DNA of 64,000 nucleotides from a virus. The stretch is taken from positions 44,144-108,143 of IMG/VR virus record IMGVR_UViG_3300025168_000038, one strand, 5' to 3'. The notes below the pieces were generated by a model. That model saw only the letters and a list, made by a program, of their open reading frames with translations, was not told where the DNA came from and searched no databases. A program made the position numbers and the translations under genes. Numbering within the stretch: the stretch's first letter is position 1; the number at the start of each line of letters is the position of its first letter. Shown piece by piece: positions 1 to 64,000 of this stretch.

Positions 1-1945
1 CTGCTACTACTGTAGATCTTAAGTTAATATAGTTATCAGCACCTAAATAATCCAAGTTAAAAGTAATTCCGGATGCTGTATTTAGTGTTGTTATACCTAG
101 TCCTCCTGCAAAATCTACTATGTTACCACTATTTATAGTAACATTTGATCCTGCATCTGCTTGAGTTACCCAAGTATAACCACCTGCAGGACCATTTGCT
201 GCTGCTGTTAGTCTACCTTGTGCGTCAACTGTTATATTAGCATTTGTATATGAACCAGCTGTTACTGCTGTGTTATCTAAATCAAGTGTAAGCTTTCTTG
301 TACCTGCTAAAGTTGATGTTAAACCAACGCCTCCTAAAACTTCTAATATTTCACCATTAGCTACTGTTTGATTTGCTCCTACATCAGAACCAACAGTCCA
401 TGATGTCATTCCAGCACCACCACTGCTTGCTGTAGTTATTCTTCCATATGTATCAACAGTTACATTTGCATTTGTATAAGATCCTGCTACTACACCACTT
501 GCTGTGCTGTTTATATTAATTGTATCTCCTCCTGAGTTTACAGTAGTTAGAGTACCTGTAGTATTTCTAAATTTAATTACTTCATCCTTTAAAACCTCTA
601 TATTAGTACCTGTTACTGAATCTGCAAGCCATCTATAGTTAGTTGGAAAACTTGATAGTAATGATTTTTTAATAGTGCTGTCTGTTGCATCACTAAACCA
701 AAAGAAATCATCTGGATCTGGTGCAGCTGTGTTTGCAAATAATATTGCATTAGTTGCACTAGCATATGTTATATTTACTGTAGGCGTTAGCGTTGCTGTT
801 CCTGTTACAGTTATCCCATTTCCACCTGATACTGAAGTCACTGTACCACCAGATGCATAATTAGGAATATTTAATACTCCTGAATTTAATGTTGCAGCTC
901 CTGATGTTCCAGTAGTTGTTAAACTTGTGAAAGGAATTGTTAACGTAGCTAAATTACCTTGACCTGTTATATATTGAGCTGCGCTTCCTGCCCATGTAAA
1001 TCCTAAAGCTGGTGCAGTTGTAGGGTTTGCAACAGTTACATCAAAAGCATCTCCTGCAATTGTTGCACTTACTGTAGTTACACTACCAGATCCTGCCGGT
1101 ATTGCCCATGTATTATCTCCTCTAAGGAATGTAGTATTACCTGGAGTTCCTGTTGCTGATAAATCTCCTGTAATTGTACCTGCAGCTGTTATTGTTCCAC
1201 CAGTTACATTTACAAATGTTCCATTAGATGTTGCTACAGAAGTTACTGTACCTGCAGGAATAGCCGGAAAAGTAACTAAGTCTCCCTCTCCATTTATATA
1301 TTGAGAAGCTGTACCTGCCATTGTAAAAGATACATTTCCTGCAGTTGTTACAGCAGATCCGTCAATAAATGCATTACCATCAGTTTGTAAACCAACAGAA
1401 GTTACTGTCCCAGTTCCTACTGTAGGAAAGGTTACTAAATCACCTGCACCATTCACATATTGAGATGATGAACCTGCCCAAGTAAAAGCTAATGTACCAG
1501 AAGAAGTAATAGGAGTTCCTGCCACATCTAATGCATTACCAGCTGTTGATGCTGCAACACTTGTAACTGTTCCAGTTCCACCAGAAGCAGTAATTGTAAC
1601 TTGGTTTGATCCGTTATCTGATAGTGTTATATTATTACCAGCTACTAATTTTACTGTATCTACACTTGCATCTGACCCTGTAAGTTTTAAATCTACACTC
1701 CCTCCAGGTGCTTGTATACTACTATAATCATAAGTAGTATTTGCAGCTACTACAATAGCATCTGCAAATTGTTTAGCTGAAATTAAATTTTGATCTACTT
1801 TAGGTAAGTAAGCCATTACATTTAATGAACTATCTCCTTTATTAGATAGTACAAAATAATCATCCTCGCTTGGTACATAAGGTAGAGGTTTTACAAATTT
1901 TTTCTTTGAAAATAGTGTTAAAACATCTTGAAGTAGTGAGCCCAT
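1..1945 (-). CDS. Tail fibre-like repetitive protein (C-terminus beyond left edge)
   Basis: The frame opens with MGSLLQDVLTLFSKKKFV at 1945 and stays open to base 1, so the C-terminus (and any chaperone or receptor-binding tip) lies outside the window. About 648 residues are visible. After an N-terminal part of about 80 residues that may attach to the virion, the protein is Gly/Ser/Thr-rich with recurring blocks. These are TVTSVG/A; GSxxQYxNGxGDLVTFP (three or four copies, near residues 150-330); and SYTNANxTVDxxGRxTxA (twice, toward the left edge). Such blocks are typical of trimeric beta-rich phage fibres, and the last one also occurs in the 3712-5334 fibre. It is the last visible gene of the operon starting at 5825, 10 bp after its upstream neighbour. 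Fibre-like nature is clear; receptor and attachment point are unknown. Confidence 0.8.
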   Translation of the reverse strand, partial: MGSLLQDVLTLFSKKKFVKPLPYVPSEDDYFVLSNKGDSSLNVMAYLPKVDQNLISAKQFADAIVVAANTTYDYSSIQAPGGSVDLKLTGSDASVDTVKLVAGNNITLSDNGSNQVTITASGGTGTVTSVAASTAGNALDVAGTPITSSGTLAFTWAGSSSQYVNGAGDLVTFPTVGTGTVTSVGLQTDGNAFIDGSAVTTAGNVSFTMAGTASQYINGEGDLVTFPAIPAGTVTSVATSNGTFVNVTGGTITAAGTITGDLSATGTPGNTTFLRGDNTWAIPAGSGSVTTVSATIAGDAFDVTVANPTTAPALGFTWAGSAAQYITGQGNLATLTIPFTSLTTTGTSGAATLNSGVLNIPNYASGGTVTSVSGGNGITVTGTATLTPTVNITYASATNAILFANTAAPDPDDFFWFSDATDSTIKKSLLSSFPTNYRWLADSVTGTNIEVLKDEVIKFRNTTGTLTTVNSGGDTININSTASGVVAGSYTNANVTVDTYGRITTASSGGAGMTSWTVGSDVGANQTVANGEILEVLGGVGLTSTLAGTRKLTLDLDNTAVTAGSYTNANITVDAQGRLTAAANGPAGGYTWVTQADAGSNVTINSGNIVDFAGGLGITTLNTASGITFNLDYLGADNYINLRSTVVA

Positions 1946-1955
1946 TGTTTATTGT

Positions 1956-2300
1956 TTATAAGTACAGAGCAGATAGCTTTACGCTTGTCTGTGCTGAACA
2001 TGTTATTGTTATATTACCAGTAGCATCATTAAAAGCATCAACTTCAAAAGGTCCTAAAAATCCTTCCTCACCAGCCGCTAAGCTAAGTACTGCATTTTCT
2101 TTTTTAAGTGTACCCAATAAAGGATCCACTACTGTTGTAACAACTGGAACTACTGTAGCTGTCATAGTTACACCTCCACCATTTTCAACATGAAAAAATT
2201 GTATTGCTGTATTTGCAAGTGTATCACCACTTACACCTGGAGTAACCGTTACAGGTTTTAATCCAGCTTGAGTTATTTGTTGTGCTGTTAATACTGCCAT
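1956..2300 (-). CDS. Small beta-rich virion-like protein
   Basis: A 114-residue acidic, Thr/Val-rich protein starting MAVLTAQQITQAG. The C-terminal half contains the pattern LAAGEEGFLGPFEVDAFND followed by GNITITCSAQTSVKLSAL. This resembles small phage proteins built from beta strands that are often annotated as virion or decoration proteins. No signal peptide or membrane segment is seen. It sits between a small basic gene and a fibre gene in the same operon, which favours a structural role. The family resemblance is from memory; the exact function (fibre adaptor, decoration) is not determined by the sequence. Confidence 0.6.
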   Translation of the reverse strand: MAVLTAQQITQAGLKPVTVTPGVSGDTLANTAIQFFHVENGGGVTMTATVVPVVTTVVDPLLGTLKKENAVLSLAAGEEGFLGPFEVDAFNDATGNITITCSAQTSVKLSALYL

Positions 2301-2310
2301 AATATTTTAT

Positions 2311-2556
2311 TTATTTACCGTTTACATATCCACTTCTAAAAGCAGCTGACTGAACTGGTTCTGCAGCTCTAGTAGACTTTTGTGGTGGATTTAAATTTGT
2401 TTTCTTTGCTAGCTTAATTCTAGCTGCAACTTTTTTCTTATTCTCAGCATTCTGTAATGATTGTTGAATAGATGTAGGATTATAATATCCATTAGTTGTT
2501 TCTCTGTTATACACCTCTCCTTGCATAGGAAAGGATGCTTTATTTGCTTTACCCAT
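2311..2556 (-). CDS. Small basic hypothetical protein
   Basis: An 81-residue, Lys/Arg- and Asn-rich protein (MGKANKASFPMQGEV at the N-terminus, GYVNGK at the C-terminus) with no hydrophobic segment and no recognisable catalytic motif. The middle, AENKKKVAARIKLAKKT, would form a basic helix. It is one of a run of small Lys-rich genes downstream of the holin. The ATG follows a run of A bases, as usual in this genome, with no Shine-Dalgarno sequence. A nucleic-acid-binding or virion-packaged role is only an inference from composition and neighbours. Confidence 0.55.
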   Translation of the reverse strand: MGKANKASFPMQGEVYNRETTNGYYNPTSIQQSLQNAENKKKVAARIKLAKKTNLNPPQKSTRAAEPVQSAAFRSGYVNGK

Positions 2557-2561
2557 TTTTT

Positions 2562-2645
2562 TTATTTTTTAAGTAAGTGTGATCCATCACAAATTCCTTC
2601 AGAATTCTGCGTGCCACCACATGTACATTGATTTCTATTATTCAT
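2562..2645 (-). CDS. 27-residue CDGSH-type iron-sulfur mini-protein
   Basis: A very short gene: ATG at 2645, TAA at 2562-2564. The whole product is 27 residues and includes QCTCGGTQNSEGICDGSH. It carries the signature CDGSH with Cys7, Cys9, Cys19 and His23 placed like the three Cys and one His that bind a 2Fe-2S cluster in CDGSH (mitoNEET-type) domains. The gap between the second and third Cys is one residue longer than in mitoNEET. The gene fits exactly between the 65-residue gene (ends 2647) and the 81-residue gene (starts 2556), filling the only gap in this tightly packed operon, which supports it being real. Usual CDGSH domains are about 40 residues, so this is nearly the bare cluster-binding loop. 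Redox, sensing or structural use is unknown. Confidence 0.6.
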   Translation of the reverse strand: MNNRNQCTCGGTQNSEGICDGSHLLKK

Positions 2646-2646
2646 T

Positions 2647-2844
2647 TTATTTTTTCATTTTACCTAATGTTAAAGCAAGCCTAGCACGCTGTGCAGTCTT
2701 ACCACTTCCTTTTGCTTTCTCTCTCAACCAGCTTTTTTTAATTGTACCATCTGCCTTCATGGCTCCTGCTCTTTTTGCAGTTGCTTTTAAAGCACCAGGC
2801 TTTTTAATTGCCCCTTTGATCCAATTTTTTTTCTTAGCTGCCAT
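2647..2844 (-). CDS. Small basic conserved phage-type protein
   Basis: A 65-residue, very basic protein. Its pattern is KNWIKGAIKKPGALKATAK, then a middle KADGTIKKSWLREKAKGSG and a C-terminal KTAQRARLALTLGKMKK. I recall the same layout (W-I-x-x-A-I-K-K-P-G-A-L, then KGSGKTAQRARLALTLxK) from small proteins in many tailed phages, function unknown. There is no membrane segment. It lies in a string of small Lys-rich genes with only a few bases between them. A role in virion packaging or DNA binding is possible but not shown. Confidence 0.65.
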   Translation of the reverse strand: MAAKKKNWIKGAIKKPGALKATAKRAGAMKADGTIKKSWLREKAKGSGKTAQRARLALTLGKMKK

Positions 2845-2849
2845 CCTTA

Positions 2850-3293
2850 TTATTTTTTACGTCCACTTGATCTGTTACCAGAATAAGCTCTTTTACCTGC
2901 AGCTTTTTTAGCTCCTTTACTTTCATCTCTTCTAGACTTCATAGATTGTTTCTTCTTTCCGTTTCTCATTCCTAAAGACTCATTTAATCTAGAATTGTAA
3001 CCCTGCTTTTTCTTTTTCTTTTTAACAGCTCCACCTTTTTTCATCATTCCTTGTACAGGATCTAATACTGAACCACCATTATCTTTAAACATTTCTAAAC
3101 CACCAGCTGCAGCCATTGTATCCATAGCCATAGCTTGTGGAGTAAGATCTCTCATTCCATCAATTGATGATGTAAAGCCTCCCATTCCGGTTCCTCCCAT
3201 ATCATATCTTTTCATGTTATTTACTTTTTTCTTTTTTTTCTTTGCTGAAGAGCTTCCACCTATTTTGTAAGCATTTCTCATATTGTTTGGCAT
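2850..3293 (-). CDS. Lys-rich low-complexity protein
   Basis: 147 residues with several poly-Lys tracts (AKKKKKKVNN near residue 20, VKKKKKKQG near residue 95) separated by Gly/Met-rich linkers and a C-terminal KSRRDESKGAKKAAGKRAY segment. Nothing suggests an enzyme. Proteins with this composition are frequent in structural operons of Bacteroidota phages and may bind DNA or the inner virion surface, but that is inference. It follows the holin gene by 12 bp and precedes the 65-residue basic gene by 5 bp, so it is cotranscribed with both. Confidence 0.6.
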   Translation of the reverse strand: MPNNMRNAYKIGGSSSAKKKKKKVNNMKRYDMGGTGMGGFTSSIDGMRDLTPQAMAMDTMAAAGGLEMFKDNGGSVLDPVQGMMKKGGAVKKKKKKQGYNSRLNESLGMRNGKKKQSMKSRRDESKGAKKAAGKRAYSGNRSSGRKK

Positions 3294-3305
3294 AATTTCT
3301 AAATT

Positions 3306-3707
3306 TTATTTGTTATTGTTTTTTACTTTTTCTAATGAACGTCCTCCAAAGTATGCACCTATTACTGTAATTAAAACTAATTGTAATAAATCCACCCAAG
3401 AAGCTTTGACATCAAATGAAATAAAACCTGCATCAACAAATACTAATAGTACTGTTGATACAACTAAAAATATTAATGTCATTGGTCTTACGTTCTTACT
3501 TAACCAACTATCTGAATTCATATCTGAACTCCATCTTGTTGAAATTTCTTTCTCCATATCTACTTCATGCTTGGAGATTAACTCTTTTATCTTTAACTCA
3601 GCAGCAAGCTTTTCATCAGCTGAAGTATGTAGCTCGTCTATAACTCCACCAATACCTTTAACTAATTCTTTAGCTCCTCCTGAAAATATTTTACTTAGTA
3701 TACTCAT
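3306..3707 (-). CDS. Holin, 3TM family
   Basis: A 133-residue membrane protein. The N-terminal half is a charged helix (MSILSKIFSGGAKELVKGI, then acidic/basic residues to about 56). The conserved block RWSSDMNSDSWLSKNVRP follows (residues 58-75). Two clear hydrophobic segments are at about 76-92 and 104-121, ending in the typical IGAYFGGRSLEK. This order (SD-S-WLSKNVRP, TM, TM, AYFGGRS) is the pattern I associate with the 3TM phage holin family; the third segment would be the N-terminal amphipathic stretch. The expected role is timed inner-membrane lesions at lysis. The gene lies 4 bp downstream of a fibre gene and ahead of small basic genes. No endolysin is adjacent; the only muralytic-looking domain in the window is in 38668-43374. 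Confidence 0.8.
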   Translation of the reverse strand: MSILSKIFSGGAKELVKGIGGVIDELHTSADEKLAAELKIKELISKHEVDMEKEISTRWSSDMNSDSWLSKNVRPMTLIFLVVSTVLLVFVDAGFISFDVKASWVDLLQLVLITVIGAYFGGRSLEKVKNNNK

Positions 3708-3711
3708 AATT

Positions 3712-5334
3712 TTATGGATAAATTATAATTTCTATTCCTGTTCTTTCTAATACACTATCAGCTTGAGTTAAAGATGAAGTCTCATAGGTAAATATATTAA
3801 AGCTATTAGTAGTTGCTGATGTTATATTTGTTAATGAAGGTCCGTTCTTATAATTTCCTGTTGCAGCTGTCATATATACTTTATTTACATCAGCTAATGC
3901 AGATGACCATGTAGCTCTATAATTTCCTACTCCTACACGTACATAAGTTAATGTTTTACCTGTTGTGTTTTCTAAAACTGTTTCTACTGGATTTCCATTT
4001 GTTGTCTGAGTTAACAGAGCTCTATAAACTGTAGAACCAACAGAACCTGCTGTTATAGAAGTAACATGTCCTTGTGCATTTGTTGTAATTGATGAAGGAG
4101 ATGCATATGTTCCCGCTGTACCATAATCATTATGATTTATAGTTACTCTTTTCTGTTGAGCTTGACCAGTTGGTGTGAGCTCAGCACCAACAGTACCTAA
4201 GGCTGTACCTCCTACAATATTTAAATCTTCTTCATTTGTTACAGCACTGCTTCCTACAAGTATATTATTAGCTCTAACTAAAAAACCATTATAAAAACCA
4301 GGCATAAGATAAATCTGTTGCTTTATAAGTTGATCACCTGCACTACTATCACTATACATTATATAGTCTACAGTTGCTGGAGTAACTGTAGGTCTTGACA
4401 TTATTAAGTTATCTGTACCTAAAGCATTCACACCTATTGTTACTGTGTCAGCTGCACTTACTCCTATTTTAAGACCACCTTCTGTTGATGATAAATTTGA
4501 TTGTGTAAAAGTTACTGTATCATTATTAGCTATAGCCTGTGTTGTAGATCCATCTGTTATATTAAATGTATAACTACCTCCTCCACCTGATCCATTACTT
4601 GCTGCAGTCAATCTACCCTGTTGATCTACAGTAATGTTTGCATTGGTGTAAGATCCCGGTGTAACAGCGGTGTCATCTAAGTCAATTTCTAATGTACCAT
4701 TTAGACCTGATGCAGCCATACTAGTTGTAATTCCTGTATCTCCACTAATCAATAAACTAAATCCTGACCCTACACTTATGCTAGGGTTTAAACCACCATC
4801 TGATCTTACTACCCAATTATATGTATTAGTAATTGTTAGCTCATCAGCAGTTTGTCCAATAGTAATATTAGTTCCCTCAACTAATGTTCTAAAGTTAAGT
4901 GTCTCACCAACTTTATTTTTCCATACTTCTTTACCAGTTCCTACATTAGCTGCAAGATTAGGTTCACCTGTTGTTGTAATTTCTATATAATCATCATCTG
5001 CAGAAGTAGCAAGAGTAAGGTTGCTGCTCATTGATTTAAGGGATCTATAAAATACAGTACACTTTTGTGTAGTTGGATCAACTACAGTTTTTTGATATAC
5101 TTGCCCTGTACCAGCAGCTGGTATAGCTGGAGAATTTGCATGGTCACAATGTTCAGCAGCAACCTTAAAATCTCTTACCTTTATTACTTTTATGCTTTTA
5201 TAAGGAATAGGAGAGGCAACACCAGTCATATCTGGTTCTTCATTCACACCTAAAACTAATACATCATCAAGACCTGCTGTCTTTGCATATACAGATCTTT
5301 TTATTAAACTTAATACATCAGTTAAAATGTTCAT
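3712..5334 (-). CDS. Tail fibre / receptor-binding-like protein
   Basis: A 540-residue protein. The N-terminal region of about 170 residues (MNILTDVLSLIKRSVYAK onward) contains two Cys and the segment KTVVDPTTQKCTVFYRS and may attach to the tail. Gly/Thr-rich beta-repeat blocks follow, including SYTNANITVDQQGRLTAA (residues about 227-244) and a later SITTNAQGHVTSITAG. The C-terminus is a compact beta-rich region ending ERTGIEIIIYP. The NITVDxxGRLTAA block is nearly the same in the fibre at the left edge, although the codons differ. The gene follows two small genes and precedes the holin by 4 bp. Fibre assignment rests on composition and repeats; the ligand is unknown. Confidence 0.75.
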   Translation of the reverse strand: MNILTDVLSLIKRSVYAKTAGLDDVLVLGVNEEPDMTGVASPIPYKSIKVIKVRDFKVAAEHCDHANSPAIPAAGTGQVYQKTVVDPTTQKCTVFYRSLKSMSSNLTLATSADDDYIEITTTGEPNLAANVGTGKEVWKNKVGETLNFRTLVEGTNITIGQTADELTITNTYNWVVRSDGGLNPSISVGSGFSLLISGDTGITTSMAASGLNGTLEIDLDDTAVTPGSYTNANITVDQQGRLTAASNGSGGGGSYTFNITDGSTTQAIANNDTVTFTQSNLSSTEGGLKIGVSAADTVTIGVNALGTDNLIMSRPTVTPATVDYIMYSDSSAGDQLIKQQIYLMPGFYNGFLVRANNILVGSSAVTNEEDLNIVGGTALGTVGAELTPTGQAQQKRVTINHNDYGTAGTYASPSSITTNAQGHVTSITAGSVGSTVYRALLTQTTNGNPVETVLENTTGKTLTYVRVGVGNYRATWSSALADVNKVYMTAATGNYKNGPSLTNITSATTNSFNIFTYETSSLTQADSVLERTGIEIIIYP

Positions 5335-5436
5335 TGTTTTATTTTTTACTATCTTTGGTTTTACATAAGTGCTTTCTACAATAACCCATACAGATTTTTC
5401 CTCTTGAAAGCCATTGTATTAATAAACATAAGTTTC

Positions 5437-5571
5437 TCATCTTCCTTGACCTCTATATTTTTTTTTATAATTCTTACTACTTACTAAATTTGAGTTTTTA
5501 GACTTAGAGTGTACTCCTGGTCTTTTAGCTCTACTAGGTTTAGCATATGTATTGTGTAATATCCTAGACAT
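5437..5571 (-). CDS. 44-residue basic hypothetical protein
   Basis: A short gene beginning MSRILHNTYAKPSRAKRPG and ending SSKNYKKKYRGQGR, stop TGA at 5437-5439. The pattern RPGVHSKSKNSNLVSSKNY then KKKYRGQGR matches a small basic protein I recall from other marine phages, function unknown. Its ATG overlaps the TAA of the upstream gene by one base (TAATG), indicating translational coupling and supporting the gene. A gap of about 100 bp to the downstream fibre gene (5335-5436) contains nothing I can identify. The product is strongly basic with no hydrophobic part, so nucleic-acid or virion binding is plausible. Confidence 0.6.
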   Translation of the reverse strand: MSRILHNTYAKPSRAKRPGVHSKSKNSNLVSSKNYKKKYRGQGR

Positions 5572-5825
5572 TACTTTATTTCTTTTTTCTTTCTGCCTTT
5601 TCTAGCATTACCTTTTACTGCACCTGCAATATCACCCATTTGATTTCCTACTTCTTTAAGTGCTTTAGCAACATCTTGAATTTCAGATGCTGTCAAACCA
5701 TATCTGTACTGTAAGTCAGAAGCTAACGCTCTTACTTTTTCATCTAAAGATGTTTTAGACCAAAGTTTTATCCAATAGTCTTGTGGGCTATATGTCCATA
5801 ATATACTTACAAATTTTTTAAACAT
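5571..5825 (-). CDS. Small hypothetical protein, first gene of left operon
   Basis: 84 residues: an aromatic N-terminus (MFKKFVSILWTYSPQDYWIK), a predicted helical middle (SLDEKVRALASDLQYRYGL, ASEIQDVAKALKEVGNQ), and a Lys/Arg tail (KGNARKGRKKKEIK). No known domain is recognised. It is the promoter-proximal gene of the minus-strand operon running to the left edge, and two copies of the shared AT-rich motif lie 25-115 bp upstream. Its stop overlaps the start of the 44-residue gene. The helix plus basic tail could fit a small scaffold or DNA-binding protein, but this is not established. Confidence 0.6.
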   Translation of the reverse strand: MFKKFVSILWTYSPQDYWIKLWSKTSLDEKVRALASDLQYRYGLTASEIQDVAKALKEVGNQMGDIAGAVKGNARKGRKKKEIK

Positions 5826-5849
5826 AATAATTAATTTTAAACACTATAT

Positions 5850-5865
5850 TAATAATATACAAAAT
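5850..5865 (-). promoter_or_regulatory. Shared AT motif, copy 1 (candidate phage promoter)
   Basis: Minus-strand reading ATTTTGTATATTATTA. Identical over 16 bp to the copies at 5925-5940 and 56546-56561. It is located 25-40 bp upstream of the 84-residue gene start at 5825. The repeated occurrence just upstream of minus-strand units suggests a promoter; the polymerase that would use it is unknown. Confidence 0.5.
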
Positions 5866-5899
5866 TTGAAGCACTCAGTCAAATAATATATTATATTTG
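5866..5899 (+). promoter_or_regulatory. Possible Bacteroidota-type promoter for nrdB-nrdA
   Basis: TATATTTG at 5892-5899 matches the Bacteroidota -7 element TAnnTTTG, and a TTG at 5866-5868 lies 23 bp upstream, at the long end of the accepted spacing. This would give a leader of about 200 nt before nrdB. In such AT-rich DNA a chance match is possible. Confidence 0.3.
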
Positions 5900-5924
5900 T
5901 TCTATAAGTGTAATTAGTGTATAA

Positions 5925-5940
5925 TAATAATATACAAAAT
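5925..5940 (-). promoter_or_regulatory. Shared AT motif, copy 2
   Basis: Second identical 16-bp copy in the divergent region, 75 bp upstream of copy 1 in the direction of minus-strand transcription. Two copies before one operon could mean tandem promoters or a paired binding site. Confidence 0.45.
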
Positions 5941-6108
5941 ATATTACAATTATAAAATCATTAAGTAAGTAAATGCAAAATATGAAAATATCATCTGTAA
6001 GGTTTTTTTGTCTTACCAATTTTTCTTAAATTATAATTACTCAATGGCTACATTTCTTACTCAGGAGGTGTGGCTTTTGTGTCCTTAACAATTAAATACA
6101 TATAAAAT

Positions 6109-7086
6109 ATGAAAGACATCTTTAAACCCAGACTAAATATACTACCCTATCAATATCCACAATTATTAGAATACAAAGATGCAATAAGACATTCATATTG
6201 GATAGATACAGAATTTAATTTCACAGAAGACATACAAGACTTTAAAATCACTATAACACCTAAAGAAAAAGATGTTATTAAAAAAACAATGTTGGCCATT
6301 GCTCAGATAGAAGTTAATGTAAAAACTTTTTGGGGAGACTTATATAAGCGTATGCCTATTACAGAAATAGGAGATGTAGGTTTTACTTTTGCAGAATCTG
6401 AAGTAAGACATAAAGATGCCTATGCTAGACTGTTGAGGATCTTAGGTTTAGAAAAAGAATTTGAAACTGTTGTTGAGGTACCAGCTATTAAAGGTAGAAT
6501 TAAATACTTAAAAAAATATTTAGATGGTACAAGAAGTAGTGATGATAAAATGTATACTAAGTCTGTCCTTCTATTCTCTTTGTTTATAGAGCATGTTAGT
6601 TTGTTTAGTCAGTTCTTAATCATGATGTCTTTTAACAAAGAGAAAAACCTTTTTAAAGGAATCTCTAACGTTGTTGAAGCCACCAGTAAAGAAGAAGAAA
6701 TACATGGAAACTTTGGTGCAGAATTAATAAACATAATAAAAAAAGAAAACCCACATTGGTTTAACTCACAGTTCAGGCAGTTAATTTATTCTGCTTGTCA
6801 CAAGGCTTATGAAGCAGAATGTAAAATATTAGACTGGATATTTGAAAAAGGTGAACTATCTTTTCTTCCAAAAGAAACAATTGAAAACTTTATAAAGAAT
6901 AGATTCAACAACTCACTACAAAAAATAGGAATGAAAACTATATTTGAAGTAGATGAAAACAAATTAAAACAAGTAGAATGGTTTGATATAGAGATAACAG
7001 CTACTAAAGAAGGAGATTTCTTCTATAAAAAAAGTGTAGACTACAATAAAAAAAGTAAAAGCATAACTGAAGATGATCTCTTCTAA
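6109..7086 (+). CDS. nrdB: Ribonucleotide reductase class I, small (radical) subunit
   Basis: 325 residues, ferritin-like beta subunit that stores the metal/radical cofactor and passes the radical to NrdA for reduction of ribonucleotides in the cytoplasm. The ligand set is visible. The pair ExxH is at Glu98/His101 (SEVRHKDAY), Glu161 is in FIEHVSLF, and the second ExxH is Glu196/His199 (KEEEIHG). The first carboxylate aligns best with Glu68 (AIAQIEVN), where most class Ia enzymes have Asp. Tyr105 falls at the position of the radical tyrosine (four residues after His101). The C-terminus ends TEDDLF, like the tail that docks into NrdA. The gene is first in a two-gene plus-strand operon, and nrdA starts about 10 bp downstream. 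Glu at the first ligand recalls manganese-using or tyrosyl-independent subclasses, but the Tyr is kept, so the metal content cannot be read from the sequence. Confidence 0.93.
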   Translation: MKDIFKPRLNILPYQYPQLLEYKDAIRHSYWIDTEFNFTEDIQDFKITITPKEKDVIKKTMLAIAQIEVNVKTFWGDLYKRMPITEIGDVGFTFAESEVRHKDAYARLLRILGLEKEFETVVEVPAIKGRIKYLKKYLDGTRSSDDKMYTKSVLLFSLFIEHVSLFSQFLIMMSFNKEKNLFKGISNVVEATSKEEEIHGNFGAELINIIKKENPHWFNSQFRQLIYSACHKAYEAECKILDWIFEKGELSFLPKETIENFIKNRFNNSLQKIGMKTIFEVDENKLKQVEWFDIEITATKEGDFFYKKSVDYNKKSKSITEDDLF

Positions 7087-7096
7087 AAAAGCAAAC

Positions 7097-8722
7097 ATGG
7101 AATACAAAAAATATTACTGGCTTAATCAAGATAGCAGAACGTTTCTGTCTAGAGGTTATATAACTGAAACACCAGAACAAAGAATAAAAGACATTGCTAT
7201 TAAGGCAGAAAAATATTTAAACATCAAAGGCTTTGCTGAAAAGTTTGAAGACTATATGGCACGTGGTTTTTACTCTTTATCTACTCCTGTATGGATTAAC
7301 TTTGGTAAACAAAAAGGTTTGCCTATTAGTTGTTATGGTTCTAATATAGATGATAACTTAGATAGTATACTAAACGCAGGCCGTGAAATAGGTATGATGT
7401 CTAAGTATGGCGGAGGGACAAGTGCTTTCTTAGGAAACATTAGACCAAGAGGTAGTGAGATATCTACAGGCGGTCATGCTGATGGTCCTATTCACTATGC
7501 TAGGATGTATGATACAGTAGTTGATGTATGTAAACAATCAGAAGCTAGACGTGGTGCATGTGCAGTATATTTACCTGTAGAGCATCCAGATATTGCTGAG
7601 TTCCTAGACATAGGTACTGAAGGTAACCCTATACAAAACTTACAGTATGGTATTACTGTTACTGATGAATGGATGAAAGAAATGAAAGAAGGAGACAGAA
7701 AAAAACGTAAAGTTTGGGCTAAGATTATACAGCGTAGATCTGAGTTTGGATATCCTTATATAATGTTTAAAGATAATAGTAATAATAATTCTCCATATAA
7801 AGAAATAGGACTTGAAATTACAGCATCAAATCTATGTTCAGAGATACAGCTGCCAACAGATAGTTATAATTCTTTTGTGTGTTGTTTAGGATCTATAAAT
7901 CTATTACACTGGGATGAGATCAAAGAGACTGATGCAGTACAAACTTATGTATACTTTTTAAATGCTGTTATGGATGAGTTCATTATCAAGTCAGAAACAA
8001 TGCCCGGAATGAAAAGAGCATATAACTTTGCAGAAAAACACAGAGCAATTGGCTTAGGTGTATTAGGATACCATTCTTTATTTCAATCAAAGCTTATAGA
8101 GTTTGAATCACTAGAAGCTAAACAACTTAACTCAGAGATATTTAGAACAATAAAAGATAGAAGTGAAATAGCCTCAAGAAAACTAAACTCTGAATATGGA
8201 TATAGGTGTTTAAGAGAAGGTTATGCTAACACTACACTTATGGCTATTGCTCCTACTAAATCTAGCTCCTTTATACATGGTGCAGTCTCTATGGGTATAG
8301 AACCTATTAAGTCTAACTACTTTATTAAGGATCTTGCTAAGTCTAAAACAGTTTATAAAAATCCTTTTTTAGAGTGTGAGTTAGAAAAACATGGTATTAA
8401 TAATGATAAGACATGGAAATCTATACTTAAAAAAGACGGAAGTGTACAACACTTAGACTTTCCTACTAAGGCTGTGTTTAAATCATTTGTAGAGATAACA
8501 CCAAAGGAACTTGTACTACAAGCAGCACAAAGACAAAAGTATATTGATCAATCACAATCACTTAACTTAATGATAGACCCTTCTGTATCAGCTAAACAAA
8601 TTAATCAGTTGTATTTGTATGCACATGAGGAAGGAGTAAAAACCTTATACTATCAGTTTAGTAAGAGTTCTGCACAGGACTTTGCAAGAAACATTTTAGA
8701 GTGTGGTAGCTGTGAGGGTTAG
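7097..8722 (+). CDS. nrdA: Ribonucleotide reductase class I, large (catalytic) subunit, short form
   Basis: 541 residues from the start chosen here. An in-frame ATG at 7073 would add eight residues and overlap nrdB by 14 bp, but family members begin close to the YYWLNQDSRTFLSRGY block, so 7097 is preferred. The catalytic set is complete. Cys79 (GLPISCYGS) and Cys263 (FVCCLGSIN) form the redox pair. Asn245/Cys247/Glu249 (SNLCSEIQ) form the active-site thiyl triad. Tyr518-Tyr519 (LYYQF) carry the radical. Cys536/Cys539 in the tail (ECGSCEG) regenerate the disulfide. Compared with about 750 residues in E. coli NrdA, the N-terminal ATP-cone is absent, so dATP shut-off through the large subunit is not expected. 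Its last bases overlap the stop of a zinc-ribbon gene on the other strand. Confidence 0.93.
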   Translation: MEYKKYYWLNQDSRTFLSRGYITETPEQRIKDIAIKAEKYLNIKGFAEKFEDYMARGFYSLSTPVWINFGKQKGLPISCYGSNIDDNLDSILNAGREIGMMSKYGGGTSAFLGNIRPRGSEISTGGHADGPIHYARMYDTVVDVCKQSEARRGACAVYLPVEHPDIAEFLDIGTEGNPIQNLQYGITVTDEWMKEMKEGDRKKRKVWAKIIQRRSEFGYPYIMFKDNSNNNSPYKEIGLEITASNLCSEIQLPTDSYNSFVCCLGSINLLHWDEIKETDAVQTYVYFLNAVMDEFIIKSETMPGMKRAYNFAEKHRAIGLGVLGYHSLFQSKLIEFESLEAKQLNSEIFRTIKDRSEIASRKLNSEYGYRCLREGYANTTLMAIAPTKSSSFIHGAVSMGIEPIKSNYFIKDLAKSKTVYKNPFLECELEKHGINNDKTWKSILKKDGSVQHLDFPTKAVFKSFVEITPKELVLQAAQRQKYIDQSQSLNLMIDPSVSAKQINQLYLYAHEEGVKTLYYQFSKSSAQDFARNILECGSCEG

Positions 8723-8826
8723 TCTTTAATAAAAACTACAATATCACAACCATGACAAAAGTAATATTTGTCATCACCTGCACCAGAATAATAAGTCATT
8801 GCTGAATTGCATTTTTTACATCTCAT
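8719..8826 (-). CDS. 35-residue zinc-ribbon mini-protein
   Basis: ATG at 8826, TAA at 8719-8721. The product starts MRCKKCNSAM and contains YYFCHGCDIVVFIKD at its end. Two CxxC pairs (Cys3/Cys6 and Cys24/Cys27), 17 residues apart, form a classic zinc-ribbon knuckle arrangement. It is last in the minus-strand order after the thioredoxin-like gene, separated by 89 bp, and its stop overlaps the nrdA stop tail to tail by two bases. Such small ribbons bind nucleic acid or protein partners; nothing shows which. The neat Cys spacing and the fit to the nrdA end argue that it is a gene rather than chance. Confidence 0.6.
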   Translation of the reverse strand: MRCKKCNSAMTYYSGAGDDKYYFCHGCDIVVFIKD

Positions 8827-8895
8827 GTTTATTTTTGTTTTAAGTCATCTATTAATAGTTGACAAACTGTAAAAATAATAAATATATAAAATACT

Positions 8896-8911
8896 AAAAG
8901 TGTATACTTTT
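8896..8911 (-). terminator. Weak hairpin after the thioredoxin-like gene
   Basis: AAAAGT (8896-8901) pairs with ACTTTT (8906-8911) around a 4-base loop, 4 bp after the stop of the thioredoxin-like gene. Downstream on the minus strand the sequence is T-rich but without an immediate long T-run. It may be a weak terminator or chance in AT-rich DNA. Confidence 0.25.
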
Positions 8912-8915
8912 CCAC

Positions 8916-9335
8916 TTAGTAACTTGCTTCACGCCTAACTACTTCTATAGCTCTGACCATTTTGTTATAGTCTACAGGGCATAATAGATCAAGCTTAGCT
9001 CTTGCTGTAAATTTAATGTATGCATCACCCTTTAAATATAATAGTAGGGTTGGTGCCATTCTAATTCTAAGTTCTTTTTTTAATTTTGGTGATGTTGCAA
9101 TATCACATCTATAATATGTGACTCCTTCAAGTTTGTTAATTTTTTCCCAGTCTTGAAACGCATTATCTTTATTAAACTCTGCCCAGAATTCTACTACAAT
9201 TACATCATCTTCTTCATTTTCATCAAAAGCTGATCCTGCTGTAACTTTTTCTTCAAAGTTTTTATCTGTTATCCATTCCTGAGACAGTACAGTTGTTGTT
9301 GTTAAAAGCAATAATACTGTAAGGAGATACTTCAT
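8916..9335 (-). CDS. Secreted thioredoxin-fold protein lacking CxxC
   Basis: 139 residues. Residues 1-18 are a signal peptide (MKYLLTVLLLLTTTTVLS) with a likely cut before Gln19, a Bacteroidota-like site. The mature part has thioredoxin topology: VIVVEFWAEFNKDN (residues 45-58), where WCGPC would be expected, is followed by a helix, a strand YYRCDIA, and the cis-proline loop MAPTLLLYLKG (Pro95). Both active-site cysteines are missing, so it is unlikely to exchange disulfides and more likely binds a partner. The product should be periplasmic or surface-exposed. It is third in a cassette after the outer-membrane barrel and the membrane coiled coil, 1 bp from the latter. Confidence 0.75.
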   Translation of the reverse strand: MKYLLTVLLLLTTTTVLSQEWITDKNFEEKVTAGSAFDENEEDDVIVVEFWAEFNKDNAFQDWEKINKLEGVTYYRCDIATSPKLKKELRIRMAPTLLLYLKGDAYIKFTARAKLDLLCPVDYNKMVRAIEVVRREASY

Positions 9336-9336
9336 T

Positions 9337-9627
9337 TTAATTCTTTTTAGTTAACTCGTAGATTCTCTCTTCCATTTTGTCAAACTTTTCTAATAAAGCT
9401 TCTACATCTTCTTGAGTATCCATAATGGTTTGTCTAATAAGCTCATCTTTTAAATCATACTCTACTCTTTCTATTGGAGGTTTTGGATTCTCCATTGCCG
9501 TAGCTATGTCTGCTTTTAATGTAAACCACATTGTAGAAAGTGAGATTGTAAAGCCCACAACCATACCAATTGTTTTTAAATCTAAAGTTATTTTTGTTTT
9601 TTCTCCTATTTCTGGTACTCCTGCCAT
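9337..9627 (-). CDS. Membrane-anchored coiled-coil protein
   Basis: 96 residues. A short polar N-terminus (MAGVPEIGEKTKITLDLK) is followed by one membrane segment (about residues 18-38, TIGMVVGFTISLSTMWFTL). After that comes a charged, heptad-like C-terminal half (RVEYDLKDELIRQTIMDTQ, EDVEALLEKFDKMEERIYEL). The layout is that of a single-pass inner-membrane protein projecting a coiled coil. It lies between genes for an outer-membrane barrel and a secreted thioredoxin-fold protein, so it could link the inner membrane to them, much as spanins bridge the envelope; this is inference. No lipobox is present. Confidence 0.65.
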   Translation of the reverse strand: MAGVPEIGEKTKITLDLKTIGMVVGFTISLSTMWFTLKADIATAMENPKPPIERVEYDLKDELIRQTIMDTQEDVEALLEKFDKMEERIYELTKKN

Positions 9628-9639
9628 TGTTTTATTTTT

Positions 9640-10842
9640 TTACTTGAATGTATAATTTAATCCTAATGTTGTTTGAAACAGCTCACTGTCCCACATCTTA
9701 GAGTATTCTCCTTCCATAAATAACCCTATATTTTTATTTATCTTCCAGCCTAAGTTAGCACCAAAAGAATAGTCTGCCCATTGTTCTGGGTCATTATCCT
9801 CTATCAATCCTCCCTTACCCCAATTATTTCTGTTTAAATAAGAAACAACCTCATCACCTTTTAAGTAGTTATGGTAAGGTAATATATAGTTAGCATATGC
9901 ATGCAACCAAAAGTTTCTTTTATAATGATAAAAGTCCATCCCTACTATTGGTGCTATCTCACCAAATGCAGGCACCTCTTCTAACATTTCTCTATTATAA
10001 CGGTTCATTAAATCTGTAAATACAGTTTCTCTAAAATCAATATCAGAATAAGCTACAATAGTTCCATCTTGATCTCTCCATATCCAGTCTTGCATTTGTT
10101 GACCTGTTTCAGCATCTGTGTATGTAGTAAGATGATCAGTATAACCATATTCAAACCCTAATGTATACCAATAGTTAACTGGATATTCTTGACCGTTAAT
10201 TATTTGTGTTTCATTTAACCAGATTTCAATAGGGTTATAACCATATGCACGGCTATGAGTTCTATAAATTGCACCTGCAGAGATACTAAACTTTTCTCCT
10301 AAAGGCAACCTTAATCTTGCTTCTGCTGATTCATAGGCTAGATTTATCTTTCCTACCTCTCTTGACTCAACTTTAAAGATGTGATGGTCTCCTGTATGCT
10401 TTATGAAGAATCTGTGATTTCTAAACATCTCACCTCTCCAACGTTCTTTCTCCCAATGTAATTGATATTCTAAGCCTTTTAATGCAGAACTTGGAGCACT
10501 AAACGCTAACTGTTCTTCTGTACCATCATAAAAGTTTCTTGGTTTTCTCTCGTAACTAAACCTTGCTAGCTTTCTAATACCAAAACCAATTCTATAATCA
10601 TATGGATAGTCAGGTGTATTGTCTACTACAACAGGTATATCATACAGACCATTGCCATCTCCTGTTCTTACAAAATAGGTTGACACATCTTCTTCTATAG
10701 AGTTGTTTATATCAACAGCTCCGTATACAGTACCATATTTAATAAAATCTTTATATAGGGATTTAAAAAATGGTGAACCATCTTGAGCAGAAGCACCATT
10801 CATAACCAATATACACACTAATAAACTTACATATCTTTTCAT
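9640..10842 (-). CDS. Phage-encoded outer-membrane beta-barrel protein
   Basis: 400 residues with a signal peptide (MKRYVSLLVCILVMNGASA, cut before Gln20). The mature protein is rich in alternating aromatic strands (for example KFSISAGAIYRTH, NFWLHAYANYILPY, WADYSFGANLGWKI, GLFMEGEYSKM). It ends TTLGLNYTFK, the C-terminal strand with a near-terminal Phe that marks beta-barrels for outer-membrane insertion. The N-terminal part (FYDGTEEQLAFSAPSSALKG, then KGLEYQLHWEKERWRGEMF) also looks strand-rich. It is the first gene of the cassette 10842-8916, after a 93-bp gap holding a degenerate copy of the shared promoter-like motif. An outer-membrane protein in a phage could mask or replace a receptor or take part in lysis; which is unknown. 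Confidence 0.75.
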   Translation of the reverse strand: MKRYVSLLVCILVMNGASAQDGSPFFKSLYKDFIKYGTVYGAVDINNSIEEDVSTYFVRTGDGNGLYDIPVVVDNTPDYPYDYRIGFGIRKLARFSYERKPRNFYDGTEEQLAFSAPSSALKGLEYQLHWEKERWRGEMFRNHRFFIKHTGDHHIFKVESREVGKINLAYESAEARLRLPLGEKFSISAGAIYRTHSRAYGYNPIEIWLNETQIINGQEYPVNYWYTLGFEYGYTDHLTTYTDAETGQQMQDWIWRDQDGTIVAYSDIDFRETVFTDLMNRYNREMLEEVPAFGEIAPIVGMDFYHYKRNFWLHAYANYILPYHNYLKGDEVVSYLNRNNWGKGGLIEDNDPEQWADYSFGANLGWKINKNIGLFMEGEYSKMWDSELFQTTLGLNYTFK

Positions 10843-10873
10843 ATTGTAGTTTTGTTATGTTAATACTATTGGT

Positions 10874-10889
10874 TTATATAATAATATAA
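10874..10889. promoter_or_regulatory. AT palindrome with degenerate copy of the shared motif
   Basis: TTATATAATAATATAA is a perfect inverted repeat 32 bp upstream of the outer-membrane protein gene. On the minus strand it contains TATATTATTA, the 10-bp core of the shared motif, but the preceding bases are GTTCT rather than TTTTG. It may be a weaker member of the promoter-like family. Confidence 0.3.
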
Positions 10890-10935
10890 GAACTTTTTAT
10901 GAATCTAAGAAGAACTTAACCTGAAAATTTGGCAT

Positions 10936-13900
10936 TTAATTACCAATATACCAACTGTCAAGTTTCTCAAAAGATTCCCACTTTTGTATGCTTGATAGAA
11001 TTGGTGCTGCGTCAGCCAAGTTTTTCCAGAACTTTAAGTCTCCTTTTCTTGGTTTATTTTGATACACAAGATCACTATCCTCTCTAAACTCTGGGCTATC
11101 AAAACCATAATATGATCCATATGCTAAAGTACCTAGACCTACAGAAAAGGCTTCTGCTAACTCACCAAGAGTTCTTGTAGAAGCAATTGGACTACCAATC
11201 ATAGCAAAGAGTTCTTGTACACCATCAGGTGATATTGGAACAAACATTACCATTTCTTTATATGTTCTTTGTGTTTGATATTTTGCAAAGTTCTTTATTT
11301 TCTTAACCCATAGCGGCTCATCACCTTCATCATCATCCCATGCATTTTCTAATAGTGACATCATCATCATGCTTAATATAATCATAGATGCTTCACCAAC
11401 AGTTCTATTTATATTACCAACTTTGTTTTGTACTAAAGCTTCCATATCTGAAGCACTTATTTCCCCACCACTATCTGTTTGATTGTTTTCTCTGACAGAG
11501 TTTTTATATTCTGATACTACCTCACTCATTTTTACTTTTCCTGTTGCCACTTGTTTAAGTGAATATCTAAGAAACTGTAAAGATGATCTATATCTTCCTT
11601 CCATCCAACCTAAATTCTGATCATAGTACTGTTGTTGAAATCTAGCTCTCATTGCTGGTGGAAACCACTTATGAAACTGAAATAGTACTACACCCAACCA
11701 ATGATTCTGTGCAACCGTTCTATCTATTCTAGCATAGTTACCATGTGTCTGTTTGTTTACTTCTCTTATTTCATTTCTTATATCAGCAAAGGCTTTAGTA
11801 GATTGAGTCAGAGGCCCTCCTATTTCAACTTCTATTCCTGTTACTTTATTAGGAACATACTTAATCCACTTTTTATCATATGTAATCTCTTTCTTAACAG
11901 GATCCCATTGTGCAGCATCATACATACTAGCACTTGTGCCATCCTTTGCTATAAGCTGAGTATCAAATAATACAGCAGATCCAATTTTAGTTTGTACAGC
12001 ATATTCAAATCCATCCTGTAATGTATAACCTATAGCTTTAAATCTTTCCCAAATAGTTTTTTGTCCAGATGATTCTCTACCAGATTCTCTTATATCTTGA
12101 CTGTCATCCATCATTCTCCAGAACTCATTTACACCTTCATATTTATTTGTAGGTTTATTTGGATCATATGAACGTCCTGCAAAGTTTGTTGCACCTATAG
12201 TAGATACATCCACAACCTCTGGAATACCATACATTGCTGTTCTTTTAATAATTCCAGCCATTCCTTCTGTATTAAACTCTTTTTCTGCCCGCAAGTATGC
12301 TTTTCTTGAAAAGAATCTACCACCTATACCTTCTATTGTATTATTGACTTGACCTAATACAAAGTTATTTATGTTACCAAAAGGGTTAAAGGCTACATAA
12401 GCTAAGGATGAAACTGAAACTAACACCTCAACAAATCTGTCAACAAAACCTTTACTATCTTTAGCATTATTATATAATACCATCTTTTGCCACATTCGTG
12501 CTCTACGTACTACATTCTTTTGAAGTCCTTCATTACCAGCTTCACCTTTAATATTCCATTTTTCTGGTGTAACTTTATCTAACATTCCTGTAACTAAATT
12601 TCCTCCTGATTCAATGTATGATCTTTTTTCTAATACTTTTATTAATGCATTAATTGTATCTTCTACAGCACCCATAGTCTCAAAATGTTCAGCCATTCTA
12701 TTAAACTGTAATAAACTATCTGTTAAATCAGTGCTTACCTCACCTATAGTAGGCTGGCTTCTTTGTTTTTGTACTAAGCCTTCTAATATATTTCTTTGTT
12801 TATTATATTCTTTTAGTTTTATCTTTTTGTTTTTATAATCCTCTTTGAGCTGTGTAATTTTATTTTCTAACTGAGTAAGTCTTTCTTCTACTCTAGGGTT
12901 ACCAGTAAAAAATATAGGCATGCTATCCACTCTTTCTCCTAATTCATTAACAACAACAGTTTTCTGTTCTGTAGTAGATGTAAATAAATTTTTCATACTT
13001 CTACTTGACTTAGCCCACATTCTGGTAAAGAATCCTCCATAAGCGTTTTTCTTTAAGTCATCTGCAATATTACTTTTTACCAACGGTATACTACCTAACA
13101 TCTTTTGTCTTGTCTGTGGGGGTAATTTACTAAGCATCTCTCCTTCATACAACTCTATAAACATATCATAGTATTCTCTACGTGCTACAGCTAATGCATC
13201 ATTAACCTTAGGATCCATTATATCTATGTACTTTTGACTTCGCATATCTTCTGGCTTACCTGTTTTTGGATCTATAGGTCTAGCTATTAGTCTAGGTTCA
13301 ATGTAATCTTGCTTTACAGATGGATAAGTTTCATCACGTTTAATTTGACCTGTAGGCTCACCTGCCTTTTTAAAAGCTTTTACATAATCTGTAGTTCTAT
13401 AATACTTAGCTCTATATTTAGTGTAGTCATTTTTTGATACACCACTACGCTTTTCCCAACTAAAAGACCTAGAGTTCCACTCTTCATAAACATTACGCAC
13501 ATCTTTAAACTCTTGTGTATATCTATGATAGTCACCATCTATTGGTTGTTTCTGATCATTGATTATTTCAGCTCTCATAAACTGATTCACATTAGTCTTT
13601 AATCTAGATAGTTTTTTATTCCATTCTATATCTTTTCTACCTTGAGCTGTCTTTTTTGCTTCTTCAAGATTTGTAACATCTGCATATTGAAAAGGTACAC
13701 CCGCTTCATCTTGTGTTGCAGCAAACAAATCTCTACGTCTTTCACGGAATTTTAAACTTAATGGTTGTACATATGCATCAGGTTTTAGCTGACCGTTCTC
13801 ATCAAAATTTAACATGAAATCATAGAGCCTATTTTTAGATACACCAGGTTGAAGTAATCTAAGCTTTTCAGCTGCAGCTATAACTTTGCTATCACGCATA

Positions 13901-16725
13901 GAAATATTAGTTAATAACTTTTGCATTTGAGCTTTATAGATTTTATCCATTGTTGCTAATATAGCATCTTTACTTGTTGATAAATCTTTTGAATATAAGG
14001 CTGAATTAGATATATCAGGAACTGTTGTTAAAAGGGCTTGAAAGTCTGCCAAAGTAAATGTCATACCTGAATGATCTTGAATAATAACTTTATCAGTTGG
14101 ATCAAAACCATCTCTCATGTTTACTCTAACAACTTCTTCAGCAAAATCAAACAGTGCTCTATTTACTAATCCTTGTCTATCAATCTTTCTATTAACTACT
14201 GAGGCAGGACCATTTAGTTCAATTAATACTGCATTAATATTATTTATTAAATATCTTTGTGTAGCATTTAATTGTTCTATTAAACCTTTGTTTTGTTTAA
14301 AGCTATACAAACCCTCAAAGGTTGTCATAAATCTATTAAAACCTAATACTTTATTAATAAAACCATCTTCTTTGACATTATCTGGATTACTAATATAATC
14401 TTTGTATTCTTTCATTTGTCTTAATGAATCCTGCAACAATGTTGTATATGTAGTAGATATATCTTTATTATTTTCTGGATCAATCAATGCTAGATCTATA
14501 ATAGCTAAAGTATTATCTATTTGTTCTTTAGCTTCTGCACTACTTCTTTCCATGTAGATATTACTTTTTACTTTGTCTAACATTTCTTGTTTAGTAACAA
14601 TAGCTAATCTATAATCTTTGATTGCACCAAATACAGAACTTAAAGCTACATTTTCATATGGATCTACAACTTCTATGTCTTCCATTAATGCATCTTCTAT
14701 TTCTTCTTTTCTTGAATCATATGCAATTCCATCAGTACCACCTTCGTCTAATTTTTGATCTAGCATTTCTCCTTCAACATTATAAACTGTCTCAGGAATT
14801 AAATAGTCTACATTAATACCATTATCCATTTCATTATGCGGAACTGTACTTGTATATTCTAGTTTAGGGAGTGTAGATATATCATCATTTATTTGAATAT
14901 TTATAGTTGATCTAGCAAATTTATCCATATCCACCTTATATCCCATGTTGGTAGCCATTCTAGCTATAAGATTTATCTGAATAGCATCTTGTACTCTAAG
15001 AGGTAGCTCAGAAACATTATTATTTTTTAATCTGTTACCAGATGCTAATGGAACTAAGACATCTTCATATCCAGATGCTTGATCAGAATTAATTATATTA
15101 ATTTTTATAATTTTTAAATTACCAAACTTATCAACTAATACTATATCTGCTTTTGCAGCAACATTAGTTTTAGGGTCAGAAAAAATAACATTAGTTAATA
15201 TAACATCACTATCATTTTTGATTGTTACAATATCAGCTTTAATGTTTTCAAATGCTGCTTGTGCTAATTCTTTGTCCAATGATAAACCTTCAGATATTTC
15301 TTCAAAAGTTTTATATGATGCCACTGCATCAACTATAGTACTAATATCATTTTTAATTGCTGTAGAAAACTTATCAGTTTTACCTATAACCTCACCAGCT
15401 GATTGATATGCTTCTCTTGTATTTATATCATAAAAAGTATTATTGTCTTTGTTAAGAACCACTAGGTTGTTAATAAAGTTATTAGGTGTGTTAGCAGATA
15501 ATGAATCTGATAAAGCAGCTGTTTCTTTTATATTATGAAACATTTCATTAATAACTGTTTTTTGTTGGTCTGTCCTAGAAGACTTCAAAGCTTGATTTAC
15601 TAAACTTTGTTTTTCTGGTGTAAGATTATATCTTACTCTACCATTGATAGATTGACCTGTTTCAAAAGATATACCTGAAGTATTTAATAACTTAGCTACG
15701 TCAGACAAAGTTAGATCAGATCTTATTGCTTGTACTGGTAATTTTCTACCAGTTATATATTGATTAAGGTTTTCAATTATATTTTTAAACCACTTAAGCA
15801 ATTCTTCTATACTATTTAAAAAAGACTGTGTAGGACTTTCTTCATACTCTTTATTAAAATGTCTTGACAAAGCTTGAGTAACTACTTCCATTTCCCTTTC
15901 CTCTGCAGTTATATTTCTTTTCTTATTATATGCATCTTCTATTTGTTGAGTCATCTCAGGAAACATACGTCTAGATTCATCTAATAAAGTTTCATACAAT
16001 GGAATGTTATCTACCTTTACTGCCTCTATAAAAGGATGTAGCATTTCTTCAATTAGTATTTCATCAGTGACTCTACCTTTAATTAAAATAGCATTATTAG
16101 CAACATAAAAAGAATTAACCTGTGAAAAAGGTACTTTAGCTTTTCTCCACTGTGGTAATAAATCATACTTCTTTTTTGCTTCTGTAGGTGTAAGTAATTG
16201 TACACTTACATCAGGAAACATCCTCATTAAATGTTTTACTACTTGCCTTGCTCTAGGGGTGTCCCAAGATCTTGATTGAGGAAGCATGTCTTTTGCTGTA
16301 AATAAATTACTATTAACTGACACTGCATATGTTTTAGGAGTCTTATCTATATTTAATGAGTCTGCTGGTAAATTATTAGCCTCTAAATATCTTTTTGCTC
16401 TTCTAACATTTGAATCTATTAATGAATCACTTATCTGTAATGTATCTTGATCAGTATTATTTATATAGTAAGAACCTTGATGACTATGAATAATCTTTTC
16501 TCTACTTAGATTATTTAATAAGGCTTGTCCAAATTCTTTTTGCTTTAAATTGTTTAAAGCTCTTTTATCTTTAACATATGAAGCAGCCTCTACTACAGTA
16601 GGAATTGCATCACTATCAGTTGATTCTTGCCAACTATTAATAACATTAGTAGTTATAAGATCTGTTTTATAAACTTCTAATAATGCTATATACTCTGCCG
16701 TGTTTTTATTTGGACATTTTGCCAT
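10936..16725 (-). CDS. Giant virion cargo protein downstream of the RNA polymerase
   Basis: 1929 residues starting MAKCPNKNTAEYIALLEVYK, like the CPNKN starts of large crAss-like virion proteins. Residues about 205-300 resemble a zincin fold in which the first metal-binding His is replaced: EEMLHPF has Glu226-Glu227 and His230, followed by REMEVVTQALSRHF. Residues about 500-545 (VAAKADIVLVDKFGNLKIIKI, with Asp527) look like the core of a PD-(D/E)XK nuclease, but the expected (D/E)xK reads IKI, so activity is doubtful. The middle is helical and Lys-rich. The C-terminal third has segments that could touch membrane (VSSLAYVAFNPFGNINNF; ASMIILSMMMMSLLENAW) and is typical of cargo proteins ejected with crAss-like DNA. 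It starts 2 bp after the polymerase stop. Confidence 0.7.
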   Translation of the reverse strand: MAKCPNKNTAEYIALLEVYKTDLITTNVINSWQESTDSDAIPTVVEAASYVKDKRALNNLKQKEFGQALLNNLSREKIIHSHQGSYYINNTDQDTLQISDSLIDSNVRRAKRYLEANNLPADSLNIDKTPKTYAVSVNSNLFTAKDMLPQSRSWDTPRARQVVKHLMRMFPDVSVQLLTPTEAKKKYDLLPQWRKAKVPFSQVNSFYVANNAILIKGRVTDEILIEEMLHPFIEAVKVDNIPLYETLLDESRRMFPEMTQQIEDAYNKKRNITAEEREMEVVTQALSRHFNKEYEESPTQSFLNSIEELLKWFKNIIENLNQYITGRKLPVQAIRSDLTLSDVAKLLNTSGISFETGQSINGRVRYNLTPEKQSLVNQALKSSRTDQQKTVINEMFHNIKETAALSDSLSANTPNNFINNLVVLNKDNNTFYDINTREAYQSAGEVIGKTDKFSTAIKNDISTIVDAVASYKTFEEISEGLSLDKELAQAAFENIKADIVTIKNDSDVILTNVIFSDPKTNVAAKADIVLVDKFGNLKIIKINIINSDQASGYEDVLVPLASGNRLKNNNVSELPLRVQDAIQINLIARMATNMGYKVDMDKFARSTINIQINDDISTLPKLEYTSTVPHNEMDNGINVDYLIPETVYNVEGEMLDQKLDEGGTDGIAYDSRKEEIEDALMEDIEVVDPYENVALSSVFGAIKDYRLAIVTKQEMLDKVKSNIYMERSSAEAKEQIDNTLAIIDLALIDPENNKDISTTYTTLLQDSLRQMKEYKDYISNPDNVKEDGFINKVLGFNRFMTTFEGLYSFKQNKGLIEQLNATQRYLINNINAVLIELNGPASVVNRKIDRQGLVNRALFDFAEEVVRVNMRDGFDPTDKVIIQDHSGMTFTLADFQALLTTVPDISNSALYSKDLSTSKDAILATMDKIYKAQMQKLLTNISMRDSKVIAAAEKLRLLQPGVSKNRLYDFMLNFDENGQLKPDAYVQPLSLKFRERRRDLFAATQDEAGVPFQYADVTNLEEAKKTAQGRKDIEWNKKLSRLKTNVNQFMRAEIINDQKQPIDGDYHRYTQEFKDVRNVYEEWNSRSFSWEKRSGVSKNDYTKYRAKYYRTTDYVKAFKKAGEPTGQIKRDETYPSVKQDYIEPRLIARPIDPKTGKPEDMRSQKYIDIMDPKVNDALAVARREYYDMFIELYEGEMLSKLPPQTRQKMLGSIPLVKSNIADDLKKNAYGGFFTRMWAKSSRSMKNLFTSTTEQKTVVVNELGERVDSMPIFFTGNPRVEERLTQLENKITQLKEDYKNKKIKLKEYNKQRNILEGLVQKQRSQPTIGEVSTDLTDSLLQFNRMAEHFETMGAVEDTINALIKVLEKRSYIESGGNLVTGMLDKVTPEKWNIKGEAGNEGLQKNVVRRARMWQKMVLYNNAKDSKGFVDRFVEVLVSVSSLAYVAFNPFGNINNFVLGQVNNTIEGIGGRFFSRKAYLRAEKEFNTEGMAGIIKRTAMYGIPEVVDVSTIGATNFAGRSYDPNKPTNKYEGVNEFWRMMDDSQDIRESGRESSGQKTIWERFKAIGYTLQDGFEYAVQTKIGSAVLFDTQLIAKDGTSASMYDAAQWDPVKKEITYDKKWIKYVPNKVTGIEVEIGGPLTQSTKAFADIRNEIREVNKQTHGNYARIDRTVAQNHWLGVVLFQFHKWFPPAMRARFQQQYYDQNLGWMEGRYRSSLQFLRYSLKQVATGKVKMSEVVSEYKNSVRENNQTDSGGEISASDMEALVQNKVGNINRTVGEASMIILSMMMMSLLENAWDDDEGDEPLWVKKIKNFAKYQTQRTYKEMVMFVPISPDGVQELFAMIGSPIASTRTLGELAEAFSVGLGTLAYGSYYGFDSPEFREDSDLVYQNKPRKGDLKFWKNLADAAPILSSIQKWESFEKLDSWYIGN

Positions 16726-16727
16726 AA

Positions 16728-19700
16728 CTATAAATTACATTTTTTAATTTGATCAATTAATTCTTGTGGGCTACCCCACATAGAGTTAGGATTCCTATCA
16801 TACAAATCTAATAAATCTTCTAAACTATTAATATTATTTTCTCTTTTAAAGTTTTTAACCTCTGTACTAAATGAACCATCTTCTATATTGCTATCCCAAA
16901 ACTCTGTTATTTCAGGATGACTAATAAAAGGATCAAACATATCTAACTGACCTATCAACTCCTGTCTATTCTCACTAATAGGAAGCTCTTCTACTTCTAA
17001 TATACCTAGTTCTTCAGAAGTAATATTGTCTGTTGCCTCTGCAATTGATGCCGCAATAGCATCTAATTCTGCAGTGTCTACTATATTTACACTATCTATA
17101 ATTACTGATTCGTCTGTTACATCCAGATTAATAGATTGATTACGGAATATTTGTGGTACAGTTTTACTTGTATCTTCTGTTTCTTTAACAACCTCTGGTG
17201 TGCTTTTTGATACTTCAGGTTTCTCCATCATTTGTTTTAGAGTAGGTCTATTACCAAACATAAATCCTGCACCAAACTGTAAAGGAGAACCTATCAAATC
17301 AACTGATGTTTTTTCTTGATCATTTCTTTGATATATAGTTGATTCTATACCGGTCTGACGGTCTATAGTATCCATCCTTTTTATTGCAATTGAATCAGTT
17401 TCAGAATTAAACTTTCTTGGTAATAACTTAGCATTAGATGCAGATAGCAAATAGTTTTCTACAAAAGATGTCGTACCTCCAGCATCTGTAAATTCTTTAG
17501 ATCTTAAATATTTTTCTGTAGAATTAATTTCAGATAAATAGTCTTCTAGAACATACGGGCTAATTGATTCTAATAAACCACCCGGTGCTAATTGTAAACC
17601 ATCTTTAACCATAATATAATTTATAACAGTTTTTGCAAATTGTCTTGTATCAGGGTTATTGTATAATTTATTAAATGAGGTTTGTAGATCATATTTTTGT
17701 AATCTATTTAGCTTTCTCCATGTGTTTGCTTGAGCTAGATACAAACCTGATCTATTACCCTTATCAGTTGGTTTGTATGTTGTAACAAAATCAAATAAAA
17801 AGAAATTGCCAGGATCACTTATTCTAAGTTGTTCTACTGCATGCCATACATTACCTTGTTCATTATCTTGTCCTGGATATAGTATACCGTTACTTAAAGG
17901 ATTATTTTTATCTATATTTTGATATGCACTTAATGTGACAAATGCTAATACATCTTTTTTAACTTTTGTTCTAACGGCCTCACTATTCTTATATAAGTTT
18001 GTATCTAATCTTCCAACTAATTCTGATGTAATTCTTTTTACACCTGGTGTCTGTGATAAAAACATCTTTGGTAAAATATTTACATTTATGTCTGATAGTT
18101 GTTCAGATAATCCAGATAGATATGAACTACTCAACATATTTCTTACCTTTATAAAATAAGGATTTTTTATAAAATCATTTATGCTTTCTACCCTTTGAGA
18201 AATACTATCAATGTTTTTTCCTAATCCATTGTTAAGACTTACTAGACTATTTAATTTAACCGTAAAATTAGATATAGTAATTACTTTTGCAAAAACCTGT
18301 AAGGCCCCTTGTAATTCAAGTACTTCTAAATTATCAGCTACTCCTCTTTCTAAAGCATCTTTATCAGGAACTATACCCTTTACTATTTTTCCTTTATCAT
18401 CTCTTTCTATTAGATCATTTATTCTATCTCCAATAGAAGGAGATATACCATCACTATTATCAATTTGTCTATATATATCTTGTATAATTTTTTGATTTAA
18501 AAGTAGTATAGAAGTTTCTAACGGAACACCAAGTTGAATCATATTTGATAACATACGTGTAGCATGAGCGTTCAAACCTAACTTACTTACCAAAAACTCT
18601 TTAGCATTGTCTGTCATAGCAACTATTAGAGAAGACATTAAATCTTGTTTTCTCATTCCGTTTTCATTTAAAGTTCCACCAAAAGACTTATACTCTTTAC
18701 CATCAAGCTCAAACTTTAAAGTACCTAAACCTATTTTATATTCTTTAAATAAAGACAAATATAAATTTGGTGAAACTACTGAACCAATTGAAGCACCCTT
18801 ATTGTTTGTAAAAGCAACAGTTTGTCCAGTAAGGGTATCTATATCTTTACCTGCTTGGTTAGTTCTTTCTGAAAAACCAGGTAATTTTCTAACACTCTCC
18901 CAAACATTCTTTAATAAATCTAAGTTAGACGGTCTATAAGCTATTGGATATGTACCTGATGTTAAATAATCATTACTTACTAATTGACGTTTATAATCTA
19001 CTAGTTTATTGCTTACAGGTGCTTCATAAGGAGCCTGCTTATTATCTTTTACAAATTGATTAAACTCACTTTGAGTAATAGGCATACCTAATACTTTTAA
19101 AGCACCAACAGCATTCTTACTAAAGCCAGCATTTTCAGCAGGTGTTTGATCTATATCAACTAATGAATCAGATATTATAACACCTTGTAGTTTATATAAT
19201 TTTATAGCTTCAGAATATTGGTTTCCTGTTTCATTAACCTTTTTGTTTACATAATTAATATAACTAGAATAATTATTTTCATATGCTTTAAACTCACCTT
19301 TCTCTACATAAAACTCCTTCATGTGTATGTATGCTTGATCTATATCAAAATCTGCACCAGACACTTCTATAAGTTCATTTGAAAACATTGCTGAACCTCC
19401 CATGAAGTTGGGTAAAAAATCTACAACCTTTACATTAAAGGCAGAATGATAGTCTTCACTAGGTATACGTACAGCATACATCTCACTAACTACATCAGGT
19501 ATAGTATTTTTATATCTTCTATATTTACTCTTATAAGCCAATAAGTCATTTACTTCTTTTGATTGAGGAGGCATAATTGCTTCAGAATATCTTTGACCTT
19601 GATATTCACCACCTTTATATTCTTTTAAGTTATATCTTAAACGGTCTACTATAATAACACCTTCAGCTGGTAAAGGATCACCAGTGTTTAATTCTTCAAG

Positions 19701-22700
19701 GCTTCTATTATCTAATGTAAAGTTTCCATTAAGAAATTCATTTTCTCTTATTACTTCTTGTCTATCAGGAGTAACTTTACCATTAAAGGTTTCTATACTA
19801 AATACTCTTCTGTATACATTCTTTCCTAATGATGATACTAATGCAACACTAGTTCCATTTACTTTTTCTTGAAAAACACCTTGACTAAAGTATGTCAAGA
19901 ACAGCTGTTCATATTTACTTATAGTATAAGGGTTATCTAAATTATATTTAAGTTGATTGTTTTCATCAGAACTAAAAAATTCAATTAGATTACTAGTTGA
20001 TTGACCAGCCTGTAAAGAATTAACTGCATACTTAGAAAACAATACTAAGTTAGGACTTACTATCTTATTTAATTTTGATGCATCTATTTCTGATCTTACA
20101 TCTTCTACATTAAATGTTAATTTAACTTTAGCATTATACTTTAATCTTGATCTATATTTTAAATCATTATTATAGTTTATAATTGTTTGTTGAATATCCT
20201 TATTTCTAGGATCTTGTTCAGATGTGTTTAGAGTTTTCATCTGACTTTGTAAAGTAATCTGTTTTTTATTTGATGGATTAATTTGTTGTAAGCCAAAGTA
20301 CTTAGCATAAATAGTTGTGGCATTGTTTGTAAAACCACTAGGTTGACCATTTAAATCACTAATAGGATTTAAATTTTGTTTCATCATTTTTAGTGCTGAT
20401 TCAGGTGCTGCTATACTTACAGTTTGATTTTCTTTATCTAATTCTTCTAAGTTGACTCTTAAGTTGTGTAGTTTTTCTTGACCTGGCTTAGCAACCCACA
20501 TATCATCAGAGTTCTGCATAGATGTTAACTCTTTGGTTAAAGTAGTATAAGACATCTTTATATATGTTTCACCATCAAAATACGCATACTTTTTAGAATT
20601 TAACATGTTGCCTTGAGATATAAGCTCACCAATCTCTTCCCATTGTAGAACTTCTCCTTGTTCAATTTTATTTAATGCAGCAGCTAATGCTGGTGTCATT
20701 TCACCAATACCAAATTGAAAATGTCTAGTGGCTTTTACAGTACCATATACTTGTGCATCTGCAATCTGAATAGAATTTGAACTTAATCCAGACATTAATG
20801 TTGGCTCATTAAAAGCAACTAAATTTATTTTGTTTGTCTCATGCATTACCCCCAAACGTGGGTCAGTTAAATATGTTTCAGCAGGTATAAAAGAGTTATT
20901 ATTACCCTTTGCTCTTTTACTTTTATCAGTAAAGTCTTTTAAAACTTTAGCTTGATCACTTAAATAAAGCTCATTTAATGATTTAACATTTAAGTAATTA
21001 TTAAAAAACACTTGTTTAAGGTTATAAATAGGATCCATGTCAATTAGATTATACATAGCTGCAGTTGACTTAGCAGCTTCTTTAACAGCTCCAGTAGTAC
21101 CTCTACTTATACCACGTACAATTTTCTTATCTATTCTATTTCTAACGTTTAGTGTATCTATTAAGTTATCAAACTCATTAAACTTACTATCTAAGTTGGC
21201 TTCTAATTGTTTCTTAAATGACTTTTTATTTAGCTTAGCTGCTCTTAAAGCTTGTTCAAATGCAGCTGGCTCTTCTGAAAGTGCTTCTTTTATTAGCCCG
21301 CTTCTAGTATCTATATTTAAAAGTGTCTCATTATTGGCAAATGTTTTTGATCTAAACTCTCCAGTGTTATACCCTTCTATTACATCAGTAGTTCTATTTG
21401 GACCATTCTCTCTTACTATTCTATTGTACTCATTCTCAACAAAATTATAAAAGGCCTCTAATACTTCATCAGTAATAACGTCTCTTCCTTGTATTTTTTC
21501 TACTGCTTTTATAATAGGTAAAGTTGTTTGATCACCTGTATTTGAAGACTCCATAACTCTAATTAAATTTGGAGATATAGCAAATCTACTATCTGTACCA
21601 TTTACAGGATTCTTAACCAGTACAGATTTCAAAGGTTTTCTATTAAGAGAATTGTAAAAAGCTAAATAGTTGTTTATGTTAGTAACTAAAAATTCAGCAG
21701 GAGTATATTTCCCATAGTCTGTACTCTTTAATGTTAAACTAGATTTTACATCTAAGTCAGCAGATAAACTTCTTAAAACTTTTGTGCCAGATATTCTAGA
21801 TATCTTTACTTGATTATTGTCTGCTAAAGCATTAAATGCAGGTGAGTTCAATAAAAAGTTATTACTTAAATAATCATCCTGTAATAATCTTGCCCTCTCA
21901 CTTGCAGAGTTTAATGCTCTTGTCTTTCTTAAATTAAATGTTGGTTGTTGATGTGAATTAACTAAATCATTATTTGAATTCTTAAATACTGTAGCTCCAA
22001 TTGTTTCATCAAATGATGCATTACCTAAAGCTAATTTTTTTAATTTGCTTTCTGCTCCCTCAGGTGAAAATAAATCTACTCCTTCTTTAATCAACTCAAA
22101 AAACACCTCTATATCATTAAGTGTCATTGGTTGTACATCAGGATGAAAAGATAGCAATTGTTCTTGTGCTTTAGTAAGATTCTCTCTTGCCATAAGCCTA
22201 CTATAAGACATATAACCTGGACTAATAGAAATACCTAAATTATCAAATAAAAGTTTAGATAATTTTCTAGATCGTTCATTTAATGCATTGTTTCTTATTG
22301 TAGTTTTTTTAGGTCTTAACTCTGTTTGTAATGTAACAAGTGCTTTTAATGCATCCTTTCTTATATTTAAATCATCTTGCCATAACTGTAGCTTAGATGA
22401 ATATCCTTCTGACCATGAGTCTAATTGATTATTAGAATCATCTCTTTGAGATGCTGAATGAACAATTGAATTACCCAACATATCTCTTTGAGTAAAAAAC
22501 CACTCTACTCTAAAGTTTGTAAATGAATTAAGTACTTTAATCAAAAAGTTTGGGTTAGTAATACCTTCAGGAAACTGTTCAAAAGTAAAGTCTTCTGTAT
22601 AACTCTCTGGCATATTAATACCTGAGTTTTCAAATATTTGGTTTACAACAGCTTCAGTCTGTGGATTAGTTTGTGAAAAAGCATACATAGCTTGTAGCAT

Positions 22701-25700
22701 TTCTACTGGATCCTCAAGACCTTCTAATGATTTAAGCATTCCATTGTATACTACATTAGCATTAACAGGTACTGTAATAGGCGTACCATTAACTAAAGTA
22801 GTATTACCAAAATAATCCTTTTCAATATATGTTACTGTTCCTATGTACTTTCTTACTGCAGCAGGTAAATTATCTAAACCACCACTAAGATATGTTTCTT
22901 TACCATACTGCTGTACAGTTCTTAAACCTTCATTATCTATAAACTCATCATTTCTTTCTACTTGTTGTGCTGACTGTAGATCTATTATATCTAATACGTC
23001 TGTAACAGATTGTTTTATTTGAGGAATAAAATCTTCAAATGCTGCTGTAAGCAACTTAAGCATGTCATGCTCTTTGCTTCCTTCTAAAAATTGTGAGTTA
23101 GCATTACTAAATACATCATATGTCTCAGCAAACTCATCAACTATAACATCTAGTTCTTCATCTTGATTGAACTTTAGCTTTTCTTCTGTAGGTATAAAAT
23201 TAAATTTTCTATCTATTAACACTCCTGCCATAGAAGATATTATACCATTTGCTACAAAGCTTGGTACATATAGCTCACCTATACCAGCATTTCTATCTAC
23301 CATTTGATATGGTATAAGTTTGTTAGCTTCAACAGATGATCCTAAAGTAGTAAACTCATTTGTTGCTATAGGAGCAGATTGAAATTTACCTCCATCTATG
23401 TTTTCAAATAATGAAGTTAGTTCATTTTTATAGAATTGATTTAGTACTCCTTTAATCCAATCTAATATTTTTGTAAACAAAGATTTTACTTCTGAAGAAG
23501 TCTTAGTGTTTTTTGGTCCAGTTTTAAACAGCTCAAACTGATCTGCCATATATTCTTCAAAGTATTCTCTTTCTAATCTCTCTTGACTCATATTAGTATA
23601 TGTATCAGCAGAGTTTCTAAATTTTTGTAATTCAGATGCTAGACTTTTTCCTTCCTTTCTTAGGTTGGCTCTTTGTTCTTTTCTGGCTATTCTTAAATAC
23701 TTAGCTTGTTCTTGTGGCGTAAGTATCATTCTGTATACACCGTGGAAAGCCTCATGATATCTAAATGGACTATTTGCTCCTGTGTATATAGTTCCTGAAA
23801 CATCAAGTCCACCAGCTATATCATTTATGTTTAAAACAAATGATCCTACACGTGTACCTGTAGTTATTAAATTACTTCTTAGTGTAGCTATATCAGCTAT
23901 ACCTATATAATCAGGTAATGTTTGTGAAGCCCATACAGAAAAAGAATCAATACTTTCTACATCAGTAGAGTTAAAAGATCCTTTAACAATCTTATTAGCA
24001 CCTCTTAGTTCATCTCTTTTCTTAAATAAATCTTGTAGTTCCTTGTTTTCTTTATATGCTTGTCTTAATCTCTTCCTATTTGTAGGACCGTACTGATCTT
24101 CTAATTGAGCTTTTAATATGCTTATCTTAGTTAAAATAGAATTTAAATCACTTACCTCTTCTAAAACTTCTACCTCTTCTGCTATATCTGGTAATACTTC
24201 TACATTCTCTGGTGCACTTTCTTCTATTAAAGGTGTGACAGATATGTTACCTTTAGATAACTCTCTTCCAATTGATTTAGGATTAGCTGTTGTTAAAAGT
24301 CTAAATCCTTTTCTTAATTGATTAGGGTCTATAGCTGTTTCCAAGTCTACTAAGAAATCAGTTATACTTGCGTCTTCTGCTATAGATGTTGTAAAGTTTT
24401 TTAAAGATATTGTACCCTCTCCTAAATTTTCATCTCCATTAATTTTATCTAACAAAAGTTGTATTAAATCTTGTGGTGATTTTCTTGTTTCTTCTGCAAC
24501 ACCTAGATTAAGATCTGCCGGATATAAATATTGTGTCTTTCCTGTCTGCTTATATAATGCACCACCTAATGTTCTGTTTTCATTAGCTATAGCATCTTTA
24601 ACTCTCATTCTAATATTACCATACTGATCTACATCTAAAAATACTTTTCTTTTAGATCCAGGTTTGCTTGTTATAAATATTTTACTTAAAGTTTCTTTAT
24701 TAAACTCTTCATTAAAGTTTATGTCTTTTGGTTTTTTATCTTTATCAAGATTGCTTTCTACAGTTGTCTGAGCTCTATTGATAAGTCTTAAAAGTTCTAT
24801 GTCTAAGTCTACTTTCTGTTGTAATTTTGGTTTTGAAGTAACAACTGAATAAACTCCATTAGGCTGCTTAAGAACAACCATATATCTATTAGTTCCGCCC
24901 TCTACACTTTGTTTCCATAAGCCGTTTCTTTTTAATGCAGCTTCAGTCTCTTCTCTTAACACATCTAATGCATCACCTTCTAAATTACTAATAACTTTTG
25001 GTGCTGAATTATTTCCTCCTACACTAATATCATATATTAAATAGTTACCTAAACCATCAGAACTATATTTTAAATCTTTTAATGAAGTAAAAGTATTTGG
25101 TGATGTATAGTTATCATAACCCTCAAATAAATTTATTCTTATTCCATCTGGTAATTCACCAAATATAGCCTCTCCTCTACCATCTTGATTAGCTAGTTTT
25201 TGTATTGCTTGATTTAAAACTGCAGCCTTAGCAAAATTTTCTTGTATATATTGTAGAGTCTGCACACCAGGTGATAAATTAGATTGAGAATCTATTTCCA
25301 CTCCAGTTAAGTCTTTATCAAATTTAATTACACTCTTCATAAACTCTACATCAAAGTCATGTGGCATAACTGCTTTTCCATCTTTATCAAAAAAACTGAA
25401 TCTTTGACTTGGTAAATATGCAAATACATTATTAGCTGATTCTTCTAGTCTAGTTATATCAGGATTTGTATCATATAAGTTATTGATCTTATCTATAACA
25501 TTAACATCAATAACTTGTATTCCTATATTATAACTATTAGTATTCTCTTTTATATAAGGATTAGGTTTTAATCCATCAGCAGGTATTACATAATTTTTTG
25601 ATGGTGATTGTGTTACTGGTGTTATAAATAAATTTAATCCATTTAGTTCTTCTGTAGTTAAATTACTAATAATTAAATCTGTTCTTTCATTAGCACTGTC

Positions 25701-28700
25701 TTTAGGCTCAGTAAAATTATTTTTATGTGACCATGCCTCTATCATTTCATTAGGGCGTATTTTAGAATAAGTTTTACCTAAACTATCAAAATTAATTGGT
25801 GCTGCTAAAACAAAATTATTTATAAAGTCTTGTTCTGAAATAGGTATTGAGTTCTCTAGGTTAGTATAATAGTCATTACTAAACTTATTAAAAGGAATAA
25901 TAAATATACTTTGTTGAGAGCCTTTATCAAATGATGTTTTACCTGTATTAACTACAAATACTTCCCCTTGCTTATTAATTATTCTTTCATTCTTACTTAT
26001 AGATAGCCCATTTATTCCACCAAATCTATATACTCCTCCTGTATCAACCTCTTTTTCTAATTTTTCAGCAGCTTGAATTGCATCAGCTTTTATACTATAT
26101 ACACCTAAACTATTGGCACCAATAATTTGTCTAAGCTCTTGAGATATCTTGTTACCTTTCTTATCTAGTATTGTATAAATAGATGTATTTGCTTTATCTC
26201 TTTTATTTATAACCTTTTCTTCTACATCAACTATTGCCCCTTCAAAAATAATATTTGAAGGCTTCTGTCTTACTGTTTGAAAAATAGACAGATTTAAATT
26301 TAATTGATCTAGTATATTTAATATATCTGCATTCTCTGCTGCAGGTCCGTTTATAAAATCTTGAAAGCCTGTTTCATTTTTTATATCACTCTCTGTTGGA
26401 ATTAATTCTGCAACCTGACCATTAACCAATACTGGATATCCTTTTGACCATATTTTCTTAATAGCATCATAGGCTGTTTGTATGTTAATCCCAGCAGCGC
26501 TTTCTTTCCATTCTTCTATACTTAATGAATCTCTATTAGGTATAGCCTGATATTGTCTAAACTGGTCTTCTAATGTTCTATTTAATACAACAGAATTGAT
26601 TGTTGGTATTACTTCTACATTTTCTATACCAGCATCATCTAAAATCTGATTAACATCCTTTGCACTCTCATCAGCAACTTCTTCTTGTGACCTCTCTGCT
26701 TTTGCAAGTTCTTCTGTTTGTAGATTATAACTATTTATTATTGGATTAATTTTATTATTGATAATTATAGCATCTTCCAGTATAGATGGATCTAGTAATC
26801 TGCCTGCAAATAAATATGAATTTGACTGGTCTATTGAAGATGTTTCTCCTGTTTCTAAAAAAACTTGAGTAGCTTCCGGTGTTAAATAAACATCTTCTGC
26901 AGCTAAACTATTTAGCATCTGGTTTTGTTTATCTAATACTAGCTGGGCTTTAGTTTGTTCTATTATTATTTGTTTTTGATTAGCCTCTAATACTTTAAAA
27001 TATTCTGCAGATCTATTTATTAAGTCTTCCATTTTATTAGGATCTAATAAATAATCTATAGTATTGTTAAACAAGAATGCATCTTGAGATAAAGCTGCGT
27101 AGTCTACTATTTCATTAATTGCATTATCCACTGCATCAGCATCAACAAACGTTCCTTTAGAAGCAGCTAATGAATTCAAATAGTTTTCTATTGGGCCCTT
27201 TAACTTATTCTTTTTACGCTGATCAAAAAATCCTTTTGCTGTTAGATTATCATTATATACTTTATTAATTCTATCTAGATTCTTTTTCCTTCTTTTCTTT
27301 TCCTTAAGAGATTTTTTATTTCTCTTAATTGCAATCTCATCTAATCCAGATTCATTATTAGCATTTTGTTCTAGTATTAATATCTCTTGTTGTAATCTAT
27401 CTACTTCTACTTCTAAAGATTCTTTATCTAATAAAGGTGTAACATCATTAGCAGCCATATTACCAAACAATGGAGTAGACTCTAATGACTGAGCAATTTT
27501 TACTTTTCTATTTAGTGCATCTTTAAATGCATTCTGAGTAAACATATAAAACATTTCTTGATGTTCATATGCCTTTTTTAATCTTTGCTCATCTCTATAT
27601 TTTCTTGTTCCAGGCGTAAACATTTCTGGCTTGTATCTAGGTTTAAATATGCTTTTCTTATTATTAAACATATCACCATACTCAGTAATAAGATCTAATT
27701 GTTTTTGTATCTTTGATCTTACTTGTTCTATACTACCATAATCCTTTTTAGGAAATGCCTCACCTAAAGCTTTATCATCAAGCTGACTAAAATCTACCAT
27801 CTCTTGTTGATAAAATCCTATTGAGCCTTTTTTATATTTATCATGTAAATTTTTAAACTCTAAGAAATTTCTACCATTAAAGTAATCATACTTATCATTC
27901 CTTGAAATAGCATCATCCATAGCATTGGATGTTTGTTTCATAGTTGACATCATTAGCTGATCATTATTTAAGATAGCATCTAAACCATCTACACCTTTTT
28001 CAGACATATCTTCTGATTGGCGTATAATATCTGCTATTACTTTTTCCTCTGCTGTTCTTGCGTTTGCATAATCCGCTCTAGAAGCTTTACTTCTCAAAGC
28101 ATAGAGTTTAGGAACTTGTTGAAATAAAACATTTTGATAAGGCCCAGCTAAACCACCCATCAAAAATCCGGATAAAAATGTATTTAATCCTTGTGCTGTA
28201 AACTGATCCTGTATACCATCCATTGCAAATGAACCATATAAATTCTTTGTACCTGCACCAGGCTCTCTAAGCAAGGCACCATAGTAGCCTTCATTAGTTG
28301 CAGCAATAGCTTCTTGTGAAACTTCTTGTAGTCCCTCTGCTATTCCTGCTGCACCGTATCTTAACATCATACCTCCAAAAACTCTTGGAGCATTTTTTAT
28401 TCCACCAGCTGTAAATTGTCTAACAATATTTGTAGGAGTAGGCATACCTAAAAAAGTTGCACCCTTTTGATAAGTTCCTTTTAAAGCTTTTCCTGTAACA
28501 GCATCTACTAGTGGATTAGTTCTAAATACTTTTTCTGATAGATTCTTATATCCTCTTCTCCAACTTCCAAAGGCACCTCTTAAAACAAACTTGTTTGATA
28601 AATATATTATACCAAAGTTTTGCATTTGTGTTCTAAATGCAGCTTGAGCAGCTTTTACTTTTGTATCAGATAGTTGATCTGCTGTAATAGCTTTACCAGG

Positions 28701-29891
28701 ATTTTGTTGTGCTAAATATTTTAAATGATTTTGTTCTACTCTATTACTAACCATACCAGCTTCTAGTTTAGCTTCAGATAAAGCAATATTAAATTGTCTT
28801 ATATCTCTATAGAAAGCACCAAAAGCATTACCACTTTTAGTAATATTAAATAAATTTTGTGCAGCATTACCTGTTGTTTGCCAATTCTTTATAGCATAAG
28901 TTAGTTCTGGTGCAACAAATCTTCCAAAAGCTTCTGCACCACCATAATAGAATTGTTTAGCGTTTTCAGCATTATTAAGTGTTCTAACCAATGCTTCACC
29001 AGAACTTGCATATCTTTTTACATCAAATAAATTAGCAATAGCTTTTCCTGTCCTGACTAAATTTCTACCTGTGCCTGCCACAAAAGCAGCAAAACCTGCT
29101 GGTGCTCCTGCGCCTGTTGATGTTAATGCAGCTGATCCCATTGCTAACACTAACTCTTCTACTGCTATAGATGCAATAATACCTGCTGTATAACCAAAGC
29201 TTAAACCAGTATTAGTTAATAAACCAAAAGGTCCTCCTTTGCTTGTTGAACCTATTCTCATAGCATCTTCCATAGTATTTGCTGCTTCTAAGTCTGGAGC
29301 TGACCAATAACCATCTCCATCAAATGCATCTGCTATAGATCTATAAGAAGAACCAAGACCTATAGAAAATTGACTGCCTAATTGATTCCAAGCTCTAGAA
29401 AAATCATCATACTTGCTACTATTAGCATTATAAAAAGATTCATTGTTTGAATAAGGGTTAAAGCCTAACTCACTATAATTAGGACTAGCATAAAATCTAT
29501 CAAAATTACTATTCTTAATATTACCATAATCTGGTGCAGCAGCCACTAAATTATTTTGTGATGGTGCGTTTGCTGTTGCTTTCATCTGCTCACCTAAACT
29601 AAGATCTGATATTTGAGTCTTAGATGGATTATATCCTATATCTAATAAACCAGGATTGTTGCTAGAAACATTACCAATTACTTCAGGACCATACTTAAAC
29701 ATATCACGTTGATACCTGTCTACATTTAATAAAGCAGCTGGGTCAGCCATATTTAAAAAGTCTGGACCATATTGTTCTGTATCCATTAAAGACTGCATTG
29801 TCTTATATGGTTTAGCATCATTTACTAAATCAACCTTAGGATTGTTGCCTGTAAGGTTCTCCTGAAGGGCTTGTGGATCTTGGTTTTCCAT
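16728..29891 (-). CDS. Giant 4387-residue virion RNA polymerase polyprotein with zincin domain
   Basis: One uninterrupted frame of 4387 residues. RNA polymerase: SGADFDIDQAYIHM places the triple Asp of the beta-prime-like double-psi barrel at Asp3514/3516/3518, preceded by the DY-HSAFNVKVVDFLP context seen in crAss-like virion polymerases (phi14:2 gp66 type). APESALKM (Lys3168) and the ADAQ block near 3043 fit the beta-like barrel. Together these suggest a single-chain polymerase over roughly residues 2200-4200. Zincin: HEAFH at 2046-2050 with EEYMAD at 2112-2117 is a complete HExxH...E metallopeptidase signature. The N-terminal 650 residues have hydrophobic Gly/Ala stretches (SFGYTAGIIASIAVEEL; FLSGFLMGGLAGPYQ), and helical linkers occupy 650-1900. 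It would be packaged, ejected and transcribe early genes. It ends TAG, with the next cargo gene 2 bp on. Confidence 0.88.
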   Translation of the reverse strand: MENQDPQALQENLTGNNPKVDLVNDAKPYKTMQSLMDTEQYGPDFLNMADPAALLNVDRYQRDMFKYGPEVIGNVSSNNPGLLDIGYNPSKTQISDLSLGEQMKATANAPSQNNLVAAAPDYGNIKNSNFDRFYASPNYSELGFNPYSNNESFYNANSSKYDDFSRAWNQLGSQFSIGLGSSYRSIADAFDGDGYWSAPDLEAANTMEDAMRIGSTSKGGPFGLLTNTGLSFGYTAGIIASIAVEELVLAMGSAALTSTGAGAPAGFAAFVAGTGRNLVRTGKAIANLFDVKRYASSGEALVRTLNNAENAKQFYYGGAEAFGRFVAPELTYAIKNWQTTGNAAQNLFNITKSGNAFGAFYRDIRQFNIALSEAKLEAGMVSNRVEQNHLKYLAQQNPGKAITADQLSDTKVKAAQAAFRTQMQNFGIIYLSNKFVLRGAFGSWRRGYKNLSEKVFRTNPLVDAVTGKALKGTYQKGATFLGMPTPTNIVRQFTAGGIKNAPRVFGGMMLRYGAAGIAEGLQEVSQEAIAATNEGYYGALLREPGAGTKNLYGSFAMDGIQDQFTAQGLNTFLSGFLMGGLAGPYQNVLFQQVPKLYALRSKASRADYANARTAEEKVIADIIRQSEDMSEKGVDGLDAILNNDQLMMSTMKQTSNAMDDAISRNDKYDYFNGRNFLEFKNLHDKYKKGSIGFYQQEMVDFSQLDDKALGEAFPKKDYGSIEQVRSKIQKQLDLITEYGDMFNNKKSIFKPRYKPEMFTPGTRKYRDEQRLKKAYEHQEMFYMFTQNAFKDALNRKVKIAQSLESTPLFGNMAANDVTPLLDKESLEVEVDRLQQEILILEQNANNESGLDEIAIKRNKKSLKEKKRRKKNLDRINKVYNDNLTAKGFFDQRKKNKLKGPIENYLNSLAASKGTFVDADAVDNAINEIVDYAALSQDAFLFNNTIDYLLDPNKMEDLINRSAEYFKVLEANQKQIIIEQTKAQLVLDKQNQMLNSLAAEDVYLTPEATQVFLETGETSSIDQSNSYLFAGRLLDPSILEDAIIINNKINPIINSYNLQTEELAKAERSQEEVADESAKDVNQILDDAGIENVEVIPTINSVVLNRTLEDQFRQYQAIPNRDSLSIEEWKESAAGINIQTAYDAIKKIWSKGYPVLVNGQVAELIPTESDIKNETGFQDFINGPAAENADILNILDQLNLNLSIFQTVRQKPSNIIFEGAIVDVEEKVINKRDKANTSIYTILDKKGNKISQELRQIIGANSLGVYSIKADAIQAAEKLEKEVDTGGVYRFGGINGLSISKNERIINKQGEVFVVNTGKTSFDKGSQQSIFIIPFNKFSNDYYTNLENSIPISEQDFINNFVLAAPINFDSLGKTYSKIRPNEMIEAWSHKNNFTEPKDSANERTDLIISNLTTEELNGLNLFITPVTQSPSKNYVIPADGLKPNPYIKENTNSYNIGIQVIDVNVIDKINNLYDTNPDITRLEESANNVFAYLPSQRFSFFDKDGKAVMPHDFDVEFMKSVIKFDKDLTGVEIDSQSNLSPGVQTLQYIQENFAKAAVLNQAIQKLANQDGRGEAIFGELPDGIRINLFEGYDNYTSPNTFTSLKDLKYSSDGLGNYLIYDISVGGNNSAPKVISNLEGDALDVLREETEAALKRNGLWKQSVEGGTNRYMVVLKQPNGVYSVVTSKPKLQQKVDLDIELLRLINRAQTTVESNLDKDKKPKDINFNEEFNKETLSKIFITSKPGSKRKVFLDVDQYGNIRMRVKDAIANENRTLGGALYKQTGKTQYLYPADLNLGVAEETRKSPQDLIQLLLDKINGDENLGEGTISLKNFTTSIAEDASITDFLVDLETAIDPNQLRKGFRLLTTANPKSIGRELSKGNISVTPLIEESAPENVEVLPDIAEEVEVLEEVSDLNSILTKISILKAQLEDQYGPTNRKRLRQAYKENKELQDLFKKRDELRGANKIVKGSFNSTDVESIDSFSVWASQTLPDYIGIADIATLRSNLITTGTRVGSFVLNINDIAGGLDVSGTIYTGANSPFRYHEAFHGVYRMILTPQEQAKYLRIARKEQRANLRKEGKSLASELQKFRNSADTYTNMSQERLEREYFEEYMADQFELFKTGPKNTKTSSEVKSLFTKILDWIKGVLNQFYKNELTSLFENIDGGKFQSAPIATNEFTTLGSSVEANKLIPYQMVDRNAGIGELYVPSFVANGIISSMAGVLIDRKFNFIPTEEKLKFNQDEELDVIVDEFAETYDVFSNANSQFLEGSKEHDMLKLLTAAFEDFIPQIKQSVTDVLDIIDLQSAQQVERNDEFIDNEGLRTVQQYGKETYLSGGLDNLPAAVRKYIGTVTYIEKDYFGNTTLVNGTPITVPVNANVVYNGMLKSLEGLEDPVEMLQAMYAFSQTNPQTEAVVNQIFENSGINMPESYTEDFTFEQFPEGITNPNFLIKVLNSFTNFRVEWFFTQRDMLGNSIVHSASQRDDSNNQLDSWSEGYSSKLQLWQDDLNIRKDALKALVTLQTELRPKKTTIRNNALNERSRKLSKLLFDNLGISISPGYMSYSRLMARENLTKAQEQLLSFHPDVQPMTLNDIEVFFELIKEGVDLFSPEGAESKLKKLALGNASFDETIGATVFKNSNNDLVNSHQQPTFNLRKTRALNSASERARLLQDDYLSNNFLLNSPAFNALADNNQVKISRISGTKVLRSLSADLDVKSSLTLKSTDYGKYTPAEFLVTNINNYLAFYNSLNRKPLKSVLVKNPVNGTDSRFAISPNLIRVMESSNTGDQTTLPIIKAVEKIQGRDVITDEVLEAFYNFVENEYNRIVRENGPNRTTDVIEGYNTGEFRSKTFANNETLLNIDTRSGLIKEALSEEPAAFEQALRAAKLNKKSFKKQLEANLDSKFNEFDNLIDTLNVRNRIDKKIVRGISRGTTGAVKEAAKSTAAMYNLIDMDPIYNLKQVFFNNYLNVKSLNELYLSDQAKVLKDFTDKSKRAKGNNNSFIPAETYLTDPRLGVMHETNKINLVAFNEPTLMSGLSSNSIQIADAQVYGTVKATRHFQFGIGEMTPALAAALNKIEQGEVLQWEEIGELISQGNMLNSKKYAYFDGETYIKMSYTTLTKELTSMQNSDDMWVAKPGQEKLHNLRVNLEELDKENQTVSIAAPESALKMMKQNLNPISDLNGQPSGFTNNATTIYAKYFGLQQINPSNKKQITLQSQMKTLNTSEQDPRNKDIQQTIINYNNDLKYRSRLKYNAKVKLTFNVEDVRSEIDASKLNKIVSPNLVLFSKYAVNSLQAGQSTSNLIEFFSSDENNQLKYNLDNPYTISKYEQLFLTYFSQGVFQEKVNGTSVALVSSLGKNVYRRVFSIETFNGKVTPDRQEVIRENEFLNGNFTLDNRSLEELNTGDPLPAEGVIIVDRLRYNLKEYKGGEYQGQRYSEAIMPPQSKEVNDLLAYKSKYRRYKNTIPDVVSEMYAVRIPSEDYHSAFNVKVVDFLPNFMGGSAMFSNELIEVSGADFDIDQAYIHMKEFYVEKGEFKAYENNYSSYINYVNKKVNETGNQYSEAIKLYKLQGVIISDSLVDIDQTPAENAGFSKNAVGALKVLGMPITQSEFNQFVKDNKQAPYEAPVSNKLVDYKRQLVSNDYLTSGTYPIAYRPSNLDLLKNVWESVRKLPGFSERTNQAGKDIDTLTGQTVAFTNNKGASIGSVVSPNLYLSLFKEYKIGLGTLKFELDGKEYKSFGGTLNENGMRKQDLMSSLIVAMTDNAKEFLVSKLGLNAHATRMLSNMIQLGVPLETSILLLNQKIIQDIYRQIDNSDGISPSIGDRINDLIERDDKGKIVKGIVPDKDALERGVADNLEVLELQGALQVFAKVITISNFTVKLNSLVSLNNGLGKNIDSISQRVESINDFIKNPYFIKVRNMLSSSYLSGLSEQLSDINVNILPKMFLSQTPGVKRITSELVGRLDTNLYKNSEAVRTKVKKDVLAFVTLSAYQNIDKNNPLSNGILYPGQDNEQGNVWHAVEQLRISDPGNFFLFDFVTTYKPTDKGNRSGLYLAQANTWRKLNRLQKYDLQTSFNKLYNNPDTRQFAKTVINYIMVKDGLQLAPGGLLESISPYVLEDYLSEINSTEKYLRSKEFTDAGGTTSFVENYLLSASNAKLLPRKFNSETDSIAIKRMDTIDRQTGIESTIYQRNDQEKTSVDLIGSPLQFGAGFMFGNRPTLKQMMEKPEVSKSTPEVVKETEDTSKTVPQIFRNQSINLDVTDESVIIDSVNIVDTAELDAIAASIAEATDNITSEELGILEVEELPISENRQELIGQLDMFDPFISHPEITEFWDSNIEDGSFSTEVKNFKRENNINSLEDLLDLYDRNPNSMWGSPQELIDQIKKCNL

Positions 29892-29900
29892 ACTTACCTA

Positions 29901-32900
29901 TTAATTATTTTTTGATTCTTTGCTTTTTGCTGTATAAGCTGCGTCATTGTTTATTTTTTGCTTAGATAATATACCTAATACATAATCATAATATTCATCA
30001 TAACCCGTTTTGTTTTCTTGCTCACCACCTAATATTGTTGAAATTGGCTCTTGTCTATAACCTTTAGGAAATTTAGTAGCATCAGATTCATAATGATTCA
30101 AATAACCATTTACATTTATTCTACCACCAACTTTCTGGAAACTAAAAGAACCGTGTCCAGCATTACCTGCAAAATATGGTGCAGCATAAGCAGATGGATC
30201 AATTGTAAGTATGTTATTATTTGTGCTAGCAATTCTTTTCTCTAATGTAGTATTACTTTGTGTAACATCATAACCTAATGGGTTTGCTTTTATAGTAGAG
30301 CTTCTAGGAAATATATATGTAAATCCTGATCTTAAAACTTCAGTTACATCACTTGCATCCACATCTGCAGGATAAACTGAATTATCTTTATCTGTTAATG
30401 CTTTTATTAACTCTTGAGAAAAATTACTTAATTCATATGCAGCGTAAGGTTCATTTTGTAGTTCACCTGTCTTATCTCTTATCTCTGGACCATAGCTATC
30501 ATAAAAAGTTAATCTCATTGCTAGTTTATCTGCACCTAAGCTTTGTTCATTTGTTATTCTATCATAAATATACATAGCAGCTTTACTTTTAGTGCTTGAT
30601 ACATCCATAGCATCAGCTGTTAAAATATCTACAAAATCATCACTGTCTTCTGAACCTATTGTTGTACCTATAAAACCATAGTTACCACTTCCGCTTGCTT
30701 TATTAGAATTAATTTGTGCATAAAAATCACCTAAAAATTTATTTTGTGTTGATCCAGCTTTTGGTGCCAATGTTAAGTCTGATGAGTTTGCTACATCAAA
30801 TCTTATATTACTAGCTGGTATAGCACCCAGTCCTTGACTGTTATTCATAAATGTTCTAGAAGGAGTAGTTGACATTAATTTGTTTATGTCTGCTTTAAAT
30901 CTTTTATATATTTTTCCTAAATTCTTATCTAATTGATTTTCATCAAAAGCAGTTACAAACTTATATGGACTAGAAAACTTATCATTACCATATCTAGACA
31001 TCATGTCCAATTCATCTTGTGACTTTAACACTTGTTTGGTAGTCATTAAATCATCATTATTGAAAATACCATAAAAGTCAATTGTTTTATTTGGGTCTAT
31101 ATCACCTGATTGAATACGTGCCATGTTAGCATCCTTAAACTGCTCCTCAGTCATAATGCTTTTAGAATCATTGTCTATTGGAAAAATATATCCATTCTCT
31201 AGTAATAAATGAATATTTTTTTCTGCAGGAGTAAGGTCCTTTTTATTAGTATTTGATAAAGCAAGTTCAATTAATCTTGCTTTGTCATATTGATCTTTCA
31301 TAGCTAGATCTACAGCAGTATTATAAAGTTCAATCTGTGTTGATAAACCAGGAGTTGTTATGCTTGTTCCACTATTAAATAGTTTATTACTTATAGACAT
31401 AAATGGACTATTAGGAGATGTATCAATACCATTTGCATGTGCACCTGTTGCATCAGTATAATATTTTTGTAAATCACCAAATAAAGATTCTATACCGTTT
31501 GCATATTGATAATTGTCTGTTTCTAATTGATCATCATCTAATTGTCTATTGCTTAATTTTTTAACAACATCTTGTAAGTTAGCGGTGTAATAATCTTCTG
31601 GTTGATTTGGATCAGGGTTTTCAACTAAAGGAACAGTATAAAAACCAGGTCTATCAGGAACATCATATAAACCAGAACCTGCTATCATCTCTTCTAACAT
31701 ACCTAAACGTTCAGTTAAAAGTTCATTACCACGTTCTTGTATTGCAATGACGTCCATTTCAAGTGGGTTGTCTGTTCCAACAAAATTATTATTTTTATCT
31801 ACAGCAAAAGTTGCACCAAGACCTTTTACATCTTGTACAGTGTTTCTCATCTGTTGTGCATAATCTATTCCTCCAAGTTCCATTAGTTTTAAGGATTGAT
31901 CTCTTTTATACTTTATAGTAGCTGCATCAGCATCTATTTCGGCTTTTTGTACTTGTAGATTCCATTTATTTGTATACTTAAGATTTTCTAATTCAAAGTT
32001 ATTTTGTTCTTGAGTCACTTCCATCTCTCTCATACTAAATTGTCTAGCAGCTTTACGTACATCTGTATCAATATTGTAATTAGATAAAAGAGCCATTGCT
32101 TTATTAAACAATGCTTCATCATCAGGATCAGATGTAGCAGCAAACTGATTAAGTTTAAATAGCCTATCTAAATCAATCTTCATTCTTTCTGCATCACTCA
32201 AGTTTTGATTTTTAATATTCTCATCTAAACTGCCAGGAACTATACCATGATTAGCTGCATAATTATCCCAGTTTACATTTACTTCATTTTGCTTTCTTAA
32301 TTCATATTCTTTTTTTGTTTGGTATTCAAGATTCTTGTTTTCTATTCTAGAAATTTGTTCTGAAGCCCAAGCATTTAGCCCTTCTTGTTCTGTTGCAAAC
32401 ACACCTTTGCCAACCATAGTTTCAGCAAAGTCATAAGCTTGTACGTAAGACTTAGCATTATAAAACTTTTGCACTCTTGGATCATCTATTAAAGCAGACA
32501 TAATCTGTTCATAAGCAGGTCCTTCTACTAAGCTTCCATTTTTTTGTGTTATTATAAAATTCTTATCTTCCATTAGGATAGGGTTTCCTTGTCCATCTAC
32601 TTTACCTGTATCTTTGATGTTTGGTATAGGTAAAGATATAGTTAATCCAGGATCTAATTCTGATAAATATTTTTGTGCATTTTGCACTAAATCAGCATCT
32701 AAAATTAATTCAGGAAGCGGTTGACTTTGTAATTCACCTCTTCCAGCTTCCATAAACTTTCTTCTATCTATTTCAAGTTTACGTAAACTTACTTCACTAT
32801 TTGCTAACTCTCTTGTTTCTTGATTATTACTTGATGCTAAATTCTGGTATTTTTTTATAGCATCATTATATGATCCAGTCCATACCATATCATACACTAC

Positions 32901-33212
32901 TTCATCATCCTCAAAAAATGGTGCAAATGCTGACTTAGCAGCTTGTACATTTTGTTCTAAAGAAAGATCCATACCAGATATTTTTTCTAGTGATGGTCCT
33001 AATTTTTCAGCATATTGTCTTTGATACTCTAAGCTGTTTGGGTTAGTAAGTGGTGAATATACAACTTTATTATATAAATCATTCTGTGCTTTCCACCCTG
33101 CATCATATTTAGCCTGACGTGCATCTAATGTAGCAGACAAAAATTTATAGTCTGGTGTAAATGGTTTTATGTCTGGGTAAAAATTCTTTTGTCCTTTAAT
33201 GTATGTTGCCAT
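29901..33212 (-). CDS. Crassvirales-type cargo protein
   Basis: 1103 residues. The N-terminus (MATYIKGQKNFYPDIKPFTP, then DARQAKYDAGWKAQNDLYNK and SLEQNVQAAKSAFAPFFED) matches the pattern IKG-x-x-x-Y-x-P-x-x-x-P-F-x-P-D ... YD-x-x-W that I recall from cargo proteins of crAss-like phages. The rest is acidic, Gln/Asn-rich and largely helical to about residue 500, then mixed. No enzyme motif or signal peptide is seen. It lies immediately before the polymerase gene (9 bp) in the cargo operon. The likely role is packaging inside the virion and ejection with the polymerase, by position and resemblance only. Confidence 0.75.
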   Translation of the reverse strand: MATYIKGQKNFYPDIKPFTPDYKFLSATLDARQAKYDAGWKAQNDLYNKVVYSPLTNPNSLEYQRQYAEKLGPSLEKISGMDLSLEQNVQAAKSAFAPFFEDDEVVYDMVWTGSYNDAIKKYQNLASSNNQETRELANSEVSLRKLEIDRRKFMEAGRGELQSQPLPELILDADLVQNAQKYLSELDPGLTISLPIPNIKDTGKVDGQGNPILMEDKNFIITQKNGSLVEGPAYEQIMSALIDDPRVQKFYNAKSYVQAYDFAETMVGKGVFATEQEGLNAWASEQISRIENKNLEYQTKKEYELRKQNEVNVNWDNYAANHGIVPGSLDENIKNQNLSDAERMKIDLDRLFKLNQFAATSDPDDEALFNKAMALLSNYNIDTDVRKAARQFSMREMEVTQEQNNFELENLKYTNKWNLQVQKAEIDADAATIKYKRDQSLKLMELGGIDYAQQMRNTVQDVKGLGATFAVDKNNNFVGTDNPLEMDVIAIQERGNELLTERLGMLEEMIAGSGLYDVPDRPGFYTVPLVENPDPNQPEDYYTANLQDVVKKLSNRQLDDDQLETDNYQYANGIESLFGDLQKYYTDATGAHANGIDTSPNSPFMSISNKLFNSGTSITTPGLSTQIELYNTAVDLAMKDQYDKARLIELALSNTNKKDLTPAEKNIHLLLENGYIFPIDNDSKSIMTEEQFKDANMARIQSGDIDPNKTIDFYGIFNNDDLMTTKQVLKSQDELDMMSRYGNDKFSSPYKFVTAFDENQLDKNLGKIYKRFKADINKLMSTTPSRTFMNNSQGLGAIPASNIRFDVANSSDLTLAPKAGSTQNKFLGDFYAQINSNKASGSGNYGFIGTTIGSEDSDDFVDILTADAMDVSSTKSKAAMYIYDRITNEQSLGADKLAMRLTFYDSYGPEIRDKTGELQNEPYAAYELSNFSQELIKALTDKDNSVYPADVDASDVTEVLRSGFTYIFPRSSTIKANPLGYDVTQSNTTLEKRIASTNNNILTIDPSAYAAPYFAGNAGHGSFSFQKVGGRINVNGYLNHYESDATKFPKGYRQEPISTILGGEQENKTGYDEYYDYVLGILSKQKINNDAAYTAKSKESKNN

Positions 33213-33271
33213 AATTCAAAATTAATATAATTTATTAAGTTTACTAATATTAGTTAATAAACCTTTATTGT

Positions 33272-36076
33272 TTAACGCCCCATCTTTCCTACTGTCATCC
33301 AGTATGGGTATGCTGTACGTTTAAGTTTAGTCATGCCTCCTTTTTTTGCAGTAGGTTGATTCACATCTGTTCTTACGCTTGGTACATTATATTGCTCAAA
33401 AGGATTATCATCATCTTTATTTGCATTCTTCTTACTATTCTCTCCCATAATAAGTTGTATATAATCTATTTTATTTTTTTCATCTTTTACTCCTTGTTCA
33501 TCTGCTTTGTTCCATAACCTAAGTACTTCCTCTTCTCTTTTCTCACTTTCAGTTCTTTGATCTGTTTTTGCATTTGGATTATTAGTAGAATCAGTAAATG
33601 TATTTAAACCATATAGTTCAGGTCTAATTTGGAATTCAGGAGATTTGGTTTTATTAAGGTTAGAAGTATTGGCCATATTAGTTTGCATAGTGTTCCACAA
33701 CTCATTACTTTTAATAGTATCCCAGTTCTTAAAGTCAGTAAACCTTTGTAAAGCTAAATTAGTACCTTCATCTTGTAACTCTCTTTGTTTCATATTAAAC
33801 TGATTGTTTCTCATGTTTAAATCAGCATTTACTCTTCCAGCTTGATTAATAATGTTAATGTTATTTGTATTAGTCTTATTAATAGCATCCTCACTTAAAG
33901 CTACAGCTTTACCAAAGTCTGATCCAGCTACTGCACCTCTACCAAAAGCTTTCATAGCATCTAGCTTAGAATTTAAAGCTGCATTAATATTATTTACTTT
34001 ACCTGTCCAGTCATCTAAAGCTATATCTAATTGTACTGGTGGTGCTTGTCCTAATACTGGTAATATTAAAGGATTATCTAATCTATTTTGTGCTGCTATA
34101 TTATTAACATCTTGCATCCATGGCATAGGTCTTTCAGGAACAAATTCATCATTTAATTTAGGATCTGGAGTATCAGCAGGATCATCTAATGAACCAATTA
34201 TAGTATTAGCTTGAGGATTAGCAAGATACCTTCTGTCTATATTATATGTATGTAAACCTAATACACCATCTATATTAGTTCCCCCTCTATCACCAGCAAA
34301 TAAATTTCTAGGTTCTAAACCATGTTTTTCAGAAAACTCATTATCTAACCTTTGCATATTTTCTTGAACAGTAGTCCATTGTTTTGTATACGCTGGATTT
34401 TTTCTTCCTGCTGCTCTATCTGCTTCATTCAAATATAAAGGTGTATTATAATCAAAACCTTCTTCAGGTATAGCATCACCCCATCTTAATTCAAAATCTT
34501 CTTGAAACTTTGGGTCAGATAAATCTGCACCTGCGCTCATTTGTCCTGCAGAACTCTGTTGCTCAGGTCTATTACCTCCAGAAGCTATACCTCTTCTTAC
34601 TTTAACTTGTGGATAACCCTCTAACGTAGCTATAACTTCATTATCATTATCTGTATATATAGGAGTTTCACCTGTTCCAGAAGTAGTTACTGTTACTTGT
34701 TGTGATTCTTTAATTTCATCTAATGGATTTGGTTCCTTTTCAACTAATGTAAACTCTCTTCTTTTTTTAACAGCATCATAATATTCATTTATACTTATAA
34801 CATTGCCTCTATCTATAGCATCTGCAAACTGTTGATAATTAGGGTGTCCTTCTGGAAAAGGGTTATCATCCTTACCATATACTTTAACATCTTCTGTTTC
34901 ATTAACAACTACATTATTACCATTCTCAGTAACCTCTTCCTCTATACTTTCTCTTATAGATAAATCTCCTTGAAATCTTTCTTTATTAATTTCAAAATCT
35001 AATGGATCATAATCTTTTATATCTATTAAAGCTTTACCATATAAAAGCTTTTCTTCATCAGTTAACATTTCAACAAATTTTTGATCAACTTTACCTTGCA
35101 TATTTATATGCATACCTCCTCTAATTCTACCTTCTATATATTGTTCTCTGCTTACATTTTGTCCATTAAGCTTATAATTTGTAGTTTTCTCATTATTACC
35201 TTCTTGAGCTTTATCTAATTCAGTACCATACATTGCCATTTGTTCTACTGGTCCTACATTACCTTGTGGATTGCCTTCTTGTGGTTGTTCTTGATCTTGC
35301 ATCTGAGCCATCATCTCTTGTAGCATAATTACTTGTGCTTGTTGTTCCGGAGGTAAACTAGCTATTGCATTTAGCTCTGCTTGTTTTTTAGTAATGTCTT
35401 CTACTTGTGCAGTAAATTTAATAGGGTCTATACCCTTTTCAGTTAAATAAGGATATGCGGCTAAAGGTACACCTTCTTCAAAATTCTTTTTAAGTTCTTG
35501 ACCAAATGCTAATTTAGACAAGTTACCCATATTCTTTTTAAGCATAAGCTCAGCACTTGTAGTAGATATATCATCTGCATACTGATCATTAATAGCTGCT
35601 AAATATGGATTGAGCTGATACTTTTTAGATATGTTAGCTGGTGTTTTTCTTTTTCCTGTCTCTATACCAAACTCAGCCATCTCATCTTTATTAAACTTCA
35701 TTTTGTTTGTATCTGAATAAATAAATGATTGTTCTGGTAAAAACATAGGCACGCCTCCACCTGTATGTCTTGGTCCATTAATATCATATAAACCAAACTG
35801 ACCATTACTATTTAAATCAGCCAATACTGTTTCTCCACCTTCTGCTTCAACATTAGCATCTTCTCTTGGTACACCTGTTAAACTATATCTAACATCACTA
35901 TCTAAACTATTATTAAAATTAGTAGATCCATAATACTCTTGAGGAGTTGTAACTAAACCATAATCAGCTTGATCTCCTGTAACATACCCACCATCTTTTT
36001 TAACTTCAGTTTTTTTAAGTTTTCCATCAACTAATTCAAAACCATCAGGTAATTTATTTATCTTTATTTTTGCCAT
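33272..36076 (-). CDS. Cargo / virion protein with conserved 'GGE..GG' N-terminal domain
   Basis: 934 residues. After MAKIKINKLPDGFELVDGKL comes the block NVEAEGGETVLADLNSNG (about residues 76-93), then HTGGGVPMFLPEQSFIYSD (about 102-120). I recall this arrangement from structural operons of crAss-like and other Bacteroidota phages (E-x-E-GGE ... GGV ... SFIFSD). A Gln/Glu/Met-rich region follows (MLQEMMAQMQDQEQPQEG near 260). The middle includes a short segment DRGGTNIDGVLGLHTYNIDR that looks like a fold core but carries no motif I can name. The C-terminus is basic (KLKRTAYPYWMTVGKMGR). It starts 2 bp after the 841-residue gene and is probably cotranscribed and copackaged with it. Confidence 0.65.
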   Translation of the reverse strand: MAKIKINKLPDGFELVDGKLKKTEVKKDGGYVTGDQADYGLVTTPQEYYGSTNFNNSLDSDVRYSLTGVPREDANVEAEGGETVLADLNSNGQFGLYDINGPRHTGGGVPMFLPEQSFIYSDTNKMKFNKDEMAEFGIETGKRKTPANISKKYQLNPYLAAINDQYADDISTTSAELMLKKNMGNLSKLAFGQELKKNFEEGVPLAAYPYLTEKGIDPIKFTAQVEDITKKQAELNAIASLPPEQQAQVIMLQEMMAQMQDQEQPQEGNPQGNVGPVEQMAMYGTELDKAQEGNNEKTTNYKLNGQNVSREQYIEGRIRGGMHINMQGKVDQKFVEMLTDEEKLLYGKALIDIKDYDPLDFEINKERFQGDLSIRESIEEEVTENGNNVVVNETEDVKVYGKDDNPFPEGHPNYQQFADAIDRGNVISINEYYDAVKKRREFTLVEKEPNPLDEIKESQQVTVTTSGTGETPIYTDNDNEVIATLEGYPQVKVRRGIASGGNRPEQQSSAGQMSAGADLSDPKFQEDFELRWGDAIPEEGFDYNTPLYLNEADRAAGRKNPAYTKQWTTVQENMQRLDNEFSEKHGLEPRNLFAGDRGGTNIDGVLGLHTYNIDRRYLANPQANTIIGSLDDPADTPDPKLNDEFVPERPMPWMQDVNNIAAQNRLDNPLILPVLGQAPPVQLDIALDDWTGKVNNINAALNSKLDAMKAFGRGAVAGSDFGKAVALSEDAINKTNTNNINIINQAGRVNADLNMRNNQFNMKQRELQDEGTNLALQRFTDFKNWDTIKSNELWNTMQTNMANTSNLNKTKSPEFQIRPELYGLNTFTDSTNNPNAKTDQRTESEKREEEVLRLWNKADEQGVKDEKNKIDYIQLIMGENSKKNANKDDDNPFEQYNVPSVRTDVNQPTAKKGGMTKLKRTAYPYWMTVGKMGR

Positions 36077-36078
36077 AA

Positions 36079-38604
36079 TTATAAAATTTCTATATCAGCT
36101 CCTGCTGCTATTAATTGTATTAGTAAGTCCTGATCTACATCCATTATATCTCCACCCATTTGATTTTTTGGTATGGTCATAAATGATACACCACTCATGT
36201 TAAAAGGATCATTAGGTATAATATCAAAAATATTATTGTAATCTACATTACCATCAAATCCGGCATCATACATTTTATTATTAAGTGCACGTCTTCTACC
36301 TGCAGGATTTGGGGAATAAGACCCACTACTAATAATAGTGTCATTATCACTATTGAAACCATGATTTTTTATCATATTTTCAATAATACTTTTTGTTTCT
36401 TTCTTGCTAAAATTACCACCTGCATTATTAAATGCTTTTTTATACTCTTTATTACCATCTTCTGCTTTAGCCATTTCTCTTTTAATAACTCTATCTCTGT
36501 TTGCTAAGTATGCTGCCTCACCACCTTCTTTTGCTTTATCTTGTTCAGCTATTGCTGCTTTGATAACTCTATCTCTATTAGCTAAATAGCTTTCTTCACC
36601 GCCACTAGCCATATTGCTAAGTATATTATGCTGTGCTTCTGGTGGTAAAGCTTTAAATCCATCATTGTTCACTCCTCCTCCTTTTTTACTAAACTGAGTT
36701 GTCATAAAAGGATTAAACGTAGCTTCATCTAAACCTACTACTCTGTCCTTTGTACTTCTTAACATGCCTGTATTTGTTTTGTAGTTACCTTTTGAACCAG
36801 GAGCATCAGTTACAACACTTGCCCAATTGTCTGCCATAAACATATCTTGCCTGTCTTCCTTGGCTTTTTCTTGATTTATTCTATTATAAATATTATCATT
36901 AGCAAAACTAGCAGCATCTACACCTACTTTTGATAAACTTGTTCCTATTCTAAAAAATGGATTGTCACCTATTTCAGTTAACATTCCAGCTAAGCTATTT
37001 GTCCTTTCTGATTCAGGCATATTTATTTTGCTATATACATCAGCTGCTGTTTGTACATTATTTACAGCTCCTTCTGTTGACGCATCTGCAATAACTGGAT
37101 CTACTTCTTCCATTCCTTCTGCATTAGAAGTGGTGTAGTTAGCCATATCAAAAGGAGTTCCGTCAGAAAGAAATTCTAAAACTTCACTTTCTTCTTCTGT
37201 AAAAGGACCTCCGCCCCCTTCTTGTAATTTTGGATATGTTTTATTATAAGATTCTAAATATTGATCATATAATTTTTGATTAAAATCACTACCCATCATT
37301 TTATTATTTTTGTCTAAACCAATAGATTGAAAATATGATTCTTGATCCATCAACTCTGGAACTATACCTGATGCTTCAGAAATATTATTATCATAATCAG
37401 ATTTTAATTTTCTTTGTTTTTCTTCTTCTTCAGCTAATGTTAAAGCTTTGTAATCTTCTATATTCTTAAGATTTTCATCTGATAAATCATATGTTGTTTT
37501 TTTACCATAGTATAAAGGACTAGCAGTACTAGCATAATCTACTTTATCTTTTAATCCGGCAAAAGCACCTTTTTTTAAATTATTCTCACCAACCTCTTTA
37601 CTAAATAACTCTTGGTTTATATCACTAGCTAAACCTAAACCTTCTAATAGTATATTACCTTCAGGGTTTATATTTTGAAAAAAGTCTCCCATGTTATAAC
37701 TATTATTAGCCACAGGTTTAGAATACTGCGTTGGATTATCTATAAACATTCCAATTTCATCTCCTGTTGCTTTACTACCATACCACTCCATAAAACTTCT
37801 TGGCTCACCACCATAATCTCTAAACCTTGAGTCTAAAGTATATTTTCTGTTAGGAGGATTATAAGAGCCTTCTCTTTGTCTTACACCTTCTGTATAATCC
37901 ATTCCTCCTCCATTTCCAGCAAGATGGATATAACCCTTTTCACCTAATTCAAGATGTTGGTCATGTGTCATAGCCATTACACCATCATCTCCTTTATACA
38001 TCATGTGTGGTTTAAACTCACCACCCTCTTCTTTTTTCCAACCAGCTGCATTCTTTGCAAAATTAGCCATCTTAACTACAGACGTAGGGTATGCATCAGT
38101 ATTGTCCATAACTTTATTATATGCTTCTGAAACACTCATACCACGTGCTTTAGCCCATCTAGTAAACTTACCTCTATTCTCTGGTTCAATTTCTATTCCT
38201 GATTTAGCAAAACCAGGTATTGTATCTTGTTTAGGTTTACTGCTTTCTAATGCTTCATTTCTAGCTAAAAGCTGAGGACTAGAATTAACTTCTTCTGGAC
38301 TAGATGGCCCAGGAGGTTGTGCTTTTACACTTACTTGTTGAAACAAAGTCATTATATCTTCTTGTTGCATACCACCCATCATAAGTGCTTGTGCAATAAC
38401 TTGTTGATCAACTTGTTGTTGTGAAAGTTCTAAGACTATATCAACTATATCCTTACCTTGATTTACTGAAGAAGATATTATTTCTGTAACTTGTTGAATC
38501 ATAGGATCCACTACAGGCTGCTGATTACTCATAGCTGGTTGACTAGGAATCATTGCACCGCCTTGTTGTTTTACACTTTTTTTGTTTAATTTCACTTTGC
38601 TCAT
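36079..38604 (-). CDS. Cargo / virion protein, 841 residues
   Basis: N-terminal low-complexity Gln/Met/Val region (residues 1-95: SQPAMSNQQPVVDPMIQQV and similar). Then KFTRWAKARGMSVSEAYNKV and VVKMANFAKNAAGWKKEEGG (about 147-195), a block I recall from crAss-like cargo proteins, and DGVMAMTHDQHLELGEKGYI. Near residues 667-708 two copies of GGExxYLANRDRVIK lie 26 residues apart. The C-terminus, MDVDQDLLIQLIAAGADIEIL, is also shared among such proteins as I recall. No catalytic motif is visible. A 63-bp gap with a variant of the promoter-like motif precedes it, so this gene may open the cargo transcription unit leading to the polymerase. Confidence 0.65.
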   Translation of the reverse strand: MSKVKLNKKSVKQQGGAMIPSQPAMSNQQPVVDPMIQQVTEIISSSVNQGKDIVDIVLELSQQQVDQQVIAQALMMGGMQQEDIMTLFQQVSVKAQPPGPSSPEEVNSSPQLLARNEALESSKPKQDTIPGFAKSGIEIEPENRGKFTRWAKARGMSVSEAYNKVMDNTDAYPTSVVKMANFAKNAAGWKKEEGGEFKPHMMYKGDDGVMAMTHDQHLELGEKGYIHLAGNGGGMDYTEGVRQREGSYNPPNRKYTLDSRFRDYGGEPRSFMEWYGSKATGDEIGMFIDNPTQYSKPVANNSYNMGDFFQNINPEGNILLEGLGLASDINQELFSKEVGENNLKKGAFAGLKDKVDYASTASPLYYGKKTTYDLSDENLKNIEDYKALTLAEEEEKQRKLKSDYDNNISEASGIVPELMDQESYFQSIGLDKNNKMMGSDFNQKLYDQYLESYNKTYPKLQEGGGGPFTEEESEVLEFLSDGTPFDMANYTTSNAEGMEEVDPVIADASTEGAVNNVQTAADVYSKINMPESERTNSLAGMLTEIGDNPFFRIGTSLSKVGVDAASFANDNIYNRINQEKAKEDRQDMFMADNWASVVTDAPGSKGNYKTNTGMLRSTKDRVVGLDEATFNPFMTTQFSKKGGGVNNDGFKALPPEAQHNILSNMASGGEESYLANRDRVIKAAIAEQDKAKEGGEAAYLANRDRVIKREMAKAEDGNKEYKKAFNNAGGNFSKKETKSIIENMIKNHGFNSDNDTIISSGSYSPNPAGRRRALNNKMYDAGFDGNVDYNNIFDIIPNDPFNMSGVSFMTIPKNQMGGDIMDVDQDLLIQLIAAGADIEIL
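36481..36603 (-). repeat. Two-copy tandem repeat inside the 841-residue gene
   Basis: Two 45-bp units (36481-36525 and 36559-36603), 78 bp apart, both encode GGE-x-x-YLANRDRVIK. They differ at a handful of bases. The unit includes the GGE motif that also appears in the C-terminal part of the 1568-residue protein (KKGGESEML). Confidence 0.6.
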
Positions 38605-38611
38605 ATTATAT

Positions 38612-38626
38612 TATTAATATACAAAT
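38612..38626 (-). promoter_or_regulatory. Shared AT motif, variant copy 3
   Basis: Minus-strand reading ATTTGTATATTAATA, a close variant of ATTTTGTATATTATTA, only 8-22 bp upstream of the ATG at 38604. It sits in the only gap of notable size between the 1568-residue gene and the cargo genes. If the motif is a promoter, the transcript would have almost no leader. Confidence 0.4.
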
Positions 38627-38667
38627 AATTAAGGAGATTCACTAATATTTAAGGTTTAACAATCATC

Positions 38668-41600
38668 CTAAAGATGCGTCATTATATAGTTTGGTACACT
38701 CATACCCATTCTCCTTGCATCATTTAAATGTATTCTATTTAGTTTATCATATATATTATTGGCTTCCTGACTTTTTACTTTTCCGTTAATATAGTTCTTA
38801 TAAGTATTTAACATCTCTGACTCACCACCTTTTTTATATGGTAGTAAATCTTCTAAACTAAATTGTAAAAAACCTGTTTTACCTAATTCCTTTTTTGCTG
38901 CTTCCATGCTATTTGCAAAACTTTTTCTATTGCCTTTTTTAGAAACATTCTTATGCCCTTTTAACCATACATCTGCCATTGATAATTTACCATCTGCATA
39001 GTCTTTTAATACAGCTGGAGATTCAATTAAATTAGCAAAGAATAATGTATACTGATCTTTTGCACTTAAATCTAGTGCACTTTCTGCATTAAGTATATTT
39101 TCATTAAGTGTATATTTTATTCCTGTTTTTTTACCAGCTGCTTCAGCAACATTTTTATATCTTGTTTTTGCAGTATCAAAAGATTCTGGTTCAAACTGAA
39201 ACATTCCTCTTCCTAAGCCGTCTTTTTCTCCATCTTTGGTAATCTGTCTAGCTAGAGGGTTCATTCTTTGCTGGGGACCAGATTCATGAAAAGCTATATT
39301 ATCAGCTAAATCTGTCCATGTTTTTTCATTACCCCCTCTACTCTCAACCATATAATCTATAATATTAGTAAGACCTAATACTTGATTATTTTTTTTATTT
39401 TGTTCATCTTCACTTACAATAATTTGAGATCTAGAAGGTATAAAACCACCATCTTGTTCTTGTGATAGTGCTGTACTAGCTCCAACAACAGGAATAGCAG
39501 CAGGTAATTTATTTAAAGCTCTAGAAAGAATCTCTCTGTTTTTTGCTGTTTTCTCATATAAATCTAATACTCTTGTGTTACTTAAAAAACCTGAGTTCTT
39601 TCCACCACGATCCCACCCATAATCATAAAAACCTCTAGGTTTATTAGCAAAACTAACTTCAGCTTGTATAAGTTTATTTGGTGTTATCTTATCATAAATA
39701 TTTTTTATAATACCTCTATCTAACATTGATTGTCTTAGTTCAGCTAAATATGATGTAGGTTCCTGACCACTACTTCCTTCTTTAAAATATTCCCATTGAG
39801 CTTTTCCTGTTTTACTTAAATTTGCAGATGGGGTAAGTTTTCTAGCATAATCATCCAAAGGCATTTTTCTTCCTGCTTGTAATAAGTGGTTTAGTTCATG
39901 TACTTCCACAGGTGCATTATTTGAATATTTCATACCTGTAGTCACTTTGCCTGGAATAGATTCTTTGCCTAAACGTTTTAGATTAATTACCATATTTGGG
40001 TCTGCAAGATATTTATTATATAATTCATCTGGAAATGGCATTTCCACTCCTGTTACAGGATCTAAATATTTTTTAGGAACAAAATCACCTGTCTCATATA
40101 CTGCTTTTCTTGGTGCGTTTTGAAACCAAGCGTTAAAATATAATCCATCATTATTCTTAAATAATTCTCTAGCTATATTATGATTAACATGTTTAGGATC
40201 ACCTATTGCATCTTTCCACATTGCTAATGCATTATCATTAATAGTATTTCCTTTAGCTGATACTAACTCGTTATATCTTGCTAATGCATTTCTTTCTGCA
40301 AAAACTTTATTATATGGTTGTCCAACTGATTGAAGATATTTAGCTTCTGCTTCAACTAATCTTTCAAAACCTTCTGAGCCAGGTTTTAAATCATTTAATC
40401 TTTTTTGTATGGTAGCTCTAAAACTATCTGCACCTGCAGCTAACTGTTGTAAAGGCTTTTGTAAATTTGAACCTTCTGGCATAATATCTGCACCACCTCT
40501 ACCTATGTGAGGCGGCCTTACACCTTTAACTGGTGTAATATCATCTAAATTTCTTGGTGTATTACCTGAATATTTTTTTACTTGATCTTTAATAAGACTA
40601 GGTGCTTTAGGGTTTATAAGTTTATTAATCATCTTAGGAAGCTCACCAATTTTAGCTCTAGACAACCAAGCAGGTATAACAGGTATAGCACCTAAAGCAT
40701 TTAATGAACCTGATAAAATTTCACCTTCTTCAAAATCTCTTTTAGAATTTTCAGCATACTGTGCCCATGCAAATGGGTTAAAAACATCAACAAGCATATC
40801 TAAATTATTTCTTTCAGGATTAGAAACATTTAATCCTTTAGGAATAGGTTCATTACGTGCACTATAACCAAATGCTGTAAAAGGGCTAGCTAATTTATCA
40901 GCAAAATTTTTGTAATCAAAAATCTCTTTTTGAAATAAATTCTCATCACCTTGTCTAAACTCATATCCTTGTTGAGCCATTACAGGTTGATTAGGATTAT
41001 TTTCTTGTACTAACTCATTAAAGTATATTTTCATTTTTCTTTCTACTTCAGGTCTTAAATCATTTATATCATTTTCAAGTCCTTTTCTATAATCAATAAT
41101 TGATTTTTGATCAGCTATATTTTGTATATTATCAACACCTTCAACAAACTCTAATGCTTTATTATATTTTTTACCTCTTTTTGTTTTACTATTTTTAAGT
41201 AAATATTTAGCATTTTGATAAGGTGATTTATCTCCATAAGGACCATCCTCAAATGAATATCTTTTATTATCCTGTAACCATGAATCATAAAAAGAATCTT
41301 GTTCATCAAAAGTACTAACATTATATCCTTCATCATATACATCTCTTAGTTTACGCTTATTATCATTTTTATCAAAGTTCTTTAAATCATTCATCATACC
41401 TTTAAGATTGCTAAACTCCATACTTTGAAAATGCAATTGTGCCTCACTATTATTTGGTACTAATTTTTCATTAGTATTCAACATTTTTTCAAACTGACTT
41501 GAGCCAAATTTTTCTTTATTATAATCCCAAATTCCTTCATCTAATAATCTACCTTCTGTTTCTGCTTTAGCTGAGCTTATTTCTGCAGGCATACCAGCAT

Positions 41601-43374
41601 GCATATTAAAATCTTTAAAGTTCTCTTTACCAAATAAATCTTCATACACTTTTAATAAACTTCCCTCAGCATTATAATGTCCCATATTAGTACGGTATTT
41701 TTGTTTACCATCTACTGTTACTCTATTAGTTGGATCATCAATCATATCATCAAATAAAGGACTGGTGTTTGTATTATAACTATGAGCCAATTCATGACGT
41801 AATAAACCTTTTAAAGGATCTCCATAATTAGTTCTTATATTTCCAGAGTTGTCGTATTGTAAACCAATAGAATAAGGGTAATTATAAGCATCTTTAGATA
41901 TTATATCTGATGCTAATTTTCTATCATCTCCATATTGAAATGGTCTAGTCTCAAATGAAGCAATTGCGTTATCTCTTTTAATTTGAGTACTGTCTCCTGA
42001 ACCATCACCATAATATGGACTATATGTAGTTGCTTCATTCTCTGATCCCGTATATGGATAAACTATAGCATTATCTGATCCTGCATTTGTAAAATCTATT
42101 TGATTTTTAACATTCTTTTTAGCCACTTCAATATCTATATCTTTTCCAGTAACATGCTTATAGTTTGCTACATATCTATTTAAAAAAGTTTCACTATTTA
42201 ATTTATTAATTAGTTCTTCTTTTTCTTCTTTAATAGGATAAGATCCAAGATTACCCATTTGTCCTTTAGGTAATGTTTTAACTTTACCATTCTTAGTTCT
42301 AGCATATCTATTGTTTTCATTTTCCATGCTAGGAATAAGTGTGCCTGAGTATGATTTACCTTTCCAATTCCAACTTACTGAGCCACCTCCTTTTTGAGCC
42401 TTTGGAATATATTCTCCTGAATCTTTATTTTCTTCTACATATATTCTATCATATATTTCAAAAGGTTTTACTATATTCTCTGTATCAACTCCTCTAAAAT
42501 CATATTTATCATAAATAGATAAATATTTTTCCTTTCTTTCATTATCATATCCCCATTGAAGTTGAAACCCTTGTAGTGGGTCTCTTCCATAAAAATCATC
42601 TGCATCCATAAAGTCATCTTTAATAAACCTAGATAATCCTTCTACAAATTTTTTCTTTCCTTCAGTTTTATTATCATCTCCTTTGTCATAATCACCCATG
42701 TGTTTTATTAATTTATTCCAATCTATAACATCTGGATTTAATTTTACATATTTATCATTAGGATTCTTTGCATCAGAAGGCATATATTCTGAAGGAATAA
42801 AATACTTTGCATCATTTGGAAGACCTAATGCCTTTGCCCATGCTTCCTCATCTATACTATAACTACCATCCTTATCTAATACAGGTGGTTTACCTTCTTT
42901 ACCAAAATAATCTCTCCATCCTGCACCAGCTAAACCAGATATACTTGGATACCCTTCAGGCCTAATTTGCTCAAAAAGCAGTCGTTTCATATTTGCATCA
43001 TTCACATCATTTGAATACATATTATTATACAAACTATTAGCTGCATTTACCATCAAAGCATTGTCACTACGACTTCTATCTACAACCCTTTCTCCAACAT
43101 TACCTTCCTGAGCCATAGGTATTTCAAATACTTGATCTCCTGGAAACTCATAATTCATACCTGGTTGCATCATTTGTGAGTTGCCTAAGTTATCTGTACC
43201 TAGTACAGGAAACTCCACATCTTCCATAGTAATACTTCCTGACTCAATAATGTTAAAAGGATTATCTACATCAGGACTATTAAACTTATACCCCTCTATA
43301 GATAAATATTCTGATATATCAGTAATATATTCATTTGGTCCTCCTGGTAATCCTATGCTTTTTTTATTTGCCAT
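38668..43374 (-). CDS. Virion protein with two zincin motifs and a lysozyme-like C-terminal domain
   Basis: 1568 residues. Three enzyme-like regions can be seen. First, HELAH (527-531, in LLRHELAHSYN) with acidic candidates Glu598/Glu605 downstream is a zinc metallopeptidase signature. Second, HELNH (1159-1163, in VEVHELNHLLQAG) with Glu1212 in SYLAELRQ is another. Third, residues about 1345-1520 resemble a lytic transglycosylase: AFHESGPQQRMNP with Glu1364 as catalytic acid, then GRGMFQFEPESF, the usual GxxQ-type follow-up. Hydrophobic segments near 900-960 (GSLNALGAIPVIPAWLS) may help membrane contact. A C-terminal tail (KKGGESEMLNTYKNY) follows. It begins 6 bp after the muzzle gene. It probably opens peptidoglycan during DNA entry; the peptidase targets could be host or virion proteins. 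Confidence 0.7.
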   Translation of the reverse strand: MANKKSIGLPGGPNEYITDISEYLSIEGYKFNSPDVDNPFNIIESGSITMEDVEFPVLGTDNLGNSQMMQPGMNYEFPGDQVFEIPMAQEGNVGERVVDRSRSDNALMVNAANSLYNNMYSNDVNDANMKRLLFEQIRPEGYPSISGLAGAGWRDYFGKEGKPPVLDKDGSYSIDEEAWAKALGLPNDAKYFIPSEYMPSDAKNPNDKYVKLNPDVIDWNKLIKHMGDYDKGDDNKTEGKKKFVEGLSRFIKDDFMDADDFYGRDPLQGFQLQWGYDNERKEKYLSIYDKYDFRGVDTENIVKPFEIYDRIYVEENKDSGEYIPKAQKGGGSVSWNWKGKSYSGTLIPSMENENNRYARTKNGKVKTLPKGQMGNLGSYPIKEEKEELINKLNSETFLNRYVANYKHVTGKDIDIEVAKKNVKNQIDFTNAGSDNAIVYPYTGSENEATTYSPYYGDGSGDSTQIKRDNAIASFETRPFQYGDDRKLASDIISKDAYNYPYSIGLQYDNSGNIRTNYGDPLKGLLRHELAHSYNTNTSPLFDDMIDDPTNRVTVDGKQKYRTNMGHYNAEGSLLKVYEDLFGKENFKDFNMHAGMPAEISSAKAETEGRLLDEGIWDYNKEKFGSSQFEKMLNTNEKLVPNNSEAQLHFQSMEFSNLKGMMNDLKNFDKNDNKRKLRDVYDEGYNVSTFDEQDSFYDSWLQDNKRYSFEDGPYGDKSPYQNAKYLLKNSKTKRGKKYNKALEFVEGVDNIQNIADQKSIIDYRKGLENDINDLRPEVERKMKIYFNELVQENNPNQPVMAQQGYEFRQGDENLFQKEIFDYKNFADKLASPFTAFGYSARNEPIPKGLNVSNPERNNLDMLVDVFNPFAWAQYAENSKRDFEEGEILSGSLNALGAIPVIPAWLSRAKIGELPKMINKLINPKAPSLIKDQVKKYSGNTPRNLDDITPVKGVRPPHIGRGGADIMPEGSNLQKPLQQLAAGADSFRATIQKRLNDLKPGSEGFERLVEAEAKYLQSVGQPYNKVFAERNALARYNELVSAKGNTINDNALAMWKDAIGDPKHVNHNIARELFKNNDGLYFNAWFQNAPRKAVYETGDFVPKKYLDPVTGVEMPFPDELYNKYLADPNMVINLKRLGKESIPGKVTTGMKYSNNAPVEVHELNHLLQAGRKMPLDDYARKLTPSANLSKTGKAQWEYFKEGSSGQEPTSYLAELRQSMLDRGIIKNIYDKITPNKLIQAEVSFANKPRGFYDYGWDRGGKNSGFLSNTRVLDLYEKTAKNREILSRALNKLPAAIPVVGASTALSQEQDGGFIPSRSQIIVSEDEQNKKNNQVLGLTNIIDYMVESRGGNEKTWTDLADNIAFHESGPQQRMNPLARQITKDGEKDGLGRGMFQFEPESFDTAKTRYKNVAEAAGKKTGIKYTLNENILNAESALDLSAKDQYTLFFANLIESPAVLKDYADGKLSMADVWLKGHKNVSKKGNRKSFANSMEAAKKELGKTGFLQFSLEDLLPYKKGGESEMLNTYKNYINGKVKSQEANNIYDKLNRIHLNDARRMGMSVPNYIMTHL

Positions 43375-43380
43375 ATTTAA

Positions 43381-46300
43381 TTATCTTTGAGACAGGTTTA
43401 ATTTAGTATTGTTTAATCTTAACAACATCTTTCTATTATTAGATTGCATTCTTCTTAGCAATACGTGATTAGAATAATGTCTAAACTTCTTACGTTGTGT
43501 TTCAGGCTTGTTGTAATTTAAGTTAATACTATTAAGTGTTCTTACATAACCATTACATGACGTTGACCATACAGGTTGTTCAGCATTTGTAAATTCACCT
43601 CTATCATTTGTTATATCCCAAAATTGGTTTAATCTAAATTTATGTTCTACTTTGTCTGCTAATACATTTATATTTTGTGAACCTATAATTGGATAAGTTA
43701 ATTCATTCCATGGGTTATTATAAGGTGACATATTTAATAATAATAATCCTGAAACTTGTTCATTGTTATATATTGTAGCTTGATCAAAATTAAAGTTCAA
43801 ATCTTCATATGCATCACCACCACATGCATTATCCATAGTACCTTTATAAACATAAGTTTCTAATTGGTATTCTATGCTTCTTATTGTATTTACTGCTTGT
43901 CCTGTATTACTAATAAGATCTATCTCCCATGGATAATCAGTTCCATAAAAATTACTAAACAAATCACATCTAACGTTGTGTCTCCAAAAAGAACTTACAT
44001 TATAGTTTGGAGGGGTCTGTACTAAAGTATTGTAATTACATAAAGCTGGATCAGGATCTACCCATGCTGGATCCCCTATAGAATATATTTCTGGTGGAGT
44101 ATCAGGACATGTGCCGCCTGATGGAGGTGGTATTAGGGTTCCATTAGTATCACAACTGCATTCTACTTTTCTACAAATAGGTGGTGTACCTGCTTGATTA
44201 GCAGCATCACAATCATCTGTGGCAGAAGTCAGTGAGTTATAGAAACCTGTAGCAGGATCTAAAAATACTTTTGTATATCCAGCTGGACATGTACAAACAA
44301 ATGGTACTGAGCATACATTACCAGCTATGGTTTCTGCAGCTAATGTTAAACTAGCAGCATCATTTGCTGCCATTATTACTTGTGCTGAACTTGGTGTACT
44401 AGTAGAAATATTATATGTTGTATTAGTAGCAGCATTTAATACAATTGGGCTTTGCGGAACTGAAAATTGTCCTCCTTGATTTGGTGGTGCTAAAGGAGCA
44501 CAAAATACAGAATATATTTCTTGCTTAAATTCACTTTGTAAAGTTGGTTCATTTTGTGCCCAACTTCCAGTATTATTTGGTATAATAGATGGAGGTATAG
44601 AATAAAATGAAGGCTGCCCTTGATTACCTTGATTATATCCAGCTGTAAATGCAGGATCTAATCCTACAGAAGTTTGAGTAAAATTTGAACTTTGACTTAT
44701 TCCTGTCATATATAAATCACCACCATAACCATTTGCTACTACGTTTCCATCAGTAATAACAATCATTATTTGTTTAAAAAATGAATCTAATGATCTTGCA
44801 GGATAAGCACTTGCACCTAATTCACTTTGATTTTTCTTATTTAAACAATTAAGACCAGTCTCTACGTTAAATTGATTTTCAGGAGCTACACCTGAAATAT
44901 TAAAATTAGCATTTCCTCCACCACTTACTGGTCCAAGACCCGTTCCTACTGACAAACGTGTCTCGTCATTTTCCCAGTTTTTATAATAAAATGCAATTAT
45001 TTCACATACATCACAATTATGCTTCATAGTATAAATACCACCTTGCAACAAACGGAATGTATGTGTAGACCATGCAGTAAAACCTATTTGCATTGTTTCT
45101 GCAGCTAATTGTGCTACAACGCCAGGATCAGTTAAAAATGAATATAAAAATTTTAATTGTGCGTTACCTCTATCGGCTAATCCTCCAGGTGAGTTACCAG
45201 GCCCTTGAGGAAAAGTAAATGATCCATATGATAAACCAGCACATTCAATTGGAATCCAATTAAGATTAGTTAAAAGACCACCTGTTGTACTACCTGAAAC
45301 ATCCATAGAAAAAACTAGATCTAATAAACAATCTGTAGAACCACCTGTAATTGTTGCAGCTAATTCACTTACATCAACATTAGAAGGAGCATTAAAATTA
45401 GATCCCTGTTCACACAACCCTGTTGTAGGATTAAAATTATAACCCGGAGGACATTGTGGAATAGTTGTAGTTGTTGTCTTAGTAGTAAAGAAATGATTTA
45501 TACTTGGTAAAGATAATTCAGGATGCCAGTCATGGAATGAAATCCATGCTTTAGTTTTTGGATCATAACTTATAGTCCATGAACAATCATCAAAATATAT
45601 TGGGTCTCCTAAAGTAATAACAACACCATCAGCTGCTGTAGCTCCTGTGTTCAATATAAATCCTTCAGAAAGATTAAATGAAACTGTAGCTATGTGTTCT
45701 TTTTTTACTTTATAATCTCTTTTCATAAAATAGACTATATCATCATTAGCATCATATACTGTTTGACATCCAATACCTGCAACCGGATTATCAGCCAAAG
45801 GTGAATTCTCTAAATCAGGAAACTGTTTAATTAATGATGATGGTAAATACTCACTAAACCAATACTTCATACCTTGATTAGATATAGGTGTAAGTCCTTT
45901 ACCAGGAGCATATTGAAATATTTTACCTTGTGCTTGTGATATATAAAATAATCCAGCAGGTGTGTTCATTACACTTCTTAAACTTTCACATGATCCATAT
46001 TCATTAGATACATCTGCATTGGCAATATTTTGAAAAGGCTGGCTAAACAATCCTCCATCACCAATTGTCAACTTAGTATCAGTCATTGTTTTAAGCTGAT
46101 CTACACCTTGAAAAAGTTGTGGAGATAAAAATGGAAAAAATACTACAGCTCCACTTTTACTAAATGGTTTAATTACACTAACTTCACCTTTAAAGTCTTT
46201 GTAATTAAATGGTAAAAATACTCTCCAAAAATCTTTTTTTAGTTCATTCTGTGCTTGTAATGAATAGATTAATCTTTTAGGATAAATAGTAAAACAAGTC

Positions 46301-49300
46301 TCTGCAACAGTAGGGTCATAACTTCTTGATTGTATTTGACCAAATGTAGTTATCTGTGATTGAAACTTTGCAGGTGTTAATGATTCATCATACTTATAGT
46401 AATTGTCAAACTTTTGAATCTCTGCATGAAATAGTTCTACTAAGTCATTGTATTTATAAATATCATAAAATCTTTTTTCTTTTGGTTCTTCATAATCTCT
46501 ATACGCTATATTAATTTCTGTCTCTACAAAGAAATCATTTATACCGTTAACGTGAGTATACATATAAGCATGAACCATACTAAATGCGTCATTTAAATCA
46601 TCACCTTGAAAAAGAGATCCAAATATATCAGATACACCACAAGTATTTTCACCTCTATCTAAATAAAATAAATCTTTAGGTAGAACTGGACCTGAACCAG
46701 GTAACAAAGCAGATAAACCTGCTGTAGAAATAACTTCTGCTAATCCAGAAATATCATACTTCCTTGTATCCATCCAAAATCTTGGGTAAGGTAAATTTAC
46801 TCTTAAACTATAATCATATGGAAAACCATCATATTGACCCATCATAAAATCAGTAAATATTGGCATAATACATTTTTCAGTATATCTACCTATAAAAACA
46901 TCACCACTAAAAATTGGATCTGTTGTATACATAAATGTATCAGGAAGTGTTGGATCAAGATGTGCAACACAACCTCTCATTTGTATTTGTTTGATGCCTT
47001 CTAATTGACCATATTGATTGCTCATATTGAACTTAAGGGCACCATACATTGCTGATATATTTTCTTTAAACGGACCTTCAGGATTTAATAATCTTTCATT
47101 AGAATTGCTAGGGTCAACACCATTACCTGCATCATTAATAAATCCACCTGCAACAAATCTTGATCTATCAGTAACACTGTAATTAGAATCAAAAGGATCA
47201 CTAGTAGATACAGCAACATAATCTGGTCTAAATAAATTATTTATTTTATATTTATTATTATCAAATGTTTGAAAAGATGAACCTAAATAATTAGATGCTT
47301 CTGTGTTACTTCTAAATCTGTTATCATAACCAAGTGGATTAAACCCACTATAAAAACCATGTGAGTTATACTTTAAAGCATGCTGTTGAAATGAAATCAT
47401 ATTATATATCAAGTCTACTACTTCTTGACCACCTATTGCAATATTTTTTTGAGTTAATAAAAACCCTATAGCTATTCTTATAGGTTTAGGTAAATTTGAA
47501 TCTGGTGAATCTCTAACAACACCTTGTTGTGCACCACCACCCATAAAACCATCTCCAAATGCTTGTGCTTGATCTATATTTTCTATTGCTAAATCATTTA
47601 TTTCATCGGTTGTAGATTTACCTGAAACAAAATCAGTTATGCTATTCCATGTATTATTTAAAAATTGAGAAACTTGTTGCCATATATTTCCTCCAATACC
47701 TGAACCAGTTACATTATTGTAATAATCTTGAATGTTATCTCCAGCTCCAGTATATGCATTACTGCCCTTTTCATTATTATCACCATCTATTTCTCCACCA
47801 CTTCTATTATTTAAATTTACTGTTGCAAGACCAGGTGGTACTGTTAAACTAACAAATCCACCACCTCCTTTTTGTTCTTCACCTTTTATTTTCCATTCTG
47901 GAAAAGCATTGTTAATAGCTTGTACAGGCATTGCTCTTGTATCAGGAGTTCCTTGAATTTGCCTAATAGAATAACCAAGACCTACAAACCCAGCTAACAT
48001 TGCAGCAAGTCCTCTTAATAATTTTTGCCCCGGATGATTTTCAGATGAAATAAAACCACCTGAAGATGCACCATTTATTTCTCCATAAATTTTAGTTTCA
48101 TTAGCATTTAAAAAAGGCCTAGTAAACATTAAATCTGGGGAATGAAAAGAAAATACATCTTCCGTATAACCACTTAATGCAGGATATGAACTTACAGATT
48201 GTGCTATACCATCGTCACAATCTTCTGTTCTATCTTGAGAAAAATAAACATCATCTCTTAAATCATTATATGGATAGTTAGCATAAAGTCCTTGTATGCT
48301 TCCACCTATTAAATTTTCATTATCTGGTACATCATACTTACGCATGTTTTTAAACATACCTTTTGCTAAAATACTTTTAGCTCCAAGTCTTGAACCTCTT
48401 AATATTTCATAACCAACTACATTTGGTATATAAGTTATACCATCATTTAATAATGGTCTACCTATATTGCTAAATTCTACACCAAGTATATTTATACTAT
48501 CTCCTGCATCTTCAGTTAAATGTAACTGATTACCTCCACTTTGTTCAGAAGGCATTTTATGATGCCTAATATATTCTCCACAAAGGCTACCCCATATTTC
48601 TGGTCTGTTAGGATATCTTTCTGTTGATTGCCAGTATCCCATATCCCCTTTGGCAATTATAGTTGTCTCATCACTAAGTTGAATATTCACTGGTTGAGTT
48701 ACTACTCCTGTATTATATATTTCAAATAAATATTCTTCTGTTCCCAATACATTGATGGAATTAGAAGAAGTTATTAAGTCATCTTCAGCAATAACCAAAC
48801 CATTTGGCAATGTATAATCTTGAGGTGGTCTACCAGGTATGTGATAAGATGAAGACCTTTCTCCTGTATTATATATCCATCTTATGAAAAATGCATATTG
48901 TTCATCACGCATAAATCCTAGTTTGTTTCCTGCTTTATTATAATAATTACTAGGAACTTTATTTACAACAAATTTAGTTATTATATTATTTGCAATAGGT
49001 TGATAATTAAAATCAAATTGCTCAGATGGTCCTTGTCTTATTAACCAATCATTTACTACAAACATAGATTGTGACTTCTCATATGAAGGAGAAATATAAA
49101 ATAAATTCTCTGCACTTTCAGACACTAATGATGGATCAATAAAGTCTATACTTATATCAGTTATTTCTGTACTATACAGTCCAATTATTTTTCTAAATAA
49201 CTGTCCTTGATTTCTTATTAATAGTGTTAACTGAAAATTATCAAATCTTTTATCTAGATTGGATATAGTTATATCCAAACCACATGCGTTATCAGAATGG

Positions 49301-50040
49301 TTCCATAAAGTTTGTATATTAGAAATACCAATATAATCACTTACTCTTTGTTCATTTTGCACATAAGCAACATAAGCCTGATAAGATCCATCTTCTAATA
49401 AACCACCATCCCTACTCTTATTTAATTTAATACATGGTGTACTCATTAAAGGTGCTAACCTAATCTCTTCACAATCTAATCTTAGAGGTTGTGCATCAGG
49501 ATATATTAGACATGGTTCAATACCTGTTGGGTTATCATAATCTTTAATGTATGGTACATTATCTATATTTAATGTTCTTGATGGATTGTTACTATCATCC
49601 CAGTATACTTGCCATGTACAATCAAAATTCTCTTTTGAAGCACCTGTAATTAAAAACTTCTTTTTAAAATTTAAACACTGATCATTTACTATTGTAGTAT
49701 ATTTACATTCACTGTCATCAAATCTACCTATTTCAGAATTTATATCATCTGTAGAATATACAATCCATTCATCTCCATATCTATGTATAGCACCTATAAC
49801 TGTATAAGGAATAACACCACACTGTAAATTTGCTGGCTCATTACCAATTAGACCTACATCACCATCATTATCATTATTTGCTGCATTTCTAGCATGCCAC
49901 CAAGCATTATTTAACTCAAGAGACTGAGCAATATCTTTGTTCATCCCTTTTGTAAAACTGTTTGTTCTTACAGATGATGAAGAAAACTTAGGTTTTGCAG
50001 CAGGTTTTTTAGAAGCAGGTGTAGACTTTTTCTTTGCCAT
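43381..50040 (-). CDS. Muzzle-like tail protein with embedded von Willebrand A domain
   Basis: 2219 residues. A Lys/Ala/Ser N-terminal tail is followed by SFTKGMNKDIAQSLELNNAW and AANNDNDGDVGLIGNE, the opening of the tail 'stabilisation' or muzzle proteins of crAss-like phages. A long beta-rich body follows to about 1520. Residues about 1530-1545 are Cys-rich (CPPGYNFNPTTGLCEQG). A von Willebrand factor A domain then spans about 1570-1890. Its metal site is intact: DVSGS (Asp1580, Ser1582, Ser1584) and IVITDG (Asp1764). A second Cys-rich stretch (CTCPAGYTK, CRKVECSCDTNG) runs about 1905-1975, and the muzzle-like fold resumes to a basic C-terminus. Position directly after the ring genes matches a tail knob or muzzle. 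The insert probably faces outward and binds host or fibre proteins. Confidence 0.8.
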   Translation of the reverse strand: MAKKKSTPASKKPAAKPKFSSSSVRTNSFTKGMNKDIAQSLELNNAWWHARNAANNDNDGDVGLIGNEPANLQCGVIPYTVIGAIHRYGDEWIVYSTDDINSEIGRFDDSECKYTTIVNDQCLNFKKKFLITGASKENFDCTWQVYWDDSNNPSRTLNIDNVPYIKDYDNPTGIEPCLIYPDAQPLRLDCEEIRLAPLMSTPCIKLNKSRDGGLLEDGSYQAYVAYVQNEQRVSDYIGISNIQTLWNHSDNACGLDITISNLDKRFDNFQLTLLIRNQGQLFRKIIGLYSTEITDISIDFIDPSLVSESAENLFYISPSYEKSQSMFVVNDWLIRQGPSEQFDFNYQPIANNIITKFVVNKVPSNYYNKAGNKLGFMRDEQYAFFIRWIYNTGERSSSYHIPGRPPQDYTLPNGLVIAEDDLITSSNSINVLGTEEYLFEIYNTGVVTQPVNIQLSDETTIIAKGDMGYWQSTERYPNRPEIWGSLCGEYIRHHKMPSEQSGGNQLHLTEDAGDSINILGVEFSNIGRPLLNDGITYIPNVVGYEILRGSRLGAKSILAKGMFKNMRKYDVPDNENLIGGSIQGLYANYPYNDLRDDVYFSQDRTEDCDDGIAQSVSSYPALSGYTEDVFSFHSPDLMFTRPFLNANETKIYGEINGASSGGFISSENHPGQKLLRGLAAMLAGFVGLGYSIRQIQGTPDTRAMPVQAINNAFPEWKIKGEEQKGGGGFVSLTVPPGLATVNLNNRSGGEIDGDNNEKGSNAYTGAGDNIQDYYNNVTGSGIGGNIWQQVSQFLNNTWNSITDFVSGKSTTDEINDLAIENIDQAQAFGDGFMGGGAQQGVVRDSPDSNLPKPIRIAIGFLLTQKNIAIGGQEVVDLIYNMISFQQHALKYNSHGFYSGFNPLGYDNRFRSNTEASNYLGSSFQTFDNNKYKINNLFRPDYVAVSTSDPFDSNYSVTDRSRFVAGGFINDAGNGVDPSNSNERLLNPEGPFKENISAMYGALKFNMSNQYGQLEGIKQIQMRGCVAHLDPTLPDTFMYTTDPIFSGDVFIGRYTEKCIMPIFTDFMMGQYDGFPYDYSLRVNLPYPRFWMDTRKYDISGLAEVISTAGLSALLPGSGPVLPKDLFYLDRGENTCGVSDIFGSLFQGDDLNDAFSMVHAYMYTHVNGINDFFVETEINIAYRDYEEPKEKRFYDIYKYNDLVELFHAEIQKFDNYYKYDESLTPAKFQSQITTFGQIQSRSYDPTVAETCFTIYPKRLIYSLQAQNELKKDFWRVFLPFNYKDFKGEVSVIKPFSKSGAVVFFPFLSPQLFQGVDQLKTMTDTKLTIGDGGLFSQPFQNIANADVSNEYGSCESLRSVMNTPAGLFYISQAQGKIFQYAPGKGLTPISNQGMKYWFSEYLPSSLIKQFPDLENSPLADNPVAGIGCQTVYDANDDIVYFMKRDYKVKKEHIATVSFNLSEGFILNTGATAADGVVITLGDPIYFDDCSWTISYDPKTKAWISFHDWHPELSLPSINHFFTTKTTTTTIPQCPPGYNFNPTTGLCEQGSNFNAPSNVDVSELAATITGGSTDCLLDLVFSMDVSGSTTGGLLTNLNWIPIECAGLSYGSFTFPQGPGNSPGGLADRGNAQLKFLYSFLTDPGVVAQLAAETMQIGFTAWSTHTFRLLQGGIYTMKHNCDVCEIIAFYYKNWENDETRLSVGTGLGPVSGGGNANFNISGVAPENQFNVETGLNCLNKKNQSELGASAYPARSLDSFFKQIMIVITDGNVVANGYGGDLYMTGISQSSNFTQTSVGLDPAFTAGYNQGNQGQPSFYSIPPSIIPNNTGSWAQNEPTLQSEFKQEIYSVFCAPLAPPNQGGQFSVPQSPIVLNAATNTTYNISTSTPSSAQVIMAANDAASLTLAAETIAGNVCSVPFVCTCPAGYTKVFLDPATGFYNSLTSATDDCDAANQAGTPPICRKVECSCDTNGTLIPPPSGGTCPDTPPEIYSIGDPAWVDPDPALCNYNTLVQTPPNYNVSSFWRHNVRCDLFSNFYGTDYPWEIDLISNTGQAVNTIRSIEYQLETYVYKGTMDNACGGDAYEDLNFNFDQATIYNNEQVSGLLLLNMSPYNNPWNELTYPIIGSQNINVLADKVEHKFRLNQFWDITNDRGEFTNAEQPVWSTSCNGYVRTLNSINLNYNKPETQRKKFRHYSNHVLLRRMQSNNRKMLLRLNNTKLNLSQR

Positions 50041-50057
50041 GTCTTGAGTTTATTATT

Positions 50058-51044
50058 TTATGATGCTGATGTTTGAGATGCGGTTCCACATCCAGCTGTT
50101 GCATCTTGTACAACAGAGTTTCTACCACTTGTTACTACATTTGGTCCTGCCAATGTAGGATTAATAGGAGCATAACTTAGAAACATATTATAATAATTAT
50201 GATATTGTGCCCTTCTATTCATTGTCCATACCTTTTGCATTTCTGCAAAATCAGGAGTATTAACAAAAGATAATGCATTGTTTCTTGCTGCACGCAATCT
50301 AGTTTCTATTAAACCAAGTTGTTGAGATACATTCTCACCTTGCCACACCATGTTTTCTAATATTCTTTGCTTTATAGCATATTCATAATACTCATTACAA
50401 TATGGTTGATCTAATACTAATAAATCACCAGAAGCATCTTCCATAGCACCTTGATAACTTAAATATACTTTACCTGTTCTAAATGTTGTAATTAAAAATC
50501 CATCTTTTATTTGTGCAATGTCTAATGCTTGTGCACCCAAAGATGGACAAAAACAAACTGGGTCATTAACATTTTGAATTCTTAACTGTGTCCAACTTGA
50601 AAATTGTCTATATTGATTAGGACCTACTCTTTGAATAAGTTGATGACTGTTTTCTCCATCACAAGTTTTTATAACACATACGTCTTTACATGTATCATCT
50701 TTACTACAAGGAGACATTTCTCCTGGAGCTGGTACATAGGGTACATCATTAAAAGTTTCTACGTGTGTGCCTGAGGGCATAGTATTATTAATAGTGTATG
50801 ACCCGCATCTAAATGCATAATTTAAAAAAGCAAAATCCATTGGTAATTGTGCTCTACCATGTTCAATATCTAATACTACTTCTTTAGTTCTATGTATTTT
50901 TAATCCCAAATCATAATTAACTCTAGTTGCAACTTTAATTAATTGTTGAGGTTCAATCATTCCTTCTAATGCATATGTAGAAAAATCAATGGAAACATCT
51001 TCCATCAACTGACTGAATGTTCTATATTTTTGTGATACTCCCAT
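50058..51044 (-). CDS. Tail ring/collar-type protein (Crassvirales-like)
   Basis: 328 residues starting MGVSQKYRTFSQLMEDVSID, with LIKVATRVNYDLGLKIHRTK then LPMDFAFLNYAF, a pattern I associate with crAss-like ring or adaptor proteins between portal and tail. There is a Cys cluster in the middle (PCSKDDTCKDVCVIKTCDG, about residues 115-133). The segment YCNEYYEYAIKQRILENMVW is helical. The Thr/Gly/Ser tail is probably flexible. The start overlaps the stop of the preceding ring-like gene by one base (TAATG) and the muzzle gene follows after 17 bp, so the trio is a translationally linked tail module. The family call is by memory and gene order. Confidence 0.7.
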   Translation of the reverse strand: MGVSQKYRTFSQLMEDVSIDFSTYALEGMIEPQQLIKVATRVNYDLGLKIHRTKEVVLDIEHGRAQLPMDFAFLNYAFRCGSYTINNTMPSGTHVETFNDVPYVPAPGEMSPCSKDDTCKDVCVIKTCDGENSHQLIQRVGPNQYRQFSSWTQLRIQNVNDPVCFCPSLGAQALDIAQIKDGFLITTFRTGKVYLSYQGAMEDASGDLLVLDQPYCNEYYEYAIKQRILENMVWQGENVSQQLGLIETRLRAARNNALSFVNTPDFAEMQKVWTMNRRAQYHNYYNMFLSYAPINPTLAGPNVVTSGRNSVVQDATAGCGTASQTSAS

Positions 51045-51718
51045 TATTGTCTATTTATATTACGTTTATTATCTGAATCCTCAGAAGGGATTTGCATTGT
51101 GCCTAACATTGTTTGTATAACTTGTGCCTCAATCTCTGCAAATAAAGCTTCAGGAATATATATAGGTTGTTCATATCTAGGAGTACAATCATCTGAAGTA
51201 TCACAATTCCATTTTGTTATGTCAGAATTAAATACTCCTTCTACTTGTAGTGCATCCCAATTAATATTTGGTGAATATATATATCCATCTAACCACCAAA
51301 AATATAATGTTCTATTGTATTTAAATGAAGTTGTTTTAGTCATAGATGTATAAGTACCAGGTTGAGTAGCTTGAAGCTCTTGTGAGCCATCTATAGAGCT
51401 TACAGTACGGATTAAAGGTCCCCAGTATCCTTCTATCATTGAAGGTAGTCTATGTTTAGAACGTTTTATAATACATCCACTTGTTATTCCTGAACAACCT
51501 GCTTCTACTTTATCTACTTCTATTAATTCTACATATGGTAAGTTTTTCCATACAGCATTAAACTTCATTAATTTATTAGCATAATCTTGTCTTCTCATTA
51601 AGATTTGTGCAAACTTTTCTATTAAGCTATATATGTATCTGTCAGTTACAAATGCATCTTGTACTTCTGCTTTAACTTGTCCTCTAATTCTTGATACTAC
51701 TTCAGCTATTGTTGACAT
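51044..51718 (-). CDS. Tail ring-type structural protein (Crassvirales-like)
   Basis: 224 residues opening MSTIAEVVSRIRGQVKAEVQ, then DRYIYSLIEKFAQILMRRQD. This 'TIxEVVxxIRxxxKxxxxDxxxxxRYIYSLIxKxxxxLMRR' helix pair is the start I recall for a conserved crAss-like tail ring protein. The C-terminal half has strands around an FWWLDGYIYSP segment and several Cys. It ends IPSEDSDNKRNINRQ and overlaps the next ring gene by one base. It is preceded by the 188-residue conserved protein after 5 bp. Its predicted place is a dodecameric ring under the portal, inferred from family and order. Confidence 0.75.
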   Translation of the reverse strand: MSTIAEVVSRIRGQVKAEVQDAFVTDRYIYSLIEKFAQILMRRQDYANKLMKFNAVWKNLPYVELIEVDKVEAGCSGITSGCIIKRSKHRLPSMIEGYWGPLIRTVSSIDGSQELQATQPGTYTSMTKTTSFKYNRTLYFWWLDGYIYSPNINWDALQVEGVFNSDITKWNCDTSDDCTPRYEQPIYIPEALFAEIEAQVIQTMLGTMQIPSEDSDNKRNINRQ

Positions 51719-51723
51719 ATTAT

Positions 51724-52290
51724 TTATGTTTCAAATTCATTATAATATTTTAATTGTTCATTGGTCTCTTCAAGATTAGGATCATATAAATGAGCAACTC
51801 TGTATTTATTTTGCATAATAACATACTGTGTCCATTTTTTTGGATATTCTTTAGCTACTGTTCTTTTAAAATCTCTACATGCTACAAAGTGCCAAAGCTC
51901 TCTGTTTTTAAATCTATATTTAGTAGACCAGTTTGTATAAAATATTTTTCCTATATTTCCATCTGTTTCCCAATTTTTGTTTTGCAAGACCTTTCCATAT
52001 TTTTGTGATAGAGCATAATTAGTATTTACCGTTTTAGATGATGGACATGTTCCTATAAATAAGAAGCCCAGTGAATCAGGTAATTCTACTCCATCTCTAT
52101 TCTCTACAACTGCCTTCCATAATTTAATATTATATGTTTTTATTATTTGTTTTAATTTACTATTATCTATTTTAGAATACAAAGGTTTTTTATCTTTGAA
52201 TTCTTTTATTGTTTCATAATTTAACAACCCCAATCTTTTCTCCCTATATCTTGGAGCATTCAAATTTGGTTTTTTAAAATTGTTGATCAT
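51724..52290 (-). CDS. Conserved small protein of the tail module
   Basis: 188 residues. Blocks visible are NLNAPRYREKRLGLLNYETI at the N-terminus, then KLWKAVVENRDGVELPDSLG, FLFIGTCPSSKTVN, and GNIGKIFYTNWSTKYRFKNR, followed by LWHFVACRDFKRTVAKEYP. I recall proteins with the same sequence of blocks (a DGVELPxxLGxLFIGTC core and an IFYTN-x-x-x-KYRFKNRELW core) beside ring proteins in Bacteroidota phages, with no assigned function. It has no signal peptide or membrane segment. Conserved charged and aromatic residues could suggest an enzyme or an assembly factor; neither can be shown. A terminator for the upstream phosphoesterase gene lies just ahead of it. Confidence 0.6.
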   Translation of the reverse strand: MINNFKKPNLNAPRYREKRLGLLNYETIKEFKDKKPLYSKIDNSKLKQIIKTYNIKLWKAVVENRDGVELPDSLGFLFIGTCPSSKTVNTNYALSQKYGKVLQNKNWETDGNIGKIFYTNWSTKYRFKNRELWHFVACRDFKRTVAKEYPKKWTQYVIMQNKYRVAHLYDPNLEETNEQLKYYNEFET

Positions 52291-52311
52291 ATAGTTATAT
52301 TTATAATTTAC

Positions 52312-52347
52312 AAAAAAAACCCCACTTTATGAAATTAAAAGTAAGGT
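52312..52347 (-). terminator. Intrinsic terminator after the phosphoesterase gene
   Basis: On the minus strand, ACCTTACTTT pairs over ten positions (two G-T pairs) with AAAGTGGGGT around a 9-base loop (arms 52338-52347 and 52319-52328). A T-run follows at 52318-52312. The hairpin begins 2 bp after the stop of the 407-residue gene. Confidence 0.75.
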
Positions 52348-52349
52348 CT

Positions 52350-53573
52350 TTACAAAGCTTGGTAAGTTAATTCACATATATTACCCATCAGAGGGTGTTG
52401 AATTTCTAATTTACCAGATCTTCTATTTCCAACAAACTTATTACTATAATGATAATAGTCTGTTTTACCTAGACTTGGTAATGTCTTTTCTATAAAACCT
52501 GCTGTCTCATTAGATGTCATATATTCTACTTTTCTATCTGTATGTATATGACCTTTAAATAATGTTCTGTTTATAGTGTTACCCCATTGCTTAGGATATT
52601 CTGATGCATATATTAAAGGGTTGTTTTTACTACGTTTATCACCATGTTCAAATGCATTAAAGTTATTATACCATACTTGAACTTTTCTTTCTTCATATTT
52701 TATATCCCATGTTATCTCTTTAGATATTATAGATTTTGAAAGAGCATGTACTAAATGATAAGAAGATAATCTATCATGATTACCTGGTACATATACCACA
52801 ACTAAATTCTTGCAGTTTTGTTTAATATAATTAATTGCCCAATGCATTGCATCAAATGCTTGCATATAAGCCTCTGTAGCAGTCATACAGTTATCTAAAG
52901 CAGTACCACTAGTAGTAGACCCTTCAAATGTATCCATGTTGATTAGATCACCTCCTACAACAAAATACATAGTTTCAATATAATGAACTGGTACAGCTCT
53001 ACTTATTAAATTTACAACAGTATCTTCAAAGTCTTTGTCTATTGTTTCATTACCCTGCTTACCAAAATGGATATCTTGTAATGACATAACTCCACAATGA
53101 GGATTATCATTTTTAATTTTGCTTAAGTTAACTTTAGGAACCTTATATGATTTAGGCACCCAATTTTCTAATAACTCTTTAAATAACTTTTCTTCTGGAT
53201 GTTTTACTTGAGATACTAATGCAGAAACTCTCCAATGGTCTCCCATTTGTTTATTCCAATATTGAGATAGTTTCCATTTTGATGTATCTATTTTTAATAA
53301 ATTTATAATTTCTTCAGCACTTTTTGGTTCATGATCAAAGGTTCCAGATATTGTTCCTTCACCCTTTTCTAAATTTATAGACTCAACTAATTGTGCTTTA
53401 CCTGCGGCTTTGTCAAAGAATTTAAGTTTTTTTCTTTCTGATTTTCTTTCTTGAAGTATTTCTTTTTTAACTTTAATATATTGCTTCTCAGTAATGTTTA
53501 GTTTTTCTGCACATATACGTGGATGCTTTTTCCATTTTAATGATTGAATAATTTTTTGCTTTAAATTGCTCAT
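52350..53573 (-). CDS. Calcineurin-like metallophosphoesterase
   Basis: 407 residues. The five metallophosphoesterase motifs occur in order: DIH (Asp167, His169 in SLQDIHFGK), GGD (Asp209 in VVGGDLINMD), GNHD (Asn265, His266 in VPGNHDR), His310 (AFEHGDK) and GHIH (His342, His344). They would bind two divalent metals and cleave phosphoester bonds, so the protein could be a nuclease (Mre11/SbcD-like fold) or a nucleotide phosphatase. The N-terminal 100 residues are basic, with a helix-turn-helix-like segment (AEKLNITEKQYIKVKKEIL) that might bind DNA. It stands alone between two terminators within the structural region, so it is likely expressed separately, perhaps from the T/A-rich gap 53574-53596. 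The substrate is unknown. Confidence 0.85.
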   Translation of the reverse strand: MSNLKQKIIQSLKWKKHPRICAEKLNITEKQYIKVKKEILQERKSERKKLKFFDKAAGKAQLVESINLEKGEGTISGTFDHEPKSAEEIINLLKIDTSKWKLSQYWNKQMGDHWRVSALVSQVKHPEEKLFKELLENWVPKSYKVPKVNLSKIKNDNPHCGVMSLQDIHFGKQGNETIDKDFEDTVVNLISRAVPVHYIETMYFVVGGDLINMDTFEGSTTSGTALDNCMTATEAYMQAFDAMHWAINYIKQNCKNLVVVYVPGNHDRLSSYHLVHALSKSIISKEITWDIKYEERKVQVWYNNFNAFEHGDKRSKNNPLIYASEYPKQWGNTINRTLFKGHIHTDRKVEYMTSNETAGFIEKTLPSLGKTDYYHYSNKFVGNRRSGKLEIQHPLMGNICELTYQAL

Positions 53574-53596
53574 AAATTTTTTTTAGTAAATATAAG

Positions 53597-53630
53597 AAAA
53601 AAAAAGAGACTGGATTTAAAACCAGTCTCT
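53597..53630 (-). terminator. Strong intrinsic terminator
   Basis: Perfect 9-bp stem AGAGACTGG / CCAGTCTCT (arms 53605-53613 and 53622-53630) with an 8-base loop, followed on the minus strand by a T-run (53604-53597). It ends the transcript of the Cys-rich/FN3-like gene at 53681. It is the clearest terminator in the window. Confidence 0.9.
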
Positions 53631-53680
53631 CCCAACGTTTGCAGTAGAAAACCAACAAACCACTACTTGCTGTTGTTGTA

Positions 53681-54241
53681 TTATGCTGCCAGTGTAGAAA
53701 ACAATATTTCTAGTGGCTTACAATTAGCACTATTACCATTATCTACTACTTTTACTTTATATGCTGTACTAGCAGTTAAATTACTTATAGTATAATTATT
53801 TATAGTTGTTACAACAGGAGTTGTATTTTGAAGTACCCAACCTCCTGGTGCAATTTGTGTATCTATATATATATTTAAACCAGTACTTGAACTCCATACA
53901 CCATCCCATAAGACTGATGCTGTTGAACTAGTTATGACTCCTGCATATACATTATATGGATCATGTTGTAAATCACTTGATGTACAAGCACCTAATCCGT
54001 TTGATAAGATCATAGCATATTTTTGTATAATTGAATCTAATCTTTCTCCTTTTGTTATAGTTATTCTTGCTGATGCATCACCTATTTGAAAAGAAGTTCC
54101 ACAATAGCTTACGCATTCAGCACATTGTATATCATCACATCTTTCACTACCTACACTACAATCAGTATAAGTACATGCGTTAGTTAATGCTGTATCAGCA
54201 CACCCACATTGAGAACTACATTTTGTACAATTACATGCCAT
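53681..54241 (-). CDS. Cys-rich protein with FN3-like C-terminal domain
   Basis: 186 residues. The first 47 contain eleven Cys (CNCTKCSSQCGC, then CTYTDC, CDDIQCAECVSYC), a dense metal- or disulfide-type knot. After a short helix (RLDSIIQKYAMILSNGLG), the C-terminal 90 residues are beta-rich and end in the pattern INNYTISNLTASTAYKVKVVD, which is the last part of a fibronectin type III domain. I recall the same N-terminal Cys pattern from other marine phages, function unknown. It follows the 746-residue vWA/FN3 gene by 17 bp and ends at a strong terminator, so the two genes form one unit. It is probably a tail-tip or baseplate component; the Cys role is open. Confidence 0.65.
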   Translation of the reverse strand: MACNCTKCSSQCGCADTALTNACTYTDCSVGSERCDDIQCAECVSYCGTSFQIGDASARITITKGERLDSIIQKYAMILSNGLGACTSSDLQHDPYNVYAGVITSSTASVLWDGVWSSSTGLNIYIDTQIAPGGWVLQNTTPVVTTINNYTISNLTASTAYKVKVVDNGNSANCKPLEILFSTLAA

Positions 54242-54258
54242 TTTTTTTCTTTTTTAAT

Positions 54259-56499
54259 TTATGAGCAACTTGTTACTATTAGGTTATTAATTTGTGATCC
54301 ATTAACCACATTAAAGTAACCTCCTGAAGTTTGTGTTGCTAACTCTCTCCATGGATAAATTACTGTTCCGTTAATAGTTCCACTTAAATCAACTCCAGCT
54401 CCAACAACAATATATTTAATTCCTTGATTATTTGCATTTGCAATTGTTTGTTGAATTCCTGACCATGTAGTTTGATTAAATGCTTGTGATGTACCACCTG
54501 GTAATCTATCAGTTGTAATTACTACAAACTTAGCAACGCCAGATCTAAATGCTCCTGCAAGAACACTACCACCTGTTACAAGGCTAGAAGTATAATCAGT
54601 TGGACTATTTGTTGTTCCAATACCAACTCCCATATTAACACATGTTCCATTTACTTGTCCTCTAAGTTTAGCTAATTGAGATGTAAATGTTGCTCCATTA
54701 TCATTTTGGAACATTTCCCATGCTGTAGCAACTTGATATGAACCAGTTGATCCAACAAGATTTAATTTTTGTGCTGTAGGTAAATTTGTATAATCTGTAC
54801 AAGAATTATAAGCAGGTGTTGTAGCAGTTGTTTGATCAGAAGTTACTAATGCCATTCTATAAACATTAGAACCAGATGATGCATTAATTTGATTTACCAT
54901 ACTTGTTACATCATTTTGTAAAGCTGCAACATTAGTAGAATTAGTAGATGTATAGTCTACTACAAATGCTACATCCATACCTGCATTACATGCTATTGAT
55001 GCTGCAGCAGTATTAAATGGTACTGATGTACATATTTCTGATGCACCACCAAATGTAGTTGTTACTCTTACATTATATGGTGTATTAGCTGTTAAGCCAG
55101 TAAAGTTATGTGAAACTGTACCTGTTGGGTTATTTTGTGTATATGTTGCTACAATAACATTTCCTGCACCTAATATGTCAATTTTGTATACTGCTGTAGA
55201 TCCTAATAATTGTGTGAAAGATACTGTTGCCAATGTTGAAGTTATTGCGGTTACATTAATTAATGATGGACAAGGTACAATACCTTTTATAGATGATGAT
55301 TGTTGAGTGTCACATGTATCTACACCGTTTGTAAATCCATAGTGCAAGTCTACAGATAAATTTTGTGCAGTGTTTAATGCTGATACAGATATATCTACTC
55401 CAGCACTATTATTTTGTAATGTGCTTACATTAACTGTTGATTGAGCAACTACTCCTGCTACATCTGTTATTTTTATTATACTAAATCCTGAAGCGTCATT
55501 AAAACCACTTGGTACAGTAGATGTTTGAAAATTAAAATTAACACTTGTAATCAATCCAGTTGATGATATTATATTAGTAGTTGTATATCCATATACTATA
55601 CTCTCACATCCTGATGGACAACAATTTGTTTGTATAGATGCTATTGCTGCATAAAGATCATCCATCACTATCCATGAATTTTGAATAGACTGAGCTAAAG
55701 TTGTAACTGAAGCGTTCCATCCACCTAAAGCACCATAAGCTGCATTATTTCCTGATAGAGATAATGTAGATGATGTAATAGTAGTTTGACCTATTGCTAG
55801 ATTAATAGCAGCTGGTAAACCTACTGCAGTTTCTAATGCACAGAAACGTACTTCCAAAGCTAATAATAAAACTGATACATCTGTAAGTACTCCTACATTT
55901 ATAATGCATGTTGGTACTACTTGCTTTTCTACTACTGCAGAAGAACACGGTAATACACATGCTTCTAATATATCTAATCTACTACTATAACTTGTAAGTG
56001 TGGTATTAATTACTTGTATGCTTGCTAAATTTGTACATACCTGTTGAGATATTAATGTAGCAAATAAATCTAAACGTAAAGTTGTTACTGGATTACCAAG
56101 AGAATCATTGTACTGCAAACATGCAGGTAATGTCATAATTGGTAAATTATCCTGTACTTGAGATCTAGTAGACGCAGAACTAGAACTATTAGGAACTTGT
56201 CCTGATCCAGTGTTAGCACATATTTGTACTACCATTGCTTGTAGAACTGGAACTAAATCTGTTGGAGTTATACCAGGAATATTTAAACAAGTTAAATCTA
56301 AACCAGTTAATGAAGGGTTTGAAGTTACACCATCAGTAATAAGCTTACATACTTTTGTTGCTAACTTATGTGTAACATCAGTAATTGTATCACCGGTGCA
56401 TAAGTCTATACATGTGATATCTGGTCCTTGCCAGACTACACAATTAGATGAAATATTATCACATCCATTTGTGGTACCGCTTGAATTTGTTGGGATCAT
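54259..56499 (-). CDS. Tail protein with FN3 and von Willebrand A-like domains
   Basis: 746 residues. The N-terminus is Cys-containing (NCVVWQGPDITCIDLCTGD, residues about 19-37), a block I recall from marine phage tail proteins. It is followed by helical and Ser/Thr-rich segments with a few further Cys. At about 410-500 a fibronectin type III-like domain ends SHNFTGLTANTPYNVRVTT. From about 510 to the end lies a von Willebrand A-type fold: MDVAFVVDYTSTNS (Asp515), then alternating strands and helices, KFVVITTDR and KYIVVGAG. The usual DxSxS metal motif reads DYTST, so metal binding may be altered. The domain types point to adhesion to other proteins or the cell surface. It is preceded by the shared promoter-like motif and followed by the Cys-rich gene. 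Confidence 0.7.
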   Translation of the reverse strand: MIPTNSSGTTNGCDNISSNCVVWQGPDITCIDLCTGDTITDVTHKLATKVCKLITDGVTSNPSLTGLDLTCLNIPGITPTDLVPVLQAMVVQICANTGSGQVPNSSSSASTRSQVQDNLPIMTLPACLQYNDSLGNPVTTLRLDLFATLISQQVCTNLASIQVINTTLTSYSSRLDILEACVLPCSSAVVEKQVVPTCIINVGVLTDVSVLLLALEVRFCALETAVGLPAAINLAIGQTTITSSTLSLSGNNAAYGALGGWNASVTTLAQSIQNSWIVMDDLYAAIASIQTNCCPSGCESIVYGYTTTNIISSTGLITSVNFNFQTSTVPSGFNDASGFSIIKITDVAGVVAQSTVNVSTLQNNSAGVDISVSALNTAQNLSVDLHYGFTNGVDTCDTQQSSSIKGIVPCPSLINVTAITSTLATVSFTQLLGSTAVYKIDILGAGNVIVATYTQNNPTGTVSHNFTGLTANTPYNVRVTTTFGGASEICTSVPFNTAAASIACNAGMDVAFVVDYTSTNSTNVAALQNDVTSMVNQINASSGSNVYRMALVTSDQTTATTPAYNSCTDYTNLPTAQKLNLVGSTGSYQVATAWEMFQNDNGATFTSQLAKLRGQVNGTCVNMGVGIGTTNSPTDYTSSLVTGGSVLAGAFRSGVAKFVVITTDRLPGGTSQAFNQTTWSGIQQTIANANNQGIKYIVVGAGVDLSGTINGTVIYPWRELATQTSGGYFNVVNGSQINNLIVTSCS

Positions 56500-56545
56500 A
56501 AATGTTCTTTTTACTGTAACGTGTTAGCTTCTTACTACTATACAG

Positions 56546-56561
56546 TAATAATATACAAAAT
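56546..56561 (-). promoter_or_regulatory. Shared AT motif, copy 4 (candidate phage promoter)
   Basis: Minus-strand ATTTTGTATATTATTA, identical over 16 bp to the copies at 5850 and 5925, 46 bp upstream of the 746-residue gene. It abuts and overlaps by two bases a 13-bp inverted repeat. Confidence 0.5.
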
Positions 56562-56601
56562 TTTTTAAAACCAAACAAGTTAATGTAAGGTTTTAAAAAA
56601 T
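56560..56601 (-). repeat. 13-bp perfect inverted repeat between genes
   Basis: ATTTTTTAAAACC and GGTTTTAAAAAAT (arms 56589-56601 and 56560-56572 on the minus strand) pair perfectly around a 16-base loop, 25 bp after the stop of the 90-residue gene. It could be an AT-rich terminator or an operator for the motif it touches. Confidence 0.6.
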
Positions 56602-56626
56602 CTTATAAAACAAATATGAAAGGGTA

Positions 56627-56899
56627 TTATACTTTTGCTAATTCAGCAACTTCTTCTTCTTCTTTTATTTCTGAAATAACTCCGTCTTCTAAACTAATGT
56701 TGACGTTACCATATTTTTTTTCTAGTTTGCCAGTTTCTTTTTTCCACTCTTTTTGTAATTCTACATGAGATGAAGTTAATTGATTTTGTACAATTACTGC
56801 ATTACCTAAATTCATAACAACAGTATTGATACGTTGTTGTAAATCTCTAATGCCTTCTAGTTCTTTATCAGAAACTTTTTTTGCTTTTGATTTTGCCAT
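56627..56899 (-). CDS. Small coiled-coil hypothetical protein
   Basis: 90 residues: a Lys-rich start (MAKSKAKKVSDKELEGIRDL), a long heptad-like helix (QQRINTVVMNLGNAVIVQNQ, then SSHVELQKEWKKETGKLEKK) and a strand-like KYGNVNISLEDGVISEI followed by an acidic end. I recall the same design (helix pair, then KYGNVNINLEDG) from small proteins beside tail genes in marine phages, function unknown. A promoter of exact Bacteroidota type lies just upstream, and an inverted repeat follows its stop, so it may be transcribed on its own. Confidence 0.6.
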   Translation of the reverse strand: MAKSKAKKVSDKELEGIRDLQQRINTVVMNLGNAVIVQNQLTSSHVELQKEWKKETGKLEKKYGNVNISLEDGVISEIKEEEEVAELAKV

Positions 56900-56929
56900 T
56901 TTAATATTGGTTTTAAATAATTATATAAA

Positions 56930-56959
56930 CAAAGATAATAATAAAATTTTTATTTCCAA
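56930..56959 (-). promoter_or_regulatory. Bacteroidota-type promoter (TTG-N19-TATCTTTG)
   Basis: On the minus strand TTG (56959-56957), exactly 19 bases, then TATCTTTG (56937-56930), an exact match to the Bacteroidota -33/-7 consensus TTG-N19-TAnnTTTG. The -33 element lies in the last codons of the upstream 166-residue gene. The ATG of the 90-residue gene is about 30 bp downstream. The host housekeeping polymerase could use it. Confidence 0.6.
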
Positions 56960-57450
56960 GGCAGTTTAGTAATTATTTTATATTCTGGCATCAATTCTTT
57001 CTTTATTGTCTGACGCATATCTAGAACATAACCACTTCTAACATTATTTATTAAATGTTTTATTACCTCTTGTTTATTGATTGAGTTAAAGTCTTTGCTA
57101 AATACAGGATCATTATCATTCTCTTTAATTACATATACACCTTGTACACTACTACTACCAGGTTTATAATTATCTTTTTGTGATTTAGGAATAACCATTG
57201 TTCCTTTATATACAAAAAGTATTTCTTCTACAAGATTTTTATGATCAACCTTTAATGACTCAACACTAAAACTATATCTTATAAATGGTTTTTCTTTTTT
57301 TCTTAATTCTACTATCCTAGTCTTTTCTGCTTCTTCTTTAATAAATATACTTTTAATTTTATCTATAAAAGATTTCTTTACAGGCTTTGTAACTTTCTTT
57401 TTTACAACTTTTTTAGTTGCAGCTGGTTTTTTTGTTTGTTTCTTTTTCAT
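56950..57450 (-). CDS. Hypothetical protein with Lys-rich N-terminus
   Basis: 166 residues. The first 55 are very basic (KKKQTKKPAATKKVVKKKVT, then KSFIDKIKSIFIKEEAEK), followed by a compact region of alternating strands and helices (RYSFSVESLKVDHKNLVEEI, LFVYKGTMVIPKSQ, VQGVYVIKENDNDPVF, IKHLINNVRSGYVLDMRQ). No known domain is recognised. It lies between the 143-residue fibre-associated gene (12 bp upstream) and the 90-residue gene, in line with a structural or assembly role. Its end overlaps the promoter of the next gene. Confidence 0.55.
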   Translation of the reverse strand: MKKKQTKKPAATKKVVKKKVTKPVKKSFIDKIKSIFIKEEAEKTRIVELRKKEKPFIRYSFSVESLKVDHKNLVEEILFVYKGTMVIPKSQKDNYKPGSSSVQGVYVIKENDNDPVFSKDFNSINKQEVIKHLINNVRSGYVLDMRQTIKKELMPEYKIITKLPWK

Positions 57451-57461
57451 GATTTATATTA

Positions 57462-57893
57462 TTATGGGCATTCTTCTGGAGTAAATGTACACGTCTTAGC
57501 ATTATGATAACCATAAAAGCCAATCTGATCATAGTAATAGCCAACTGGTGCACACGTTGTACAAGTGTTGTTAGTATATAATGCAGTAGCATTTTCAGTA
57601 CTTGTAGCATTCATATACCTAGTTACATTAGTTTCTCCTTGTTCACAATATTCATCTGGGTCATTTTCTCCAGTAAAGTAAAATGTTTGTGCTTGACATA
57701 CCGCACCACCTCCTGCACTCTTACCATAAAAGTCTTGTATTGAAATTGTACCTGATGATACATTTGCTAATGTTCTAAAGTTAGTTTGATTTAAACTAGA
57801 ATTAGCATTTTGTGCTAAACTAAGTTCTAAATTAATAGATCTGTCCGTAGCAGTACCTCCTATTGATAATGATCCGCTAGTTACTAATGTCAT
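57462..57893 (-). CDS. Fibre-associated small structural protein
   Basis: 143 residues. The N-terminal 60 follow a pattern common in phage structural operons: SGSLSIGGTATDRSINLELS, then SLNQTNFRTLANVSSGTISI with DFYGKS at the end. The second half is Cys-rich (VCQAQTFYFTG, DEYCEQGETN, CTTCAPVGYYYDQ, CTFTPEECP), suggesting a small disulfide- or metal-bound domain, perhaps at the fibre tip. Its start overlaps the 3' end of the large fibre gene by 17 bp, so the two are translated together. The pattern is recognised from memory; function is inferred from the neighbour. Confidence 0.65.
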   Translation of the reverse strand: MTLVTSGSLSIGGTATDRSINLELSLAQNANSSLNQTNFRTLANVSSGTISIQDFYGKSAGGGAVCQAQTFYFTGENDPDEYCEQGETNVTRYMNATSTENATALYTNNTCTTCAPVGYYYDQIGFYGYHNAKTCTFTPEECP

Positions 57894-60800
57894 TTATCTG
57901 TGCTTTAAGTTCATCTATTTGTTTCTGTTGATCTTTTACTGCTTCAATAAGATAACCAACAAGGTTACCATATGCTACAGATTTCATACCATCTTCCTTC
58001 TCATTAGTCATTACTAATTCAGGTGCAACTTTTTCAAGCTCTTGTGCAATAACACCAGAACCAGCTTTACCATCTTTAGTGTATGAGACACCTCTCATAT
58101 CTAAAACTTTAGAACCATCTAAAGTTTCTATATCATCTTTTAATCTTTCATCAGAGAATGCAGTAATATTACCAGTAGCTGTAAAGTTTCCACCGTCAGC
58201 ATCAAAAGTAAATCTTGTAGCATTACCACTATTTCCATCTCTTATTTTAAAGTCTTCTCCATTGTTTATATCCATAAACATATCAGAACCACTAAAAAAC
58301 ATTTCTATATCATCACCAGTTCCAAAACGTAATATATCATTATCAGCTAAATCAATGGCCCCCCTAACATTTAATGTATTAGTAACAGTTAAATTAGAAA
58401 AGCTACTTGTACCTGTTTGTAAAAAAGGTAGATCATTTAGTGTATATTTAACTGTTGCTCCTGTACCACTTGAAGATGTAGAAATTAATAATTCATCATC
58501 TACATCAGGAGTACCTGAACCACCTGGTGCATCATTAATTAATCCTGACGTACCATAGTCTACTGCTAAAGACACAGATCCACTTGCACCACCGCCTGTC
58601 AATCCACTTCCTGCAGATACATTAGTTATATCTCCAACACTAGTTGTATAACCAGCTCCGTTAGTTAGTTGGTTATTATTAGTAATAGTACAATTCAAAG
58701 TTACTGAACCTGAGCTTCCCCCACCTGACATACCTGTTCCTGCACTAACATTTGTAATATCTCCAGAATTATTTGTAAATGGTAAATTACTTATAGTTGA
58801 TTTAGCAACATTAGTTGTAGATGCACTACTAACAAGTATTTGATCTGAAGTACTTAGCGTACCTGTAGCTGTGTTAGGTGCATCTAATATAATATTATCA
58901 CTTCCTACATAATCAACAGCAACAGAAACACTTCCTGAACTACCACCACCAGTTAAACCATCACCTGCACTTACATTAGTTATGTCACCATTATTATTAG
59001 TAAATGGTAAATCAGATACATTTCCATATTGTATATCATTATTACTTACGTCACTATATATTATCTTATCTGTTGTTGCTATAGCTGAACCAGTAGCATC
59101 TACACTAGCCAATATGAAATTATCTGTACCAGCATAATCCATTGTAACTGTTATAGTTTCATTGCTTGATTGATTTGTTGTAAAATTACCTGAAGCACCA
59201 GAGTTTATACGTATACCATCAGCACCTGCAATTGTTATAGTTGCATTATTAGCATTTACTACACCTAAATTACTTCGTGCACCAGATGCAGTACTAGATC
59301 CTGTACCACCATTTGCCACAGAGAGATCAGTACCTGACCAATCTGAATTACTAATAGAAAGTGTACCACCTAACGTTACTGTACCAGTTGATGTAATTGT
59401 TCCACCTGATAGTGTTAAACCATTTACTGATCCTGACGTAGCTACACTTGTAACACCTGAAACAACTGAACTTGAAGCTGCCCCTATAAAAGTTCTAATA
59501 GCAGAAGGACTACTACAGTATCTTGTATAATTATCTGAGCTATTGTTAACTCTAAAAGCAATTGCTCCAGATATAGTACTTTGATTTGCGTAATTAGCTC
59601 TAAGTAATCTAACATTAAGATCTGCAGATGAATCTCTATAAGCAATAGTACTTGCTGTTGCAGCAGTTGTTGCGTTTGAAGTTACTGTAAATGTAGTGTT
59701 ACCACTTTGATTTGCAGTAGCATCCATAGAACCGCTTAATCCATTACCACTTGTTCTTCCGTCAATTTGACCATTACCAACTGATGAAGAAGTTATGTAG
59801 TTAGCATCATTTTCAAATGTAGAATTACTAATATTACCAGCTGCAATTTTAAATTGACTACCAGAACTATTTACAACTGCAAAAAAATCTGCATTACCAC
59901 CAGTTGCTGTTGTTGCTAATCCATTTAAATTTAAAGATAGAGTACCCGTAGATGTAATAGTTCCACCAGTTAAACCTGTACTAGTTGCTACTGAAGTAAC
60001 ACCAGCACTTGAACTTGTACCAGCACCTATAAGACTTCTTACCTCTGCTGCAGTAATACCACTAGCTAAAGATGGTGTAGATCCATTTGTTGTTATAGCT
60101 GGTAAAGGACCATCATAATTTAATGTAATAGTTTCATTTGCAGTACTTACAACAGAACTAATATTTGTACCTCCTATTATACCAACTGTTTGTCCATTTG
60201 ATATAGTAAAAGTAGTTCCTTGACCAGAAGCTAAATTACTTACACCAAAACCTGTCATAGTACCACTACCTGTGCCAGCTCCAATTAAACTTCTTACTTC
60301 TGCAGCTGAAATTCCACTATTTAAACTTGGTGAAGAACCATTACTTAATATAGCTGGAGTACCAGTATCATTAACAACTCCTAAGTTACTTCTAGCTCCT
60401 GATGCTGTGCTTGAACCTGTTCCTCCATTAGCAACTGATAAGTCTGTTCCAGACCAATCACCGTTGTTAATTGAAAGTGTCCCTCCTAAAGTAACAGTAC
60501 CTGTAGATGTTATTGTACCTCCACTCAAAGTTAATCCATTTACACTACCAGATGTTCCAACAGATGTAACTCCAGCAGAAGAGCTTGTTCCCGCTCCTAT
60601 GAGACTTCTTATTTCTGCTCCAGTTACACCAGATGCTAAAGTAGGAGTTCCACCACCGCTAAATATACCTGGTTCTGCAAAAGATGTAAAACCAGAATTA
60701 TTGTTAAATATACTTAATGGTATAGATGAAATTGTACTTTTTCTTTCCGCATTACCATCTAATGATATTAAATGATCTGTTCCAACTAGAGTTCCTGAAT

Positions 60801-63800
60801 CTGCAAATTCACTTAAATCTAAAGCTAAATTTACTGTACCACCATTGGTTACAGTTGCTCCTCCATCTAACCCTGTTGCTGTGTTTATTACAAAGCTTGA
60901 CATTGTGCCTTGAGGATTACTAAATGATGTAGTATAAGTACCACCATCATTTTGTGTAAGTGTTAATGTTATTGTAGAAGAACCTGAGTCACTAAAGCCA
61001 GTAATCATGTTATCATATGCAGAGTTAGATTCTGCTGAACTACCACCTGACCAAGTAACTGTACCACCAACAGCTAAAGCATTTGTTGATGTATTAAATG
61101 TCAGACCACTGTCACTTGTAATGTTTGACGCACTGTTCCATATTGATATTCTTCCTGCAGATCCAGAACCTGTTACATTACCAACTTGGGTATTATCTAT
61201 CTTCTGCCAAGCATCTGTTGCTTGATCAGAAAATACTGCCCAATCTCCTACGGCCCAATCTGTGATGCCATCTAGGTTAGTAGATCCTGCTACTGAAACT
61301 ATGTAGTATTCCCCTACTGTTCCTGATCCACTTGATAATGTTGGTGAGTTTGTACTTGCGTTCCATACCCCATCATATTTTAATACTCCTGTTACAGCTG
61401 TATTAATAGCTGTTTGTATTTGTGCTCCTGTTGCTAAGTTAGAAGAAGAAGAACTTACTGTACCTGTATTAGCTGTTACTGTAACCCCAGTAGTTCCACT
61501 TACCTGAATTGTGTTTGCGTTACCTGCAGATACAGTATTTACCTGCCCAGTTCCTCCTGTAGTTACACCAGTTACTCTACCGTATGCATCTACTGTAATA
61601 TTGTCTATCTTAGTACTGTTAGATGTAGAACCGTAAGTTCCAGCTCCTACACCACCAGTTGCCATGTTAATAGTAATTGTTTCATTACTACCTTGGTTAG
61701 TTGTAAAATTACCACCAGTTGTTAAGTTTGTACCTGCGGCTATAGTTATAGTTGCATTGTTTGCTGCAGAAGGTATACTTGGAAAAGAGGTAAGGTTACC
61801 TGCTCCGTTAACATACTGTGAAGAACTACCTGCCATTGTAATAGCAAGAGTACCTGATGTAGTTACTGCTGAACCTGTGTTAAATGCATTTCCTCCATGA
61901 GAAATTCCTACACTTGTTACAGTTCCTGTGTTAGTTGTAGCAGAAGTATTTATAGTAACAGTTGCTCCGCTTCGTACTGTTGTTATATTAGTACCCCCTG
62001 CTATATCTACACTTTCTCCATTTGAAATTGTTTCACTTCCTCCACTATCTGCTGTTAAAGTCCAAGTTGACATTGAACCTCCTGATGAAGTTACATATCC
62101 ACTATCATTAGTCCACTGAGAAATGTTTCCACTTTTGTTTGTGAGGGTATTAGTTGATGAAGCTGTTATGTATCCTGATCCGTTACTAAGTTGGTTATTG
62201 TTAGTTATTGTATTATTTAATGTTACACTACCTGATGTACCTCCTCCACTTAGTCCAGTTCCTGCCACTACTGCTGTTATATCACCCTGTGGCACACCAG
62301 ATATAGCGTTATCTACATAAGTTTTATTAGCCGCATCTGTGCCTGATGATACTGTATCAATACCTTGTATTCTACCTGTACCTGTAAGAGTAATACCTGT
62401 TTTTACAGTTAATACGCCAGGTAGATAGGACGTGGTATCAGCTCTATTAATATATGCATTACTTCTTCCTGCCCATCCACTGCTCCAATTATCAGGAGAA
62501 GAGTTAATTTCCAGTCCTGCCTCAGCATTTAAATAAACTGATTCACCTGTTTGACCTGTAGCATAAGAAGATGACTCACCTGCATTAAGTACAAGTTGTT
62601 GACCACTTTGAGTATCAATTCTTGATGTTTGTATACCACCTGAATTTGTAAATACTCCTACACCGCTAAATGTTTTAGTACCCGCTATACTTTGTGTACC
62701 TGTAGTTCTTACAACTGTACTGTCTAATTGAATAGTTCCTGTTGAAGTTATTGTACCACCTGTAATACCATTTGTAGTTGCTACAGACGTTACACCACTA
62801 CTTACACCACTAACAGCATTGTCTACATAAGCTTTAGTTGTAAAATTAGCTGCAGCAACCGGTGTTATACCAGATACTAAACCACCAAAAATTCCTGTTG
62901 TAGCTACATTTAAACCTGCATAACTTCTTAGTAATCCTAAAGTCTCAAGACCATCACTTACTCTAATAGCAGAATTAGCCGCTACTCTAGTCATAGTAAG
63001 TCCATTAATATTTATACCAGAATCAGTTGAAGAAATAAATGATGTAGCGGTAGCTGTACCTGCAAAAGTTGCATTTTGACTAGCATCTAGGACAAGTGCC
63101 AAAGTATCTTGTGTATAAAATCTCATTAATGAACCTAATGAAATTGCTCTTATATTTAAATTATCTCTGTCAGATGAATCTAAAGAAATTGCAGCTCTAG
63201 CTGTACCTGTATCAGTTAAATAAATATTATCTTCTGCATAAACATCTCCACTAGCTATCATATTCCCTGTTACATTAACACCTGTGTTTGTGGTTTCAAA
63301 CTTTTTAGAATCATTGTAAAATAAATCTACAGCAGCATTCTCAGTTAAAGTAATCCATCTTTTACCACTTCCATAAGTTTGAAAATACATATTATCAGAA
63401 GCTTGTATATACAGGTCTCCTGTGCCTGTGTCATTTATATAGCTATTACTTGCATTGTGGTATATTTGAAGGTCATCAACAGTTCCAAAATTAGCTTTTA
63501 CACCATCATTAAACCTTGCGTTTTTAAGAAACCTATTTACTTCATATTGTCCATCAATTTTAAAGTATTCTGCATCCCCACCCGCACCATTATCACATTG
63601 GAACGATATGATAGCATTATCTGCACGTTGCATAATATACATATCACCAGAAGTATTCTCTAGATAATTATCACTGCCATCGTTATATATTTTCAAGTCT
63701 GAACTTGATCCAAAGATTACCCTATTGGTACCCATGGCTATATTTCCAGTCATTGTACCACCAGTTAGTTCTAAGTATCTACCATCAAGATCAACTGTAA

Positions 63801-64000
63801 CAGAAGAAAGACCATTTCGTGCTGCAGTAAGAACACCTGTACCTGTATTAAAACTTAAACTAGTTAAATAATAATTAGTAGTAGTATCTGTAGCATTAAT
63901 TGTAATAGTATCACCAGATCTAGCAGTAGTAACATTAGTACCACCTGCAATAGCTAATGTATCATTATTACTATTTGCTGTAGCTGTCCCATTATCAGCT
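57877..64000 (-). CDS. Very long tail fibre with S74-type C-terminal chaperone (N-terminus beyond right edge)
   Basis: The frame is open from the right edge to the stop at 57877. An internal ATG at 63753 could be taken as the start, but the frame continues upstream to base 64000 with fibre-like sequence (TVDLDGRYLELTGGTM), so the true N-terminus is outside. More than 2040 residues are visible. The body is Gly/Ser/Thr-rich with many repeats: DGRYLELTGG, YFKIDGQYEVNRF, QYVNGAGNLTSFPS, ITVDAYGRVTGVTTGG, AAEVRSLIGAGT, and GDITNVSAGxGLTGGGxSGS. The last 92 residues begin SDERLKDDIETL and end in a helix (AVKDQQKQIDELKAQIND). This is the intramolecular chaperone autoprotease (peptidase S74), where the Ser and Lys of SDERLK drive self-cleavage after trimer folding. 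It overlaps the next gene by 17 bp. Confidence 0.88.
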   Translation of the reverse strand, partial: ADNGTATANSNNDTLAIAGGTNVTTARSGDTITINATDTTTNYYLTSLSFNTGTGVLTAARNGLSSVTVDLDGRYLELTGGTMTGNIAMGTNRVIFGSSSDLKIYNDGSDNYLENTSGDMYIMQRADNAIISFQCDNGAGGDAEYFKIDGQYEVNRFLKNARFNDGVKANFGTVDDLQIYHNASNSYINDTGTGDLYIQASDNMYFQTYGSGKRWITLTENAAVDLFYNDSKKFETTNTGVNVTGNMIASGDVYAEDNIYLTDTGTARAAISLDSSDRDNLNIRAISLGSLMRFYTQDTLALVLDASQNATFAGTATATSFISSTDSGININGLTMTRVAANSAIRVSDGLETLGLLRSYAGLNVATTGIFGGLVSGITPVAAANFTTKAYVDNAVSGVSSGVTSVATTNGITGGTITSTGTIQLDSTVVRTTGTQSIAGTKTFSGVGVFTNSGGIQTSRIDTQSGQQLVLNAGESSSYATGQTGESVYLNAEAGLEINSSPDNWSSGWAGRSNAYINRADTTSYLPGVLTVKTGITLTGTGRIQGIDTVSSGTDAANKTYVDNAISGVPQGDITAVVAGTGLSGGGTSGSVTLNNTITNNNQLSNGSGYITASSTNTLTNKSGNISQWTNDSGYVTSSGGSMSTWTLTADSGGSETISNGESVDIAGGTNITTVRSGATVTINTSATTNTGTVTSVGISHGGNAFNTGSAVTTSGTLAITMAGSSSQYVNGAGNLTSFPSIPSAANNATITIAAGTNLTTGGNFTTNQGSNETITINMATGGVGAGTYGSTSNSTKIDNITVDAYGRVTGVTTGGTGQVNTVSAGNANTIQVSGTTGVTVTANTGTVSSSSSNLATGAQIQTAINTAVTGVLKYDGVWNASTNSPTLSSGSGTVGEYYIVSVAGSTNLDGITDWAVGDWAVFSDQATDAWQKIDNTQVGNVTGSGSAGRISIWNSASNITSDSGLTFNTSTNALAVGGTVTWSGGSSAESNSAYDNMITGFSDSGSSTITLTLTQNDGGTYTTSFSNPQGTMSSFVINTATGLDGGATVTNGGTVNLALDLSEFADSGTLVGTDHLISLDGNAERKSTISSIPLSIFNNNSGFTSFAEPGIFSGGGTPTLASGVTGAEIRSLIGAGTSSSAGVTSVGTSGSVNGLTLSGGTITSTGTVTLGGTLSINNGDWSGTDLSVANGGTGSSTASGARSNLGVVNDTGTPAILSNGSSPSLNSGISAAEVRSLIGAGTGSGTMTGFGVSNLASGQGTTFTISNGQTVGIIGGTNISSVVSTANETITLNYDGPLPAITTNGSTPSLASGITAAEVRSLIGAGTSSSAGVTSVATSTGLTGGTITSTGTLSLNLNGLATTATGGNADFFAVVNSSGSQFKIAAGNISNSTFENDANYITSSSVGNGQIDGRTSGNGLSGSMDATANQSGNTTFTVTSNATTAATASTIAYRDSSADLNVRLLRANYANQSTISGAIAFRVNNSSDNYTRYCSSPSAIRTFIGAASSSVVSGVTSVATSGSVNGLTLSGGTITSTGTVTLGGTLSISNSDWSGTDLSVANGGTGSSTASGARSNLGVVNANNATITIAGADGIRINSGASGNFTTNQSSNETITVTMDYAGTDNFILASVDATGSAIATTDKIIYSDVSNNDIQYGNVSDLPFTNNNGDITNVSAGDGLTGGGSSGSVSVAVDYVGSDNIILDAPNTATGTLSTSDQILVSSASTTNVAKSTISNLPFTNNSGDITNVSAGTGMSGGGSSGSVTLNCTITNNNQLTNGAGYTTSVGDITNVSAGSGLTGGGASGSVSLAVDYGTSGLINDAPGGSGTPDVDDELLISTSSSGTGATVKYTLNDLPFLQTGTSSFSNLTVTNTLNVRGAIDLADNDILRFGTGDDIEMFFSGSDMFMDINNGEDFKIRDGNSGNATRFTFDADGGNFTATGNITAFSDERLKDDIETLDGSKVLDMRGVSYTKDGKAGSGVIAQELEKVAPELVMTNEKEDGMKSVAYGNLVGYLIEAVKDQQKQIDELKAQINDISN
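59254..59430 (-). repeat. Protein-level repeat B within the large fibre
   Basis: Encodes 59 residues (SVNGLTLSGG ... ARSNLGVVN) matching the segment encoded at 60370-60546 at 57 of 59 positions, while only about 18 codons are identical by hand alignment. Confidence 0.7.
60370..60546 (-). repeat. Protein-level repeat A within the large fibre
   Basis: Partner of 59254-59430. Same 59-residue block apart from two substitutions (NNGD versus SNSD), with most shared residues written in different codons. Confidence 0.7.

Follow-up and report, generated by a model that had tools for sequence, protein, structure and literature searches.

The crassvirus muzzle protein encoded in the 64,000-nucleotide stretch of viral DNA analysed here (the window, which forms the terminal 64 kb in a virus record of 108,143 bases) carries an insert whose core is predicted to be a von Willebrand A (vWA) domain, and our comparison with related muzzles shows that vWAs at this site have been exchanged between muzzle lineages. 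We consider it fairly probable that the insert acts as an exchangeable surface-binding head; that the vWA would bind a host receptor is suggested by its modular exchange together with its fold. The features on which the argument draws are the following.

43381..50040, minus strand: muzzle protein, 2219 residues (open reading frame; PHROG virion structural families; hhalign to phi-crAss001 gp44; Foldseek to 7qok_A/7qol_P)
50058..51044, minus strand: ring protein 1, neighbour of the muzzle (PF24228 CrAss_Ring_1, 32 bits against a cut-off of 27)
51044..51718, minus strand: ring protein 2, neighbour (PF25702 CrAss_Ring_2, 62.7 bits)
45601..45663, minus strand: position of a second socket, about residues 1460-1480, empty in the window and filled in the L045/L064/L067/L093 clade
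44008..45480, minus strand: whole insert, residues 1521-2011 (comparison with relatives; 0-9 residues here in outgroup muzzles)
45328..45480, minus strand: N-terminal Cys-rich frame, residues 1521-1571, with C1530, C1543 and C1571 (insert alignment; retained in frame-only relatives)
44314..45327, minus strand: predicted vWA domain, residues 1572-1909 (Pfam on relatives, PDB profile search, AlphaFold and Foldseek)
45289..45303, minus strand: MIDAS motif 1, D1580-V-S1582-G-S1584 (conservation 1.00/1.00/0.97 in 39 non-redundant inserts)
44959..44961, minus strand: MIDAS motif 2, T1694 (conservation 0.97, same inserts)
44746..44757, minus strand: MIDAS motif 3, ITDG 1762-1765 with D1764 (conservation 0.97, same inserts)
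44038..44313, minus strand: C-terminal Cys-rich frame, residues 1910-2001 (insert alignment; retained in frame-only relatives)

The muzzle protein and the site of its insert

The open reading frame at 43381-50040 is without internal stops, and the next ones upstream encode ring proteins 1 and 2, the order of ring protein 1 and muzzle being that of gp43-gp44 in phi-crAss001. The N-terminal part of the product aligns to phi-crAss001 gp44 (hhalign E 3.3e-5, probability 72), and a model of the C-terminal 995 residues matches 7qok_A and 7qol_P (Foldseek E 1.5e-4 and 3.1e-4); because the overall confidence of this model is low (pTM 0.39), its use was restricted to this match and to the secondary structure of the insert root. 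Given the adjoining ring proteins and the sequence and structure matches to gp44, the product is a crassvirus muzzle, in keeping with the original prediction of a muzzle-like protein. A phmmer search of the PDB with the whole window protein gave no match, and an hmmsearch with the muzzle profile recovered the vWA part alone. Downstream of the muzzle gene, a 1568-aa protein (38668-43374) has weak similarity to Phage_lysozyme2 (E 0.21) and a HELAH zinc-peptidase-like motif recognized by eye (RHELAHSY). A 4387-aa open reading frame at 16728-29891 has no Pfam match at E 0.01 and, from its position alone, could be the crassvirus virion RNA polymerase.

The gp44 protein of phi-crAss001 (PDB 7qok, 7qol), a member of the same family in the same order beside ring protein 1, has 1371 residues and no vWA insert. 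It comprises a ring-joining domain, a propeller, two IG-like domains and a crass domain, and muzzles from other crassviruses are reported to contain inserted segments within their crass and IG2 regions (PMC10172136). The window insert maps further C-terminal than these: because muzzle residues 1305-1445 align to gp44 1083-1202 (E 1e-4, probability 57), a stretch lying past the 318-1021 IG2/crass region (PMC10172136), the insert would leave the C-terminal propeller part and not the distal crass domain. The proposal that the domain sits at the tail tip thus holds for the assembly as a whole, but the site itself lies in the C-terminal propeller region, beyond the distal crass domain. Leptolyngbya phage Lbo-JY46 and csAssE-Sib have homologous muzzles (25-27% identity to the window muzzle) that lack the insert, with 8-9 residues at its site; across the outgroup muzzles, these two among them, the site has 0-9. 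In csAssE-Sib, the gene immediately upstream of the muzzle is annotated in the record as belonging to the TnpB family (L076:3521-4744).

Within the insert, the vWA is flanked by Cys-rich stretches, as had been noted from the sequence, at about residues 1530-1571 and 1910-2001. Twelve frame Cys positions are conserved in about 94-100% of the aligned sequences, and the frame is probably disulfide-bonded. At the root of the insert, the C-terminal model has strands at residues 1521-1529 and 2000-2009, which suggests a two-stranded ribbon stalk.

The vWA fold and its MIDAS

Given the window protein by itself, Pfam makes no vWA call, and the domain is also missed when single genomes are searched with PF13519 and PF00092; it was found solely through family profiles and structure. 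Among 45 homologous inserts, 14-18 match Pfam VWA or VWA_2 (best E 2e-6), and the insert family profile searched against the PDB matches the vWA of Mfa5, a mussel thread matrix protein, and the I domains of integrins alpha-1 and alpha-2. When the window insert was modelled with AlphaFold (pLDDT 76, pTM 0.72) and compared with the PDB in Foldseek, vWA structures ranked highest; CMG2/ANTXR2 and the integrin I domains were matched at probability 1.00, and the pilus tip adhesins SpaC, PitA, and Mfa5 were also among the best. The structure prediction agrees with the profiles, and the core of the insert is predicted to have a Rossmann-like vWA fold, as was first proposed from the DVSGS (1580-1584) and ITDG (1762-1765) motifs. 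Integrin alpha I domains share with the muzzle vWA the fold and the full MIDAS, DxSxS...T...D, but at about 10% identity, and integrin conformational switching is not implied for the muzzle. SpaC, PitA, and Mfa5 likewise carry their vWA on a surface-exposed tip protein; these belong to cellular pili, not to phages, with about 10-13% identity, and a similar role is an analogy only.

The original prediction had called the domain intact, and at the sequence level this is justified by the presence of T1694, a third MIDAS element that it had not named. D1580, S1582, S1584, T1694, and D1764 are all present, each at least 97% conserved in the 39 non-redundant inserts, and they rank 2, 3, 4, 7, and 11 for conservation among the 338 vWA columns (the chance of five random positions all falling in the top 11 is about 1e-8). 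A divalent metal at this site is putative. The loops beside D1580-S1584 and D1764 vary most in both sequence and length (9-66 and 15-61 residues), and hypervariable loops around a conserved MIDAS would be the pattern expected of a binding face. One insert, that of L028, is without MIDAS residues. It could be argued that little selection acts on the insert and that it is mere neutral filler, as its repeated loss and high divergence might indicate; however, the MIDAS and the twelve frame Cys are conserved at about 94-100% despite a mean column identity of 27% in the insert alignment, and we regard this explanation as very improbable.

Loss, exchange and replacement among related muzzles

A first comparison covered 74 IMG/VR loci among the matches listed, and across all the relatives compared here the site, always at the same position, is either empty or occupied by the bare Cys frame, by a vWA, or by another head. 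Two more scans brought the set to at least 101 distinct muzzles with both anchors readable, comprising at least 24 insert-free, at least 7 frame-only, at least 62 with a vWA or a vWA-type insert of vWA length (a few of them divergent), and at least 8 in which the frame carries some other head. The scans behind these numbers were ranked by similarity and include some loci that share contigs, and the numbers do not represent population frequencies. The Cys frame, about 140 residues, occurs without a vWA in seven loci from the first scan. For example, the L056 and L050 cores are 92% identical, and L050 is without the vWA, with the gap falling between "...NCL" and "CAPGYT"; L022 and L070 show the same contrast at 83% core identity. 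The segment is therefore not an integral part of the muzzle in all close relatives, being absent, reduced to its frame, swapped, or replaced. Because several lineages have no insert or the frame alone, the head is not essential in general.

In the core tree, whose root is set by the choice of outgroup, the insert-free muzzles (the chosen outgroup) fall outside the vWA clade. The frame-only state requires six changes on this tree, and starred branches force no fewer than five of these. This fits one ancient gain followed by repeated loss of the vWA, subject to the rooting by outgroup choice. That the insert is a separable module, as the original prediction had suggested, is well supported, but with a shift of emphasis: the mobile part is mostly the vWA, which is seated in an older and more widely retained Cys-rich cassette.

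Exchange is seen in L004 and L005, whose cores are about 97% identical in protein sequence. Inside the vWA, identity falls to 39-51% in protein and 52-63% in DNA, and beyond it returns to 95-100%. The two are sisters in the core tree (support 100), whereas in the vWA tree L005 groups with L009/L019 (100) and L004 with L007/L008/L026/L062/L021 (97). A second conflict concerns L034 and L036, which join L035 in the core tree and L014/L010/L016 in the vWA tree. Such an exchange would be most simply explained by recombination inside the conserved Cys-rich flanks. The principle has a precedent in Bacillus thuringiensis phage 0305phi8-36, where gp164, a protein of the baseplate/fibre region, has a vWA that is replaced by another domain in relatives (PMC2147016). 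Phage lineage and protein are unrelated to those studied here, the swapped vWA being the common theme, and the description consulted mentions no Cys-rich frame or second socket for gp164, unlike the present muzzles.

The L056 insert had no match in the phage-isolate collection, and this route thus pointed to no host. As for the origin of the vWA, a weak test with one degenerate pattern against bacterial and archaeal genomes revealed no cellular vWA donor, with L079 as the sole match. L079:1627-7710 is a crass-like phage muzzle with a vWA and an adjacent ring-protein gene, on a 114,697-base contig of a metagenome-assembled genome labelled Pseudomonadales; this contig is probably a mis-binned phage genome. 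A diversity-generating retroelement as the source of variation was rejected, since a search for a reverse transcriptase (PF00078) gave no match in the 108-kb record, which is possibly incomplete.

Heads other than a vWA occur in the same frame. In L160 (14734-16794), the vWA is replaced by a metzincin-type protease (HEMGHVVGAYH; Reprolysin_3, 26 bits against a cut-off of 22.4), within an uninterrupted frame of 2838 residues that has muzzle sequence on either side of the metzincin. L108/L166/L106, L102/L133, and L132/L099 carry further heads of no confident family, for which a search of PDB sequences gave no convincing match. In addition, one clade has a second, Cys-flanked insert in a socket near window residue 1473. 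This second socket holds a vWA in L045 (14804-15889), L066, L094, L132 (13771-14916), and L099 (13657-15180), with Pfam VWA above cut-off in L045 and L099; L067 and L071 have there a vWA relative without MIDAS residues, and L064 and L093 another domain. L093 and L045, with cores 83% identical, differ in their second-socket heads.

A structural role for the insert, as a stabilizer of the muzzle or a point of contact with adjoining subunits or with tail fibres, would account for the retention of the Cys-rich frame even without a vWA and for the site in the propeller region. On the other hand, the clean loss of the vWA from near-identical muzzles and its replacement by unrelated folds argue that no required contact is made by the vWA itself, and we hold a structural role to be quite unlikely. 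Another explanation is that the ligand of the head is not a specific receptor but generic material of surfaces or the environment, such as exopolysaccharide, mucus, or particles, and that virions are in this way concentrated near cells. The occurrence of unrelated folds in one common frame and the tolerance of head loss would both be in line with this, and vWA adhesins often bind matrix-like ligands. The conserved MIDAS, the hypervariable loops near it, and the swaps between lineages, however, resemble specific recognition under changing selection, and generic binding seems to us a possible but unlikely account.

A possible role in host recognition

Under the favoured reading of an exchangeable surface-binding head, in each muzzle subunit the ribbon and the Cys-rich frame would hold the vWA outward from the C-terminal propeller part, and six copies would therefore ring the tail end, the hexamer and its exposure being taken from homology. 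The MIDAS would coordinate a divalent metal, and the vWA may bind an acidic group of a host-surface ligand via the variable loops around it. Such contact would help adsorption. Because the muzzle gates ejection (PMC10172136), it might, more speculatively, also help to open the gate. Specificity would change when the vWA is recombined between the conserved Cys-rich flanks, when it is lost, or when another domain takes its place in the same frame. We also entertain, as a doubtful extension, a muzzle with two adjacent sockets for unrelated folds (vWA, metzincin protease, other heads) within a common Cys-rich frame, in which ligand binding by a head would mechanically help the gate to open as an integrin-like infection switch.

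Several observations count against a surface-binding head, namely the MIDAS-less copies of L028 and of the second sockets of L067 and L071, the insert-free and frame-only lineages, and the site in the propeller region. The same genome also encodes a 1958-aa fibre protein (57877-63753) with a C-terminal Peptidase_S74 chaperone (40 bits). This fibre may be the main receptor binder, which likewise weighs against the muzzle head. MoxR-vWA pairs have been reported in archaeal viruses and jumbo phages and proposed to act in virion assembly (PMC7824862), and an assembly co-chaperone of this kind might be considered for the muzzle vWA. However, a MoxR AAA ATPase (PF07726) was not found in the 108-kb record, which is possibly incomplete, and the vWA forms part of a virion protein and is one that relatives can do without, making such a function extremely improbable.

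Our literature search found no paper joining "crAss-like phage" and "von Willebrand" and none demonstrating that the muzzle takes part in specificity; within the literature searched, what appears to be new is the crassvirus muzzle setting, together with the common Cys frame, the second socket, and the protease alternative. From the point of view of host recognition, nature offers muzzles that are nearly identical but have a vWA, none, a swapped vWA, or another head such as a protease; this series makes cell recognition by crAss-like phages testable and directs attention to a single exchangeable module and, in the case of the vWA, to particular putative metal-ligand residues.
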